DNA of 64,000 nt from Beroe forskalii. Taxonomy: Eukaryota; Ctenophora; Nuda; Beroida; Beroidae. Below the pieces are notes generated by a model, which saw only the letters and a list, made by a program, of their open reading frames with translations, was not told where the DNA came from and did not search any database. Shown here in pieces: positions 1-64,000 of the stretch (position 1 is the first letter of the stretch; every line of letters begins with the position of its first letter). The stretch covers positions 62,001 to 126,000 of the forward strand of contig WFMF01000244.1 in NCBI GenBank assembly GCA_011033025.1, written 5' to 3'. The position numbers were made by a program, and so were the translations under genes.

Positions 1-118
1 CGAAAATGACGTGTATATTTCATGAATGACCCCCATTATCTTGTTTATCAATCAAACAGATCTGCTGACATTGTCAAGCTATTGATATTTCTGTATAGTA
101 TCTATTTTCAGCAGCTAC

Positions 119-250
119 CTTTAGACCGATGGTATTGATAGCAGCGCATATCAATATCAGTGACGAACGTTGTATGATCCAACTAAGCCACATTATCCGG
201 TCTGATAGCCCCATCATTCTCTGTATTTCCCTCATCTTAGTGCACTTCTC
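119..250 (-). CDS. ABCA-type transporter, exon after the first long membrane segment (44 codons)
   Basis: This is the most 3' exon of the ABC transporter that I can see, 132 nt and phase 0 to 0. It lies between the acceptor CTCTCAG and the donor GTAGC. It encodes E-K-C-T-K-M-R-E-I-Q-R-M-M-G-L-S followed by a tryptophan-rich membrane segment. In the ABCA family the motif 'EKE..(M/L)KE.M.MMGL' directly follows a transmembrane helix of the first membrane domain, as it does here. ABCA proteins are full-length lipid exporters or floppases in plasma or vesicle membranes. The nucleotide-binding domains would lie left of the window, so the gene is partial. The assignment rests on motif recognition and on the matching phase with the five exons upstream. 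Confidence 0.8.
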
Positions 251-427
251 CTGAGAGACACTGGAAAGTTATATATCGAAATCCAATAACTGTATTCGGT
301 TGCTCTGAATTTAATTTGGAGAATTTTTTGCAACAAAACTTTTTAAATTAAGGTGGAGAATTATTTGCCACAAAAACTTTGTGATTTTTATCAATGAAAA
401 TATGTGGATTTTTTCAGTGTTTCTTAC

Positions 428-553
428 CTCGATGACGTCAGCTACGAAAGAGCTGGTGATAAGGAAGGACCCGATCAGGATAGCAAACGGTAGGACGGAA
501 GGGAAAATGATATCGACAAATGCGTCCTGCTTAGTTGCTGGCTGTGGTATGTC
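428..553 (-). CDS. ABCA-type transporter, transmembrane exon
   Basis: The exon is 126 nt, phase 0 to 0, with acceptor TTTTCAG and donor GAG|GTAAG. It encodes 42 residues that include a hydrophobic helix (D-I-I-F-P-S-V-L-P-F-A-I-L-I-G-S-F-L-I) and ends V-A-D-V-I-E, which joins in frame to the E-K-C-T-K-M-R-E of the next exon. This is the usual ABCA arrangement: helix, short loop, then the cytosolic EKE...MMGL element. It is separated from the next exon by a 177-nt AT-rich intron. Confidence 0.8.
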
Positions 554-796
554 CTGAAAAGATTAGGGATTACTTTCTGTGGTAGTGTGGCATATCATCA
601 ACGTACTTGCTATAATAAAAAAGTTTTCCTTAATTGAACAGCAAATGAAAAATTTTCTAGTCAATAATGAGAGCTTGGATAATGGCTCTAACAAACGGTT
701 ATTCTCGGTTTTAGCACAAAATCTGCAACCAGAACTTTCGCTTTTTTCCTGAGCTGTTCAAACAGTCATTGAATAAGTAAGTAAAGAAAAACTTAC

Positions 797-896
797 TCTT
801 AACGCAACAGCAGGGTTGTATTGAACTCCTTTTATCAGCAATATAGCAGAATCTATGGCACGTTGGAAAAGTTGAAATCCTGTCTCGAAATACGCC
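797..896 (-). CDS. ABCA-type transporter, extracellular-to-membrane exon
   Basis: The exon is 100 nt. It enters in phase 2 and leaves in phase 0, with acceptor TTCTGCAG and donor AGA|GTAAG. It encodes A-Y-F-E-T-G-F-Q-L-F-Q-R-A-I-D-S-A-I and on to V-A-L-R. The pattern 'Y...GF..LQ.AID.AI' is characteristic of the end of the first large extracellular loop of ABCA proteins, just before helix 2. The preceding exon (1963-2126) ends in phase 1, so a small exon of length 1 mod 3 is probably missing between them. I did not find a convincing one. Confidence 0.75.
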
Positions 897-1962
897 CTGC
901 AGAAAAGGATAAACTGAAAAATTCTAAATTAGGAGATTTTCATAAAATTGTTCCGTTATACTCTTAAGAGTTGATGCTTTGATTGAAATATCCAGGCTGG
1001 AAAATTGGAGAGAAGCAAAATGTGCACTTACAACAGTAGTTATGCTTATGTTGTGCATTCAAGGGAGCAAAGGTAAACAATAAGATGCCTGCTAGGACAG
1101 TTGTTGCGTAAAACAGTTTCAGACAACTTTTGAGTAATTTGCATTTTTCCGGGTGCACTACACACACACAGGGTAGATGACAAATAAGATCAGTAGATAG
1201 AAATTGTGGCATACCATAACCAAACCACTTTGGTAACCCAAAATTATGGAATGGGAACAACGGTAGAGAAATATATTGAAATTTATTATTATTCAATCAT
1301 TATAGATGGTCGATTCGAATAGTTCATTCAGTCAATTACAATTATCCCATGGAAATTAACAAATTATGAAATTACACGATAAAGATTGGTATTTGATACA
1401 TTTATGAAAGATTTAAATCGAAATATACAAAATTTTATAAAATGAGCTAACTAGCATAACGAGTCAATTAGTCAATGAGAGCAGTTGAACTGGAATAGGA
1501 TTAATAAATTCTATGTTTCCAACTACAGTAATACATACTACTGTAGCTTCGAAATGTCGCATCTGGATTGGGATGGACTAGATAGAAATGAATTAAAACT
1601 ACACTCATGGTTGATGGTTGAAACAAACATGCATGATGAACTCTTGTTGCGTCATGTTTTAATTAATGCTTACCCTTGTGACAACCTATCGATCTCGGCT
1701 GTTCTTAAATACAACCTTTCTGTGTTCCAATTCCCTGGAAAAATACGTATCAGAATAAAATCTGTCGGTGTGCCATCGACCGGTAAGTTATCGCAAAGTG
1801 TAAAACAAGGAATAGTTGTCACTTCTAAGTGAGCTGTTTTCTTTCTTCAAGAATCATGGATTAGCAAAGCAAAATAATTGTATGCCCAAATAAGATACTT
1901 TCCGCACGCTTGAAAAAAGCATTACAATTTGAGACAAGCAATAAAATATAAACCCCACTTAC

Positions 1963-2126
1963 CCCAATGCTTGGCCTCGCTTTTGGCGAATCTCATCGAA
2001 TACGTTATATTGTTCTCATCTCCTTCAAACTCTACGGCCGCTTTGAACTTATCTGCACTCGTTTCTATGTACTTTTGAAAGGTTTCAGTGTCCGGGAATG
2101 TTACGATGTACCCCTGGCGATTCACG
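1963..2126 (-). CDS. ABCA-type transporter, extracellular-loop exon
   Basis: The exon is 164 nt, phase 2 to 1, with acceptor ATTTTCAG and donor TGGG|GTAAGTG. The encoded segment (N-R-Q-G-Y-I-V-T-F-P-D-T-E-T-F-Q-K-Y onward) ends N-N-I-T-Y-S-M-R-F-A-K-S-E-A-K-H-W. The string 'ITYSMRF' matches the 'ISYSIRF/ITYTIRF' element of ABCA extracellular loops. One N-glycosylation sequon (N-I-T) is present. The exon joins in phase to the exon at 3699-3822. The TIR transposon at 2193-3253 sits in the intron just upstream. Confidence 0.75.
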
Positions 2127-2192
2127 CTGAAAATGGACATGGTAAAGGTTCTCGGTCGACGGTCATGTCAATGGGGCGATGGAGATTATTTA

Positions 2193-3253
2193 GGGATCGT
2201 TCACATATTATGTAATCAATTTTTGGGCATTTTTACCCCCCTCCCCCCCCCCTTCGTAATCAAACGTAATCATGGCCAAACCCCCCCTCTTTTTCGGAAA
2301 ATATTACGTAATCATGGCCCAACCCCCCCTCCTTCAGTTTTTGACGTCACCAAAAACTATATTAACTGACAAAAATTAGAACAGTATCGTGTGTTTCAAT
2401 TCAATCATCAACATCATCGACTTGAAGATGACATTCAAAGCTTCATTTAGTTTTTCCTACGGAAATATCGCCTACAACAGCTCCTCTGACAATGAGATGG
2501 ACACCTCCTCCTCTTTCTCTTAGTCTCTTCCTCCAACGCATCCTCATCTGCTCATCATCCTCAGTATCCGTGTCCTGCTCATCTGCCACCAAAGCCGACA
2601 GAACCCAAGATCCAGATCAGCCCTAGCCCCTAAGTGCCAGATCAGAGTCTGGCAACTTCACAGACAACTGCAGCTTCCTACACCTTCATCAGAAAGATTG
2701 ATTCCTGGATAATGGAGCTGCGGATGTACGCCAAGACCTGCTCTGGCATCAACTCTAGAGCTCTAGGGAAAGAAAGGCCTCCGAACCTCTGATCAAGCAC
2801 AGAGCAGCAAACCTTATATTATATACAAAGAGGCACTGAAGTGGTTTGGAAGAGTTCAACGAATGGAGTACATCCCTCATATAAGTCCTCTATGGGTAGC
2901 ACCAAAGGAACTGTACATATTCTGAACCATATTGAGTTAAAGTAGATCATGTTTTAATCATAATTATGAAATTTTGACAATTTTTTCTGAAATGGTTAAT
3001 TTTTGGTAATAAAAATTCGGATATCCTTTAAATTTTCATAAAAAATTCTTGAAATTTTCATGAAAATTCTTGAAATTTTGATGAAAATTCTTGAAATTTT
3101 CATGAAAATTCGTGAAATTTTCATGAAAATTTAAATATTTTGATTACGTAATCATTGGCCAAACCCCCCCCCCCCTCCCCCCCTCGCAATCAAACGTAAT
3201 CATTTGGAAACCCCCTCCCCCCTCGGCTGATTACGTAATATGTGAACGATCCC
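2193..3253. mobile_element. Non-autonomous TIR transposon with TTA target duplication (Harbinger-like TSD)
   Basis: The ends are inverted: GGGATCGTTCACATATTA at the left and its complement at the right, followed inward by GTAATCA and long C/G runs. Both sides are flanked by TTA (2190-2192 and 3254-3256). Inside, the subterminal string 'CGTAATCAAACGTAATCAT..CC' next to C-tracts is repeated near both ends. Around 3030-3140 there is a short tandem array based on TTCATGAAAATTCTTGAAA. No long reading frame is visible. The 3-bp TWA duplication is typical of PIF/Harbinger, but the family is not proven. It lies in an ABCA intron. Confidence 0.7.
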
Positions 3254-3698
3254 TTAAGAAGCGGCAGGGTTAAGTGAGTCAGTCAGCCGCAGAGTTACCG
3301 GGGACCTATTCATGAGCATTGCATTTGCCTCGACTCATCATATTGGAAGGGTTCTGTTTTCCTCAAAATATTGAAAAGTTATGTGGCAAACATGAGCATT
3401 CCCCCGATTTTCCAGGTTTTAAGATTTGACTAGCTGTCTTCATATCATTTACTCATTTAGAACCACAGTGAATCAGGGATAGATTGTATTTCAGAATATT
3501 TGTACGGCTACAATAAGTGGAAGGACCTGGTCGCTCCAAGACGCTTCATGATGCAATTAAACTGACTCAGGAGAGTAGGGAACTCAATCACCTGATTTCT
3601 CCATAAGAATAAGAAGAAAATGAATCAAAAAGTTGGCAGCACTAAAGCTTCCAACCACAGAAGTTGTTATATGTGCAAGGAAGGGTTAAATCACTCAC

Positions 3699-3822
3699 TA
3701 ATCTTTTTCAAAATCTGCTAGTTTCTGGATATAATTATCTCTGGTCAAATGTACAACCGAAATGTTGAACATATTCCCCGTGAATACGGGCATCTCTCCA
3801 ACTTTTTCTGCAATCTGCTTCA
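3699..3822 (-). CDS. ABCA-type transporter, extracellular-loop exon
   Basis: The exon is 124 nt, phase 1 to 2, with acceptor TTTTGCAG and donor TTA|GTGAGTG. It encodes V-K-Q-I-A-E-K-V-G-E-M-P and continues through a region with the sequon N-I-S and the end Q-K-L-A-D-F-E-K-D-Y. It fits the first extracellular loop of an ABCA transporter, where short conserved blocks such as 'NP.V..IM..V' occur. The phase matches both neighbouring exons. Confidence 0.65.
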
Positions 3823-4085
3823 CTGCAAAATGTTGTGGGTTTCATCATTTAGCCTACGACGTAAGACTGAAGTGATATCTTACATAAACATTAACAATTA
3901 TTACTGAATATGAATTTTATGCTATTTCTCAGTTTTTTTCTGTTACTTTCTTCATTATTGTCGTATCAGTGTGTTCGAATAAGCTTAACTTGTAAAGTGA
4001 AGAAAATAAAGATTATAGAAGCTGAGAAACCTTTGAAGTCTTGTTTCATGATGTTTATAAAGACTTTAGGTTTGAAATTAAAGTA

Positions 4086-4405
4086 GGGGCCATCCATTAA
4101 GGACGTCCGCAATGAGGGGGAGGGGGAGTCTGGCCAATGCGGACGTTTGCGGACATAGGGGGGAGGGGGGTGTTTGGTCAAATGCGGACGTCCGCAGTTT
4201 ATGGAAATTTTGGTCGATTTGACGGTTATTTCACTAGAAAATCGTGAAATTTCGGGCCCAACAATGATGACCAAAAAGATTTCCAAGAAAAATGCGGACG
4301 TCCTGGGGGAGGGAGGGGTTTCTGAAATGCGGATGTTTGCGGACAAGGGGGGAGGGAGGGGTCTAAAATGGCCGAAATTTTGCGGGCGTCCTTTATGGAT
4401 GGCCC
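4086..4405. mobile_element. Short TIR element, GGCCATCC...GGATGGCC family
   Basis: The ends GGGGCCATCCATTAAGGACG and its near-complement (CGTCCTTTATGGATGGCCC) enclose about 320 bp. The inside is a series of GCGGACGTCCGCA and GCGGACGTTTGCGGAC units separated by G-runs, so the terminal motif is reused internally. A related copy spans about 50565-51382. The target duplication is not clear. The right end stops about 9 bp from the splice donor of the ABCA exon at 4415-4525. Confidence 0.65.
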
Positions 4406-4414
4406 TGTACTAAC

Positions 4415-4525
4415 CTAATGGATTGGTTGCAGGAGAAAACGCAACTATGTTTTTAGTCCACAATTTTGTGATCAGGAAATCATCAGTATAGTAGTTCGGA
4501 TTAGGACTCAGCATCTCAGGACTCT
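4415..4525 (-). CDS. ABCA-type transporter, first well-supported exon in the window
   Basis: The exon is 111 nt, phase 1 to 1, with acceptor CTTTCAG and donor TTAG|GTTAGT. It encodes S-P-E-M-L-S-P-N-P-N-Y-Y and then F-L-I-T-K-L-W-T-K-N-I-V-A-F-S-P-A-T-N-P. The element 'IVAFSP.TNP' resembles the start of the ABCA extracellular region (I-x-F-x-P-x-T). It joins in phase to 3699-3822. Earlier exons must lie to the right; the next candidate is near 9.7 kb. Confidence 0.65.
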
Positions 4526-4703
4526 CTGAAAGGGGGTTTGTTAAAACACTTAACACTGCTAAGGAAAAAATATGGTTTCCTGACTGTAGGCAATAGTTGG
4601 TTACTCAAGTGGAAAAATATAAATTGTGATAGAAAAGGGGACTCAACTGCATCCTAAAAGATCATGTAGGAGTATTATTTACATTAGTAATCTAAAACTC
4701 TTA

Positions 4704-7206
4704 GTAAGGGTACGACTGTAACCCCCTGTGAACTAAATAGTTAAGTAGGTCTGAGAACGTTTTTCGGTAGTTCATAGTCCATATATTCACCAGAAAAAAA
4801 CTCACCGGATTCCGAGTTGGGAAACCCCTTTTTGGACCCCTTTTTCTCCCGAATTGGGGCACGAACTTCAACCGGCAATATCTCAGCTTCTGATTGAGAT
4901 ACAGGTCATATCGTTATACCAAACTATGCAGGATGAGCACATCATAGGCTACGAAGCATAGTTTTAAAGTCGTAACCCCTTTAGTTTTTGGAGTTATGGA
5001 CGAAAAACCTCTTTTAGCCCTCAGCGTAACCCCAAATTGCCCCTTTTTGATAAGTAGAATCTGAAGGACCTAGAGAACTCAACGAGGACACTACGTCATG
5101 CAGAATCATCACATTATGGGGGGTGGAACATGGTTTCAAAGTCCTAACCCCTTTCGTTTAAGAGTTATGGACGAAAAACCCCTTTTTAGCCCTACGCATA
5201 ACCCCAAAATTGCCCCTAGTCAATAAATAGAATCTGAAGGACCTAGAGAACTCAACGAGGACACTACCCTGTGCAGAATCATCACATTTTGGGGGGTAGA
5301 ACATGGTTTCAAAGTCCTAACACCTTTCGTTTAAGAGTTATGGACGAAAAACCCCTTATTAGCACTATGCGTAACCCCAAAATTGCCCCTATTAATAGAT
5401 AAAATCGTAGAGACCTGAACGAGGACCCTAACCTATGCAGAATCATCACATTATGGGGGGTAGAACATGGTTTGAAAGTCCTAACCCCTTTCGTTTTTGA
5501 GTTATGGACGAAAAAACCTCTTTCAACTCAAAATTTTTAATCCAAAATGGAATAGAGCTTGGTTATATAAGATAGGGATAAAAATCAAATGAACACGGCA
5601 TGATATCTGAATTAGGATAAACCTAATTTGAATACTCAGTGTCATACTAACCATGTTCAACGCATAATCAAATAAAACACATTCTATGAATCCTCTTGAG
5701 AACGCCAAAAAACGTGGCACGTCATTGTGGTACATACTACATATTATTATAGTTTCATTCATACCCACGGTATCCCGGAATGCTCTCTACCATGTCATTA
5801 TTCAATATGTTGTGCAGTATGATGCCCTCACGTCATATTTTTGGGTGTGATTACTCCAATATATCACGTATGAACATTGTACACCTCAGCACCCTTGATC
5901 GTAACGTGAATGTGAAACCTACTTTAATTTCATTGTCCCAAAACAAATATCCCGTTAAACTCTCAATACCATGATAAAGTTGGCGTTCTAGTTCAAGGAT
6001 ACCTTTACAAATGACAAATTGTTTTCGATCAATTGTGGAATAAAAAGCCTTGATAACATGAATTGAAAAATCTCAGTATTCTCAAAATTGTCGTCATAGG
6101 CTTTTATGTCATTATTATCGAGCGCGACTCACGGTCTAGAAGCTTTGGATTTCCTCCTGGTGTAGTGTGCTGTGTGCCTGACCTTTTTTGACCTGGTGTA
6201 GTGTGCCTGACCTTTTTTGAAACCCGATTCAAGATCTTCTAGATGATTTAATGCCAAACAAATTGTATCCTAAAAGGCGCACGAAATTCTAACCTAGCAA
6301 AATAGTAAATGAATTTTTTTGTCTACTATAATAATTTATTGATAACATTTTATTAAGTTCATTAAAGGCTCCTTCCACTGGATTAACACACCAGGAAACC
6401 ATCAGCAACCAGAACACCGATCATCATTCGTCCAGTTTTTCAAATGGTTTCAATTTCAATCATACAAACTTCTTTCATTACTCGGCTGTACGACGTTCAC
6501 AGAAAGAGGACTATTTTGTTACTTTGTTACCCATGGGGCTAAAAATGGGGTTTTCGTCCATAACTCAAAAACGAAAGGGGTTAGGACTTTCAAACCATGT
6601 TCTACCCCCCATAATGTGATGATTCTGCATAGGTTAGGGTCCTCGTTCAGGTCTCTACGACCTTCAGATTTTATCTATTAATAGGGGCAATTTTGGGGTT
6701 ACGCATAGGGCTAATAAGGGGTTTTTCGTCCATAACTCAAAAACGAAAGGGGTTAGGACTTTCAAACCATGTTCTACCCCCCATAATGTGATGATTCTGC
6801 ATGACGTAGTGTCCTCGTTGAGTTCTCTAGGTCCTTCAGATTCTACTTATCAAAAGGGCAATTTTGGGGTTACGCGTAGGGCTAAAAGAGGTTTTTCGTC
6901 CATAACTCCAAAACTAAAGGGTCACGACTTTAAAACTATGCTTCGTAGCCTATGATGTGCTCATCCTGCATAGTTTGGTATAACGATATGGCCTGTATCT
7001 CAATCAGAAGCTGAGATATTGCCGGTTGAAGTTCGTGCCCCAATTCGGGAGAAAAAGGGGTCCAAAAAAGGGGTTTCCCCGACTCGGAATCCGGTGAGTT
7101 TTTTTCTGGTGAATATATGGACTATGAACTACCGAAAAACGTTCTCAGACCTACTTAACTATTTAGTTCACAGGGGGTTACAGTTCAGAGCACATACGAC
7201 CCTTAC
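4704..7206. mobile_element. Large palindromic TA-flanked element with tandem subunits in both arms
   Basis: The left arm (4704 to about 5525) is an inverted copy of the right arm (about 6530-7206). The outer ends are GTAAGGGT..ACTGTAACCCCC and the complement, each next to a TA dinucleotide (4702-4703 and 7207-7208). Each arm contains tandem units of about 150 bp based on 'CCCCTTTCGTTT..GAGTTATGGACGAAAAACC' and 'TGCAGAATCATCACATTATGGGGGG'. About 1 kb of AT-rich sequence separates the arms. No transposase is visible. The TA duplication suggests Tc1/mariner-type mobilisation. A degraded relative lies at 48490-49070. Confidence 0.65.
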
Positions 7207-7209
7207 TAT

Positions 7210-9355
7210 CTAATGAAACATATCATAATTTGTCATCAGTTTATCATTGCAAATGAATTCCAAGACTTAATAAATTATCGTTTTCATAACTGTACTTACT
7301 AATGCATGTTTCTTTTACTTGAAATATACTGATCTGTTTCAGGAAACTGAAAGCTAGAAGCATAACAAAAGTAAGGAGTATCTCAAAAAGTACTGATTGC
7401 TTTCTTTGCCACTGAAATTATTTGATTTTAGTCAAATAGATGGACCTTTACTTTCAAAGGAGAGTGCTAATTTTGGGGAGGTGGAAATATGAGGTGACAT
7501 ATGGAGTTGGAAAGGGGCATGGGATGAGGTGGGAACAGGTGGCACATGAAATCGTGGGCAAAAGCGTGAAAAGGTGGGAAGAGGTAAAGGGATGTGGAAA
7601 AAGGTGAAACATGAAACTAGATAGAAATGTTCAGATAGCCAGTAAGATGTTGAAATGGAAGATGTCCCTCAGCCCTTCCCTTGGGAATTTGCCAATGGCT
7701 GTGATAGGGGCTCTCTGTGATAGAATAGACACATCAATTATTTTAATTACTGCCTCACCAGAAGAATAAAGTTCTTCTTAACAAGAAGCTGAAGTTGTCT
7801 GAGCTTTCTCCCCATGTTCAATGCTACAACTTTTCAGTTGATCTAATTACTCCTAAACTGAAACATTGTCACAAAATTAAAGGATCAAAGGATGAAAAAG
7901 GCAACCTAGTCCAACTAACTAGGTAAAATACTCTACAGCACCACTTTACTCATCCTATTTCTCATTAAATTGACGAAGAAATCCCTATTCTACAGCATAA
8001 TAATGATAATTTAGACTTTTATATTATAGTGGCACATCAACTTATTTCAATGCACAGCTGTGCCACGAAAAATCGCTAATTTATCAACTTAATTCCCCGA
8101 TTATTAACGACGATTTTAATACAAATTTTCAGATTTTAAATTTTCAAACATTTGATGCGTACAGATCTTCCAATGTTTAGGCGGATACCATGATTTTAAG
8201 TATTTTTACGAGTTTAAAGTGTTAGTGTAGTTTTATAAAGGAGTAACTGGGTTTGCATTTTCGTCATTTTTCGCCAAATTTGTCATCGTACCTTGACAAT
8301 TGTAAAATTTCAATATTTTGCATGAAACTCGGAGTTGGTGAACAGATTGTTTTATTTCTACTCGTATTCAGCTCCTTTCCACAGAGATAGTCGAGCACTG
8401 TGAGTGAAAGATTACCAAATCTTATTATATGACAGTGCAACAGTATTAAATCAACAATAAATAATAACATCTAAACTTTAAAAGAATGATGCCCAGTCCT
8501 ACTGCCCAAAGCCCTAAATAGAAAATTCTAACTTAAGGGACACAATAAAACTAAGCTAGCTGTACTACACTAAACTAACCTTAATTAACAAACCTTAATA
8601 AACTAACCCCAAAAAGCCACAACCAGCATTAAAAACTAACTTAATGGCTACAAGCTCTTAAAACTAACTGATAATCTACAGGCTCTTAAAATTTAGGATG
8701 TCTCTGTTGCTCATAAGGTATAACTGCAAATATTTATGGCACTGCAACACTGGCAGTGTTGCAAATTTGAATAAGTATGAGTTGTTTGATTAGATTACCT
8801 CTGAGTTGGTTGCAGCACAACTGATAATTTCCAATTCATTTAGCAAATCATCTATTGTATATCATTCCTAAAACACAGCAATAAGAATCATCTAATTGTA
8901 AAGATATATTTTCATACAGTGGCTGAGGTGAGAATTATGCTATTAAGGAAGTGTAAAATTGTATACAAATAACATAAAAGCTTAAATAAATAAATAAATA
9001 AAGTATTTTGATTAACATAACACATCAACAATGTTTTCATAAATCAACTGCCTTCAAACTTAATTTAGTCAGTTCCTACTTTTTAATTTAAATCATGATA
9101 AGATAAGATAAGATAAGATAATATTTTTGACAAAACATCAACTCAAATATTCAAACAAATTTCACCATATTATATCACTATATTAAGCACCCTTATGTCG
9201 AGGTACCCACAATAAATTACTAATGCCTTGCATTCATGTGCAGCTACATTGCAAATAGTTTGATAAAAATAACTTAACAACAGATTATGAACAATAATAG
9301 CAAAGTATTAAATAGAAACGGTTAGTCATAACAAGATTAAAAACATAATTCATGG
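7210..9355. other. AT-rich stretch without a supported gene
   Basis: No conserved domain or exon with good splice signals was recognised. Simple repeats are present: AAAT units near 8985-9002 and GATAA units at about 9097-9121. A purine-rich G-G-T-G-G-A-A patch lies around 7470-7610. The stretch would fall in an intron if the candidate exon at 9566-9820 belongs to the ABCA gene. Confidence 0.4.
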
Positions 9356-9575
9356 TATTTGAATTAAAAAGAAAATCTTTCTTCAAGACATCAATCTGCA
9401 AGACTTTTCTCCAACTCCGTACTTGAACACCTACATGATTCCTTTAGGTAATGCAATGAGGAGAGCAGTAGGATCTTAATGAGTCACACCAAGATGAGTG
9501 GTGTGCAGGCATCTTCAGTCCAATACCTACCTCAGCTTTCGGGGTGTTTAAATTGCGAGAGCTTTTTATGAGGTA
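9356..9575. repeat. 220-bp direct repeat, copy 1
   Basis: The segment starting TATTTGAATTAAAAAGAAAA and ending CTTTTTATGAGGTA is repeated almost perfectly at 9859-10078. I noted only single-base differences, such as TTTCGGGG against TTTTGGGG. The two copies flank 283 bp that include a candidate exon. They lack TG..CA ends and an adjacent primer-binding site, so a local segmental duplication is more likely than an LTR pair. Confidence 0.8.
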
Positions 9576-9820
9576 GGCCCCCCAGCAGTCACCCCCTGAT
9601 ACCAGGGTATAGCACCGTCAAGTGCAGTGACCACCTGCCTGAATGGATCTGAAACTTGCTCTTTGGTCTTTGTCTTTACTCCAAGCACCAAGAAATTAAG
9701 CAACACACTAAGTGAAGAGAAGTAGAGGACTGGCGGATGGATCCGGATCATTTGTGTCCTTTTACGTTGCACATTAATGAAATTAATGCAAGTGGCATGC
9801 ATCCTGATCCAATACTTCAT
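9566..9820 (-). CDS. Candidate N-terminal membrane exon, possibly of the ABCA gene
   Basis: An open frame starts M-K-Y-W-I-R-M-H-A-T-C-I-N-F, followed by Q-R-K-R and a hydrophobic helix (P-P-V-L-Y-F-S-S-L-S-V-L-L-N-F-L-V-L-G). A short basic segment before a first helix is the usual start of ABCA proteins, where exporters begin 'L.WKN...RR..'. This orientation and position fit the 5' end of the gene at 119-4525. Possible donors are GGA|GTAAAG or CAG|GTGGTC, but neither gives the phase needed for 4415-4525, so at least one exon would be missing. It is flanked by the two 220-bp repeats. Weakly supported. Confidence 0.3.
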   Translation of the reverse strand: MKYWIRMHATCINFINVQRKRTQMIRIHPPVLYFSSLSVLLNFLVLGVKTKTKEQVSDPFRQVVTALDGAIPWYQGVTAGGPTS

Positions 9821-9858
9821 CTTGAGAGACGCTTCTCCTGAAAATCAGGGTTAAAACA

Positions 9859-10078
9859 TATTTGAATTAAAAAGAAAATCTTTCTTCAAGACATCAATCT
9901 GCAAGACTTTTCTCCAACTCCGTACTTGAACACCTACATGATTCCTTTAGGTAATGCAATGAGGAGAGCAGTAGGATCTTAATGAGTCACACCAAGATGA
10001 GTGGTGTGCAGGCATCTTCAGTCCAATACCTACCTCAGCTTTTGGGGTGTTTAAATTGCAAGAGCTTTTTATGAGGTA
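9859..10078. repeat. 220-bp direct repeat, copy 2
   Basis: Second copy of the repeat at 9356-9575, in the same orientation. The near identity indicates a recent duplication, or a collapse or expansion in assembly. Confidence 0.8.
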
Positions 10079-10189
10079 ATAAGTTAATGAAATTATGAAA
10101 ATGTTAAAAAATAACATTGCAGTAAAAGTACTGGATTACAAGTATCCGGATTGAAATAAGATAAACAATAATATTTAAAAAGTATTAGT

Positions 10190-10526
10190 CTAAACTGGTT
10201 CTTTGGTTTTATAGATGTTAATACCTTTTTTCTTAGCTACATAAGGATTTTCGATCAGATATTCATTAAACTTTTTCTTATTATCCATGTAATTACCTCC
10301 TTCTATTTTATCAATGATTAAGTTTGAAACCTCCCAAAAGTTATGGTCAGAGCTCTCTTTACAATCATTCTTGAAACTTTGTAAGTTAGTTTTAAAATCA
10401 TTAACATTCTCAGAATTCTTCACATAAACTGGCAATTTATTCCAATAATTCCTTATACGTTCAGGGAGGAAAGCAGATCTCAGTTTACAAATGTCCTTAC
10501 CTACTGGAATTAAAATTAGGTGGTTT
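10190..10526 (-). pseudogene. CR1/jockey-type LINE, C-terminal end of the reverse transcriptase ORF
   Basis: In minus sense the frame reads C-K-L-R-S-A-F-L-P-E-R-I-R-N-Y-W-N-K-L-P, then V-N-D-F-K-T-N-L, and ends near T-K-E-P-V. The pattern 'FFS.R....WN.LP..V......FK..L' is the standard carboxy tail of CR1/jockey-like reverse transcriptases. It is the last of several pieces of one copy broken by insertions. The upstream pieces are 10651-10701, 13801-13889 and 14115-14700. Confidence 0.8.
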
Positions 10527-10650
10527 CATCGTTACGCGTCGATCAAATGGATTGATCAAATAAAAAACGCGCACAATACACTTTTATGAAGCGCGCGCGA
10601 TTGTGTGCGTTTTTCATTTGATCAGTTCATTCGATCGACGCGTAACGATG
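10527..10650. mobile_element. 124-bp palindromic MITE inserted in the LINE
   Basis: It begins CATCGTTACGCGTCGATCAA and ends with the complement, CGATCGACGCGTAACGATG. The middle is also symmetric (AACGCGCACAATACAC against GCGATTGTGTGCGTTTT). No target duplication is obvious. It lies within the C-terminal coding region of the CR1-like copy. Confidence 0.75.
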
Positions 10651-10701
10651 CATGTGCCTAAGCTTTACTTTTACTAATGATGTTGAGACCAGACCTACTA
10701 A
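10651..10701 (-). pseudogene. CR1-like LINE reverse transcriptase fragment between two insertions
   Basis: The minus-sense frame S-R-S-G-L-N-I-I-S-K-S-K-A is followed by a stop. It continues exactly from the fragment at 13801-13889 once the element at 10702-13797 and one TAA copy are ignored. This shows that the insertion split a once-continuous reading frame. Confidence 0.7.
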
Positions 10702-11216
10702 TAGTCAGGGATGAATTGGTCCAATATCTAAATCCGTTGGCTTTGAATGTTAAAAGCGATTTAGCAACTGGATATGCCATTCAAGACCCTAAGGAAGCCA
10801 ACGTGACCCGTCGACAATTTTGTATCAGCCGACCACACCCTTTTTTGACCACGCCCATTTTGCGGCGTAAGAAAATAGCCATAACTTCGGTTCCTTTTGG
10901 AGTTGAGAGAAAACGTTCCACCTTAAAATGACCGCAATGGCCACATTATGCCAGGCGGATGATGGTTCCTAAGCCCTAGGACCTTCCGTTTTCGAGTTAC
11001 AGCCCAAAAACTGATTTTTCATCACTCATGAGGCAGCGCCTTGTGAAAAAATGTAACTTTGGTTCCTTTTGGAGTTGGGAGTAAACCAACCACCTTAAAA
11101 TGTTCGCAATCAGTACATTATAGGGGGTAGATAATGGTTCTGAAGCCTTAGGATCTTCCGTTTTGGAGTAATTTCTCAATAGAAAGAATTTAAATAAGCT
11201 ACAAGGCATAACACAC

Positions 11217-11310
11217 CCCTATCCACTCGTAGCATGGCCCTGTCAGCTCTTAGCATGCCCATCTCGGCTCGTGGCGTGCCCCTATCAACTCATAACATAT
11301 CCTATCCCTA
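11217..11310. repeat. Short minisatellite in the left arm, inverted relative to 12285-13190
   Basis: Units based on CCCCTATCAACTCATAACAT occur about four to five times, with variants CACTCGTAGCATGG and GCTCTTAGCATGCC. It is the left-arm counterpart, in reverse orientation, of the expanded array in the right half of the same element. Confidence 0.65.
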
Positions 11311-12284
11311 TCAATAAAAAGAATTCAAATTAGCTCAGCTATAAGACATTGAACCTTGCAGCAAACTTCCAGGCAACCACATATTATAGATGACTGCGAT
11401 CTCCACATAATACTGAGAGGGTGACTTGGTTAAGTCAGTTCACCCGAATCGAAGTGAGTTATGCAAGAAAATCAAAAGCTGCTGAAACTGTCCATTATCT
11501 ATTGCATGCACCACATCTGAGTAGTTATAGTGGGGTACCACGAAATTAAGGAAGCTGCAAGGCAGTTGATTTCTCCATCCTTTTCAAGGCAACTTCCAGG
11601 CAACCACATATGAAATATTTCAATCTCCACATTATTTAGGTTAGATACAATAGATTGTGGAGTTAATTCCTCGAGATCTCTCGTTTTTTGGAGTCATAAA
11701 CCTTTTAATAAGGTTAAATATAGGTGAGATAGTTAGAAGCAACTACCAAAGTACCATGCGAATATCAACATTACCCACTTTACATTGATGTAAAATAGGC
11801 ACTGATGGACCATCAAATCTGAAATTAGATCTACCTGGATTTCCAACAAAGTATTACAACTTTACAAGATGTATGATAAGAAACTTGTAAGAATTCATTA
11901 CTTCGATGGTACTGTATGGAGTATTCAGTATGTCAATAAAGAGCATATTCTGCAGTGGTAAAATTGGTCCCAATTCCCATCTCACATTAGGTATATCAAC
12001 ATTGCAATTTTTCTTTGCGAATTTCCTGTTTGATAATACATGCATAATTTGACTCTAAAGTGCAAACTAACACATTTGTCAGCTTGTACTCTTGTAGTCA
12101 TTGGGTGGTACGCATAACTAGGGAAACCCTTATTTAAGAGAAACCCAAAACTCATAAGGCAATGTCCTTATGCATAAGGCATCTTCCTTATCCATAAGGG
12201 CTTTGCTTTAAATGCCTAAAGCAATTGTATATGGGAAACATGGTGAATTCATATTTGGTTAATCAAATTACGTCTGCATGAGTT

Positions 12285-13190
12285 AACAGGCCGGTGTATT
12301 ATGAGTTGATAGGGGTGTGTTGTGAGTTGATGAGAGCGTGTTGTGAGTTGATACTGATAGGGGTGTGTTATGAGTCGAGAGAAGTATGCTATGAGTTGAT
12401 AGGGGTAAGTTATGGGGTTGACTGGGGTGTGTTATGAGTAAATAAGGGTGGGTGATGAGTGGAGAGGGTTTGTTTTAAGTTGAGAGGGTTGTGTTACGAG
12501 TTGACAAGGGTGTGTTATGAGTTGATAGGGGCATATTATGAGTTGATAGCGGCATGTTATGAGTTGATAGGGGCATGCTACGAGTTGATAGGGATGTGTA
12601 ATGAGTTGATAGACGACAGGGGTATGTTATGAATTGATTGAGGTATGTTATGAGTTGATTGGGGCATGTTATGAGTTGACTGGAGTGTGTTATGAGTTGA
12701 GAGAGGTATGCTAAGAGTTGATTTGGGTATGTTATGAGTTGATTGGGGTATGTTATGAGTTGACTGAGCTGTGTTATGAGTTGAGAGGTGTATGCTAAGA
12801 GTTGAGAGGGGTGTGCTGAGAGTTGAGAGGGGGTGTTATGAGTTGAGAGGGTATGCTAAGAGTTGACAGGGGTATGCTACGAGTTGATAGGGGTGTGTTA
12901 TGTGTTGATTGGGGTATGTTATGAGTTGAGAGGGAATGCTACGAGTTGATAGGGATATGTTATGGGTTAATAGGGGTGGCTTAGGAGTGGAGAGGGTTGG
13001 ATTATAAGTGGATTGGTATGTTATGAGTTGATAGGAGTATGCTACGAGTTGATAATTTGATAGGGGTGCGTTATCAAGTGATAGGGCATGTTATGAGTTG
13101 AGAGGGGTGTGCTACGAGTTGACAGGAGTCTGCTACGAGTTGATATTTTGGTGTTATGAGTTGATAAGTTGATAGCTGAGCTAATTTGAA
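12285..13190. repeat. Degenerate 20-22-bp minisatellite (TGTTATGAGTTGATAGGGG)
   Basis: About 40 units of TGTTATGAGTTGATAGGGGT with frequent substitutions (GATTGGGG, GAGAGGGG, GCTACGAG). It fills the core and right half of the palindromic element and continues in a few units to about 13300. The unit is the complement of the short array at 11217-11310, so the array probably arose by asymmetric expansion of one arm. Confidence 0.8.
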
Positions 13191-13800
13191 TTCTTTTTAT
13201 TGATAGGGATATGTTATGAGTTGATAGGGGTATGCTACGAGTTGAGATGGGTATGCTAAGAGTTGATAGGGTTATGCTACGAGTGGATAGGGGTGTGTTA
13301 TGCCTTTGTAGCTAATTTAAATTCTTTTTATTGAGAAATTACTCCGAAACGGAAGATCCTAAGGCTTCAGAACCATTACCTACCCCTATATAATGTACTG
13401 ATTGCAATCATTTTAAGGTGGTTGCTTTGCTCCCAACTCCAAAGGAACCAAAGTTACATTTTTCACAAGGCGCTGCCTCGCCGAAAGTGATGAAAAATCA
13501 GTTTTGGGCTGTAACTCGAAAACGGAAGGTCCTAGGCTTTGGAACCATCATCCGCCTGGCATAATGTGGCCATTGCGGTCATTTTAAGGTGGAACGTTTT
13601 CTCTCAACTCCAAAAGGAACCGAAGTTATGGCTATTTTCTTATGCGCATAATGGGCGTGGTCAAAAAAGGGCGTGGTCAGCTGATACAAAATTGTCGACA
13701 AGTCAAGTTAGCTTCCTTAGGGTCTCAAATAACATATCCAGTTGCTAAATCGCTTTTAACATTCAAAGCCAACGGATTTCCATTTCATCCCTGACTATAA

Positions 13801-13889
13801 GTTTGAAAAGGTCTTTTCCATAATCAACTTTATTACTAACTACTTTGAAAGTTTCTGTAAGATCACCCCGAATACGACGCTCACCTAAA
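13801..13889 (-). pseudogene. CR1-like LINE reverse transcriptase fragment (thumb region)
   Basis: The minus-sense frame G-E-R-R-I-R-G-D-L-T-E-T-F-K-V-V-S-N-K-V, followed by Y-G-K-D-L-F-K-L, is the conserved 'L.ERR.RGDLIETFKI..G' segment of CR1/jockey reverse transcriptases. Upstream it is cut from its continuation by a 221-bp insertion (13890-14110). Downstream it is cut by the 3.1-kb TIR element. Confidence 0.85.
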
Positions 13890-14110
13890 GAGAAACAAAA
13901 TTTTAGAGAAACAAAATTTATTTTTTATCAACATTTTCAATACATAATAAAATCAAATCAAATCAATTCCTTTCCTTATCCCAATAAATCACCCAATTTT
14001 TAAACATAGCCCAGGTGCGCCGACCTCCGAGGTGCCGCGCGCCCGGATGATGATGCTCTCCCGCGGTGCGCAGCATCCTGCAGGCACTTTTGACGCAGCA
14101 ATGCAGCGCG
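13890..14110. mobile_element. 221-bp insertion with TAAA duplication in the LINE
   Basis: The LINE frame ...K-L-T-T-L is interrupted before G-E-R-R by 221 bp flanked by TAAA (13886-13889 and 14111-14114). The insert has an AT-rich side with a duplicated GAGAAACAAAATTT motif and a GC-rich side (14010-14110). Without the insert and one TAAA copy the frame is continuous. The element type is not recognised; a short SINE or MITE is possible. Confidence 0.6.
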
Positions 14111-14114
14111 TAAA

Positions 14115-14700
14115 GTAGTTAATTTCATAATTTCCAGTCGCCTGCTGTAGGGTAACATACCAATGTCATTGCACAAACAAGTGAAACGGCGCTGGATTGC
14201 CTCAAGCTGTAAAATCAATGACCAGTTACCATGGCAAACAACTGGATTCCATATATTAACACAGTATTCTAGCTTAGGTCTTATAATAGTTTTATAAATT
14301 CTGGAAAGAATTTCTGGATCCCTTTCGATAACATTCCTGGATACCCACCCAATAGTTCTATTAGCAGCTTTTAAACAAGAATAAATGTTATCCTTCCAGC
14401 TTAAGTCAGAAGTAACTAAAGTACCTAAGTCTCTCTCCTCTAAAACATTACTAAGTAGTTTACCATCAATAGTCATTTTGATGATTATCATTGAAATCAA
14501 AGTGCATAACCTTGCACTTTTCAGTATTGAATTTAAGAAGCCAAGTTGACTCCCAATTCTCTAAAGCTTTCAAATCATTATATACCTCTGATTTTTTACT
14601 TGCATCAGCAACAAGTTTCAGATCGTCATGCACATCAACTTCAAGTTCTGTACTGCATATTTCCTGAGTAGCAACAAGAATGTTTATACTAGTTTAACAC
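14115..14700 (-). pseudogene. CR1-like LINE reverse transcriptase, palm/thumb fragment
   Basis: The minus-sense sequence contains H-D-D-L-K-L-V-A-D-A-S (equivalent of the YADD catalytic box, altered to HDD), then A-L-E-N-W, L-K-F-N-T-E-K-C-K-V-M-H-F, D-L-G-T-L-V-T-S-D-L-S-W, I-R-P-K-L-E-Y-C-V-N-I-W-N-P and Q-R-R-F-T. All are standard CR1/jockey landmarks. A frameshift lies near 14485. The upstream endonuclease and fingers regions are absent, as expected of a 5'-truncated copy. Non-functional. Confidence 0.9.
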
Positions 14701-14939
14701 TTTAACAATTACTTTTATGATCAATTTTCGGAAACATCAAATAACAGGAATAATATTGATATTGGAATTCTGATCCAAAAATTATGTTGATACAATAATG
14801 CAATACACCAACACGATGTTTACCATCTTACATGAAGAAGCGCTCACGAGATTTTGTAATTCATAATTAAAAACAGCTTTCTTATATTTCTAAAAAGCAG
14901 CAGTTGCAGAACATATTTAACATTTAAATGGATTTTACC

Positions 14940-15540
14940 CATCCCTAGCTATAGCGCGCAACATTCAAAAATTTGGAGGGTCGTGTTGCAGTGCAGACTC
15001 CCCGCGGAAAAAAATGGCGCGCGGCGGAGGTTTTTTAGGCACATTTTTTGGCCGTTCGTGTTGACAGTTCCTTATAACACGCATTTGCTAAACACGTATA
15101 TCCCTGTGTGGCTCGCGCGGCGCGCTTCCCGTAGGGAAGCGCGCGGCGCGTACACACACCTATGCGGGCTTAGGAAAACACGCATATCCCTGTTTGCGTT
15201 GCGCGGTGCGCTTCCTCGATGTCTGACTTGCTCTAACCAGATCCCTAGTTTTACGCGCGCGCCGCGCCTTGCTCGTTTCGCGACACCCCTGGTTAGGGGA
15301 ATTGTCTGACGTCGTCTGACGCGCGAGGGGGTCAAACAACGCGCGAGGGGATCAGGTGTTGCCTGACCCCTCGCGCGCGTGAAGCGCGCGCGCCACGACT
15401 CGCGTCTGACGACGTCAGACAAGTACAACTTATAAGTTTCCCCTAACCAGGGGTGTCGCGAGTTTAGCGGCTTGCCGCGCCGCGCACTCCGTGCGCGAAA
15501 CCAGGGCGCTGGTTAGGGCAACTTATAACGCGACATTTGT
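14940..15540. repeat. GC-rich island with nested perfect hairpins
   Basis: This segment is rich in CpG and GCGC compared with its AT-rich surroundings. It holds several inverted repeats: GCGCGGCGCGCTTCCC against GGGAAGCGCGCGGCGCG at about 15115-15150, GTCTGACGTCGTCTGACGCG against CGCGTCTGACGACGTCAGAC at 15303-15420, and two CGCGCGAGGGG units. A related shorter copy is at 18995-19095, with shared TTTGCTAAACACG and ATGCGGGCTTAGGAA. It is probably a family of non-autonomous elements. No gene is supported. Confidence 0.6.
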
Positions 15541-15769
15541 GATTTGAGTATTAATTACTGATCATGATAGCGTCCGCGTCGCACGCTCTAGCGTCCATCA
15601 TTGCAATATTCATTGCCAATTAACTTTTGATAATTTTATAAAATATCAAAATATTAAAATATTAAAATATTGTATAATATATTGAAGATTTGAAACCTGA
15701 GTTATTATGTCATTATATTTTTTGGCAATTTTATTTCACTTTTAAAGCCTGTTAATTTTCCTTAAAATA

Positions 15770-15903
15770 CCTTAGTACAGGAAATTAAGAACTCCGAAAA
15801 TTAAGAAGGCACAATATTACGCAGCACCAAATTAAGCATTTTTTGTGACCCCAGTGCTTAATTTTATGCTACTTAATTTAATGCTTTCTTAATTTCCTGC
15901 ACC
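15770..15903. mobile_element. Palindromic MITE, copy 1 (GGAAATTAAGAA ends)
   Basis: The ends ACAGGAAATTAAGAA and TTCTTAATTTCCTG are inverted. The core has ACCAAATTAAGCATTTTT against GTGCTTAATTTTATGC. It shares its core and ends with 16465-16600. Confidence 0.7.
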
Positions 15904-16464
15904 TCACCTGATTGAGTAATTGATTCGAGCTAAATTTAGGCAGTAAGAATGAGACCATTTTCATTTAAAGTGAAATAACAAAAGTAAATATTATGATCCA
16001 TTGGGCCCTAAAATTGATTTCACGGATCGGATTCGTTAAATAAGAGTCATGATTACAATTGATGAATAATTTATTTATTCTCTTTTGACTCAATGGTACA
16101 AGTACTGATCTAAACGATGTGGTTCTTTAATGACAATCAATTTCGTCGTTCTACGACATCTTTAGGTCTCAAATTTGATTGAATCAAATACCCAAAGTAG
16201 TGTTGTAAAGTTTTAATAAACTTTACAACGCTTCTTAAATTCTTAATCACAAATTTGAATGTTTGAGAACAGGTCTACTAGCTGGTCTACTGATGGATTC
16301 CTACACTCCTAAATCTCTCTGAAAATACCAGCTCCCTTCCACCCATTGATTATTAATCATACTATCCTAAATCGATCACTGGTGTATCTCTTCTACATCA
16401 TATTTATGTGTCTGATTATCTCATGACATGGTTAAATATGCACGGTGCACGTTTTGATTTGATT

Positions 16465-16600
16465 CTGAAATAAATTAAGAACGCATTTAATGTAGGACCA
16501 TTTAATTAAGAAAGCACATTACTACGTTACATCAAATTAAGCATTTTTGGCGGCTGGAGTGCTTAATTTTCTGCTTACTTAATTTCATGTACTAAGGTAG
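16465..16600. mobile_element. Palindromic MITE, copy 2
   Basis: A second, diverged member of the family at 15770-15903. It contains TTAAGAACGCATTTAATG, the core CATCAAATTAAGCATTTTTG and GAGTGCTTAATTTTCTGC, and the end CTTAATTTCATGTACTAAGG, which matches the copy 1 start CCTTAGTACAGGAAATTAAG in reverse. Confidence 0.65.
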
Positions 16601-17123
16601 TGCAAATTGGTGCATATATGCAATGAAATTTTATGTTCAATTATATTTGTTGATGTGCCATAATTTATACATGTTTGGTCAGTTTGAATATTCTGCTGTC
16701 TGCATTGAATTGCTTCCAATTACCTCAGCTATCAGTTGAACATACTATCATATACACTTGGTCCTGGGACTGAATCCTTGGTCCTTGAAAATCCCCTTTG
16801 ATCATGGGAGAGTTTCTGTGACCCTGAGAAAGACTCCATGGTCCTGGAATAGACTCCTTGATTTTAAACTTAACAACACTACTTATTACAATCAAATTTG
16901 AGGTATGTGATATGTACGAAAACGAGTGACCGAAACGAAAGTGATACAAGAGAGTGAACAAGTTGTGTACACACGATTGCTGAGGTCAAGCTCCCTCTTC
17001 TCCTCCCTCTCGTGCAGGAGCACACTAAATTCTCGGAAGGGTATCCCACCCATAAGTGGGAACACCTCTGGTCGGTAGGACTTTTCAATTTTGTTCCTGT
17101 TCAATCTTTAAAGTCCCTCAAAC

Positions 17124-18650
17124 ATGGCATCTAGTAAAGATATTGAAAGTTTATCATCATCTGAACTTACTATCTTGTTGAATGTTTTTCATCTTGATGT
17201 TCCAGGGCGTTTGAGTACACAAGAAAAGCTGACTATTTTGAAATACCACAGTGGATTCTCAACTCCATTTGGAAAGTATGGACTTGACCAAGTCCTTGCA
17301 ACTTTCTCTAGTGGTGGAAAAGGTCAACTCAAGTTTGTAAGTCTACGTTCTGTTGATGGAAAGGTATGTGTTAAAGCCCCTGATTGTGACTCACCTTGTA
17401 CAGTCTGTAAAAAAGAAGTTCTGAATGGGACTGGGCCTCTTGGTGATGGGATAATGTGTTCACATTGCACAGGGTATTACCACAATGCATGCACTTCTTC
17501 ACCCCTTGAGAAAAAAATGTTAAGTATTCTTAGTAATACTCCCAGTTATGTACAAGTGATATGCCCCATATGTTTGCCTAATTTCAGCAACAAGTCAGCA
17601 GATCAGACCTCTACTTCAGGTGTAACACAGTTATTGTCAGAAATCAAATGTATCAAGTCCTATGTTAAAGATATATACTCTATGCTTGAGAAGCATTCCA
17701 AGTTTGTCTCAAATGATGAGCTAGGTTTATGTGATCAACTGAAAACCCTCAACTCTGAATTGGAACAAACAAAGACAAAAGTAGAGTCACTTGATATCTC
17801 TGGAACCTGTGACACAGTCCCAACTTTATGTGATGAGCTGACAGGCAAACTAGATGATACATCCTTAGCAGTAAATACTGCTATGACATCTATGGAACAA
17901 GCAGTTGAGCATGCTGTCTCAAAAGTTTATGAACTTGACAGACTTCCTCTTGAAGAACTTATTACCAAAGCTGATGCAATGTGTAATTCTGCCACTCCTG
18001 ATCACTCTGAGGTTCAACAAGCCCATGCTGACATTATGAAAGAAATCAAGCTTGGCAACAAGAAAATGGAGTTGCAGTATGATGAAATCAGAAAAGACAT
18101 CACCCAAATGAGAGAAAGGCAAGGAGCTGAGACAGTACTTAGTCAAACTGAATCTGGTGATCTTAGTCTACTCAAAGAAAACTCTGAGAAAATTCTACAG
18201 GAAGTGGCCAAGTTGCCTGCTGGGATAAAAGCTAATAATGAATGGGACCGACTAGAAGAAGCAACATATGCAAATGTAACAAAGCACCAATTGGGTAACA
18301 GAGCTCAAGCTCAACAAAATAAATTGCCTAGGTCAACAGAAACCAGGCCATTATGTGATGAGTCAAAGACTATTGCTATAGAAAATGTCACATCCTTTGA
18401 CAAATTTGTGAAAAAGTCATATGACACCAAGAAGGAGTTCAATAAGCACTTCCCTAGAACAAAAATTGTGCAATGCAAACGTACAAGACATGGAAGCCTA
18501 CTGATTGAAATGGAAGATACTAAAACTGCCACAGAAGTTATAGAAAAATGGAAGCCCAGCTTTTTCTCTATTGATGCAGGAGTAGAAAACAAAACTTCTG
18601 CTGCTCTTCTTAAAAACAAAAAGAAATGCGCCTGCCGGCGCAATTCTTGA
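17124..18650 (+). CDS. LINE ORF1-like protein: PHD finger, coiled coil, RRM-like tail
   Basis: This is a 508-residue intact frame. An N-terminal helical region is followed by a complete PHD zinc finger with the Cys4-His-Cys3 ligands C92, C95, C112, C115, H120, C123, C147 and C150. A long, acidic, heptad-like region (about 165-380) is probably coiled coil. Near 420-490, after P-L-C-D-E-S-K-T-I-A-I-E-N-V, the pattern T-K-I-V-Q-C-K-R...G-S-L-L-I-E-M resembles the RRM-like domain of LINE ORF1 proteins. PHD fingers with coiled coils are known in ORF1 of CR1-group LINEs, which bind the element RNA. The tail (K-K-K-C-A-C-R-R-N-S) comes from unrelated GC-rich hairpin DNA, so the original C-terminus is lost. 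No endonuclease or RT follows. A host-recruited PHD protein cannot be excluded. Confidence 0.7.
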   Translation: MASSKDIESLSSSELTILLNVFHLDVPGRLSTQEKLTILKYHSGFSTPFGKYGLDQVLATFSSGGKGQLKFVSLRSVDGKVCVKAPDCDSPCTVCKKEVLNGTGPLGDGIMCSHCTGYYHNACTSSPLEKKMLSILSNTPSYVQVICPICLPNFSNKSADQTSTSGVTQLLSEIKCIKSYVKDIYSMLEKHSKFVSNDELGLCDQLKTLNSELEQTKTKVESLDISGTCDTVPTLCDELTGKLDDTSLAVNTAMTSMEQAVEHAVSKVYELDRLPLEELITKADAMCNSATPDHSEVQQAHADIMKEIKLGNKKMELQYDEIRKDITQMRERQGAETVLSQTESGDLSLLKENSEKILQEVAKLPAGIKANNEWDRLEEATYANVTKHQLGNRAQAQQNKLPRSTETRPLCDESKTIAIENVTSFDKFVKKSYDTKKEFNKHFPRTKIVQCKRTRHGSLLIEMEDTKTATEVIEKWKPSFFSIDAGVENKTSAALLKNKKKCACRRNS

Positions 18651-18700
18651 GCCCGTTGTTCCCGTTTGCAGGCGCTTAATTTCCTGTTCCCCGGGGCTGG
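18625..18700. repeat. GC-rich inverted repeat truncating the PHD ORF
   Basis: GCGCCTGCCGGCGC and the nearby GCAGGCGCTTAATTTCC form an imperfect hairpin. The preceding codons are A-rich (AAAAACAAAAAGAAA), and the reading frame ends 11 codons into this segment. It probably marks an insertion or rearrangement breakpoint. Confidence 0.45.
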
Positions 18701-21700
18701 TATTAAACACGCCGTCATTTGATATTGATCAACTGCAACGACCATTTTCGTAACTGATATGATAATTATTGATTTCATGACGATAAAGTAATAGTATAAC
18801 TATAAAATTGATTTTAAACAAATAGTGAAAGTGGAATGTTGTGCGCGCTCGTGGAGGTTGGCCCAGGGTAAATAACATTTGTATTAATTGACGGTCGAAC
18901 TCGAATCATTTCATTTAGTAACGCTATAGTTGCCATCATGTCCCCTGTTGGACATGGTCATATAGTTGTACGTTGGTATAAATACAAGTTTCCTAAGCCT
19001 GCATAGGTGTGTGTTTGCTAAACACGCCCTGCGTCCCGGGCGCTTCCCGCCGCATAACCCATGCGGGGCTTAGGAAGGATATATGTGTTTAGCAAAATAC
19101 AAGTCAAAGTATTGATTTCATAACAATGACAATTGATACTATACTATCCGAGTATCGCATGCGGACGCATACGTCTTTAAACTTAATTAAATTTAGACTT
19201 TAGAGTCGGCCTGTTATATTTATAAATGTAAGACCTAAATTTAAGATTAAACTGAAGATAATTGCCCGTGATAAAACACTTCTTTCTATCAACTATCAAT
19301 CTTCACATTGCATTACTTACATCATTGAATCAATTTGACAATTTCATGAACATTCCATTCATAACTATTATAAAGTGAAAAAAGTACGACTTACTGCATT
19401 AGCATACGCATCGCTGCTAGCAGCGCCGCGCACAAACACAGGAATTTGTATTTTATTAAATTACTCCGCAAGCGTTCGTGTGCTGCGTGATTTGTTTTGC
19501 GCGTGCTAACGTACGTACGTACAGTACATGATTGAATGAAAATTCGTAATTTCATGAAGCGAAACTGGTTTGTAATATAGATGGTCTTTAGTGATTGGTT
19601 TTTTAAGTTGATTGCAAGATTGACCATTGATGCAAAAAGATCTGGTCAGTCTGGGTGATGGTGCTTTGGTGAAGGTGCTATATCAAGACATCTGCAGAGC
19701 TCCCTTTCAAAGTGTTTCAGCGATCTTGCTTCCTCCGAGCTTGTTGCTGTTGGCTTTTATGCTGAAAGTTTAATTCAACTGAGAACAGGGCATTAATTAA
19801 TGACGTTTGTGATTCGGTTGAGATTGCAATAATAAGAAGCTGCCTGGATCATTGGAATGAATTGTTCCATTTCGTTGCTCAAGAATTCGATTTGTCTAGA
19901 TGTAATATTCATAAGTTAGGATAGTGATATGTAACAGCATATCAAACATACCTCTTGTGTTATTGAGTTCATCTCTCCTCGAACGTGGATAGACTGCTCA
20001 TGCATTCAATTTCAAGGTGCTTGTGTGCGATAACGTTTCCTGGTAATCATTAAATCCGTTAAAGTCAATAACACCATGTGTACGGCATTTCTGAATTGTG
20101 CACTATCATGGCAGAGAAGTTGTTTGAAATAAGATTTGATGTTCGATAGAATGGAAATTGCTTGTATTTATGAAATTGCTGTATTTAGGTAGTCCAATGC
20201 AGTTATAAGTATTGGTTATGGTGAGATGGCATAACCTTTTTTGTCCGGAGTAGTGAGCTGTTGTGGGAAGTTTAGCCAGTGGACGTGTTGAAGTGGATGG
20301 AGCTGGAGAACCTTAACATCCCCACTGTTTCCGGCAAGAGTTGCCCTAATCACTGGTATCAGGGTCGGAACTATCCCCACGGCTTGCCATATATATTTAT
20401 ATTTTATATAATATTCATATAATTGGCAACCAATACCTTCAGCTGATCTATATGCAAATTTACTCGAATTAATTTCATTTGTCATTTTCAGTCGGATAAT
20501 TTATTAATCAAAGTAGTGGGATAGCTCGTAAAAATATTCCATTTCATTTTACATCCGCAGAAATCTTGTAAATGTTCATTGTACAGAATATAACAGTTTA
20601 TGGCAACCCAGGATTGAAAATTTTCAAGGTATTGGTTGTTTATGAATGAAAAGAGGGGTTCTAAAAAGAATTATTGAAACTGTGAAAGCAAAACCATGCA
20701 ATGATCTGCTGTTCTTTCGAAATTCTCCAAGAGAAGCCATTATTTTCATGCACAATAAATATAGGGTAAGTATGGTTTTATATATTACACTCTGTTTGGT
20801 TTTAAGTATATACAATTTACTGTGTAAAACAAAATAACTGGGGTTCGGATTAGTATCGTTACTACCTAAAAGCTTAAAAGATTTTTACAAAATTGTACAT
20901 CTCAATTCGTGCATGCACTCATAAAACGAACTTGTATGGAAATATTGAAATAGGTTCATTGACTATTGTTAATGAATATTCTTATTATGACTATGATAAT
21001 CTTATGTACATGTAGAAAATGAAAATAAGCTAGAAATCAACTCAGTGGTTTAAAAAGAACTATAACTATAAGCTAAAACTTTATATGATATCTAGGTATT
21101 AATAACTTAATAATAATATTATATGAATATAGATGTATGACTTTTTATCTTATACTTCCCGCCCACAATTGCCGTGTCATCCTGAAGTTTGACATATCAT
21201 CAGATTTAAGGTTTCTCGAAGAGGAAAGAGTCGACATGAGTAAAATTATTGCTAGCACGCTCAGCGAGCAGTTATGAATCGGGAACAGAACACGGTTCAC
21301 TCGTATTAGGTCCAAAGCATGAAAAAGTGAACCAACCTGAACATGAAAACGAGCCAGTTTAGTATGTTTCGGCTGGTCTCGTAGTTGATGGAGTGTGGTT
21401 GACTAGCAAGAGCTGCGGGGTTGAGGTGCGGAGGGGTAGAGACAGCCTCTTTCTCCCTGAAATAATTTACATTTAATGGCAATATGTGTAGCTTTAATAA
21501 CAAAATGAAAAAACTTCATTTTTGAAAGAGCCCAACAGATTACAATAAAACTAAATGAATTACCTCTTTCAATCATGCTTTCCAGCTGACGATGGTAAGC
21601 AGAAAGCGAGAGTGAGTGAGAGATGAAGAGTGTCTTGAATTCGATGAGGTCAATGTGAGCGTGTGAGTGTGAGGTGGTTATGTTGAATGTTCCCGCGCAA

Positions 21701-22110
21701 GTAGAAAGGAATACAAAGCTGACTGGCTAACGTGAAAGTGTAACTTCATGCTGTCATGGTGGGTACCACCAAAAGATCTAAAATAGGTTGAGTTAAGTCA
21801 TTTTCACACGAATAAGTTGACCAACCCTCCATCCCCCGGTAGCATGCTCCGGATATTATTCAAACTATGTAGTGCCTTATTTTGATATTCTGCACCGCCA
21901 TAAACAGTTATGTTGTATGCGATTCGATAATATTGTATGATTCTATGTGTCAAGAGGGAGTAGTACCAAGAATCTTCGAGTGAAGATTGCCCTCTTCCTC
22001 TCACAGAAAAAGGCGGACCACACACCCTCTTTGAAATTTGATGGGAAACATAAATTTTTTAAAGCTGTCGTCGAATTCAATGAAGTGGTACTAGATTGTA
22101 CAATGTACCT
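18700..22110. other. AT-rich stretch without a supported gene
   Basis: This contains the GC-rich repeat copy at 18995-19095 and a small GTACGTACGTAC palindrome near 19510. A possible plus-strand exon ends at a good donor (AAATATAGG|GTAAGTA, about 20770), but its short encoded peptide has no recognised homology. I see no conserved domain or RNA gene. Confidence 0.35.
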
Positions 22111-22115
22111 ATAAA

Positions 22116-22673
22116 GGGGGGGGGGCCAACGCTCTTTTAGGCCCCGAGGATATAAAAAATCCAAAAAGAGCCCTAGAAAGTGGGGCCTAAAAGAGCTTAA
22201 AAGGGCCTTTGGGGTAAAAATATTAGATTTTGTGGCCTGTGTTGCCTTAATAACGTCTCGAAACAATTATTTTCTATTTAAATATCATTTAATGACTTAA
22301 TTTTTGGGTTTTTTGCATTTTAGGGGAAAAATTCGATAAAATTTTTTGTAGGGCTCTAGAGGATGACAGTGACCTGAAAGAGCCCTAGAAATTGGGGCCC
22401 TAAAGAGCCCTTTAAACATTTTCCCACAGTTTTCCGGGATCAATAGCCATAGTGTCCTCAAAGTATACTGGATTGTTGAAATACTGTTACCTCATTGAAG
22501 AAAGCACTTAATCAGACTATATAAATGGCATTTTGACTATCTGGGGCTGTGCAATCAATTATTAGAACAATTTTAGTATAGGGCTCTTTTAGGCTCCAAA
22601 GGATATAAATAATCTGAAAAGAGCCCTAGAAAGTGGGGCCTAAAAGAGCCTAAAAGCGCGTTGGCCACCCCCC
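22116..22673. mobile_element. 558-bp TIR element with G-run tips and 6-bp TATAAA duplication
   Basis: The ends are GGGGGGGGGGCCAACGCTCT and the near-complement GCGCGTTGGCCACCCCCC. TATAAA is duplicated at 22110-22115 and 22674-22679. Inside, the motif AAAGAGCCCTAGAAAGTGGGG recurs in both halves and CTCTTTTAGGC is used repeatedly. The G-run tip and A/T-rich 6-bp duplication are shared with the larger element at 23179-27841. No coding capacity. Confidence 0.75.
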
Positions 22674-22774
22674 TATAAATTGAAAATATGATGGTAGTAT
22701 CGTATACGTCGGTACACGGCTTTTTGATTACTGTAATAGCATGAATAATATCCGGAGTCAACGCAAAACACTGA

Positions 22775-23178
22775 TTACGGCTCATTCTCGGGTGGGGGAG
22801 AGGGGGTAAGGAATTGGAGAGCAACTACAAACCAATGTGTCCCCTCTCCATCCGACGCATTGACAATAAACACAATGGGTGCTGTGGTCTTGACTTCTTG
22901 TATGTAGTCGCAGTAGATGGTACTTAGCTTAGCAAGGAAAGTGGAAATACTAAGAGGCTGCTCAATGTTTATCGAATGTAATGCAATGGTGCTGAGATTC
23001 ACAGTGTACATCATGAATGAATAAACGGGAATAAGCTGAACGCACTGTGAAGACGACAGGAAGTGAGGTGCAGTGCCAGGCAAACCTAAATTAATGTTAG
23101 CTATTATGACCATGTCAAGTTGCGACTCATCGGAAGTAGGCCCATAGTAATTGCAATCAGATAGAGGAGTATTAAACC
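22775..23178 (-). CDS. Helitron protein, C-terminal end (domain with catalytic-type His), separated by an insertion
   Basis: The minus-sense frame continues the 1.7-kilo-residue Helitron protein of 27842-33485 after the 4.66-kb insertion. It starts F-N-T-P-L-S-D-C-N-Y-Y-G-P and ends G-E-G-T-H-W-F-V-V-A-L..P-P-E-N-E-P before a TAA at 22775-22777. The pair formed by S-S-C-G-Y just before the insertion and T-H-W-F-V-V-A-L here resembles the Cys/His dyad of papain-fold or OTU-like peptidases. Helitron proteins with such accessory domains are known. The Cys and His are about 135 residues apart if the insertion is ignored. The catalytic assignment is an inference, since no DGxC box of classical OTU is seen. 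Confidence 0.7.
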
Positions 23179-23639
23179 GGGGGGGGGGGTAAGGCAAACT
23201 TTGGCAAACTTTGGCAAACGCTTCCACTTTTTTTGGAGTTTGCCAAAAAAAGTGTTTGCCAAAGTTTGCCATAGTTTGCCAAAGTTTGCCAAAATTTGCC
23301 AAAGTTTGCCAAAAATAACCCAAAAATTTTGTTATTTCTGATTTCTTGTTCACAGTGCATGCAGGACGTGTGCATAATGGTCTTTGAGGAAGCTGAATCG
23401 ATTTCCAATGCTTAATTTTCATTCAGAATTTCCCCTTCAAGGTTCCACGTCTGGAAATTCCCTCTGCAAGCCTCGCTTTAGTTTACTAAATGGTATCCTA
23501 AAGGACCTGGGTTAGAATCTTCGAGGACCTTTCGGTTCAAGAAAAGAGATGTTTATAATTATCAAGAATGGATCCATGTATCTACCATCTACTACCAGTT
23601 CATCAGATAACGTGTCACCGGCAAAATTGTACCACAGGA

Positions 23640-23960
23640 ATATGACCAAAATTAGCCTCCATTAGCATCCATGGAGGCTGAATGGAGGCTAATTTCAAAG
23701 ATAAGCCATTAGCCTCCATGGACATGGAGGCTAATGGTTGCAATAGGCAGGCTAATTTTCGAAAAAAAGCCTCTACTGTGAAGGCTAATCAGCCTCCATG
23801 GAGGTAAAATTTTGGTTTAGCCTCCACTGAAGAATAAAGGCCTCGGACACAGAAACTGAATCATAACATTTTCGTGGAGGCTAAAGCTTTAATATGGAGG
23901 CAAGTGGAGGCTATTAAATAGCCAAATTTTGGAGGCTTGGCCTCCATATTAAACAAAATT
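23640..23960. repeat. Palindromic GCCTCCA/TGGAGGC patch
   Basis: The heptamer GCCTCCA and its complement TGGAGGC alternate in both orientations, including TAGCCTCCATGGACATGGAG and CAGCCTCCATGGAGG. It borders the one-directional array at 24030-27355 and may be the seed from which that array expanded. Confidence 0.7.
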
Positions 23961-24029
23961 TCGTGCTGAAACTGGTAAAATGTGCAATAATTCCTTAATT
24001 TTAAAAGCAGTTTATAGATTCAAACTTTC

Positions 24030-27000
24030 AGACAGCTCCAACTATCCTCCACTCAGCTTTCACTAGGTTCCACTCAGCCTCCACTAGCCTCCGCTCAGCC
24101 TCCACTAGGCTCCACTCAGCCTCCACTAGTCCACTGGACTCCACTAAGCTCCACACAGCCTCCACTAGGCTCCACTCAGCCTCCATTAGTCCACTAGGCT
24201 CCACACAGCCTCCACTAGGCTGCACTCAGCCTCCACTGGACCACTAGGCTTCATTCAGTCTCCATTGGGCACCAATCAGCCTCGAATAGTCTCCAATCAG
24301 ACTGCACTAGGATCCATTCTTCCTCCACTAGGCTCCACTCTTCCTCCACTAGGCTCCATTCTTCCTCCACTAGGCTCCAATCAGCCTCCACTAGCCTCCA
24401 CTCACCACTAGCCTCCACTCAGCCTCCACTCAGCCTCCACTAGTCCACTAGGCTCCACACAGCCTCCATTAGGCTCCACTCAGCCTCCACTAGGCGACAT
24501 CCAGCCTCCACTAGGTTCCACTCAGCCTCCACTACGCTCCAAACAGCCTCCACCCGGCGCCACTCAGTCTCCAGTAGGCTCCACCCAGCCTCCACTAGGC
24601 TCCACACAGCCTCCACTCGGCTCCACTCAGTCTCCAGTAGGCTCTAATCGGCCTTCACTCGGCTCCACTTAGCGTTCTCTCAGCCTCCACTAGGCTTCAC
24701 TCAGCTTCCACTAGACTCCACTCAGTCTCCAGTAGGCTCCACCCAGCCTCCACTAGGCTCCACACAGCCTCCACTCGGCTCCACTCAGTCTCCAGTAGGC
24801 TCTAATCAGCCTTCACTCGGCTCCACTCAGCGTTCTCTCAGCCTCCACTAGGCTCCACTCAGCCTCCAGTAGGCTCCACAGTCCATACAGCCTCCACTAA
24901 GCACCACTCTGCCTCGAAAAGTCTCCAATTTTAGTCTACACTAGGCTTCAAACAGCCTCCACAGTCCACTAGGCTCCACTCAGTCTCCACTACGCTCCAA
25001 ACAGCCTCCACTCAGCCTCCACTCAGCCTCCACTAGTCCCCACTCAGCATCTACTTGGCTCCATTCAGCCTCCACTAGGCAACAATAGCCTCCACTAGGC
25101 TCCACACAGCCTGCACTAGGCGTAACATGGCCTCCACTAGGCAACAATCTGCCTCCACTAGGCTCCACTCAGCTTCCACTAGACTCCACTCAGCCTCCAC
25201 TGACCACTCAGCCTTCACTAGTCCACTAGGCTCCACTCAGCCTCCATTAGGGCCCCGCACAGCCTCCACTAGGCTCCATTCAGCCTCCACTAGGCTCCAA
25301 CTGGACAACTAGGCTCCACAGTCCACACAGCCTCCACTAGGCACCACTCAGCCTCGAATAGTCTCCACTAGGCTCCATTCTCCCTCCACTAGGCTCCAAT
25401 TAACCTCCACTGACCACTAGCCTCCACTCAGCCTGCATTAGGCTCCACACAGCCTCCACTAGGCTTCACACAGCCTCCACTAGGCTCCACTCAGCTTCCA
25501 CTAGACTCCACTCAGCCTCCAATAGCCTCCACTCAGCCTCCACTGACCACTAGCCTCCACTCATCCTCCATTAGGCTCCACACAGCCACCTTTAGGCTCC
25601 ACACAGCCACCTTTATGCTCCATATAGCCTCTTCTAGGCGACACCAAGCCTCCACTAAGCTCCACTCAGCCTACACCACGCTCCAAACAGCCTCCACTAG
25701 GCTCCAATCAGTCTCCAGTAGGCTCCAATCGGCCTTCACTCGGCTCCACTCAGCGTTCTCTCAGCCTCCACTAGTCCCCACTCAGCCTCTACTTGGCTCA
25801 CACAGCCTCCACTAGGCTCCACACAGCCTCCACTAGCCTCCAATAACCTCCAATCAGCCTCCACTGACCACTAGCCTCCACTCAGCCTCCATTAGGCTCC
25901 ACACATCCACCATTAGGCTCCATATAGCCTCTTCTAGGCGACATCCAGCCTCTTCTAGGCTCCATTCAGCCTCCACCACTCTCCAAACAGCCTCCACTAG
26001 GCTCCATTCAGTCTCCAGTAGGCTCTAATCGGCCTTCTCTTGGCTCCACTTAGCGTTCTTTCAGCCTCCACTAGTCCCCACTCAGCCTTCACTAGTCCCC
26101 ACTCAGCCTCCACTAGTCCCTACGGCCCGCTCAGCATCTACTTGGCTCACACAGCCTCCAACAATAGCCTCCACTAGGCTCCACACAGCCTCCACTTGGC
26201 TCCTCACAGCCTCCACTAGGCTCCACACAGCTTCCACTAGGCTCCACTCAGCCTCCACTAGGCTCCATTCAGCCTCCACTCAGCCTCAACTGGACAACTA
26301 GGCTCCACAGTCCACACAGCCTCCACTAGGCACCACTCAGCCTCGAATAGTCTCCACTAGGCTCCATTCTCCCTCCACTAGGCTCCAATTAACCTCCACT
26401 GACCACTAGCCTCCACTCAGCCTCCACTAGTCCTCCACATAGCCTACACTAGGCTTCAAACAGCCTCCTCTAGGCTCCACTCAGCTTCCACTAGACTCCA
26501 CTCAGCCTCCAATAGCCTCCACTCAGCCTCCACTGACCACTAGCCTCCACTCATCCTCCATTAGGCTCCACACAGCCACCTTTAGGCTCCACACAGCCAC
26601 CTTTATGCTCCATATAGCCTCTTCTAGGCGACACCAAGCCTCCACTAAGCTCCACTCAGCCTACACCACGCTCCAAACAGCCTCCACTAGGCTCCAATCA
26701 GTCTCCAGTAGGCTCCAATCGGCCTTCACTCGGCTCCACTCAGCGTTCTCTCAGCCTCCACTAGTCCCCACTCAGCCTCTACTTGGCTCACACAGCCTCC
26801 ACTAGGCTCCACACAGCCTCCACTAGCCTCCAACAACCTCCACTCAGCCTACACTGACCACTAGCCTCCACTCAGCCTCCATTAGGCTCCACACATCCAC
26901 CATTAGGCTCCATATAGCCTCTTCTAGGCGACATCCAGCCTCTTCTAGGCTCCATTCAGCCTCCACCACTCTCCAAACAGCCTCCACTAGGCTCCATTCA

Positions 27001-27355
27001 GTCTCCAGTAGGCTCTAATCGGCCTTCTTGGCTCCACTTAGCGTTCTTTCAGCCTCCACTAGTCCCCACTCAGCCTTCACTAGTCCCCACTCAGCCTCCA
27101 CTAGTCCCTACGGCCCGCTCAGCATCTACTTGGCTCACACAGCCTCCAACAATAGCCTCCACTAGGCTCCACACAGCCTCCACTTGGCTCCAGACAGCTC
27201 CCACTAGGCTCCACACAGCTTCCACTAGGCTCCACTCAGCCTCCACTAGGCTCCACACAGCCTCCACTAGGCAACAATAGCCTCCACTAGGCTCCACACA
27301 GCCTCCACTAGGCTCCACACAGCCTCCACTAGGCGTCACATGGCCTCCACTAAGC
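24030..27355. repeat. GCCTCCACT/GGCTCCACT satellite with a 990-bp higher-order repeat
   Basis: The unit is about 20-22 bp, close to AGGCTCCACTCAGCCTCCAC, repeated roughly 150 times with substitutions. Variants (CTAGTCCACT, GCGACATCCAG, TTCTCTCAGCCTCC) recur at a 990-bp spacing: the segment near 25310-26130 repeats at 26300-27110. The same frames therefore occur at 25615-25815 and 26605-26805. Open frames across the array are by-products of the repeat. Confidence 0.9.
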
Positions 27356-27841
27356 AAATAACATCCTCAATAACGTTATGTCGGGTAATGTTGCAGGAAT
27401 CCATGAAAACTGGTCAGTGGTCCTGGTGGGGCCTTTCTATTGATTTAAGGCTGCTGGAACAGCGTGGATGCTTCGGCTTGAAAAGCTTCAACTGTTTGAT
27501 TGGACTACTTAGTACTTAATAAATGCATAAGACTTAAAGTATGAGGTAATGAAATATCGTATTTGTTACTGTAGTCTCCTACTCTATTCAATGTGGATGT
27601 GATTTCTGCTACAGCTTCTGGATAACGTCAAAATGTAAAACAGACCTTGGGAATCGATTCAGCATCCTTGAAAAGCATATTATGGGTGCCTAAAGTGTTG
27701 CCAAAGTCCTCAAAAATGTGTTTTATTTTTGGCAAACTTTGGCAAACTTTGGCAAATGCTTCCACTTTTTTCGGAGTTTGCCAAATAAAGTGTTTGCCAA
27801 AGTTTGCCATAGTTTGCCAAAGTTTGCCTTACCCCCTCCCC

Positions 27842-30800
27842 TAAACCAATCTGCACCTAAACACATAACGGAAGCAAGTTTAGCAACTACACGCGAAGCA
27901 ATATAGCCACAGCTAGAACCATATTGGATATTATCAATCGACTCCCTGACCTGGAAACCCAATCCTGTAAGCTGTGCAGCCACATTTCGGGACTGCCTAT
28001 CTGCAAAAAAGTCGATGACATGCGCTTTTCCAATACAGTTATTTGGCTTTGGGGGTTCTGTTGGGAAATTGTGGAGAGGGGACACATTAGGCTTAAAAAC
28101 CTTATGTTTCTTAGCTGGGGGCTTGGGTTCAGCTGCTGGCGCGTAATCAGTGTTAGCAGAATCAGTGACGTCCTGTTTAAACATTTTAGTAGGTCTTAGA
28201 ACAGGAGACCACTGATCTGGCGGTGGTGGTCTCTTGCCGGGGTTTGGAGAGTTGCCATCTTTACTAGATTTCAGTGGTGATTTTATTGGCGATTCATTAG
28301 TGTCATTTTCAGTAACTCCATCTGATTCAGCAGGCAGCTTGAATGGTGGTACACTGCGCAATCTGGCATACTCTTTAACTATCGCTTGATCGGTTCTGAT
28401 GGAATTTGGGTCAAACGATATCAGAAATAAGCCCTTCAGCGATGTTAGGCGAGAAATTGCTGTGTAAGCCATACCAGCCTTCCAATTAACCCCGGACATG
28501 TCAACATATGCCGTCTGCAAGGTGACTCCCTGGCACTTATGGATGGTACTTGCAAAGCACAACGTTAAAGGGAGTTGATACCTTTTTAGCCAAACATTTG
28601 TTTTGCGTGCTTTCTTGCATTTAAATCGCTTTTCCACAGGTTTTATTGGGACTGTTCCGACTAGATCACAATATTTAGAGCACCATTTATTGCAGCTATG
28701 CTTGGTTGGACGGCCCACCTTTTCATTGTCAAATAAGATGTAAACTGCTTGAATGTCATTAGCAGAGCGACATGTCAAGGTTGGGTCACCAGGGTCAGGC
28801 TGTGGTGCTCGTGCAGTCGCCTTGTACTTTATGTATTTTACCGTTCCAGTGACGCCATTACAGATCTTATTGGTCACATCAATGTTAGAGCGAACCATGA
28901 CACGAGCACCTACACCGAGCGTGATGGCAGTTGGAAGGCCGGCAGTCTTATTGATGTCATCACAAACGTAGTCTTTTATGTTTTTTTGTGCCTGGCCGAG
29001 AGCCTCATCTGTAAACTTATCAATGCAATGAATGTTTTCCACGTGAGTTGTTGTTCTCAAATACTTTATGCAGTCATCATTATGCTTCTTACATTTATTG
29101 TTAGTGGAAAATAACAGCATAGTTTGCATTAACTGCATGATAGGTGGAAGTTTGGTAATAACACGTGTTTTGAGCAAATCAATGTCAGCAGATGTATGTT
29201 TGCCAGTCCTTATACGATGACAAAGTGCTGTAAAGTCAGTGTCACCTTTGCTACGAACAACATCAGTAAGTTCTGAAAATGACACTAAGTCTTTCCAAAG
29301 ATTGGTCCCAAGTGCAGCCAAACCTCTTGGATCAAATATTTTGGTTTGTTGCACAGGGGGTATCTGGAATAAATCACCAACAAAAATCACATTGATACCA
29401 CCGAAGTAATCGTGATCTTCTGACTTCCCGTACAACTGATTGAGACGAGAGTGTATCTGATTTAAGTTGGTATTTCCAATCATCGACACTTCGTCTACTA
29501 TCAGGTACTGTACGTGCTGGAAGACGTTGTTATACATTTGGTCACGTTTGGCACTGTTGAGGGGTTTGTTGTTGAAAAACCCGCCCTCTTGGCAGTCTAG
29601 CTGGAGAAGCTGGTGCACTGTTTGACCGTCAATTAGTGCCGCAGCTACTCCAGTGCTGGCTGATACTAGAACTGCAGATCGCGATGATGGGCGGTTAAGT
29701 GACCTGTTTATACAGTGCCGTAATACAGTGACCAGGAACGTCTTACCAACGCCGCCAGCCCCGCTCAGGAAGTGAATAAGTTGGTTAGCTTCCTTTCCTT
29801 CGCGGAGCCGAGCAACGTGTCGCTTAACCATTCGGAAAATTTTATGCTGTTGGGTGTTAAGCGACCGTACCATGTCACGATATTCCTCATCAGTGATTGG
29901 TGGCTCCTCATAGGTGACTTTGAAGTTTTCGTCTGAATCAGGCTTTTTAAGATCTGATGGTGGGTGACATGTCATTCCCCTAGGGTCAAGATCTTGAGTG
30001 CTGTTATCCGGATCATAATTATTAATAATTTCTTCACGGACACTTTCGAAAATTTCTTCAAGCTTTTCAGAGTCTATTTGCTCATACTTTGTCATATTTT
30101 CTTTAATAATAGCGTATTTAGAAGAAAAAGACTCTTGAAGTGACGCAAAGTTTCCTAGAATTTGTGACTCGTCTGTCCAGGGGTAATAAAGGCAAATTTT
30201 AGAATAGTAGTAGGCCTCAGGATCCTTAGCTCGTGAAGGATTATGACTTCGTACAACTTGTGGAGTTAACCGTCTGATCATTTTGCCTAGCCTGGTGTCC
30301 TTCAGCGTTATGATTCTGTCCTTGTTAGAATTGGTTACTTTGCCACTAGCAGGAAACTTTTCATAATTGCAAGCAAATTCCTTATAACAAACATTCGTAA
30401 GATCATCAGGCCTGCTAGGGTAACGATCAATGTATCCCTTTTCAAACACATCATCAGACTCATCCTCCATTTCAGTCATCCTTTTTTTTGGCTTGAGTAT
30501 GCCATGCCGCTGATGAGGCATATCTGACGGAACGAAAATTACACGCGGCTCGAAAATAGACATTGGTAATGACGTGGCTCGATACACGCCTTCTTGCAAA
30601 GAAACAGATCGTGCTTCTATAAATTTGTTACCCAAAGCTTTCAGTTTTTGTTGTTCCGTTTTATTCTCGTCATTGCAAATGTTATCCTTCACATCGGACA
30701 TAGCACTACACACATCCTTCTCAGACTTTGTAGCATAGGCTATAATGTAATGAACCAAGTCCCAAATCGAAGTGATGAATTGCACGTCCATGTTAGATCG

Positions 30801-33485
30801 AACGGCTTTCAGAAACGTTATATTAAAAGGATTGACATATTCATTGCCAGGTGCCCGTTTATGTATGACCTTTTGCCGTCTACCCTTATTCTTAGCAGCT
30901 ACTTTCACATTTCCATCAAAAAGTTCGTTACCATTTTCATCAGCAATTATAGTTCTCTCAGAAACAGGCCTTGGAAAGTGAAATCGACATTCATCTGTTG
31001 TTTTACCCTTCGTGCATGTTTTGGTATGTTTATGAATTTGCAACTGGGCCCATTTATGAAGATCAGGATCCTCCTCCTCGGTAGGGATGTGTGTAGTGAT
31101 ATGTTTGTCGATATGATCGATAACAACGTTCAGGGGGTCAACGCCGAGTTGAGGAGCATTGCGCTGTTTGAGCAGTAAGTGACCGTGAGGACTGCCCCTG
31201 TCACCGAATTCGACCCTTCCAAAGTATGCCTCGACCTCGCCAAATACCTTACGTTTCTTAAGAAGATATGAAAATACCTTATGGAAGTACCTGTCAAACA
31301 TTCTTACAGCAATCACGGGATCCTGTTTCAGATGTTCATGCTTACGAGACCAAGACATATTTGTTAGCAGCTCGTCATCAGGTTCAATGCCTTGTAACTT
31401 TAGGATATTAGGTATGACGTAAATAAGATCATTAATGGAGAATGAGAGAAACCAAGTAAATGTCCCAAGCTGAGAGATCATGCCAGTGCCATCCAACTGA
31501 AGACACTTCCATTTTGCAGGAGTGCCCTTAATGTTTTTCATGAACTGAAATGCATCGATGTTATTAAGCAAATCCTCAGTGTCGATTAAGTTGTTTTTAA
31601 ATAGGCCTGCTGTTATTCTTATGCCACCAGTGGTTGACTTGCAGGTCTTACGAAGGAAGGTGGTTATGCTGCTGTATATTGCCTCACGTTCAACTGCAGC
31701 TTGTGTAAAAAAGATCCACTCTGGATCAGAAGCGAATCTCCTGTCAGCTGAGTATAAACGGTGCTCTGCATAGCCTTTCCTCGTCAGCTTGGGAATTTCT
31801 TTAGCGTCTATCAGCCCTAGCCTGTCCTTATCGTAAAAATGGCCCTTGCCTAATGGAAACAAATTAGGAAAAGATAATGGCTCAGCCATCGGGTCAGTAA
31901 AAAGTGGAATGGGCGTTTTGCCTTGGCCAGGCGCGAATTCCATGACAGGGACTTCCTTCGGGAAATTTTGAATAGGATCCTTGGGCTGAATGCAGTGATC
32001 ATATGGTAGCTCGTCATAGATGCCTTCATTAAACATGTTACTAATTAATTCATCTAAAATTGAACGAACTATTACGTGCGAATTTTCTGCTAAATGTGTA
32101 TTGAAAAAGTCTTGATTGTCATGGTAATTCAATGTTATCCACTCATTGTTTAAAACAGCGTCATGATATAACGGATTATTTGCCTTAAGCCATTTTAAGA
32201 AATTTATAATTTTCTCGGGATCCACCATGTCAGATAAAACAACAGTTTTATGGTTGATCTGACGTTTAATTTTTACATGTACAATTCCCAAATCGGAAAT
32301 ATCACGTGGTAATTTGAGGCAATTTTCCTGAGCATCTATTGGAACGTTCACTACAGCTCCTTTGATACCTCGCTGACCCCCTGAAGGCAGTGATCGAATT
32401 TTCATGAACTGAATTCGCATGGATATTAGACGCGTTTCGGTGGGATTACAATTTAACTCAGGAGGTACCGTGCCAGTCTCAAGAAGCATTTCTTTCGTGG
32501 AATCTGGGCATACTTTTTTAGACTTTGTATATGACCTACATTTGCCACAAATCCATTTATCAACTTTTTTTTCAGAATTTTTTGACGCGATGAAAACTGC
32601 CTGCCTAAAATTCAGTTTATTACAAACGTGGCATTCGTATTCGCAAGATTCGCTCATTAATTTTCTAAATCCGGTTACAGTTTCCATGTCATATGCAGAA
32701 ATGTTAGAATTAGGCACCGCGCTTGAAGGGTCATTAGTTGCATCAGTAGTACGAGTAGATTGTTTAGGTAGAGGTTGTGCATTGGGTTTAGGGTTGCTAT
32801 GGGCAGGGGAGGTACGGGTCTGGGGATGTGGATTAGTGTCAGGTTGGCAAGTAGAGTCAGGGATATTCTGGTCTGTAGGCGTGGGGATGTCAGTGGGGCT
32901 TGTGCTATCTGATGTACCTGGCTGTTCACCTTGTCCCTGAGCCTCCTGAGCAATGACACCTGAACCTGAGTTACATTGACCTCCAGCACGTCCTGCAATA
33001 GAGTCAACTAAACCTAACAACATATCCTTCATGAAGCTAAACATGTCATCCTTTGAAATTGCAGCGTCGCTATTGTCAGTAGGTGCAGGATTTGAGGTTT
33101 TGGGTATGGGATCCTGAGATGTGGTTAGTGAAGTGATATCTGCTTGTGGTGATGAAACAGTGTCCTCAATAATGGTTGCAATCGTGCTTTTAGTGGACTT
33201 CTTTCGTCTTTTTTGTTTCCTCTTTTCACTCTTCTCAATCCTTTCCTCTTTAGTCCTCTGTGAATCTTGAAGTCTGCGTTGCTCATTCCTTTTGTCCTTC
33301 TCCTCGGTGGATTTCAGTGAGTCTTGAAGTCTGCGTTGCTTCCTTTTGTCCTTCTCCTCGGTGGATTTCAGTGAGTCTTGAAGTCTGCGTTGCTCATTCC
33401 TTTTGTCCTTCTCCTCGGTGGATTTCAGTGAGTCTTGAAGTCTGCGTTGCTCATTCCTTTTTTCCTTCTCCTCTTCAGTTCTCTT
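27842..33485 (-). CDS. Helitron Rep-helicase protein (main part)
   Basis: This is the replicative transposase of an animal Helitron. From the Met at 33044 it has a zinc-ligand cluster (C134, C138, C141, C166, C169) and then a Rep nuclease with the HUH-type motif R-G-S-P-H-G-H (H620, H622) and two catalytic-type tyrosines in Y-I-I-A-Y-A-T-K (Y766, Y770). A PIF1-like SF1 helicase follows, with Walker A G-A-G-G-V-G-K-T (about 1095-1102), Walker B I-V-D-E-V-S-M, G-D-L-F-Q-I-P-P and the late motif F-A-S-T-I-H-K-C-Q-G-V-T-L. A Cys box (G-S-S-C-G-Y) near 1725 starts the extra C-terminal domain. Known biochemistry: Rep nicks and joins single strands, and the helicase unwinds. The frame extends upstream of 33044 through K-S-T-E-E-K-D-K-R repeats to a frameshift near 33485. 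The last about 35 codons before 27842 in the raw frame belong to the inserted element. All core motifs are intact, but the copy as a whole is interrupted. Confidence 0.9.
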
Positions 33486-33715
33486 TCAGTGAGTCTTGAA
33501 GTCTGCGTTGCTCATTCCTTTTGTCCTTCTCCTCGGTGGATTTCAGTGAGTCTTGAAGTCTGCGTTTCTCATTCCTTTTCTTCTTCTCCTCAGTGGATTC
33601 TTGTGAGCGTTTAAGTCTGAGTCTCTCATTCCTTTTCTTCTTCTCCTCAGTGGATTCTTGTGAGCGTTTAAGTCTGAGTCTCTCATTCCTCTGCGCCTTT
33701 TTCTCAGCAGGAGTC
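33255..33715 (-). repeat. 57-60-bp coding minisatellite in the Helitron N-terminus
   Basis: About eight tandem units encode R-N-E-Q-R-R-L-Q-D-S-L-K-S-T-E-E-K-D-K or the variant R-N-E-R-L-R-L-K-R-S-Q-E-S-T-E-E-K-K-K. These are charged helical repeats common in Helitron and LINE N-termini. One unit lacks 3 nt (in frame). Another has about one extra nucleotide (AAAGAGAACT), which breaks the frame at 33475-33489. Confidence 0.85.
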
Positions 33716-34191
33716 AGTTTACTATCTAACCTTTCTGGTTTTTGTCCTGTAGTCGATGATTTTCGGTTTTTACTACCTTTTTTACTACCAGTAGAGTTGA
33801 TAATCCTGGGTTCCTTCTTTTCCTTTGATTTCTTCGGCTTTTCGTTACATTGTTGTAAAACTTGAGTCGAAGGTCCGCTGATGTCTTCTTCCGTTGGGTC
33901 GTTTTCTCCAATAACAATGTTGAAAATATCCTCGTTGTATGGGGTGTGTTCATATGTCTGCTCAGAGTCGTCCAAAAAGTCTGCCATATCTGAATCCTGG
34001 GAGAGATGTGCATGAGAACCTTCAGATTCGTCGCCAGAGTGGTCAGCTTCGTCGTCAATGAAGGGGCAATGGCGTCTACCTCCACCTACCTGGTTACTGA
34101 TGGTCGGAAATAAGTTGCATGAAATGTGGTTAAAAGACTTTGAAAATATAGCAGCGCCTAGTTCACGAGCTGGTAAGGTGTGCAATGTCAA
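33475..34191 (-). pseudogene. Helitron protein, N-terminal part before the frameshift
   Basis: The 238-codon frame begins M-T-L-H-T-L-P-A-R-E-L-G-A-A-I-F. It has an acidic region (D-D-E-A-D-H-S-G-D-E-S-E-G), a lysine-rich stretch (K-P-K-K-S-K-E-K-K) and then the N-E-R-L-R-L-K-R repeats that continue across the frameshift into the main ORF. The most likely reading is one protein of about 2.1 kilo-residues, broken once here by a +1 slip in a repeat. A sequencing or assembly slip in this repetitive DNA is an alternative. Upstream DNA becomes the G-rich tract, so the true start codon is uncertain. Confidence 0.7.
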
Positions 34192-34194
34192 AGT

Positions 34195-35690
34195 AGGGGT
34201 AGGCGCGATGTTGGGAAGGAACCCGGAAGACAGGGTTGGGGAAGGGGTTGGAAGGTACGGTATAGGGCATGCTTGGGGAGGTGTAGGAGGGACCGTAAGA
34301 TGGATAGGGGTAGGAGGGAGAGGGGTAGGAGGAGAAGGGGTAGGAGGGGGAGGGGTACGAGAGGGATGGCAGGTGGGCGGTAGAGGGGAAGGAGGGGTAG
34401 GAGGGGGCGTGAAAGGAGGAGGGGGCGGGATAAGAGAGGGAGGGTAGTAGAAGGGGGCGGGGTAGGAGGAGGAGGGTTAGAGAGGTTGGGATAGAGGGGG
34501 CAGGGTAGGGAGGTGTGGGAAGGAGGGGGGTGGGGTTGGAGGGAGTGGGTAGGAGGAGGGGGGGGGTTAGAGGGAGGGGGTAGGAGGAGGGGGCGGGTAG
34601 GAGGGAGGGGTGGTAAGAGGGGGTTGGGTATGAGGTGGGGTAGGAGGTTGCGAGGTAGGGAGGGGGTGGGGTAGAGGGGGCGGTGTAGGAGGTGGGGGCA
34701 GGAGGGGCAGGGGGGAGGGTGGGGGGAGGGGGGGGGCGAAGTGGGGGGGGTCGAGGTTGGCAGGGGGGGACTGGGAGGAGGGGGTGGCATAGGAGGGGGC
34801 GTGGAAGGAGGAGACCGCAGGGTAGGCGGAGGAGGGGTAGGAGGAGGCGGAGTTGGAGGATAGGAAGGAGGGTCGGAGGGGCAGAAGTGAGGTTGGAGGG
34901 GGGACGTTAGGAGGGGGGAGGGGGGTGGGAGGGGGCGGGGTAGAGGGCGGGGTAGGAGGGGCGGGGTAGGAGGGGTGGGGTAGGAGGGGGGGTGAGGGGG
35001 GGAGGGGTCCCGGCGGGGAAGCGAGGCGGTGGGGAAGGGGTCGGAGGGGGTAGAGGGTGGTGTGGTGGAGGGCTGTGGGGTTAGAGGGGGGGGTGGGAGG
35101 CGGGGAAGGAGGGTGGGGTAGAGAGGGGCGGGGTAGAGGAGGGGCGTGGGGGGTGGAGGGAGGGGGGGCTAAGGAGGGGGCGGGGGTAAGGGAGGGGTCA
35201 GGGGTAGGAGGGGGTGGGGTAGGAGGGGGCGGGGTAGGAGAGGACGGGGTAGAAGGGGGCTAGGAGGATGGGGGGTAGGAAGGGGGGGTAGGAGGGGGGG
35301 TAGGAGGGGGGGTGGGGGGCGGGTCGGGGCGGGGCAGGAGGTGGGGTTAGAGGGGGCGTGGGCAGGGGTGGAGGGGGGTAGGTGGGAGGTTGCGGGGTAG
35401 GAGGTTGCGGGGTAGGAGGGGGCGGCGTAGGAGGGGGCAGTTAGAAGGTGGAGGTGAGGTCGGGGGTTAGCAGGGGGGGGGAGGAGGGGGGGTAGGAGGT
35501 GGGGTGATAGGAGGTGAGGGTAGGAGTTAGAGGGGTAGGGCGGGGCGGGGAGGAGGAGGTGGGATGGGGGCGGCAGGGGGGGGGGGGCGGGAGGAAGAGG
35601 GGGTTAGGAGGGGCGGGAGTGGGAGGAAGGTGGGGTAGGAGGGGGGTTGAGGAAGGAGGGTAGGAGGCGCGGATCGAGGCGAAGGGTTAC
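34195..35690. repeat. 1.5-kb G-rich simple-sequence tract
   Basis: The plus strand is almost only G with A and T (units near GGGGTAGGAGG and GGGGCGGGGTAGGAGG). Runs of three to ten G occur every few bases, so G-quadruplex or triplex formation is likely. It directly abuts the 5' side of the Helitron coding region. Long proline- or glycine-rich frames here are composition artefacts. Confidence 0.9.
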
Positions 35691-36600
35691 TGTTTGAGAG
35701 GATGGGGTAGGAGCGGACTGGGGGGGGATCGGACAGGGGATGTAAATCCCTTAGAAAGTTGGTGAAACCAAGAAGTCTGTGTGGAACTTTTGCAGGAGGG
35801 GGAAATTGTCGAGTAGCTGCTGATGGTCAGAGGGCCTGGGACATCTAGCAACCCATGTGGGGTTAGGAGGCGAGACAGGTGGAATGGAGCGGAATCGAGG
35901 ACACCTTCATCGTCTTTGTGGTACTTTAGGGGTATTTTCCGAAGGGACGAGACGGACTGTATCTCCTTCCAGTCCGCTGGTTGATGATGTAACACCTGAA
36001 AGGGTGGCTCCTGCTCGATGGGGATAGGTCGGAGACGGGATGATGCTGCGTTGTAGACGTATTTATCCCTGCCAAACAGAAGAATCCTTGATGAAGTGCT
36101 GCCTTGAGAGATGAAGCTGTACTTGCCGCTCGTGAGAAGTTGCCAGGTAGACGTCTTCAAAGGATCAGGCAGAACATCCTCAGAGTAGGAAAGTCCATCC
36201 AAAAGAGAAAACAGAGATCCTGATCTAACAGTGAATTAGGAAAGCTTTTTATCGTCTTTGAGGTTCTTAGGTAGTAGGTCTTGCGACAGGACTTTGGAAT
36301 TGACGAGGAAACGGGGTTATCTTCATCATCCGCTGGTTGATGCTGTAATACCTTAGAAAGACTGGGAACAAAGTCTGGGGATTGTGAGGGAGGAGTTGAT
36401 GATGGACTGCCGATGTAGATGGATTTATACATCTGAAAACTCCAACAGAAGAATCGTCCCATTGTAAGAAGTGCTATTGTTGGGAGCATGATAACGGCTG
36501 CGACAACCTCATCGATAGAAGTAGGTAGATGTCCTCAGGTTAACATACGTTCCTCTGAACTGGAAAGTCCGTTCTTGAAAAGAGAAAACTCATAGAGGGC
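35690..36600 (-). repeat. Imperfect tandem duplication of about 380 bp, possibly 3' exons of the 2A gene
   Basis: The minus-sense blocks near 36590-36300 and 36200-35940 share ordered elements: GGACTTTCC..C-T-C/T-GAGGA, GATTCTTCTGTT(T/G)GG, AAATCCATCTAC against AAATACGTCTAC, CATCAACCAGCGGA, and ACAAAGACGAT or TCAAAGACGAT. The open frames (35687-36202 and 36157-36489) read L-H-H-Q-P-A-D and L-Q-H-Q-P-A-D at matching places. Stops break the paired frames, so this is either non-coding duplicated DNA or decayed 3' exons of the gene at 36913-39453. Confidence 0.5.
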
Positions 36601-36912
36601 TCAACATGATTCAGCATGGGGCCAGACGGTGGATTATGGAATCTTTGGGCTTCCTTATGAGTACGAGGATCCTTGTTAAAGTGCTAAAGGATGATAGGAG
36701 TACGGGGAAATTTGTCTTCAACGAAGAAACCGATAGAAGTACTGAAAGTACAACCATCGTTGTCGAAAACAGCGATCCTCATTCTTCTGGTGGTTCAAAC
36801 TTATTTGGGCATCCTTTATGATCTTCCTCATTAGAAAAGCATAATTTTAGAAGTAACCGGTAACAGAGGGTGAAACGTGTTTCATCTGAACAACGTTCGA
36901 TATAGTTGGTAC

Positions 36913-37116
36913 CTTTAAAGAGTTTATGATAACGGCTGCGATGGAACTGTCTGCGCGATGTCTCTGTACGCGGCGTGTCATAGCGCTTATCCCCTGCCCA
37001 CCAACACACTCACATCTTACCTCCTTGAAGCTGTCTGTGAAGTCCGTTCTCTGGACGTTGTTCTGTCTCAGAGGGCTGCACAGGTGCTTCAGCATGCTGT
37101 CTCCAATGACGAGAGC
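36913..37116 (-). CDS. 2A-linked gene, SGNH-esterase exon
   Basis: Acceptor TTTTTAG; the exon opens in phase 0 with A-L-V-I-G-D-S-M-L-K-H-L. The G-D-S with following hydrophobic and basic residues is block I of SGNH/GDSL hydrolases (Ser nucleophile). About 30 residues later V-R-C-E-C-V-G-G-Q-G-I-S-A-M resembles block II (Gly). The segment A-D-S-S-I-A-A-V-I-I-N-S then fits the strand before block III. A donor AAG|GTACC gives 68 codons; an earlier donor GAG|GTAAG at 37020 is also possible. SGNH enzymes cleave esters of lipids or carbohydrates. Blocks III and V (Asn; Asp-His) were not found, so the end of the gene is unknown. Confidence 0.55.
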
Positions 37117-37326
37117 CTAAAAACATGCAATAATGAAGGTCTCATCGAAAAATTGTGAGGGTAACAGACGTCTTGTCGTCTGTAATACTAATGTATCGGA
37201 TCTAACACAATGAAACGTATACCCGGTCAACTTGAAACACGGGCAACATTTCAAACACCATACCATTAGATTTACGTAAGGTAGACCAATTTAATGTATG
37301 AATTTGATAAACATGCAGATATTGAC

Positions 37327-37487
37327 CTTGATATCCGTGTACTGGTAGGGCATGACCACGGGACCTGGATTCTCCTCCACGTCTCCACACAAGAGGAGGA
37401 GGCTCTGGAGTATCAGGCGGCTGATGTAGTCCGTGGTAGGTTCCAGTAACACTGTGTTCCATGTTGTGCTGGCAAAATGCTGTATAC
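37327..37487 (-). CDS. 2A-linked gene, exon carrying a 2A ribosome-skipping peptide
   Basis: The exon is 161 nt, phase 1 to 0, with acceptor TTATTTAG and donor AAG|GTCAAT (an uncommon GTC donor). Codons G-I-Q-H-F-A-S-T-T-W lead to R-L-I-L-Q-S-L-L-L-L-C-G, then D-V-E-E-N-P-G-P, then V-V-M-P-Y-Q-Y-T-D-I-K. The 2A consensus D-(V/I)-E-x-N-P-G-P is exact, and the upstream L-L-L-L-C-G context matches cellular 2A sequences of marine invertebrates and their LINEs. In known cases the ribosome skips the final Gly-Pro bond, giving two proteins from one message. Here it would separate a secreted helical protein from an SGNH-like protein beginning P-V-V-M-P. Confidence 0.8.
37360..37383 (-). other. 2A motif (DVEENPGP)
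   Basis: These 24 nt read GAC GTG GAG GAG AAT CCA GGT CCC on the minus strand. All eight consensus positions are present, preceded by Leu-Leu-Leu-Leu-Cys-Gly. The expected skip point is between the last Gly and Pro codons (between 37363 and 37362). Confidence 0.9.
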
Positions 37488-37617
37488 CTAAATAAAATGA
37501 ACATTATTCATGGCAATCATTAGGTTTACAGAGTAAGCTATGAATACTTGAATACTTGAAAGCTTTATAATTCGAGTTATTGGCAAAAAAGGGTCACAAT
37601 CGAATGGCGTCGCATAC

Positions 37618-37719
37618 CTTCACTGAAGTGGCGTAGCACATTGATGATGTTGCTGTTGCTGCCGCTTCGGAATATCGATTCCAGCACGTCTTCTACGACA
37701 TCGAAGAGCCAGTAGGTCG
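37618..37719 (-). CDS. 2A-linked gene, 102-nt exon C (tandem duplicate)
   Basis: Acceptor GAACTCAG, donor GAAG|GTATGC, phase 1 to 1, 34 codons: A-T-Y-W-L-F-D-V-V-E-D-V-L-E-S-I-F and on to N-V-L-R-H-F-S-E-G. It is nearly identical to exon B at 37945-38046, and its flanking intron sequence is also duplicated (period about 327 bp). Either exon alone, or both, keeps the frame. The encoded segment is amphipathic and helical and resembles the end of exon A (A-D-L-V-E-Y-G-L-E-V-L). No known domain. Confidence 0.7.
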
Positions 37720-37944
37720 CTGAGTTCGCAATGAATTGTTTAAATTTAATTAAGAATTAGATGATTGAAATAATCCTGGAATTGGGATTAATGATTATTT
37801 CGCTGAGAACATATTTACTGAATACGAATAAAAAAGTAGGTATGCGATACAGGATATCGAATGTTGGTAGGGCAGCAAATACTTTATACATCGATTTATT
37901 GGCAAAGAAAAGGCCGCATTCAATAATCGAATGGCTTCACATAC

Positions 37945-38046
37945 CTTCACTGAAGTGGCGTAGCACATTGATGATGTTGCTGTTGCTGCCGCTTCGGAAT
38001 ATCGATTCCAGCACTTCTTCTACGACACCAGTGAGACAGTAGGTAG
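37945..38046 (-). CDS. 2A-linked gene, 102-nt exon B (tandem duplicate)
   Basis: Acceptor AAACTCAG, donor GAAG|GTATGT, phase 1 to 1: A-T-Y-C-L-T-G-V-V-E-E-V-L-E-S-I-F and then the same end as exon C. The two exons differ mainly in their first 12 codons and are identical over the last 20. Equal length and phase make mutually exclusive or repeated use possible. Confidence 0.7.
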
Positions 38047-38339
38047 CTGAGTTTGGAACAATTTGCATCAATGTAATAAAGAATTGATTGTATGTTTGAA
38101 ATAAGCCTGAATTTAGTGAAGACCATTTTGGGTGAGAATTATGAAATATGAATAAGAAGAGCAATAAAAACCTCGATATGCGATACAGGAAAGCCATCGA
38201 ATGTTGGTAGAGCAGCAAATAGCGAGATCTATGGTCCTAGAAGCTATCCTATCCGACATATGGTGTAATCCTGAAACAGAGTATTATAAATGAAGGTCGG
38301 TTAAAAAGGGGCGGGACTCGAAAATCAGTACAGACTGTG

Positions 38340-38575
38340 GGACATGGGGAACGGACATTTCATCTTACGACACTTCATCTCAGGACACTTTATCTCGCAA
38401 TATGTCAGCTCTATGCAAAAAGGTAAGGGTCTGGGTAAGGGTCAGGGTAAGGGTCAGGGTAAGGGTCAGGGTAAGGGTCAGGGTTTGGCTTTGGTTAGGG
38501 TCAGGACAGGGAGATGAAGTGTCTTGGGATGAAATGTCGTGAGATGAGATGTCGCCCATCCGTGGGACATTAGGC
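38340..38575. repeat. Inverted-repeat unit with GACA(C/T)TTCATCTCA motifs and a 12-bp tandem core
   Basis: The left side has tandem GGACATTTCATCTTACGACA-type units. The right side carries the complement (GAGATGAAGTGTC, GGGATGAAATGTCG). Between them, 38415-38480 is a (GGGTAAGGGTCA)n array of about five units, ending in GGTTTGGCTTTGGTTAGGG. It lies in an intron of the 2A gene and is probably a small non-autonomous element. Confidence 0.65.
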
Positions 38576-38600
38576 AAAGTCACTATCTAAAGAGATTGTT

Positions 38601-38631
38601 GACTCCTCCGGGCCTTCGGCCCGGAGGAGTC
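38601..38631. repeat. Perfect 14-bp hairpin with TTC loop, copy 1
   Basis: GACTCCTCCGGGCC, TTC, GGCCCGGAGGAGTC: a 14-bp perfect stem. An identical copy lies at 38678-38708. Both are in the long intron between exon A and exon B of the 2A-linked gene. Confidence 0.9.
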
Positions 38632-38677
38632 TATACGTAAACAATTAAACAGACGGCTCGATACGGAACAAACGGCT

Positions 38678-38708
38678 GACTCCTCCGGGCCTTCGGCCCG
38701 GAGGAGTC
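38678..38708. repeat. Perfect 14-bp hairpin with TTC loop, copy 2
   Basis: Same 31 bases as 38601-38631. The 46-bp spacer is unrelated. The hairpin starts about 37 nt downstream (in gene sense) of the exon A donor, so in the transcript it would fold next to the 5' splice site. Confidence 0.9.
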
Positions 38709-38744
38709 ATTCTTTTCACCAATTAATATCATAGCAATACCCAC

Positions 38745-39453
38745 CTTCCAGAAGAACGGTACATGCGTGATGGATGTTCTTGTCAGTTACGCAGGTGTAG
38801 AGGACCTCCAACCCGTACTCCACCAAGTCAGCAACAGCGATGATCAGCTCGTGTACTTGTGGGATGGGCTGGGACCTGACAACACTCTTACCTGGTGCCT
38901 GGAACAACGTCATCATGAAGTGGAGATCCCACTCCATGATGACGTCAGCTGGTGTTGCTGAGTTCAAGCAGACAGGTAGGATCAGGGCGAGTAACAACTT
39001 AGCATGGCCTTGTTGTAGTACGCGAGTCACCCTGATCACTACCTGCCTCCTAGAGACTCCGTAGGCACTGTGCTGGAACCTGGGACTGGAATGAAAGAAC
39101 AAATACCATATGGCGATATTTTCGTTAATGTATTGAGTCAAGTTACATAACATATCTGATAGAATTAGATAATAATGCATCATTTCCTCAGAACGAATAT
39201 CAGTCAGAAAACCATGTATCATGTCACTAATGAGCTGTAAATGTATTGTAAGACCATGACAGAAATGCACTAGGAATGACTTTCCAACATAGAAAACAAT
39301 GCCAATACACACATCCAAGATCGAAAAAATGAATTCCAAAATATCAAAAACACTGTGGATAAAATCAAACTTTCCCATGATTCCGCTGTCTGGAGGTGCC
39401 AAGTCCATTGAACAGCCCAGTATTAAAAGCAGTATGAGCACACGGTATCTCAT
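38745..39453 (-). CDS. 2A-linked gene, first coding exon with signal peptide
   Basis: From ATG at 39453 the frame runs 236 codons plus one base to donor GAAG|GTGGG. It begins M-R-Y-R-V-L-I-L-L-L-I-L-G-C-S, a clear signal peptide, and continues with long hydrophobic-amphipathic helices. There is one N-L-T sequon (C-N-L-T-Q-Y). The last part (A-D-L-V-E-Y-G-L-E-V-L...N-I-H-H-A) resembles the short exons B and C. The total before the 2A break is about 346 residues with both B and C. I recognise no family. It is best described as a secreted or lumenal helical-repeat protein. The exons chain in phase (709+102+102+161+204 nt = 426 codons). Confidence 0.65.
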
Positions 39454-39599
39454 CGTTCAACTGGACTCTCTTGTTTACAAAATAGTTTGGGCGATCAAAC
39501 GTAATGCAGCGGAATCACGGGAGAAATGATAAATGCGAGAGTTCTAGGAAGTGGACTCGAGGTTACCTTGGTAACGAGCTAAATGTACTAGCAAACGCG

Positions 39600-41830
39600 C
39601 GAGTGTAATTAAGCAGAGTACATTGCGCGCTCAGTGAGTGTAGCCAACCGTGACCAACCACCACCACCACCAACGACATACGGTCGCGCGCAGCACCTAT
39701 TTCAGATTTAACAGTACGCGTAAAGGTAGTATACGCACAACCCCCTCAAAACACGATCTCTGCTAACCTATTCTCAATGCCTTTTTGTAAAACAAAAACG
39801 CGATTGGGAACAGGAAAAAATCAAAAACAAGCCTCAAGCACACTGAGGTGCCAATTAAGGCTTGTGTTTTAAGTACAAGTAGCCTCATTGCTACGGAATA
39901 CTGTGGCAGCATTATATCAAAATGAGAGCAGGATATAACAACTTAAAGGGTATTGATTGAGGTCACAAGCATCGGCGATTATTAAGCGGTTGCATGTCGA
40001 AGTGGTGACCGTATACCGCAACTTACATGGTCGAGGCGACAGCCGAGACTGTGTAAGTTGGATAATGGACGAGGCGTGCCGAGTTCATTATCATAGGTAT
40101 ACGGTCACAGCTGAGATCATGGAACCGGATTATACCCCGACCGGAAACAGCTGGGACCTACTATTCTCTGACCAACCAACAGTATTTCTTTAACCTCGGG
40201 TCTGACGACCCTCGTCCGGATTCAACGCTTAAGTAGATTTTTGAGTGCTCCTTTATAAAATCAAATTTCATTTTAAGTTTTTTTTGTACTGTAATTCAGT
40301 GGAGACCGTATAACCAAACTTACACGGTCGCTAAAACAAGCATGGGAGGGGTATAAAACATGTTCTATGAGCTCACCTATCAGCTTCCCTCACCTTTTGC
40401 CCCATCGGGGTGGTTTCGTCCAGCGGCGGGCGCCAAACGCATTTAAAAAGATCAGTTGTGCGCCGTAAAGGCAATTAAGCGCCGCGCGCGTGGGAAAAAA
40501 AGTTAACTTTTGTTTTCATAACGCAGTAATCGAATCTAGATCGCTTGGATATGTCAATATATTCGAATATATTCACATACTATTCGAATATATTCACATA
40601 TTCGAATATATTCACATATTCGTTCTTAAAGTAAGCTGCGGAGCACTGGAGCAGTGAATAAAAGAAAATTTCACAAAATAGCGTGGTTATTTTTGATAAT
40701 TCGATCACTTTGCCTCCATTGTTTTTCATAGCATCTTAATCAAATCTACATATCTGCAATCTTAATATTACCTCAGACCTGTGGTTTGTAGATGAAAATA
40801 TTTTTGCTGCAAGAAACTAGAAAAAGTTAGGATTCTTTGAATTACGACATGACAGCACAATGTGCCGAGGAAATTGTTCCGAACAAATTGTTTTAATATT
40901 TCTGAGGAAAAATTTTCGTTATTCTTTGCAGCTATGCGGATCCATCCTTGATAGTGCAGCCCTAAATGGTGCAACAACGTGATCTCTAGTCTCTCCGCCT
41001 ATTCCCAAATAAGTCTGTTCGCCTCGTTCGACTGCTTCAATAGCATGAGCCGTGATTATTCGCACCAAGCAAATTTGCTCGAATTTGGGAAACCAGAAAC
41101 AACATGACGCCTGGATGATTGGAGTTAAGGGGTCAGGGCCAGGGGTCAGATGGTAGGACAAAATGCCAGCCGGACGTTACACCACCTCAAATGGAAATTA
41201 TGAAAAGACGCCGTAGAATTGTGTCACAGGATTACGCACAAGCGTCCCATTCGCAAAATTTGTGCTCTAAGGTGGTGTTTTTTCCGGGTGGTGTTTTGTC
41301 CGCGCACCGTTATGGTTCCATTGTAGGATGGCATCGGTATTTAGTCGACTTTGGAATATATCTGTTGAAGTACCAATCCACCCGCCTCCCCTGTCAGCAT
41401 TTGAGGATTTCGAAACCCTTCCCATTGCAGTAACATTGCAGTAACATTGCAGTAACAGTAATATGTGACGGAAATGGTTGTTTAGAAGTTAATGCGAAAC
41501 TCAAAAGTGAAATACCTTTGGATCTTAAGAAAAATTGAGATACAATTAGATTGGCTTTTCATCGATAAATCAGAAAGAACAGTCTTATTATAAAATTAGA
41601 GCTCGAAATAAAATGATTTTCATAAAAGATGTCGAAACGTCATCAAAACTCACATTTTTCCAAAAAAACGTGATATAAAGATATAAAAGCCATTCCTATT
41701 GCGTAACAGCTGATCGGGGTAAAAATTGGATTTTAAGTTCAATTTACTTTGATTTAAATGCTGATTGATATAAGTAATGAACATGGCAGAAAACCATACA
41801 TAAAAACATGTTAGATGCATAATGTCCGTT
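39600..41830. other. Intergenic stretch with dispersed repeats
   Basis: No gene is supported. At 39970-40360 there is a repeat with GACCGTATAC..CAACTTACA..GGTCG on both strands and the block TCGGGTCTGACGACCCTCGT...GTGCTCCTTTATAAAATCAA; a related block occurs at 58117-58185. A TATTCGAATATATTCACATA tandem repeat is at 40552-40622. A GTAACATTGCA triplet repeat is at 41428-41455. Confidence 0.45.
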
Positions 41831-41859
41831 AAAACTTGCACTGGGAACTTAAGTTCAAA

Positions 41860-42078
41860 TCTACTACTAGAAGGGGGATGGGCCAGCGAGGGCCCAGGTG
41901 GCGCCCAGGAGAGGAAGCTACTGGCCGAGACAAGCGCTTCCGAGCTCCCAGGCGCCCGGATGGGACGGGAGTCCCGTTCCTCCCCGTTGCCATCCTGTCG
42001 GAACAGGACGGCGTTCCCGACCCAGCGGCGGGGTCGAGCCCCTCCTTCTGTGGCCAGTACGAGGGATACCTCCGAGAG
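41860..42078. other. GC-rich island of unknown nature
   Basis: The base composition jumps from AT-rich to strongly GC-rich for about 220 bp, and several frames are open (e.g. 41836-42195 plus and 41829-42122 minus). No domain or RNA gene is recognised. It abuts the TIR element at 42080-42984 and may be the remnant of another transposon. Confidence 0.35.
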
Positions 42079-42079
42079 G

Positions 42080-42984
42080 GTGCTTCAGATTTGGGTGATT
42101 TTCCGAATACCTGTTGGCGCAATGTTTTTGCCTCATCTGGTCCTAAAAATAACTGTGGTATAAATTTCGAGGATAAAATTGAAATTTCACGGTAGCACCT
42201 GCCACAGGGCGTTTTAACACACGTTTTCGCCTGTGAAATATGAGGTGATGCTATATCATCGCAATTTATTGATTTAGAGCTTTTTCCACCACACCAGCGT
42301 GATCTACGTCACAGAAAACCGTAATGGGGATCAAAAAATCTCGCTTGAGCTCAAAATAATATTAATTAGCGTGATTTTGGGTGATTTGTGGCAAAAGTCA
42401 CGTGACCATGTGCATTTCCGTCCCCTACGCACAAATTATAGGAAATTTGTATATCTTTTCAAGTCACAGGTGCTTCCGATGACATATTTTGACCCTTCGT
42501 ACCAAAATGTGTACTGGAGGTGTCCTTTTCGGGCTTTTATTGGCCTATTTCCGGAATTATGTGATCACGTGACATGTCACGTGACCAAAATGTGAAATTT
42601 GAATTTTACGCCCGAATTGAGTCCAAACAAAATTTTTTTGAACCCCATTACGGTTGTCTGGCGTTGACAGACCCTCTCGAGAATCAGCGCGGCGTCAGCG
42701 GGTCATACATCGTACGACAACATTACGGTTTTCTGGGCCGTAGAACACGCTGGTGTGAAGGGAAAGACGTTAACTTGAAAAGTTATGGCGGTATAGCTTC
42801 ACCTCGAATTTCACAGGCAACAACATGTGTTAAAACGCCCTGTGGCAGGTGCGACCGTGAAATTTCAATTTTATCCCCAAAAATTTATACCACAGTCATT
42901 TTTAAGACCAGATGAGGCAAAAAACATACCACCATCATGTTTATCTCGGAAAATCCTAAAATCGGCCAAATCTGAAGCACCCTA
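42080..42984. mobile_element. 905-bp TIR element (GGGTGCTTCAGATTTGG ends)
   Basis: Inverted arms of about 200-280 bp start GGGTGCTTCAGATTTGG and share TTTTTGCCTCATCTGGTC, ACTGTGGTATAAATTT, ATAAAATTGAAATTTCACGG, GCACCTGCCACAGGGCGTTT and CCCAGAAAACCGTAATG-like blocks. The centre contains CACGTGAC palindromes. No target duplication or transposase was identified. Confidence 0.75.
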
Positions 42985-43153
42985 ACCTTAACCTCCGCGA
43001 CATCCTCTGGGGACGGCTTGAGTGTATCCCTGAGAAATCACTAACTTTTAAACCCTGTAAACTCTTGTAACACTGCTGTCTGTATCTAACTAAATATCGT
43101 CCAAGTAAAAAAGTCATCTCGAACTTGATTATAAGTACCAGGTAGCAGAAAGT

Positions 43154-43230
43154 TTAGAGAGCGCGAATCATCAAAAGACTGAACAGCAAACCTCCCACTT
43201 TGAGTCCTGTTGCGCCACTTGGATCTGCCT
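43154..43230 (-). CDS. Secreted acidic repeat protein, exon 3 (hydrophobic C-tail)
   Basis: Acceptor ATTTTGCAG, phase 1; 25 codons plus TAA: A-D-P-S-G-A-T-G-L-K and then the hydrophobic V-G-G-L-L-F-S-L-L-M-I-R-A-L. A small-residue stretch (S-G-A) followed by a hydrophobic end with no cytosolic tail is the pattern of a GPI-attachment signal, or a short tail anchor. It joins exon 2 in phase. Confidence 0.7.
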
Positions 43231-43334
43231 CTGCAAAATTAAATGACTTAAAATTCATCATCATTCACTTTGAATTAACTGATGGTTCCAATATTGTACC
43301 AAAAAGGCCCGAAACTCGAAATATATCAAAATAA

Positions 43335-43449
43335 GTTTGAACTGCAGTTTTGTGTGCGCGGCGTAAGTTTGTGCGGCGTACAGACATGCGTTATTTATGT
43401 CTTTACGCTACGCAAACTTACGTCGCGCACACAAAACTGCTTTCAAACT
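43335..43449. mobile_element. 115-bp palindromic MITE (GTTTGAACTGCAGTTTTGTG)
   Basis: Nearly perfect palindrome: GTTTGAACTGCAGTTTTGTG, GCGCGGCGTAAGTTTG and AGACAT, with the complement on the right. A related copy lies at 62909-63019, sharing GAACTGCA, GCGGCGT, AGACAT and GCGCAAACTTAAG. It lies in the intron between exons 3 and 2 of the acidic-repeat gene. Confidence 0.75.
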
Positions 43450-43508
43450 GTCACCGTATTTATGGTATCAATAACGATTTGAAATAGAAAAATTCATATA
43501 TGATTTAC

Positions 43509-43670
43509 CTGTGTCGTCGCCTCCAGCCTCATCCCCTCCACTCTCGTCGCCGCCCGATTCGTCAGCGCCGCCAGATTCATCCGCCCCACCAGATTCATCC
43601 GCCCCACCAGATTCATCAGCCCCACCAGATTCATCCGCCCCGCCAGATTCATCCGCGCCGCCAGATTCCT
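43509..43670 (-). CDS. Secreted acidic repeat protein, exon 2 (ESGGAD repeats)
   Basis: 162 nt, phase 1 to 1, with acceptor ATCATCAG and donor ACAG|GTAAATC. It encodes E-E-S-G-G-A-D followed by tandem E-S-G-G-A-D hexapeptides (18-bp units, about six) and then E-S-G-G-D, E-S-G-G-D, E-A-G-G-D-D-T-G. There are no cysteines. The composition (Asp, Glu, Ser, Gly) suggests a disordered, strongly negative extracellular spacer, possibly calcium-binding or Ser-glycosylated through Ser-Gly sites. The 18-bp units make copy-number variation likely. Confidence 0.75.
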
Positions 43671-44111
43671 CTGATGATTGAAGTAAAATATCATTTTTCT
43701 CTGATTGCGACGTACAAGGGTAACACAAGGTTAATGCCTTCAATTAAAAGTCGGAAAGTCTGGAGGAGCGCCGACTCGGCTAATGCGGAATCCTTATGCG
43801 CATAAGCAGAGTCGGTGTTCCTCCAGACTGCCAAAATTCGATGTTCGATATCATCTTCATTCTAAACAGTGCTCAAATTTGACTGTATAAATTTGTGAAG
43901 TTCAAAAAGATTCTTCACTGCAGATTCTGAAGCCATATTTTTGACACAGGGGAATTTGCATCTAATATCATCTGGCATCTAATATCATCTGGCATCTAAT
44001 AGCTTGTAAACTGGCATCTAATATCTTGTTTCCCAACTGAAAACTCGGGTCAGATCACAATTCTCGGGGCCTCAATATTTTGTCTTGAAAATTTGACATT
44101 CGTATTCCACT

Positions 44112-44252
44112 TATAATTCGTCAATTCGAATGTTTTATGACTTTAATTTCATGATTCCATATTTGTGCAATAAACTTCAAATCATTAAATATTCGAATTG
44201 ACGAATTGTACTATTCTTGAATGATCGAATAGATGCAATCATTCAAGAATAG
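44112..44252. repeat. Palindromic AT-rich repeat
   Basis: TTCGTCAATTCGAAT pairs with ATTCGAATTGACGAA, and CTATTCTTGAATGAT pairs with ATCATTCAAGAATAG 12 bp later. This suggests a small MITE. Just left, 43972-44030 holds three to four copies of CATCTAATATCATCTGG. Confidence 0.55.
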
Positions 44253-44725
44253 TCAACTTAATAATCTTTCTTCATCATTAGGTTCAAATGGCTGGGAGTG
44301 GAAAACACAAAGCCTGTCATGTTGTTGGCGTGGATTGTGGAAAGAGGAACGAAGGCTCAGAGCAAAAAGTGCGAACAGAACTAGTAAGCTGCAACAAGAC
44401 ATCTAACAGGTGATCTGGGCGTCTTTTCCGAAACAGACTTAAGTCTGTTTTTTGACGTGGGACTGTTTCAGAAATGAACCCCCGGGGAAGCAGTTGGCGT
44501 ACGGGTATAGGGGTTTCATCGGCGGCTTATAATAGCTGCAAACCCTGGGATCTTGAGATTTGGGAACTTCATGAAATTGACCAATCAGTGAACGAGTTCA
44601 CAGTTAACTCGAGCGCTGATTGGTCAATGGATCAAGTGGACCCGTGGGGGGACTTATACGCCGTCGATAATAATTGAAAATTCTGGCGTCCCAAATATCG
44701 TTATAATATAGTTGTGTTCTCTCAC

Positions 44726-44789
44726 CTTGTGAGTGGGCTAGGAGGAAGAGTGTCATACCGAACAGGGCCAGGAGGATCAGGAACTTCAT
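44726..44789 (-). CDS. Secreted acidic repeat protein, exon 1 (signal peptide)
   Basis: ATG at 44787-44789; 21 codons plus one base: M-K-F-L-I-L-L-A-L-F-G-M-T-L-F-L-L-A-H-S-Q, then donor CAAG|GTGAGAG. This is a textbook signal peptide with cleavage expected after A-H-S or Q. With exon 2 (43509-43670) and exon 3 (43154-43230) the coding total is 303 nt, exactly 100 residues plus stop. All junctions are phase 1. The mature product is a small acidic surface or secreted protein. No named family is recognised. Confidence 0.75.
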
Positions 44790-44799
44790 CTTCACTGTC

Positions 44800-46540
44800 G
44801 GGGGAAGGGGGTTAATTTTGCATTAGTAATGTATTGGTCGTGCGCGGAAATTACAGATAAAGATGAATCCAATCAATTCCTTACAAAGCTACAAGTTGAT
44901 GCTATTTAAGAATTCAATCTTAGTCGACTGGATACTCGAAAAGTTTGGGCAGTATCTAGTGGAGAGTTTGAAAAGTGAAAAGTTTGGGCAGTGGAAAACT
45001 GAGGGGGACATGTCTCCTCAGTTTTTTGGTATCTTGCTGGAGAAATGCTCAAAAGCATTAAATTTAGTCCGCGGCGGCAATGACTGCCAGATTATGGCAT
45101 TACAAAATTTTCATGTCCCACCTAACCGGTTATTCTATTCGATTTACAACCCTTAAATCGTGAGCTTAGATCCAATTGGCGATGGCTCATCCTGAAACAC
45201 AGGATCCCCAAACCAGGCTCAACCACAACGGGGAACACCCCAAACGAAACCCCCATGCCCCCAAGACCAACAAAGTAGCGATAGTTTCGAGATATATTTT
45301 TAACAATTTCAGAACTTAAGAGCATGGATACAATAATCAGCTGATAAAGCAACTTATAACGTACAAAAGTTCAGCAACATCAGCAACAAATTTAATCTTA
45401 TTTCGCTTATTTGACATGAAGCAAAATGTCTCATGCCCCATCTAGAAGGGCTTCATAAAAATTACCCCAACCGAAAAGACTTCTACTTAAAAAGGAGTAC
45501 GTGCAGGGTAGCCGAGGCTTCCCTGCTTCATGATTATCACGAATACGCCCAAATCCACTGCCCGATCTCGAGAGAAACAAGCTCTTTTATTCACCGCTAA
45601 TTTCTAACCCACGTGACACATATCACGTGGTACATTAATGTACGCGCACATTATATCAATGTTGCTAAGATACGTGAACTTGTAATATTGTAGTTAGCAT
45701 AATATATCTTTAAGTTTGTAATTCTGCCAACGTATTGCTATATTTCGAGAGAATGTGATAATTTCACATAAATCTACTTTCACTTTCGCTCTTATTACTG
45801 TTTCTGTTTCTGATTGATCGTGCTTGCTAAGAGCAGAGGTATTGCCTCCAATTCAAATATGAAGGATCGCGCCTACTCCCCATTAATTCCTCATTTGAAC
45901 GGCGAATTCTCCCGCCTGGATGGTTACCATGGCAACGAGTCTCTTGTGCGTAATACACATAGCTCCAGTGGTTGCATAGCCTACCTAAGGTCACGTGATA
46001 GATAATGTGGAGCTATTTTATCCTTGATGATTCTTTGGTGTCGGGCTTGGGAATTACGTCCGGCAGGAGTGATTTTGTGATTGTTCATTTTACATTTACA
46101 TGGACAGATTAAGTCGTAGCATCCCAAAATACGAACTGACAACTGAAATGAATGTTAGGATAATATGGAATCACCTCGTAGATTTACCAAATTGGGGCCT
46201 GATTGCTGGAAATGGTTTTCAATTTCTAAAGTGGTTAAAGTTTCGCTTGCATTAATTCTTTCGCTCGGAAGTATTGCACAAAAATTAGGATGGATCTATG
46301 CGGTCCGAGCTCTTTACAAATAACTATAAGATCGTTGCTCTTCGGCCTTAGAAAAAGAATGGATTCTAAGGATAGTGATTGGCACATGCACAGACAAAAA
46401 TACAAAAAAAGGTGAATTAAACAGCAGTTCATTATCTCAAAGTTCTGATCAAGTCGATGCGTATCCTCGTAGGATGTTACCCATTGTTCCTGATTTGGAC
46501 GGTCACACGCCTCTCACCCATCCAGTCAGACGGGCAACGT
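44800..46540. other. Intergenic stretch without a supported gene
   Basis: AT-rich with scattered short frames lacking splice signals or domains. A CACGTGACACATATCACGTG palindrome lies at about 45610-45630. No RNA gene seen. Confidence 0.4.
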
Positions 46541-46553
46541 CCGTCGATGCGAT

Positions 46554-48374
46554 TCATTCCCTTGGCCCTCCCCCGGGCCGCGTGAGGGCATGCACCGCGT
46601 CGCACACAACCTGCCACACTCTGTCTCTGATGAGCCTAGTGAAGACTATGTAAAGCAGGGGCGACACCCCCACACTCGCCACTAACACAGCGTTCCCAAT
46701 GTCCAGCCACACTCGCTCCCCTGGCCCAGCACTGAAGAAGGTGGTCGAGTAGAACTCCACCAGGATCCAGGGACCACTGGACGAGATGTGGATTAGGGTG
46801 AGCAGGACAAGGGACCAGGGGATTTCCTTGCGGATCAGAAGGTCCGCGTACTCAGTGACGGAGGAGAGGCGACGGACGGCCTCCTTGAAGTAGGGGCTGA
46901 ACCCGGTCTTCATTTCGTACAACTTGGTGTGCTCCTTCTTGATTTCGTGGGTGTGGAGCCAGTGAGGGGACAGGTAGTCTCGAGTTGCTACAGGGTGCAG
47001 GGTTGTTGGAGTTGCTACAGGAGGCTGGTTTTCCAGAGTTGCTACAGGGTGCAGGGGTGTCGGAGTTTCTAATGGGTTCGGACTCGTTGGAGTTGCTAAT
47101 GCGTTCTGGAGTACCGGATTTGCTATTGGGTGCAGATTTGGCAGAGTGGCTTCCAGTCCAGGTTCATCATGGGATGTGGCCTGCTGGATGACAATCTCTG
47201 GAACAGGCAGTGTAGTTGGGTCTTTGCATGACTTGAGTTCTGTGGCATCCTCTGCTTCTGCAGCTGCAAGGTTTATAAGGACCATGTCCTTGCTCTCTGT
47301 CAAATCCTCCCCCATTTCTTGTTTCACATCAAAAGAAGGACACGTCCTTTCATTCGTGCTGATTTCACTGCAATCCTGCACGGACTCATTAGCAAACACA
47401 ACCCTCGTCTCAGATCTCACAGAGATGTTCTTCAGGGATGTTCCATCGTTCAGAGTGACTGCCAGGTTGTTCACTATGGTCAGTCCTTTGGAGCAATCTG
47501 TGACAGTGATCGCTGGTGGAACGGGAAACTCATCTTGGCATTCTTTGGGGGTTTTCTTGGCTGCTTCAGAGCGCTGAAAGACAGGGGATTTGGGTATGGA
47601 TCTGCTGGAAGAACTCTCCCGATGGACTCGTCGAGCTCTATGACTCCGGAGTACCTTGTACACGAAGATGTAGATCCCAATCACAGCTATAGTCGGTGCT
47701 AGTATCCCCAACACGATGTACGCTGCTACAAATCCCGTGCAGAGGGGGTCATGTTTCAGCTGACACATCTTGTAATCTGGGTGGTAGAAAGGCTGGCAGA
47801 CCCCCAGAGCAGGCCAGGCAGACATCACCAAAGCAGCTCCCACAGTCCCCAGACAACACAGGACCTGGTACTTGATGCGGAGGATATTTCTGTAGTGGAA
47901 GGGATACTTGATGAAGACGAGACGGCAGATGGTGATGAGGAGGATTGCTAGGATGGGGAGGATCAGGACGAACAGACCCAGGGATTTGGTGACTCCACAG
48001 GGGATGTCTTTGAGTTGGTCCTCAGTGGCAAGGAGGTAGAAAACCAGGACTTGGAGGAAGAGTATCAGCTCTGTGATCGCGTAGAAGATAAGGCTGAGGT
48101 AGAGTTTGATGACCCGTTTGAAGTAGAGAAGGATGGTGAGACAGAGAGTGAGACAGGAAAGGAGGAGGATGACAGCAGCAGGGATGATGGTGAGACGGGT
48201 CAGCTTCATCTCCTTGATCTGACCGGGTATGATGATAATGTTCTCTGGTCCTGTTAGGTTCCAGGTGGTTGTGATGCTGGCTGAGCTTTGGTAGAGAAGG
48301 TTACCCAGGAGGTCCAAGCCGTTGGAAATGGTTTCCAGGCTGGGTAGCGGTGTGGATGTTACCAGTCCCAACAT
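46554..48374 (-). CDS. Divergent rhodopsin-like GPCR with repeat-filled third intracellular loop
   Basis: A single-exon, 606-residue seven-helix receptor. An extracellular N-terminus of about 55 residues has one sequon (N-L-T). Helices lie at about 60-84, 92-116, 126-153, 169-192, 213-243, 520-545 and 560-588. Conserved features: Cys at the top of helix 3 (P-C-G-V-T-K) and cysteines in loop 2, W-P in helix 4, and basic residues after helix 5. Deviations: C-R-L replaces D-R-Y after helix 3, and S-P-L-L-Y replaces N-P-x-x-Y in helix 7. Loop 3 is about 270 residues, Ser/Thr/Pro-rich, with degenerate L-H-P-V-A-T-P-T-x repeats (about 440-480) from a DNA minisatellite at 46980-47150. It would sit in the plasma membrane and signal through G proteins. 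The ligand is unknown and no subfamily can be named. Confidence 0.85.
   Translation of the reverse strand: MLGLVTSTPLPSLETISNGLDLLGNLLYQSSASITTTWNLTGPENIIIIPGQIKEMKLTRLTIIPAAVILLLSCLTLCLTILLYFKRVIKLYLSLIFYAITELILFLQVLVFYLLATEDQLKDIPCGVTKSLGLFVLILPILAILLITICRLVFIKYPFHYRNILRIKYQVLCCLGTVGAALVMSAWPALGVCQPFYHPDYKMCQLKHDPLCTGFVAAYIVLGILAPTIAVIGIYIFVYKVLRSHRARRVHRESSSSRSIPKSPVFQRSEAAKKTPKECQDEFPVPPAITVTDCSKGLTIVNNLAVTLNDGTSLKNISVRSETRVVFANESVQDCSEISTNERTCPSFDVKQEMGEDLTESKDMVLINLAAAEAEDATELKSCKDPTTLPVPEIVIQQATSHDEPGLEATLPNLHPIANPVLQNALATPTSPNPLETPTPLHPVATLENQPPVATPTTLHPVATRDYLSPHWLHTHEIKKEHTKLYEMKTGFSPYFKEAVRRLSSVTEYADLLIRKEIPWSLVLLTLIHISSSGPWILVEFYSTTFFSAGPGERVWLDIGNAVLVASVGVSPLLYIVFTRLIRDRVWQVVCDAVHALTRPGGGPRE
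46980..47150 (-). repeat. Minisatellite coding for the GPCR loop-3 repeats
   Basis: About six units near 27-33 bp based on GTTGCTACAGG(G/A)(T/G)(G/C)CAGG and GGAGTTGCTA. They encode P-V-A-T-P or N-P-L-E-T-P-type repeats in minus sense. All unit length changes keep the frame. Confidence 0.7.
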
Positions 48375-50040
48375 TTATATATCATTTTCTTTCCTGGGAG
48401 ATCGAATGTTTAAATATGAGCACCATGAAATGCATCAATGACATTCCTGCAATTATAAGGACTTTGTGAAGTATTGATATTATATTAGGCGTGAGAAAGT
48501 TTTTCGCTAGCTAATGGGTCATAGATTCACCAAAAAATTCCAATTTCTGAGTCGGGGAAACCCCTTTTTGAGCCCCTTTCCTTCCAAGATGGGGCCGAAG
48601 TTGTACAGATACGATGATGAAGGACGAAAGGATGTGGGGCACAAATAAAGCAAAAATTGTAGACCATTTTGTCAATTACACGGCAAAATTTCAACCTCTC
48701 TAAAATCATGTGATAATTATCGTCACAAGCTCTTGCCATATAAATAGTTTCATGCTTCTCAAGGTCAAGTTTTAAAGTTTTAGGGTATCCGGTATCTGTT
48801 GAGAAAATCACGCCTTTAAATTGTCATTTTAAGTACCTTAACACCATGAACTTAAAATTAAAATCTGGTAGTTAAACCACGTGGAAATTGATATTGAAAT
48901 TTAAACACAAGGAATTCTTCACCGAGCCATCCTCTGTAGATTTTTCGAAAGAGGTTTAATTTCGGTCTTATGCATGGGGCTGAGAGAGGCCGTTTTCGTC
49001 TATTACTCGAAAACCATAAGAGCTACTAACTGAAACTATGTTGAACTCAAACTTAGGGACAATCTGCAGTAAGTTATAGTGGTTTAAATTATGAGACCAA
49101 AACTTTTTTGGTTTCATTTGGTTTCATATTTCTTTCGCTTCCATGATATCGCTATCTCAACACCATTAATTGGCTGAATTATCAATGATTTCAAAGTAGA
49201 GATCACAAAACATATGATAATTCGTTGGTTGATTAATCAATGATTTCAAAGTAGAGGTCACAAAACAAATGATAATTCGTTGGTTGATTATAATCATGAT
49301 GATAATTGGGAGGGTGAAAGATGAAACTAATTCAAAGATCCTAAATTTCATGAATTCGCAATAATGGGAGTTCGGCTTAATTGACTAATAGTAGTAATGG
49401 CCATGGAACTGGCAGAATAGTTTTCTTCTAATTCTTAATTCGGTCAATCCTTATTGTGAACGAGCCCCTATTTGAAAATTAAAATTCTAAAGTTAAGCAA
49501 GCTGTCACGGGTATTATTCGAAATGAACACATGCCTCGAAATTATTGACAAAATTCGGCAGCACAGAGTTATAGTGACCTTCATAAAATGGTAAATATCT
49601 GTACATACTGCCAAACCATATAAACATTGAGGATGAGCTGTACCAATCACCAAAACAAATCGGTGGAATCTCAGGGAATGTTTATACCCTATCAAATTCC
49701 AAAACATTCCTACCTCTTGTCAGTAACTTCTCTATCTTTAACCTGCCAACTCGACATTGGGAGCCAGTACTCGACATTGGGAGCCAGTACTTGACGTAAC
49801 GTAGACAGCTGCCAGCGGGGACACCTTGAAACTGAAAGGAATTGGTCAATAATATTAATCTTGCTTTAATAACGAGACCCCCCCCTATCAACTGAAACGT
49901 TCTAAAATTTGACGTTGATATCTCAAAAATGACCGAGTTATGACCGAAAAACGGAAAAAATGGCTTGACACCCCCCCCCCCTAACAACTGAATCGTTCTA
50001 AAATTTCAAAAAAGCTATTTTATCGATTTTCTGTGTTCAT
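48375..50040. other. Intergenic stretch with degraded repeats
   Basis: 48490-49070 contains a decayed relative of the 4704-7206 element (GAGTCGGGGAAACCCCTTTT; CGTTTTCGTCTATTACTCG). 49170-49300 has two tandem units of about 64 bp (ATCAATGATTTCAAAGTAGA...GATAATTCGTTGGTTGATTA). 49741-49790 has two 23-bp units (CTCGACATTGGGAGCCAGTA). 49870-50015 has two copies of a CCCCCCCTATCAACTGAAAC-type block followed by GTTCTAAAATTT. No gene is supported. Confidence 0.55.
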
Positions 50041-50052
50041 GCTCAAAAGGCC

Positions 50053-50345
50053 GTGACAATGACACTACGGTTAACATACTCGTACTCAATGAGTATGTTA
50101 ACTAACCGTGGTATCACTATGACTATGAGTATCAGTATGAGTATTGAGTAACTCAAAGCATAAAGCAAATTTGAGTGCTATCATGCGTATCATTCAAGAA
50201 ATTAGCAATACAATAGTAAGTTACTACTTTTTTGATAAACGCATGATAGCACGCAAATTTGCTTCATACTAATGAGTGACACCACTGTGAGTGACACCAC
50301 GGTTAACATACTCATTGTGTATGTTAGTTATACTTTCAGTATAAG
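50053..50345. mobile_element. Compound inverted-repeat element (ACGGTTAACATACTC)
   Basis: CTACGGTTAACATACTC pairs with GAGTATGTTAACTAACCGTG nearby. A second copy, GTGACACCACGGTTAACATA, lies at 50287. Between them GCAAATTTGAGTGCTATCAT pairs with ATGATAGCACGCAAATTTGC. This suggests nested MITE-like units. Confidence 0.6.
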
Positions 50346-50564
50346 TAAGTACTACTGCACTATACTATTACTACTATTGCTAAAATTGAAAATTACTCAA
50401 GCGCATCGCAATACGCGGACGTCGCTCGCGCCTCAAAGTCAAACTCAAAGGGGGACCGTGGTGTCTCGACCTCTCGAGTTTTCAAACACGTTCGTGTTGC
50501 GTTCTACAAGTACGAACCTTTCAAGGATTGGCGTGCATCGCGGACGACGCACCTTGCCCTAAGG

Positions 50565-51382
50565 GGCCATCCTGATCCATAAAAGACGTCCGCAAAGAAG
50601 AGGGAGGGGAACTCTGGCCAATGTGGACGTTTGCGGACGTAGGAGGAGGGGGTGTTTGGCCAAATGTGGACGTCCACATGAAAATATTGGTCGATTTGAC
50701 TAGCTTGTTACTAGAAATTATAGTCTAATTTTTTTTGAAATTTTGACTTAGAATTCGACATTGACTTGAGTCCATTATTCCAAAGCCCGCATAAGTGGGT
50801 AGGTCTCCCATATAAACAGGAGTAAACGTCTTTAGCAAAGTCCATTAATAATGACGTCAAGTCAGATGTCAACAAAAAATATAATTAATGTTATCACCTA
50901 GCGCGGCGCAACGGGACATTTGGACCGGGGTCAGGATTATGGTCAAGTTTTGTTAGGGTTAGGATTAAGGTTAGGGTTTTGGTTAGGGTTATGGTTAGGT
51001 TTAAGATACAGAAAAATTGACGTTTAGATCTGTGACGCGCAACGCAAACAGGGATAAACGTGTATAGCAAAGTCCATTAATAAAGTCGATTTTGACAACA
51101 TATTTGAGAAAAAAAGGGCATGGAAATACTGGCACAAAAGATTTTGAATGAAAATGCTTGTTATACGATGTATAACCCGCTGACGCGGACGCCAGCCGCT
51201 TCGCAGCTGGCGTCAGCTAGAATCAGCGCCGCTGATTCTCGAGAGGATCTTTCAACGTCAGACAAGAACATGCGGACGTCCGAAGGGGGGGGGTATTCCA
51301 GGTTGCGTACGTTTGCGGACAAGAGGGGTCTGAAATATCCAAAATTTTGCGGACGTCCTTTATGAGTTTATGGATGGCCCCT
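50565..51382. mobile_element. TIR element of the GGCCATCC family with a nested insertion
   Basis: The ends AAGGGGCCATCCTGATCC and GGATGGCCCC, plus GACGTCCGCAAAGAAGAGGG and TTTGCGGACG units, match the short element at 4086-4405. About 500 bp in the middle (about 50760-51240) is different DNA with TTAGGG-like (50960-51000) and CGCGGCGCAAC sequence, so another element is probably nested. Confidence 0.6.
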
Positions 51383-51389
51383 GGTTTTG

Positions 51390-52070
51390 CGCACACTCAC
51401 AGAGTGCAAGTGCGACTCCCCTGTTTAGGGGAACTGGAAGCCGACCTGGCCCTGGGTACTTTTTTGAATTTTTGCAGCGTGCTGTCATGCGACGCAAAAT
51501 TAAAATAACTTTCAATGCAAAAAAGTACCCAAGCCTTGTAAATGTGGTGTGATACGCCGCAGCCGCAGCTCAAATGGTCGAACTGACTTGGGCACCACTG
51601 TTGTACAGACTTTCATTTGCAATGAAGTTTTTGACCTATGTATAATTTTCAAAGGTCAAAAACTTCATTCCTCATAGCCGTCTGTATAGCCGTGGTGTTT
51701 GAGTTTCAACGTATTTTGAGCCGCGGCGTGTTTTACGCCGCGCTTGGGTACTTTTAAAGGCACGTTGCATTGAATTTGAAAGTATTTTCAACTTTGCCGC
51801 AAAAAGAACCAGGTGCGGCGTAGTGTGGCTAGTCTCCCATGTTAACGGGAGCCTTCATTTCAATCTATGACAATGACGTCACTCAGAAAATATAATTAAG
51901 CACATCTAGCGCTTTAAGTAAGGTCACTAAAAATTGACATTTAGATATGTGACGTCACTTAGAGCCGTTTACATGACATACCCAGTGTTGCCGCGCCTCA
52001 AAGTCAAAATGTCGAGGCAACAGGGTAATACGAGACTCCCGACCTTTTGACTTTGGAGTGACCTTTTGAT
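51390..52070. repeat. Composite CpG-rich inverted repeats (GGGTACTTTT)
   Basis: GCCCTGGGTACTTTTTTGAA pairs with AAAAAAGTACCCAAGCC. CTGTTGTACAGACTTTCATT and AATGAAGTTTTTGACC pair with GGTCAAAAACTTCATT. GCCGCGCTTGGGTACTTTTA reuses the same motif. Blocks with AATATAATTAA..CTAGCGC and GACGTCA match the nested part of the preceding element. Confidence 0.55.
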
Positions 52071-52079
52071 TTTGTATGC

Positions 52080-53687
52080 ACTTTCGACCAATAAACATAA
52101 GTAGTAGTAGAGGCAATGAAATGCTTTTTTAGTTTAATAAAACTAACTGAAATTAGATAGTCAAATTGCAAAGTTCACAAAATAACCATAGGTACAAGCG
52201 CAATATGGCAATATAATTTCGCAACATTAAATCAGTAAAAAATCAGTAAATTAAATCAGAAATGTTAACATTCTTCAAAACTAGAACGACTAATGTCAAC
52301 ACATTCAACACAAGAATTTATGTTAAAAACATATTAATTGTATTTTCAAGCTTTCAGACAGGCTTACAATACCACCAAATCATATTTTGATTAAAGTATA
52401 TATATTCAACTTAATAAAAATCATATTTAGGAGTAACACTCTGCATTTCGGCAGGAGTTGGTCGATTAAACAAGTATAAACAAAAAACCTAGAAATCGGT
52501 TCATTTAATCCATGTTAATTAACAAAAAAAGTTACTGAATCTCATACTGATAAATTCGTCTACTGGCCTGCTGGAAATTTTCAAAGAATTCAAATGCAAA
52601 CACAGCCACGAATAGCAGATATTGGCTAGCATCTCAGATAGCTAGATTAACCCTTGGCAAGCTGAATTGTAACCTTACAACTTTCTAACTTTGATTTCTG
52701 GAAGTAAAATTTGAAAGATGTAAAATCAATTGGCTGGCATAAGGGGAGAATGAGAGGTTTCCTTCGACAATTTTAAGTTTTGACACTTTTCAATTCCAAG
52801 ATGAAACCTAAGAAAGAAATAGAAATAGAAATGTACATACAAAGCCAAGTTACAGAGCAGTAACGTCAGACTTATAAACATAGGATATTCATAAAAATAT
52901 ATATTAAGATCTAAACTAACTAACAAGAAATTAAAAATACAAGACCTAATGAAAAAGGGCTGATCAGGAATCTAACAGAGCATTGATTGATAAGAATACG
53001 ACCTCATCAAGCATCTAAAATATATGCAGTTATTATCATGACTGTAACTGAGGAAAAAAATAATTTCGACTTAAACTTTACTCCATTTATTATGTGTAAG
53101 CTTGCAACAAACCGTTAAATTTCATTAATATATTTGAAAGAGAAAAGCAAAAGAAATTCTCGGATTCACAACATTTTCATTAAAAACTGTCAAATATAAC
53201 AACCCAATGTACAAATGTCCATTAAAAAAGACAGCGTTCATTGTTCACGATTCAATTTGAGAAAAGTATGCTAGATATTCCGGGGAATGAAACAGGAGAA
53301 TCTTCAATATTAACCAGGCAAAGCAGAGTCCAAGGGTCAAAGAATCTGCTCTGAACATTTATATCAGTAAATTAATTCCAATAGAACCTGAAACCTCTGA
53401 AAAACGTTGATGGAAGAACAATATATTATCTGCTGAGTCCACTCTATGAACAGATAAAACACCATCAAGCAAATGTTGCACCAAAAGCTCTCACAAAACT
53501 GCTGGTAACTTTGATGTTTGTACATTTTATCTTCGTGTAAACTGAAAGAACATGGGAGGAGACTGTAGTGGTTCTAGATAAGAAATCCATTTCAATATAT
53601 CCGGGGATTTCCAACCATCTTATATCTGCTTGATCATCTCATGAGAAGAGAGCTGAAACTCTGGACATCTCACTTGCTGAACACTCC
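52080..53687. other. AT-rich region 3' of the RhoGAP gene
   Basis: No domain or exon signal was recognised. Part of it near 53300-53687 may be the 3' UTR of the minus-strand RhoGAP transcript. Confidence 0.35.
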
Positions 53688-53856
53688 TCACTTAAAGACG
53701 AGTCTGTAGTTAGTGATGATCTTCTCAACAGCTGCGTTCTGTATGGGCAGATCCACGAGGAGGTTAGCTCGTTCAGGGAGGTTGCCTAGCAACGAGGGAC
53801 CGAAGATAATGCTGAGGTTGTGCTCGTCCATCTGGTTCTCTTCCTCGTTGGCAACT
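53688..53856 (-). CDS. PH-RhoGAP protein, last exon (C-terminal part of the GAP domain)
   Basis: Acceptor CCTTTCAG, phase 2; 56 codons ending N-Y-R-L-V-F-K and TGA at 53688-53690. It contains N-L-S-I-I-F-G-P-S-L-L, the conserved 'NLAIVFGP.LL' block of RhoGAP domains, with the catalytically important Asn. The protein ends just after the last GAP helix. Confidence 0.9.
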
Positions 53857-54097
53857 CTGAAAGGGGGAAGAGATAGGATAAATTAATAGGGTGAGGACAA
53901 GTGATTAGGGTTAGCAACTGAAAAGGGGTAGACTTCAGTTACTGTTAGAAAATCTGAAAGGCGGTAGACTTGAGTTAAGATGAGTGATAAGGATTCAGGA
54001 TAGCATCTCAGAAGGGGGAGGTGGACTTGAGTAAGGATAAGAGTTAGCAATTCTGAAATTCATCAGGTGTTTGAAAATCGTGACTAAACTACTTATA

Positions 54098-54852
54098 CCG
54101 GGTGGTCCAAAAAGAACGTTACAAAGTTAGCGCGCTGTAACTTTGCTTGTGTTTGGAGTTTCTTCATGAAACTTTGGGATGTCATAGGTTTGTACGATAC
54201 AATTTTGCACCAAAAATTTGAAATGTCTACCTCAAAAATGTCCGAGTTATCAACAAAAACTGGTTTATTTGCCATATCTCAACTTCTGAGAGTCAAAAAT
54301 GTTAGCTACTCTAGAATCATATTGCCCACATATTGCCCGTAATATCCTGAAAGTTTTATCAAGATTGCTCAAAAAACCTCGAAGATATGCGCCTTTTGTA
54401 TCGCAAAAAGTGTGTATACGCAAGCTTTTACACACTCTGCAGATGAAATGTAAACAAATACCGTGCTTATCTCATATTTGGACATGTAAAACTATGCAAG
54501 CTTGCATAATGTACCTTAATTGTGCTTTATGTACACTTTTTTTGCGATACAAAAAGGCGCATATCTTCGAGGTTTTTTGAGCAATCTTGATGAAACTTTC
54601 AGGATATTACGGGCAATATGTAGGCAATATGATCCTGGAGTAGCTAACATTTTTGACTCTCAGAAGCTGAGATATGGCAAATAAACCGGTTTTTCGTTGA
54701 TAACTCGGACATTTTTGAGGTAGACATTTCAAATTTTTGGTGCAAAATTGTATTGTACATACCTATGACATCCCAAAGTTTCATTGAGAAACTCCAAACA
54801 CAACCAAAGTTACAGCGCGCTAACTTTGTAACGTTCTTTTTGGACCACCCGG
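54098..54852. mobile_element. 755-bp perfect-type palindromic TIR element with TA duplication
   Basis: CCGGGTGGTCCAAAAAGAAC at the left and its exact complement at the right, with TA at 54096-54097 and 54853-54854. The inverted arms extend nearly the full length (over 300 bp each, with few mismatches), so the strand would fold into one long hairpin. A Tc1/mariner-type TA site is indicated. It lies in the intron between the last two RhoGAP exons. Confidence 0.85.
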
Positions 54853-54960
54853 TACTTATATCATGATTTAAAGACCATGATGTCTACAGACATGTAACAC
54901 ATGCTATTGTAGATGTCAAACAGTGAGTGTATGCTACCATTATGATATTCTAGTTGTTAC

Positions 54961-55060
54961 CTGACGAGATGGAGGATGATGTATTTGAAGGTGGATTTGT
55001 TGGGTTCAGGGAGGTCTTGTACGATCTGTTTCAGGGCGTTCAGTGAGTCCCCACTCCCCC
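54961..55060 (-). CDS. PH-RhoGAP protein, GAP exon
   Basis: 100 nt, phase 1 to 2, with acceptor TTCGCAG and donor CAG|GTAACA. It encodes S-L-N-A-L-K-Q-I-V-Q-D-L-P-E-P-N-K-S-T-F then I-I-L-H-L-V-R, matching the 'L..L...LP..N..T...L..HL' helices of RhoGAP. Confidence 0.9.
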
Positions 55061-55803
55061 CTGCGAAGAAAGGAGTTGTTACTAAAGTACAAAACATTTC
55101 AATTTAGTTAAAATCAATCAATAACTTAACTACAATCCTTTCCAAATTTGGTAACAATTAATTGACAAACAGGTGTCGAAAGAGGCTGAGGATTGAGGAA
55201 TGATGATCATTCTCATATTTTCAAGTCGCGCACCACCGTTTGAGTACGTGATTGTGCCGTTATCACGTGCGAACACGTTGCGCGCACTTCGGAATTTAAG
55301 AAAGATTCTCGGAATATGAGGTGACATCTCTGCTATGTGCCACTGCTTACCACTCTAATTTCAGAAATATGCAAATTAATATTAAATGTCACTAATTTCA
55401 AATAAAAATGTCTAATTAAAAGTAAGAATTAGAAATTTTATAATGAATTTTACCGTGGATTATCGAAAACCGGAATAAACTTTATGTCTGAATATTTTCT
55501 ATGAACCTGGTTAAAGTTCGAAACGTGACTCGTGATATTTTGTTTGATATTTTGTTACGAATTTTCTATCGTCTCACTTGCCTACGAAAACCTCGCCCAT
55601 CAGATTATCAGATTTCACTCCACACCTCAACCCGTCCTACCATTACTCCCACATTTATTAAACTCAAACCAAATGACAATCCCATTACTGACTGATAGGG
55701 AGCCCTATTAAATAGACACTTAGATCCGCGGATTTTAGTGGCAAATAACGAGTGAATTTCACTCCTCGCCCCAACAGCTCCTCCTACAGTGAATAAAACT
55801 TAC

Positions 55804-55952
55804 TGATAGCGCTCTCGATCTGGGCGTACTGCTCGAAGGGAATGACCGGTTCAGGGAGCTCCCGCAGGAACATCTTGAAGAAACCGGTCAGCATGTTGAT
55901 ATCATACTCTGCGTCCTTCAGGTTCACCGGCTCCTCCTTGTCAACCTTAAAC
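55804..55952 (-). CDS. PH-RhoGAP protein, GAP exon with the REL(P)EP motif
   Basis: 149 nt, phase 2 to 1, with acceptor TTATCAG and donor TCA|GTAAGT. It encodes F-K-V-D-K...D-I-N-M-L-T-G-F-F-K-M-F-L-R-E-L-P-E-P-V-I-P-F. The block 'LK.FLRELPEPLI' is the signature of RhoGAP domains; the first Lys is replaced by F-K here, still within normal variation. Confidence 0.92.
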
Positions 55953-56183
55953 CTGATAAGGGTAGAGAGTGAGTGGGATATTGAGGGGTATTACCAGGAG
56001 CAATACTATTCAGTATTCATTGAACATTGTACAAAAGTTTAATGTACATCAGGCATTGAGCAGTTTACCTCGAACAGTATTGCAGGTCTGCTTCACAGTT
56101 CACACTGTAAGTGTACAGTAGTCTCGCAAGCAAATCCTCCAATAAGCTGGAAAATGGAGGGTGATTTTGCCCTGTTCTCCTAC

Positions 56184-56343
56184 CTGAGTTTCTGTATGCT
56201 GGCGTTGTTCCCACTGATCCTGTAGATTCCACTACTCTTGAGTCCCCTGTGCTCGATAGCCTCGATACACTGCGTTACCACGTGGGGTACCAGGACTTTC
56301 TGACGGGAGCAGAGGGTCGCTAACGGACACCCGAACACCGTGT
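56184..56343 (-). CDS. PH-RhoGAP protein, GAP exon with the arginine finger
   Basis: 160 nt, phase 1 to 2, with acceptor CCCCTCAG and donor TCAG|GTAGG. It encodes T-V-F-G-C-P-L-A-T-L-C, then V-P-H-V-V-T-Q-C-I-E-A-I-E, then R-G-L-K-S-S-G-I-Y-R-I-S-G-N-N-A. The Arg of G-I-Y-R is the catalytic finger that speeds GTP hydrolysis on Rho, Rac or Cdc42. The start 'VFG..L..LC' is closest to ARHGAP9/12/15/27. The acceptor region is copied many times just upstream (56344-57020). Confidence 0.93.
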
Positions 56344-57020
56344 CTGAGGGGGAACGGGGTTAAGTTAAACACTCGAACACTTTGTAGAGGGGGAGAGGGG
56401 TTAAGTCAAACACTCGAACACTGTGTCTGAGGGGAGAGGGGTTAAATCAAACACCCGAACACCGTGTCTGAGGGGGAGAGGGGTTAAGTCAAACACCCGA
56501 ACACCGTGTCTGAGGGGAGAGGGGTAAAGTCAAACACCCGAACACTGTGTCTGAGGGGGAGAGGGGTTAAGTCAAACACCCGATCACTGTGTCTGAGGGG
56601 AGAGGGGTTAAGTCAAACACCCGAACACTGTGTCTGAGGGGAGAGGGGTTAAGTCAAACACTCGAACACTTTGTAGAGGGAAGGGGAAGGGGTTAAGTCA
56701 AACACCCGAACACTGTGTCTGAGGGGAGAGGGTTAAGTCAAACACCCGAACACTGTGTCTGAGGGGGAGAGGGGTTAAGTTAAACACTCGAACACTGCGT
56801 CTGAGGGGGAGAGGGGTTAAGTCAAACATCCGAACACTGTGTATGAGGGGGAGAGGGTTAAGTCAAACACCCGAACACTGTGTCTGAGGGGGAGAGGGGT
56901 TAAGTCAAACACCCGAACACTGTGTCTGAGGGGGAGGGGGTTAAGTCAAACACCCGAACACTGTGTCTGAGGGAAGAGGGGGGTTAAGTCAAACACTCGA
57001 ACACTGTGTCTGAGGGGGAG
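56344..57020. repeat. 41-42-bp intronic minisatellite built from a splice acceptor
   Basis: About 16 units of, in gene sense, CCTCTCCCCCTCAG|ACACAGTG then TTCGGGTGTTTGACTTAACC. The unit contains the polypyrimidine tract, the CAG acceptor and the first 17-19 nt of the exon at 56184-56343 (ACACGGTGTTCGGGTGT). Some units have CTCTACAAAG in place of CTCAGACACAG. Direction and order are the same as the real acceptor, which is the last unit. Confidence 0.9.
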
Positions 57021-57293
57021 AGGGGTTAGGAACTTTAAATAATAAAATGAGGGGGAGAGAGGGTTACGTCAAACACTGTGCTAAAGGAGCTATCATTTTC
57101 GAACCGATAAAGGATCGAAAACTGTGATTCAGATTTTAAGCTCATCTAAGTTTTATTAACATAATATGATCAGTTTATTAGAGCAGTTGGCAAATTGGAA
57201 TTTGTCACATGTGGACAATTAAAGGGGTGCTTGATCAAACGGGTCGTACATTACATGCCCTACATAATATTGAGTAACAATGAAAAAACTTAC

Positions 57294-57395
57294 ATTTTAT
57301 CAGACCCTTCTTCTGGAGGTCTCCGAAAGAGGGCCGAGAACTCAGCAACTTGTTCAGAACCTCTTTCTTCTTCGATTTGTCCAAATGACTGATAT
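57294..57395 (-). CDS. PH-RhoGAP protein, linker exon before the GAP domain
   Basis: 102 nt, phase 1 to 1, with acceptor TTTTCAG and donor AAAT|GTAAGT. It encodes D-I-S-H-L-D-K-S-K-K-K-E-V-L-N-K-L-L and R-P-S-F-G-D-L-Q-K-K-G-L-I-K. The pattern 'L..(F/L)L..RP....L...G.I...VFG' directly precedes the GAP domain in ARHGAP9/12/15/27 proteins, which supports that relationship. Confidence 0.85.
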
Positions 57396-58387
57396 CTGAA
57401 AATGAAATGAGTCACATTCCGATTTCAGTGAGAATTTAGAGGGATTTTGTACCAGGTACCTGATTCGAGAATTCTAAGGAATGATGTTCTGACCGTTTTT
57501 TGAAAATTCTCGGAAAATGACTGTGTAAATGCCAATTAACACTTTTGTAATGGTCATTGGTCAATATACGAGGAATGACCTGCAATTGAGCTTAAATCAC
57601 GAATGGCAAAAGAAGTGCAAGATCTCAAAAGATCTGGTCGTCAGTCATTAGATCGTTGTTGTAACAACGTGTCCAAGGCTGATACCCGACTTAAAAACCC
57701 ATCCCAGCGTATCTATTTGCGAACATAGCACGTGATCGATTTTCATGGGTGTTTTACTCCAATTACTATCGAATTTCCATCAATCATGCAAGATATGCAA
57801 AATAGACCACGTATCCGATTTACTTGTTTCAGTTTGTTTTTAATTGTTTGTTGTACATTTCTTTAATAGAATGATAACATTTATTCAGTCATTTGACCCA
57901 TGAATAGAAATAATATTATTTGACTCGATATGAGATTAGGCAGACATTTCAAATAATATTGGAGATATGAACTGATCAAATTGCAGTCAGTACTTTGTAG
58001 ATAAAAGTACACAATACAATATTACAATAGCCAGGGTGAAAGATACCATTATTATGCTCGAATTGCTGTTTGGTAGAATTCTACGCTGATCAAACTACAG
58101 TATTTCCTTTTAATCGGGTCTGACGACTGTCGTATAGATCCAACGCCTTTATAGTTGTTTGATTGCTCCTTTGTAGATCAATAAACTTTAAATTTAAGCT
58201 ATTTTGCACTTCAATTTCGGGATGAAAGTGTAATTACTGAGTATGTTGTTCGCCAAGTCGATACTGGGAGGTTTGTAATTTAAATCATTTTGCCCCTACC
58301 TATTCCCTGCTCCGATTTCGGAGTGATCGTATACTGGTCGCCAAATCAAGCCTGAGAGGGGTGCAGTTTAAACCATTTCGCCCCTAC

Positions 58388-58537
58388 CTATTCCCTGTTC
58401 CTCGAGTATCTTCTGTATGGAAGTCTTGTTTGCGGAGGATCGCTGCATCTTCTGGTTCAGGAACTCATTGATGTCCTTCTTCGTGATTTCCTTGCAGTCG
58501 ATTATGGACTTGTGACACACTTTCTCGGTGCCGTGAC
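58388..58537 (-). CDS. PH-RhoGAP protein, inter-domain exon
   Basis: 150 nt, phase 1 to 1, with acceptor CTACAG and donor ATAG|GTAGGG. It encodes H-G-T-E-K-V-C-H-K-S-I-I-D-C-K-E-I-T and on to I-Q-K-I-L-E-E-Q-G-I-G: a charged, probably helical linker between PH and GAP domains. The exon starts with GTCACGGCAC, the same ten bases that begin the preceding intron (see 61497-61619). Confidence 0.75.
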
Positions 58538-59122
58538 CTGTAGAATATGGTTTGCTTTTAGTCTTACATGGTTTGAATTGTGCTTTGTTTCTTCTCCTAT
58601 TGTGGAGGTAATTAGGGGTATTTAGGTGTATGCCGTGAACTGCAAATGCTTACAACATGATTTGTGCTTTTGTTTGCTTCAGTTAGATGGTTTGTTTTTC
58701 TGCTCCTATTGTAAGGCAGTTAAGGGGTTTGGAAGGAAGTGGCAATGTTTAATGTAATTTAAATGCATGGGGAAGTGAACATGGTCATTTTGAGCACTAG
58801 ATATACCTTATATAACCATTCTATGGGTCACACAGGGGGAAGTGGTTTGTTTTATCATGGTTATGCGTTACAATCAGCATTATAGTTAGTAATCAGAAAG
58901 GAAGTTTATTATTTTCCACGTCCACAAAGCTCAGTACTCCAGTATCAGTTACTCCTTAATCACTATCCTAGTAATGCCCAACCCTCTATCCTAGCGGATA
59001 TCAATTCATAAAACCTTATATCAAAGATATTAAGTTTATAAATACCTATTCCATGCCCGGTAAATTCTAGTAATCAATCGTTACCTTTTAAATGATGAAA
59101 TAAATGCAGCTCTTAAATCATA

Positions 59123-61062
59123 GGGTAGAGTGACCTAATTCCGGCCATTTTTGTACGAATTTTTTTCAAAATCATGTCTTATTAATATGGGAAGGTTTTG
59201 AACCTTGAAAATAGTTAAGTATGGTAAGAAAATGATTAAAATTGCTAATTCTACCCAAAAAATTTGAAAATTATGGATTTTTGATACTTTTTTGGACAAT
59301 TTTCGGAAATGGCCGGAATTAGGGCCCTGACCTAATTCCGGTCATTTGAGCCTAATTCCGGCCACCCAAAATATTTCTTAAACTACTGATCTTAGAGCAA
59401 AAATTTTTGCTCTGTCTATAAATTCCACCTTTTTTCTACTCAAAAATGAAATTTTACTGTGTAGCTCTATTGGGTACAGTGATTTTTCGGTCTCTAAAGA
59501 TAGGTCACTTTCAACTAAGAATTAAATGTCATAAATGAAGTTTCCCTACCATATTGGCGGATTCCCAGAATGTTAAAAACACTTTTCTTTTACCTCTTAT
59601 CATTTTAAGTCATAGTAAGAAGTAGGTAAGTGAGTAGAGGGCCGGCCAGAATTAGGTCCCCTTCTAGGTTATGGGTACCTTATTCCGGCCACCTGCTATA
59701 AAACCCTTATTAACTATGAAGGAGCACTATTTAGTATTCTCACATACAATGGGATGTTAAATCTAGCACATGGTATGTCAGAAAATCGCCAAAAACGATT
59801 TTCAGCTAAAATTCTTGCATTTAGATTTCCATACAAGTTCGACTCCCGAATTTAAGCACAAATCTGCAGGTTTTCTCATAATTTTCTGTTTGTTATGAAA
59901 TATTATGTTAAACTATACTCTATTTATTACCTGAAGCATTCCCATGCCTTAGTTTTCAACATGAACTGGCAGTTTAGTGTTTGTGCCATCAAAAATATCC
60001 GAAATTTCTATTTTGGGCGTCAATTCCTCATTCGTGACATGTCTTTTTATGGATTAAAGGCACCTTTCTACTCTAGCTATGACTCTTAGACAATCTTTTA
60101 AGTGAAAACTACCAAAAATTAATTTAGGAGCAAAATCTATTTTTTTCAGAGGGCTTTGGTAATTTCTGATCATCTATGGGAGTTTGCCACATCCAAAAGC
60201 TACTTTCGTGTATTCAGGATGTCATTTAACAACGTTATGGATCATTTTCCATAATTTCCATGCTGCTCTGATATGAAAAAACAGCTACAGAGTTGTGGCC
60301 AAATTTAAGGGACCCATGGTAGGAGGGTCCCTAATTACGGCCATCTCAAATCATAGTCTCATTTGCTAGATTTACATAAAAATAAGCATTACTCTGGGCT
60401 TTTAACAATATAGACTTAATCGTAACGTCATGTAATGTTTGGTTTATCACTTGAACATTCATAATTGTGCATTATGAACTTTGGCCGGATTTAGGACCCC
60501 AGATTTTTGGGACCCTAATTTCCGTCCACAGCAGTTTCCGTCTAAGTTTTTTAACTTTTTGAGCTTAAACTTTTGAAATTCAAAGTCTCGGGAAGTTAAG
60601 AAACCATAGGTAAAATAGATTAAATGAAATTTTGTTATAGATAATGTGGCCGGAATAAGGGACCTCTGCGATTTTGGGTCCCGAATTCTGGTCACACAAT
60701 TTTAAGTGTTAAATCGCTCATTTTGGATTTAAAACCGATGATTTGGTCATCTATGGGCATCATTCAACACATCTCAGTAAATTTTGTCTCCAAAATACAT
60801 TCCAAATCAATTTTAGATCAAATATCAACTTAACAAAAATTTTGGCCTAAAATCATTATTTTGGGGGTAAATTTTTTTAACATCAAAAAAGTGACCATAT
60901 CCTAGTGATCTTTTACTCAAAAATTTCAGAGAACATGGGCAAATGATTGAAGTTGCCCATAGAATTGTTTTTTGGGGTAAGCAATGTGAAATAAAAAGTG
61001 TGGAATTTTTTCTACTCAGGGTGGCCGGAATAGGGGGCCGGCCGGAATTAGGCTCCTTACCC
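59123..61062. mobile_element. 1.94-kb TIR element with TA duplication and reiterated CCTAATTCCGGCC motif
   Basis: The ends GGGTAGAGTGACCTAATTCC and the complement (GGAATTAGGCTCCTTACCC) are flanked by TA (59121-59122 and 61063-61064). The terminal motif CCTAATTCCGGCC or its complement recurs about a dozen times inside, in both orientations, often next to GGGACC or GGTCCC (near 59330, 59350, 59645, 59688, 60310, 60335, 60484, 60510, 60650, 60680). No transposase; an open frame at 60459-60695 is part of the repeat. It lies in the 2.96-kb intron of the RhoGAP gene. Confidence 0.8.
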
Positions 61063-61496
61063 TAATCAGCCATTAAATCATTAAACCTTATCTGTGATGG
61101 AAAGCATTTCAGTATCAGTCACATCTTATCACGAACAACTTATCAAATATCAGGGTTTAGAATGATAAATTGATGACACCATAATTTGATGTCAAAACAA
61201 GATTTGAACTACTTCTGTTTAATTCTCTTTATCAGGGTTTAGCGTGAATTGCTCATAACTGCGTTTTCTTCTAGTTATCGTCTGGTAGGTTTACAAGGTT
61301 TACATGTTGTAACCGGCAGTAGTCTGGTTATTATTCAGGGTTTAGAGTTGTGATTTGAGAGCTCAGAACGACCTATTTTCTCGCACAACAACAAAATCAA
61401 CCCTAATCTGGCAGGTGTGTCTCACCGTTTGAGTAGTACTATTCTGGCACAGTACCTTAATGTAATCATAGTGAGTAATCTGGTATGTGCCGTGAC

Positions 61497-61619
61497 CGTT
61501 TGAGTTTTCCATGGAGTTATCTGATAGGGAGAGAGAGTTCTTGATGTCCTGATCCTGAGACATGCCCGCACTCTCAGCTAGCTGCTCAAACCACACTTCC
61601 AGAGAGGTGGCCTTCACAC
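61497..61619 (-). CDS. PH-RhoGAP protein, end of the PH domain
   Basis: 123 nt, phase 1 to 1. Acceptor CCCAGGCAG; the donor AACG|GTCACG is unusual but is the only one that keeps the phase of the next exon. It encodes G-V-K-A-T-S-L-E-V-W-F-E-Q-L-A-E-S-A-G. The W-F near the end marks the C-terminal helix of a PH domain. A better-looking donor, AAG|GTACTG at about 61449, leads to stops with the next exon, so alternative ends remain possible. Confidence 0.7.
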
Positions 61620-61639
61620 CTGCCTGGGGGTTACAGTGG

Positions 61640-61870
61640 GTTAAGGGAGGGATACTGAGTGAGGGGGAATGCTGAGTCAGGGGATACTGAGGAAGAGGGA
61701 ATGCTGAGTCACGGGGTACTGAGGAAGAGGGAATGCTGAGTCACGGGGTACTGAGTCACGGGGAATGCTGAGTCAGGGGATACTGAGGAAGAGGGATACT
61801 GGGTTAAAGGGATACTGACTACTGAGTCAGAGGAGGGATACTGAGTCAGAGGGAAACTGAAGTCAGAGTG
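61640..61870. repeat. Intronic minisatellite (GGGATACTGAGTCAG)
   Basis: Units of 15-16 bp, GGGATACTGAGTCAG and GGGAATGCTGAGTCACG, alternate with ACTGAGGAAGA, about 13 in all, between the two PH exons. Confidence 0.75.
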
Positions 61871-62259
61871 ATATTGAGTTGTGAGATACTCATTAGTATG
61901 GTAGGGTAAAGCACTAAGTCCGAGCAAACACTGAACAGACAATACGAAGGAGTTTTTGGTCACAACGAAATTATATAAAACGATATATGAATGGAAATGC
62001 ATTATTTAGAGTCATGAACATTGGATAAAACCATTAAAACCTCCCCATGATTTAGACAACTAGAGATCATATCTCCTTACCCTCTTTACCATACATTAAA
62101 GGACTAAGAATGATATCCACTTCAGTGTTCCCTTCTATTGTTTTTATAGAATAGGTAGGTCTAGAATAAGTAGGTAAACCGTTCGTCTGTCCTCTCTTTT
62201 CATATAAAAGCAATCAGCAATATATTCAATTCACTAAAGTTTTTTTCCGTTTTTCTCAC

Positions 62260-62483
62260 CTGCCTCCGTTTTGACCCTGATGAGCATCTCCAGTCCGTTA
62301 TCCTTGCTGATCTTGAGGAGTTTGGTTCCCTTCTTATCAGGTTCCAAGTACACGGTAACATTTCCTCCCAAGTCACACGCTGACTCGAACTCGTTCCGTT
62401 TGAAGTGCTTCACGTCTTTGTAGAAGTAGATGGTGTTCGATTTGAGGACTGCGTAGAAGTTACTCCACGCCTTCTCTACTGAC
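62260..62483 (-). CDS. PH-RhoGAP protein, PH-domain core
   Basis: 224 nt, phase 2 to 1, with acceptor CTGCCAG and donor GCAG|GTGAGA. It encodes V-E-K-A-W-S-N-F-Y-A-V-L-K-S-N-T-I-Y-F-Y-K-D-V-K, then A-C-D-L-G-G-N-V-T-V-Y, then L-L-K-I-S...G-L-E-M-L-I-R-V-K-T. This is a pleckstrin homology domain of the spectrin-like kind ('W...Y.VL....L.FYKD'), which binds phosphoinositides and brings the GAP to membranes. Confidence 0.88.
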
Positions 62484-62908
62484 CTGGCAGATGGGAGATT
62501 GTTAGGACTAGGATCTTAGGATTGCATAATATATCTTTGAATATACTAAATTATAATAATGATGTCACATTAATTTCATCAATTGCATACTTTAAATCAT
62601 GGTAACTAATTTAACCTGGTCCCTATTCCTATTTTCTATTTCCATGGTACTTAACTGCCACTGTCTGACTATGATAGTTGATAGGAGAGCTCAATCTGCT
62701 CATATGGCGAGATTACTAACGATAATAGTGGCATTTGGCTAACGATCAGAGTGACATTTGGCTAACGAGTCGAGAAACTTGACAGTTACGGCTAACGACA
62801 TTTTAAGAACCGGGACATCTTTAATTAGGCATCAGGTTACTAGTGGTTCAGTGATTTTCAACAGAATGAGAGATACTGCCCGTTTCTGAATGCAGTAACT
62901 GGGGCAGA

Positions 62909-63019
62909 TCGAACTGCACTCTGCGCATCTTTTATGAGTGCGGCGTTTATAGACATGAAATGTCTGTACGCCGCGCAAACTTAAGCCGCGCGCACAAGCG
63001 TGCATAATGCAGTTCAAAC
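62909..63019. mobile_element. Palindromic MITE, relative of 43335-43449
   Basis: TCGAACTGCA, GTGCGGCGTTTATAGACAT and the complement ATGTCTGTACGCCGCGC, GCAGTTCAAAC. Same family and size class as the MITE in the acidic-repeat gene. It lies directly in the intron beside the 63051-63115 exon. Confidence 0.7.
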
Positions 63020-63050
63020 TGTCATCGTAAAATCTCAATAAAAAACTGAC

Positions 63051-63115
63051 TTGACTTCTGGAGGAGCCTTGGTGATCTTCCTCTTCACAGTTCCCTCGCA
63101 CTTAACAGCAGGGCA
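63051..63115 (-). CDS. PH-RhoGAP protein, start of the PH domain (5'-most exon seen)
   Basis: 65 nt, phase 0 to 2, with acceptor CCATTTCAG and donor CAA|GTCAGT. It encodes C-P-A-V-K-C-E-G-T-V-K-R-K-I-T-K-A-P-P-E-V. 'EG.(V/L).RK' is the first strand of a PH domain. It opens in phase 0 without a Met, so more exons lie to the right, probably outside the window. The nine exons sum to 1242 nt, exactly 414 codons. Confidence 0.75.
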
Positions 63116-63364
63116 CTGAAATGGGTCGGGGTTAACAGGTCAACTAGTGGAGAAATATTGGGCTCTGGCCTGTGAAAAGTGGTTAATTGATAAAACGCTA
63201 TTATAATATAGTGAGTAGTGACATGATTGAGTGACGATGAATATGTAAGAATCAAAAAGATTGATCAATGATGATGTCAAAGCATAATCAGCCACTGCTG
63301 CTATTTGAAATTGTTTGAAACCACTCAAAGGATGATCTAATTCCAATCAAACAGAGGAGCGTTA

Positions 63365-63672
63365 GGGCCAAATCGCACGGAGACAAAAATCGTGAAAAAA
63401 TGTGCCCAGGTCAGTTGTCACGTCCAAATTTCGTGAGATCGCACGGCGGAATATTTCACGCCGGTATAAAAATGATCAAAACGTACGGCGACAGCTTTTC
63501 AATGCATTTCGCGGGAACAAAATTGCACCAAATCGCACGACGTAATTTGTCACCGAAATTGATATATTTCGCGAAAACGCACGGCGTAACAAAATATCCG
63601 TGTAATTTGTCACGTCCTAGATCTCGGAATCACGGAATTATTATTTTTTGCCAAAACGCACGGCGGATAAAA
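63365..63672. repeat. CGCACGGCG-motif repeat block
   Basis: AAATCGCACGG, GATCGCACGGCGGAA, AAACGTACGGCGAC, AATCGCACGACG, AAACGCACGGCGTAA and AAAACGCACGGCGGA recur every 35-60 bp, with TTTCACG and AATTTGTCACG between them. An open frame at 63400-63684 is a by-product. It abuts the SINE-like unit. Confidence 0.65.
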
Positions 63673-63673
63673 T

Positions 63674-63755
63674 GGCATGTTTGATAGCTCAATGGCAGAG
63701 CATCCGAAATGTCTTCAGCTTCAGGAGGTTGTGGGTTCAAATCCCGCTCAGGTCC
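63674..63755 (+). mobile_element. tRNA-derived SINE head (or tRNA pseudogene)
   Basis: A box A-like TAGCTCAATGGCAGAGC and a box B GGTTCAAATCC are correctly spaced. The T-arm GTGGG/CCCGC pairs well. The acceptor stem pairs only weakly (GTTTGA against TCAGGT with wobbles) and no normal anticodon arm is clear, so a functional tRNA is unlikely. The sequence continues into a non-tRNA body, as in tRNA-derived SINEs. Confidence 0.65.
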
Positions 63756-63869
63756 AATATTGAACAGCTCATCTGAGTTTATGACTGCAGGCCGCTGTAT
63801 TACTGAAATAGGTGAAGCACCCTGGATAAACCCTTCAAATCAGTGTGCACCCCAAGCACCCTGAACGCA

Positions 63870-63995
63870 CCCAGTTTACAGTCAGCAGTCTGGTAGGAGT
63901 CAGTGACCAGTCAGCAGCCTGGTATGAGCATAAAAATGTATCTATCGATGACTAGTCAGCAGTATGGTGCGAGACAGTGCCCAGTGAGCATTTTC
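63870..63995. repeat. Tandem CAGTCAGCAG(T/C)(C/A)TGGT(A/G)(G/T)GAG repeat
   Basis: About four units of GTCAGCAGTCTGGTAGGAGT with spacers CAGTGACCAGTCAGCAG run to the window edge, just after the SINE-like unit. They may be its 3' tail or a separate satellite. Confidence 0.6.
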
Positions 63996-64000
63996 AGTCA

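Follow-up and report, generated by a model that had tools for sequence, protein, structure and literature searches.

Natural use of 2A peptides has been described in RNA viruses, in LINEs and in a small number of invertebrate genes. The core of a 2A (StopGo) peptide is defined as (D/G/C/N)(V/I)ExNPGP (PMC12846837), and the form GDVEENPGP, found in the viruses Thosea asigna and Euprosterna elaeasa, is listed there at about 99% (PMC8623073). Canonical Helitrons (Helitron1) begin with TC at the 5' end and finish with CTRR at the 3' end (PMC4067079). A literature search returned no report of a 2A in a Helitron. The window analysed here, a stretch of 64,000 nucleotides from the ctenophore Beroe forskalii, holds a locus in which the two meet. 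It is quite probably a Helentron-type rolling-circle transposon with one spliced message, in which a 2A parts an ER-directed protein from the replicase.

The 2A motif and its exons

A preliminary description of the locus, made from its letters, reported an exact 2A motif and a series of in-phase exons in which 37487-37327 is joined to an SGNH start at 37116. Both hold, the latter by GT/AG borders, phase and comparison of copies. The features, all on the minus strand, are as follows.

38745..39453, minus: exon 1 (E1), with a signal-peptide-like start, a conserved 236-aa part, hydrophobic stretches and the N-x-T sequon N104 (copy alignment, hydropathy)
37945..38046, minus: exon 2 (E2), a 34-residue module of 102 nt (GT/AG borders, phase)
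37618..37719, minus: exon 3 (E3), a near-copy of the exon-2 module, 102 nt (GT/AG borders, phase)
37327..37487, minus: exon 4 (E4), which carries the 2A (GT/AG borders, phase)
37360..37401, minus: 2A sequence LLLLCGDVEENPGP, within exon 4
37365-37363 / 37362-37360, minus: predicted skip point between Gly and Pro in the 2A of exon 4
36873..37116, minus: start of exon 5 (E5), SGNH (GDSL-type) esterase block I, with a frame that decays past AAVII in the window copy (profile and copy comparison)

The exact DVExNPGP-coding match at 37361-37383 (minus strand) fits the 2A core and is the only one in the window at up to two mismatches. Shuffled sequences gave a mean of 0.04 matches, with at least one match in 4 of 100 shuffles. 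Six loci with the 2A exon were found in the 216-Mb genome. The five located by protein search keep the exact motif; the sixth, C658, is a fragment from which the motif has been lost. Among six genome matches to D(V/I/M)ExNPGP codons, five belong to the Helitron-like family that carries the window copy. The other, C436, was treated as chance, as it has no leucine-rich run and lies within a 66-aa frame. A 26-aa query across the 2A junction had zero matches, probably because it is short and spans an intron.

Between subfamilies the 14 codons of the 2A differ at 7-8 bases, all of them silent and none coding, and simulations equalled 7 or 8 silent changes with no coding change in 6 and 2 of 200000 runs, respectively. 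Because every one of these differences is silent, codon comparison indicates that the 2A peptide is under selection in the Helitron-like element. The C436 match and the loss of the motif at C658 are what might be expected of a chance motif or a functionless vestige, a reading made extremely improbable by the five exon-4 loci that keep the motif and by the silent differences.

Splicing is predicted, on the basis of comparison between element copies. The donor GT of E1 and both the acceptor AG and donor GT of E4 are present in 5/5 copies, and the acceptor AG of E5 in 4/4; the sole exception is the first middle exon of C208, which has GG at the donor position and GT six bases further on. If left unspliced, the 2A frame meets a stop within the E4-E5 intron in three of four copies (window, C208 and C225), and in C847 it passes the 139-base intron, reaches E5 out of frame and then stops. 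An inner GT at 38891 was considered as the donor of exon 1; it is less likely than 38745 because residues past 38891 are conserved among the five aligned E1 copies.

The enclosing element and its genes

The preliminary description took the locus for a host-like gene spanning 36913-39453. Those coordinates hold part of something far longer, a mobile element with coding sequence for Rep, PIF1 helicase and DUF6570, to which the exons belong.

18618..39820, minus: whole Helitron-like (Helentron-type) element, 5' end 39820, 3' end 18618, holding later insertions (copy homology limits, subterminal inverted repeats, 3' end)
39799..39820, minus: 5' terminus, six T then CCTGTTCCCAATCGCG (copy comparison)
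39806..39817, minus: 5' subterminal inverted repeat, 12 bp (repeat pairing)
18680..18691, minus: 3' subterminal inverted repeat, 12 bp (repeat pairing)
18618..18649, minus: 3' terminal palindrome, imperfect in the window copy
35744..36220, minus: broken AlkB-like (2OG-Fe(II) oxygenase) remnant (copy comparison)
33475..35603, minus: proline-rich, charged linker, in several frames in the window copy (limits inferred from the single C847 frame)
27723..33485, minus: 1920-aa open frame with DUF6570, Helitron_like_N (HUH Rep), PIF1 helicase and the start of a C-terminal Cys domain (Pfam)
22775..23178, minus: remainder of the C-terminal Cys/His domain and stop codon, split off by a later insertion (copy comparison)

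The same 5' end base is common to five insertions with unrelated flanks, four of which also have exon 1. Helentrons insert at TT; in the window family an A precedes the six T of the 5' end in 5/5 compared copies, and the 3' flanks vary in 3/3. The subterminal inverted repeats are 12 bp in subfamily A and 11 bp in subfamily B, having changed in step, and the 3' repeat lies 62 bases from the 3' end in 3/3 copies; of 500 shuffles of the window pair, none gave a repeat of 11 bp. The 3' palindrome forms a 15-bp stem in a C847 copy and is imperfect in C1058, as it is in the window. A 29-base pattern of the 5' end has 501 genome matches (up to three mismatches) and its reversal none. The 3'-end pattern has 1364, a count in which palindromic 3' ends may figure on both strands, and its reversed control none. 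Among the matches listed are 58 exact 5' ends; for 33 of them a listed exact 3' end follows on that strand at a distance of up to 9 kb, and for 2 it lies upstream. A search for an empty site with the joined window flanks gave no match across the junction; the left flank matched LINE-like copies and the right another short repeat. Rfam had nothing at the gathering threshold for 18000-41000.

Assignment to the Helitron-like elements follows from an HUH Rep, PIF1 in the same frame, and defined ends in copies with different flanks. The canonical Helitron1 ends are absent: the 5' end is TTTTTTCC and the 3' end CTTGTT or CTTTTT. The features that characterize Helentrons, a 3' stem loop and subterminal inverted repeats no shorter than 11 bp, are present. 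The C-terminal AP endonuclease of that group had no Pfam match in the frames scanned, namely the window 1920-aa frame and the C-terminal piece of C847, which closes with a stop codon.

Helitron_like_N scored E 4.8e-23 in the window and 7.2e-24 in C847, and PIF1 helicase E 5.1e-26 in the same window frame as Rep (33485-27723). Rep carries HUH and two-Tyr motifs. In the C847 relative, SGNH, AlkB-like, DUF6570 and Rep make up one 2026-aa frame behind the 2A exon. The preliminary description placed an SGNH start directly after the 2A, and the domain is indeed there; in the window copy only block I (GDS) survives, blocks III and V were not found, and the frame breaks after AAVII. All three blocks are kept in the three other copies checked (C847, C225 and C208). 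The AlkB part matched ALKBH2/3 among solved structures. The C-terminal domain (YGSSCGYIA, DGEGTHW) found nothing in Pfam and nothing significant among solved structures, where one weak match had E 2.1.

None of the copies read is complete over its whole length. The window copy is missing most of its SGNH and AlkB sequence and its C-terminal domain is split. The C847 copy carrying the 2A breaks off after Rep, before the helicase; the other C847 copy, interrupted on both sides, retains Rep and the greater part of the helicase in a frame. C1058 has lost the region between exon 1 and Rep. Searches of C208, C225 and C653 for a Rep of the window element's family gave no match.

It had also been suggested that the locus is a LINE ORF1 captured into a host gene. 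Non-LTR retrotransposons with a 2A are reported (PMC4981915), as are esterases in their ORF1 (PMC3905857), and a repeat-like frame at C170 has an AlkB that shares 35% identity with that of the Helitron across 155 positions, and behind it a weak match to SGNH. The exons, however, are separated by introns and sit in an element with Rep, helicase and Helentron ends. The domain order is SGNH-AlkB in the window family versus AlkB-SGNH at C170, which has zero matches to D(V/I/M)ExNPGP codons. A reverse transcriptase domain was found neither in the C847 SGNH-to-Rep frame nor in the window frame as far as Rep and PIF1. As the identity of the locus the LINE reading fails, and the wider account, in which a CR1/Jockey-type ORF1 with both 2A and esterase makes up the locus or gave rise to the Helitron cassette, is on the whole very unlikely. 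What stands of the suggestion is the pairing: since AlkB and a weak SGNH match co-occur at C170, the SGNH-AlkB cassette domains may be shared with retrotransposons, with a possible remote origin there.

Exon 1 and the predicted products

The signal-peptide-like hydrophobic start noted earlier is seen by hydropathy in 5/5 exon-1 copies, all of which also have the N-x-T sequon. Signal peptide and membrane segments were assigned by hydropathy only, and the topology is ambiguous. The spliced protein has Pfam matches to DUF4495 and Pkr1 that fall under the cut-off. Exon 1 matched no solved structure and nothing in NCBIfam or PHROGs, and among viral contigs no relatives of exon 1 or of Rep were confirmed. 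With dN/dS of 0.21-0.33 in 10/10 pairs, exon 1 is under selection.

Several exons and a signal-peptide-like start would also suit a host gene family with 2A, comparable to the NLR genes of sea urchins, with a Helitron either inserting there by chance or recently capturing exons from it; capture of host gene fragments by Helitrons is known (PMC6431247). Against this, the best-scored exon-1 candidates in the genome (n=6) include no separate host gene, five being element copies and the sixth, C715, a broken fragment 34% identical. Exon 1 also lies within 0.9 kb of the shared 5' end in all four copies with that end compared. Recent capture is ruled out because exon 1 is conserved between the two subfamilies at a dS of about 1.4-1.5. 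A host gene is therefore a highly improbable source of the locus.

The Helentron-type reading is supported directly by anatomy, ends, gene content, copy conservation and selection on the 2A peptide and exon 1; the steps that we infer in it are splicing, skipping, ER entry and nuclear action of the replicase. Coding copies would yield one spliced message, whose first part (exons 1-4) would encode an ER-directed hydrophobic protein. At the Gly-Pro of the 2A the ribosome would release this protein and continue into a large replicase comprising SGNH esterase, AlkB-like oxygenase, proline-rich linker, DUF6570, HUH Rep, PIF1 helicase and the Cys/His C-terminal domain. The replicase would be made without a signal peptide and so would remain free to act on nuclear DNA. 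The earlier proposal of two products from one message agrees with this most likely outcome, given the predicted splicing and skipping.

Alternatively, the 2A could be weakly active with the ribosome docked at the ER, giving mainly a membrane-bound fusion and a minor amount of free replicase. In cells, upstream signal sequences can inhibit 2A, as described by de Felipe et al. (PMC2978324), and a sea-urchin 2A signal sequence distributes its products between two sites (PMC4981915). The inhibition, however, is not general and depends on the residues directly before the 2A (PMC2978324), and the 14 residues of the 2A are unchanged across subfamilies; such a partition switch is rather unlikely. A virus-like layout evolved by a rolling-circle DNA transposon, with a single polyprotein message whose 2A sets the replicase apart from a conserved glycoprotein, membrane-bound or secreted, and with the first protein serving passage between cells or hosts, or membrane remodelling with the SGNH esterase, is a doubtful though conceivable variant.

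Comparison with known systems

The locus presents a DNA transposon with a 2A that is clearly under selection and stands where an ER-type protein gives way to a transposase, and it offers a natural test case for the joint working of signal sequence and 2A. It raises the question of why a Helitron would keep an esterase, an AlkB-like enzyme and a protein directed to the ER, and cautions that genes annotated in invertebrates as 'host genes with 2A' may be exons of transposons.

The family resembles Helentrons in its Rep-PIF1 helicase, 11-12-bp subterminal inverted repeats, 3' palindrome, T-rich 5' end and many short non-autonomous copies. It differs in the AP endonuclease, absent from the scanned frames, in a subterminal repeat that stands 62 bases from the 3' end, against about 38-60 in Helentrons, in four predicted introns, and in the added N-terminal ER-type protein, 2A, SGNH and AlkB. 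Like Helitrons with a VTD or OTU deubiquitinase (PMC9741609), it has a transposase polyprotein with an extra domain bearing conserved Cys/His; its C-terminal domain has neither a Pfam nor a significant solved-sequence match, and homology to VTD is at most putative.

The non-LTR retrotransposons and sea-urchin NLR genes with 2A share with the window a 2A core after hydrophobic residues and a link to signal sequences (PMC4981915). In the NLRs, signal sequence and 2A form a single N-terminal peptide, whereas here the 2A follows a predicted stretch of about 300 residues or more; the other known 2A carriers of this kind are LINEs, and the carrier here is a DNA rolling-circle transposon. Finally, an SGNH gene within a Helitron recalls the SGNH hydrolase mobilised by a Helitron in platyfish (PMC4021074). 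That case is described as a captured Y-chromosomal gene, whereas in the present family SGNH opens the replicase frame and is kept across subfamilies.

Exons of the 2A locus and identity of the element

The 2A ribosome-skipping motif lies in the 5' part of a Helentron-type rolling-circle transposon, a Helitron relative on the minus strand of the window (5' end at 39820, 3' end at 18618). The signal-peptide-like exon, in-phase exons, 2A exon and SGNH start of the preliminary description could all be read on that strand.

Predicted exons (E1-E5) and replicase frame of the element
39453-38745, minus strand: E1; in-phase joining; hydrophobic, signal-peptide-like start
38046-37945, minus strand: E2; in-phase joining; near-copy of E3
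37719-37618, minus strand: E3; in-phase joining; near-copy of E2
37487-37327, minus strand: E4; in-phase joining; contains LLLLCGDVEENPGP
from 37116, minus strand: E5; in-phase joining; SGNH block I at its start
33485-27723, minus strand: single 1920-aa frame; Pfam matches to DUF6570, Helitron_like_N (4.8e-23) and PIF1 (5.1e-26)

The 3' part of E1 is similar to the E2/E3 module. With two mismatches allowed, the 2A core has a single match within the window (shuffle mean 0.04). Splicing of E1-E5 is predicted from the sequence. The E1 donor GT and the E4 acceptor and donor are kept in all five copies compared, as is the E5 acceptor in four of four; the first middle exon of the copy on contig C208 of the same genome has GG at the window's GT donor position and a GT six bases further. 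Unspliced, the 2A frame runs into an intronic stop in three copies (window, C208 and C225); in the C847 copy it crosses the intron, enters E5 out of the SGNH frame and then stops. A fold-back sequence, gactcctccgggccgaaggcccggaggagtc, occurs twice in the first intron (window 38600-38707), and matches to it lie in the corresponding intron of the C208 copy (C208:19449-19570).

Relatives of E5 continue as open frames of 2026 aa in C847 and 1169 aa in C225. The 2026-aa frame matches the Pfam families Lipase_GDSL_2 (E 2.6e-7, slightly under a cut-off that is exceeded in C225 and C208), 2OG-FeII_Oxy_2 (E 3.8e-19), DUF6570 (E 6.3e-17) and Helitron_like_N (E 7.2e-24). The AlkB-like part of the element has matches to chains of ALKBH2 and ALKBH3. 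By the SGNH block motifs, blocks I, III and V were found in all three non-window copies checked (C847, C225 and C208), and block I only in the window copy. The 2A locus is neither a host gene nor a LINE. A host-like gene, as first proposed, does not fit the Helitron_like_N domain encoded by the C847 frame and the window frame or the PIF1 domain of the latter; the alternative of a LINE ORF1 captured into a host gene is contradicted by the domain content, which is SGNH, AlkB-like, DUF6570 and Rep in the C847 frame and DUF6570, Rep and PIF1 in the window frame.

Genome-wide, 132 matches to the AlkB-like domain have E values of at most 1e-5, and many of them lie in frames 500-860 aa long; these may represent a family of retrotransposon ORF1s that carry a demethylase-like domain. 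In the sole such frame read, L048 (C170:933700-935900), a weak SGNH match comes after AlkB.

Conservation of the 2A motif and state of the copies

Codons for D(V/I/M)ExNPGP occur at six places in 216 Mb (reversed control, 0), five of which belong to this transposon family; the sixth (C436:15713-15735) encodes DVETNPGP on its own, in a frame of 66 aa that lacks a leucine-rich stretch and 2A context. The exact 14 residues are present in all five exon-4 loci from a protein search, among them the C653 copy, which has a frame change upstream of its 2A. Because a DNA search added a fragment on C658 whose motif is destroyed by a small deletion, the exact 2A is kept at five of six loci. Between subfamily A (window, C208 and C653) and subfamily B (C225 and C847), the 14 2A codons show 7 or 8 base differences, all silent, which random placement matched in 6 and 2 of 200000 trials, respectively. 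Exon 1 has a dN/dS of 0.21-0.33 in all 10 pairs of five copies (dS 0.22-0.28 within subfamilies, about 1.4-1.5 between), and exons 4 and 5, with few sites, have values of 0.09-0.59 in 14 of 16 pairs, two being undefined. Thus the protein ahead of the 2A, the 2A itself and the beginning of SGNH were retained jointly while the element multiplied.

None of the copies read, a subset of all copies, is intact end to end. In the window copy E1-E4 and the Rep-helicase frame are open, SGNH is broken after AAVII, AlkB is broken, and the charged linker has a frame change; a 4.66-kb insertion (23179-27841), which is bounded by inverted GGGG...TAAGGCAAACTTTGGCAAA termini and shows a short GGTTTA duplication, splits the C-terminal domain. 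C847 carries two copies on the same strand, about 21 kb apart (C847:345000-385000). The 2026-aa frame of the 2A-bearing copy stops after Rep and before the helicase. The second copy keeps Rep and most of the helicase in a frame of 1058 aa; its alignment to the window has gaps on both sides of this frame, 1.65 kb ahead of it and 2.57 kb behind it, and its C-terminal domain is unbroken and closes with a stop codon. On C1058, exon 1 runs nearly directly into a Rep that contains stops.

Ends and insertion sites

Four exon-1 copies (window, C208, C1058 and C225) and a short C1058 copy at 170450 begin at a common point, an A followed by six T, and their flanks are unrelated. The 3' end was defined from the window, short C1058 and C847 copies. 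An inverted repeat of 12 bp places TTTCCTGTTCCC at the 5' end of the window copy opposite GGGAACAGGAAA near its 3' end; that of subfamily B has 11 bp (TTTCCCTCCCC in C225, GGGGAGGGAAA in C847), a length attained in 0 of 500 shuffles of the window pair. The distance from the 3' subterminal repeat to the 3' end is 62 bases in three of three copies, from both subfamilies. The C847 copy ends in a 15-bp palindrome; that of the window copy and that of the C1058 copy are imperfect.

The 29-base 5' end (up to 3 mismatches) occurs at 501 places in the genome and the 19-base 3' end (up to 1 mismatch) at 1364, a count in which near-perfect palindromes may figure on both strands; neither reversed pattern occurs. 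Among the matches listed, on contigs up to C185, 33 of 58 exact 5' ends are followed, within 9 kb and on the same strand, by an exact 3' end and 2 of 58 have one upstream; the spacing is 0.9-2 kb in 25 of the 33 pairs, and these 25 are likely non-autonomous copies.

Window 17112-18617 (plus strand) is a LINE-like ORF1 frame that matches PHD weakly; the 3' end of the element falls within it, so the element seems to have inserted into a retrotransposon. A repeat adjoins the 5' end (39822-39902) and recurs elsewhere at seven places (80-90%); its fold-back appearance suggests the end of another element and thus a tandem insertion.

Proposed working and relation to known elements

Most likely, the element would produce a single spliced message with translation beginning in exon 1. 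In the first chain of the window copy, residues 38-56 and 154-172 form hydrophobic stretches. All five copies have an N-x-T sequon (residue 104, or 100 in subfamily B). At the 2A the ribosome would not make the Gly-Pro bond, freeing this chain, and the second product would begin Pro-Val-Val-Met and continue as an SGNH-AlkB-linker-DUF6570-Rep-helicase-Cys-domain protein. For the GDVEENPGP core, ~99% is given for two viruses in PMC8623073, and hydrophobic residues directly upstream of the core are important for the activity of a sea-urchin 2A (PMC4981915). Since signal sequences can inhibit 2A, as governed by upstream residues (PMC2978324), the split may be partial; if so, this would be a partition switch like that described for a sea-urchin NLR 2A. 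As guesses, the first protein could do membrane work jointly with the esterase or serve passage between cells.

No report of a Helitron with ribosome skipping or a 2A-like sequence was found in a search of freely accessible journal papers, and an entry that is unpublished or confined to repeat libraries may exist. The sole match for rolling-circle transposons together with 2A peptides is, by its title, on PIF/Harbinger elements; a broader mixed-term search had no Helitron in its top ranks, a weak result since ranking could bury a paper pairing Helitron with one 2A term. For Helitron with AlkB, the matches listed all look unrelated by title and start of abstract. Compared with Helentrons as described in PMC4067079, the element differs in that no AP endonuclease was found in the 1920-aa window frame or the C847 C-terminal piece, and its subterminal repeat is 62 bases from the 3' end, against about 38-60 in theirs; its end anatomy is otherwise as given for them.
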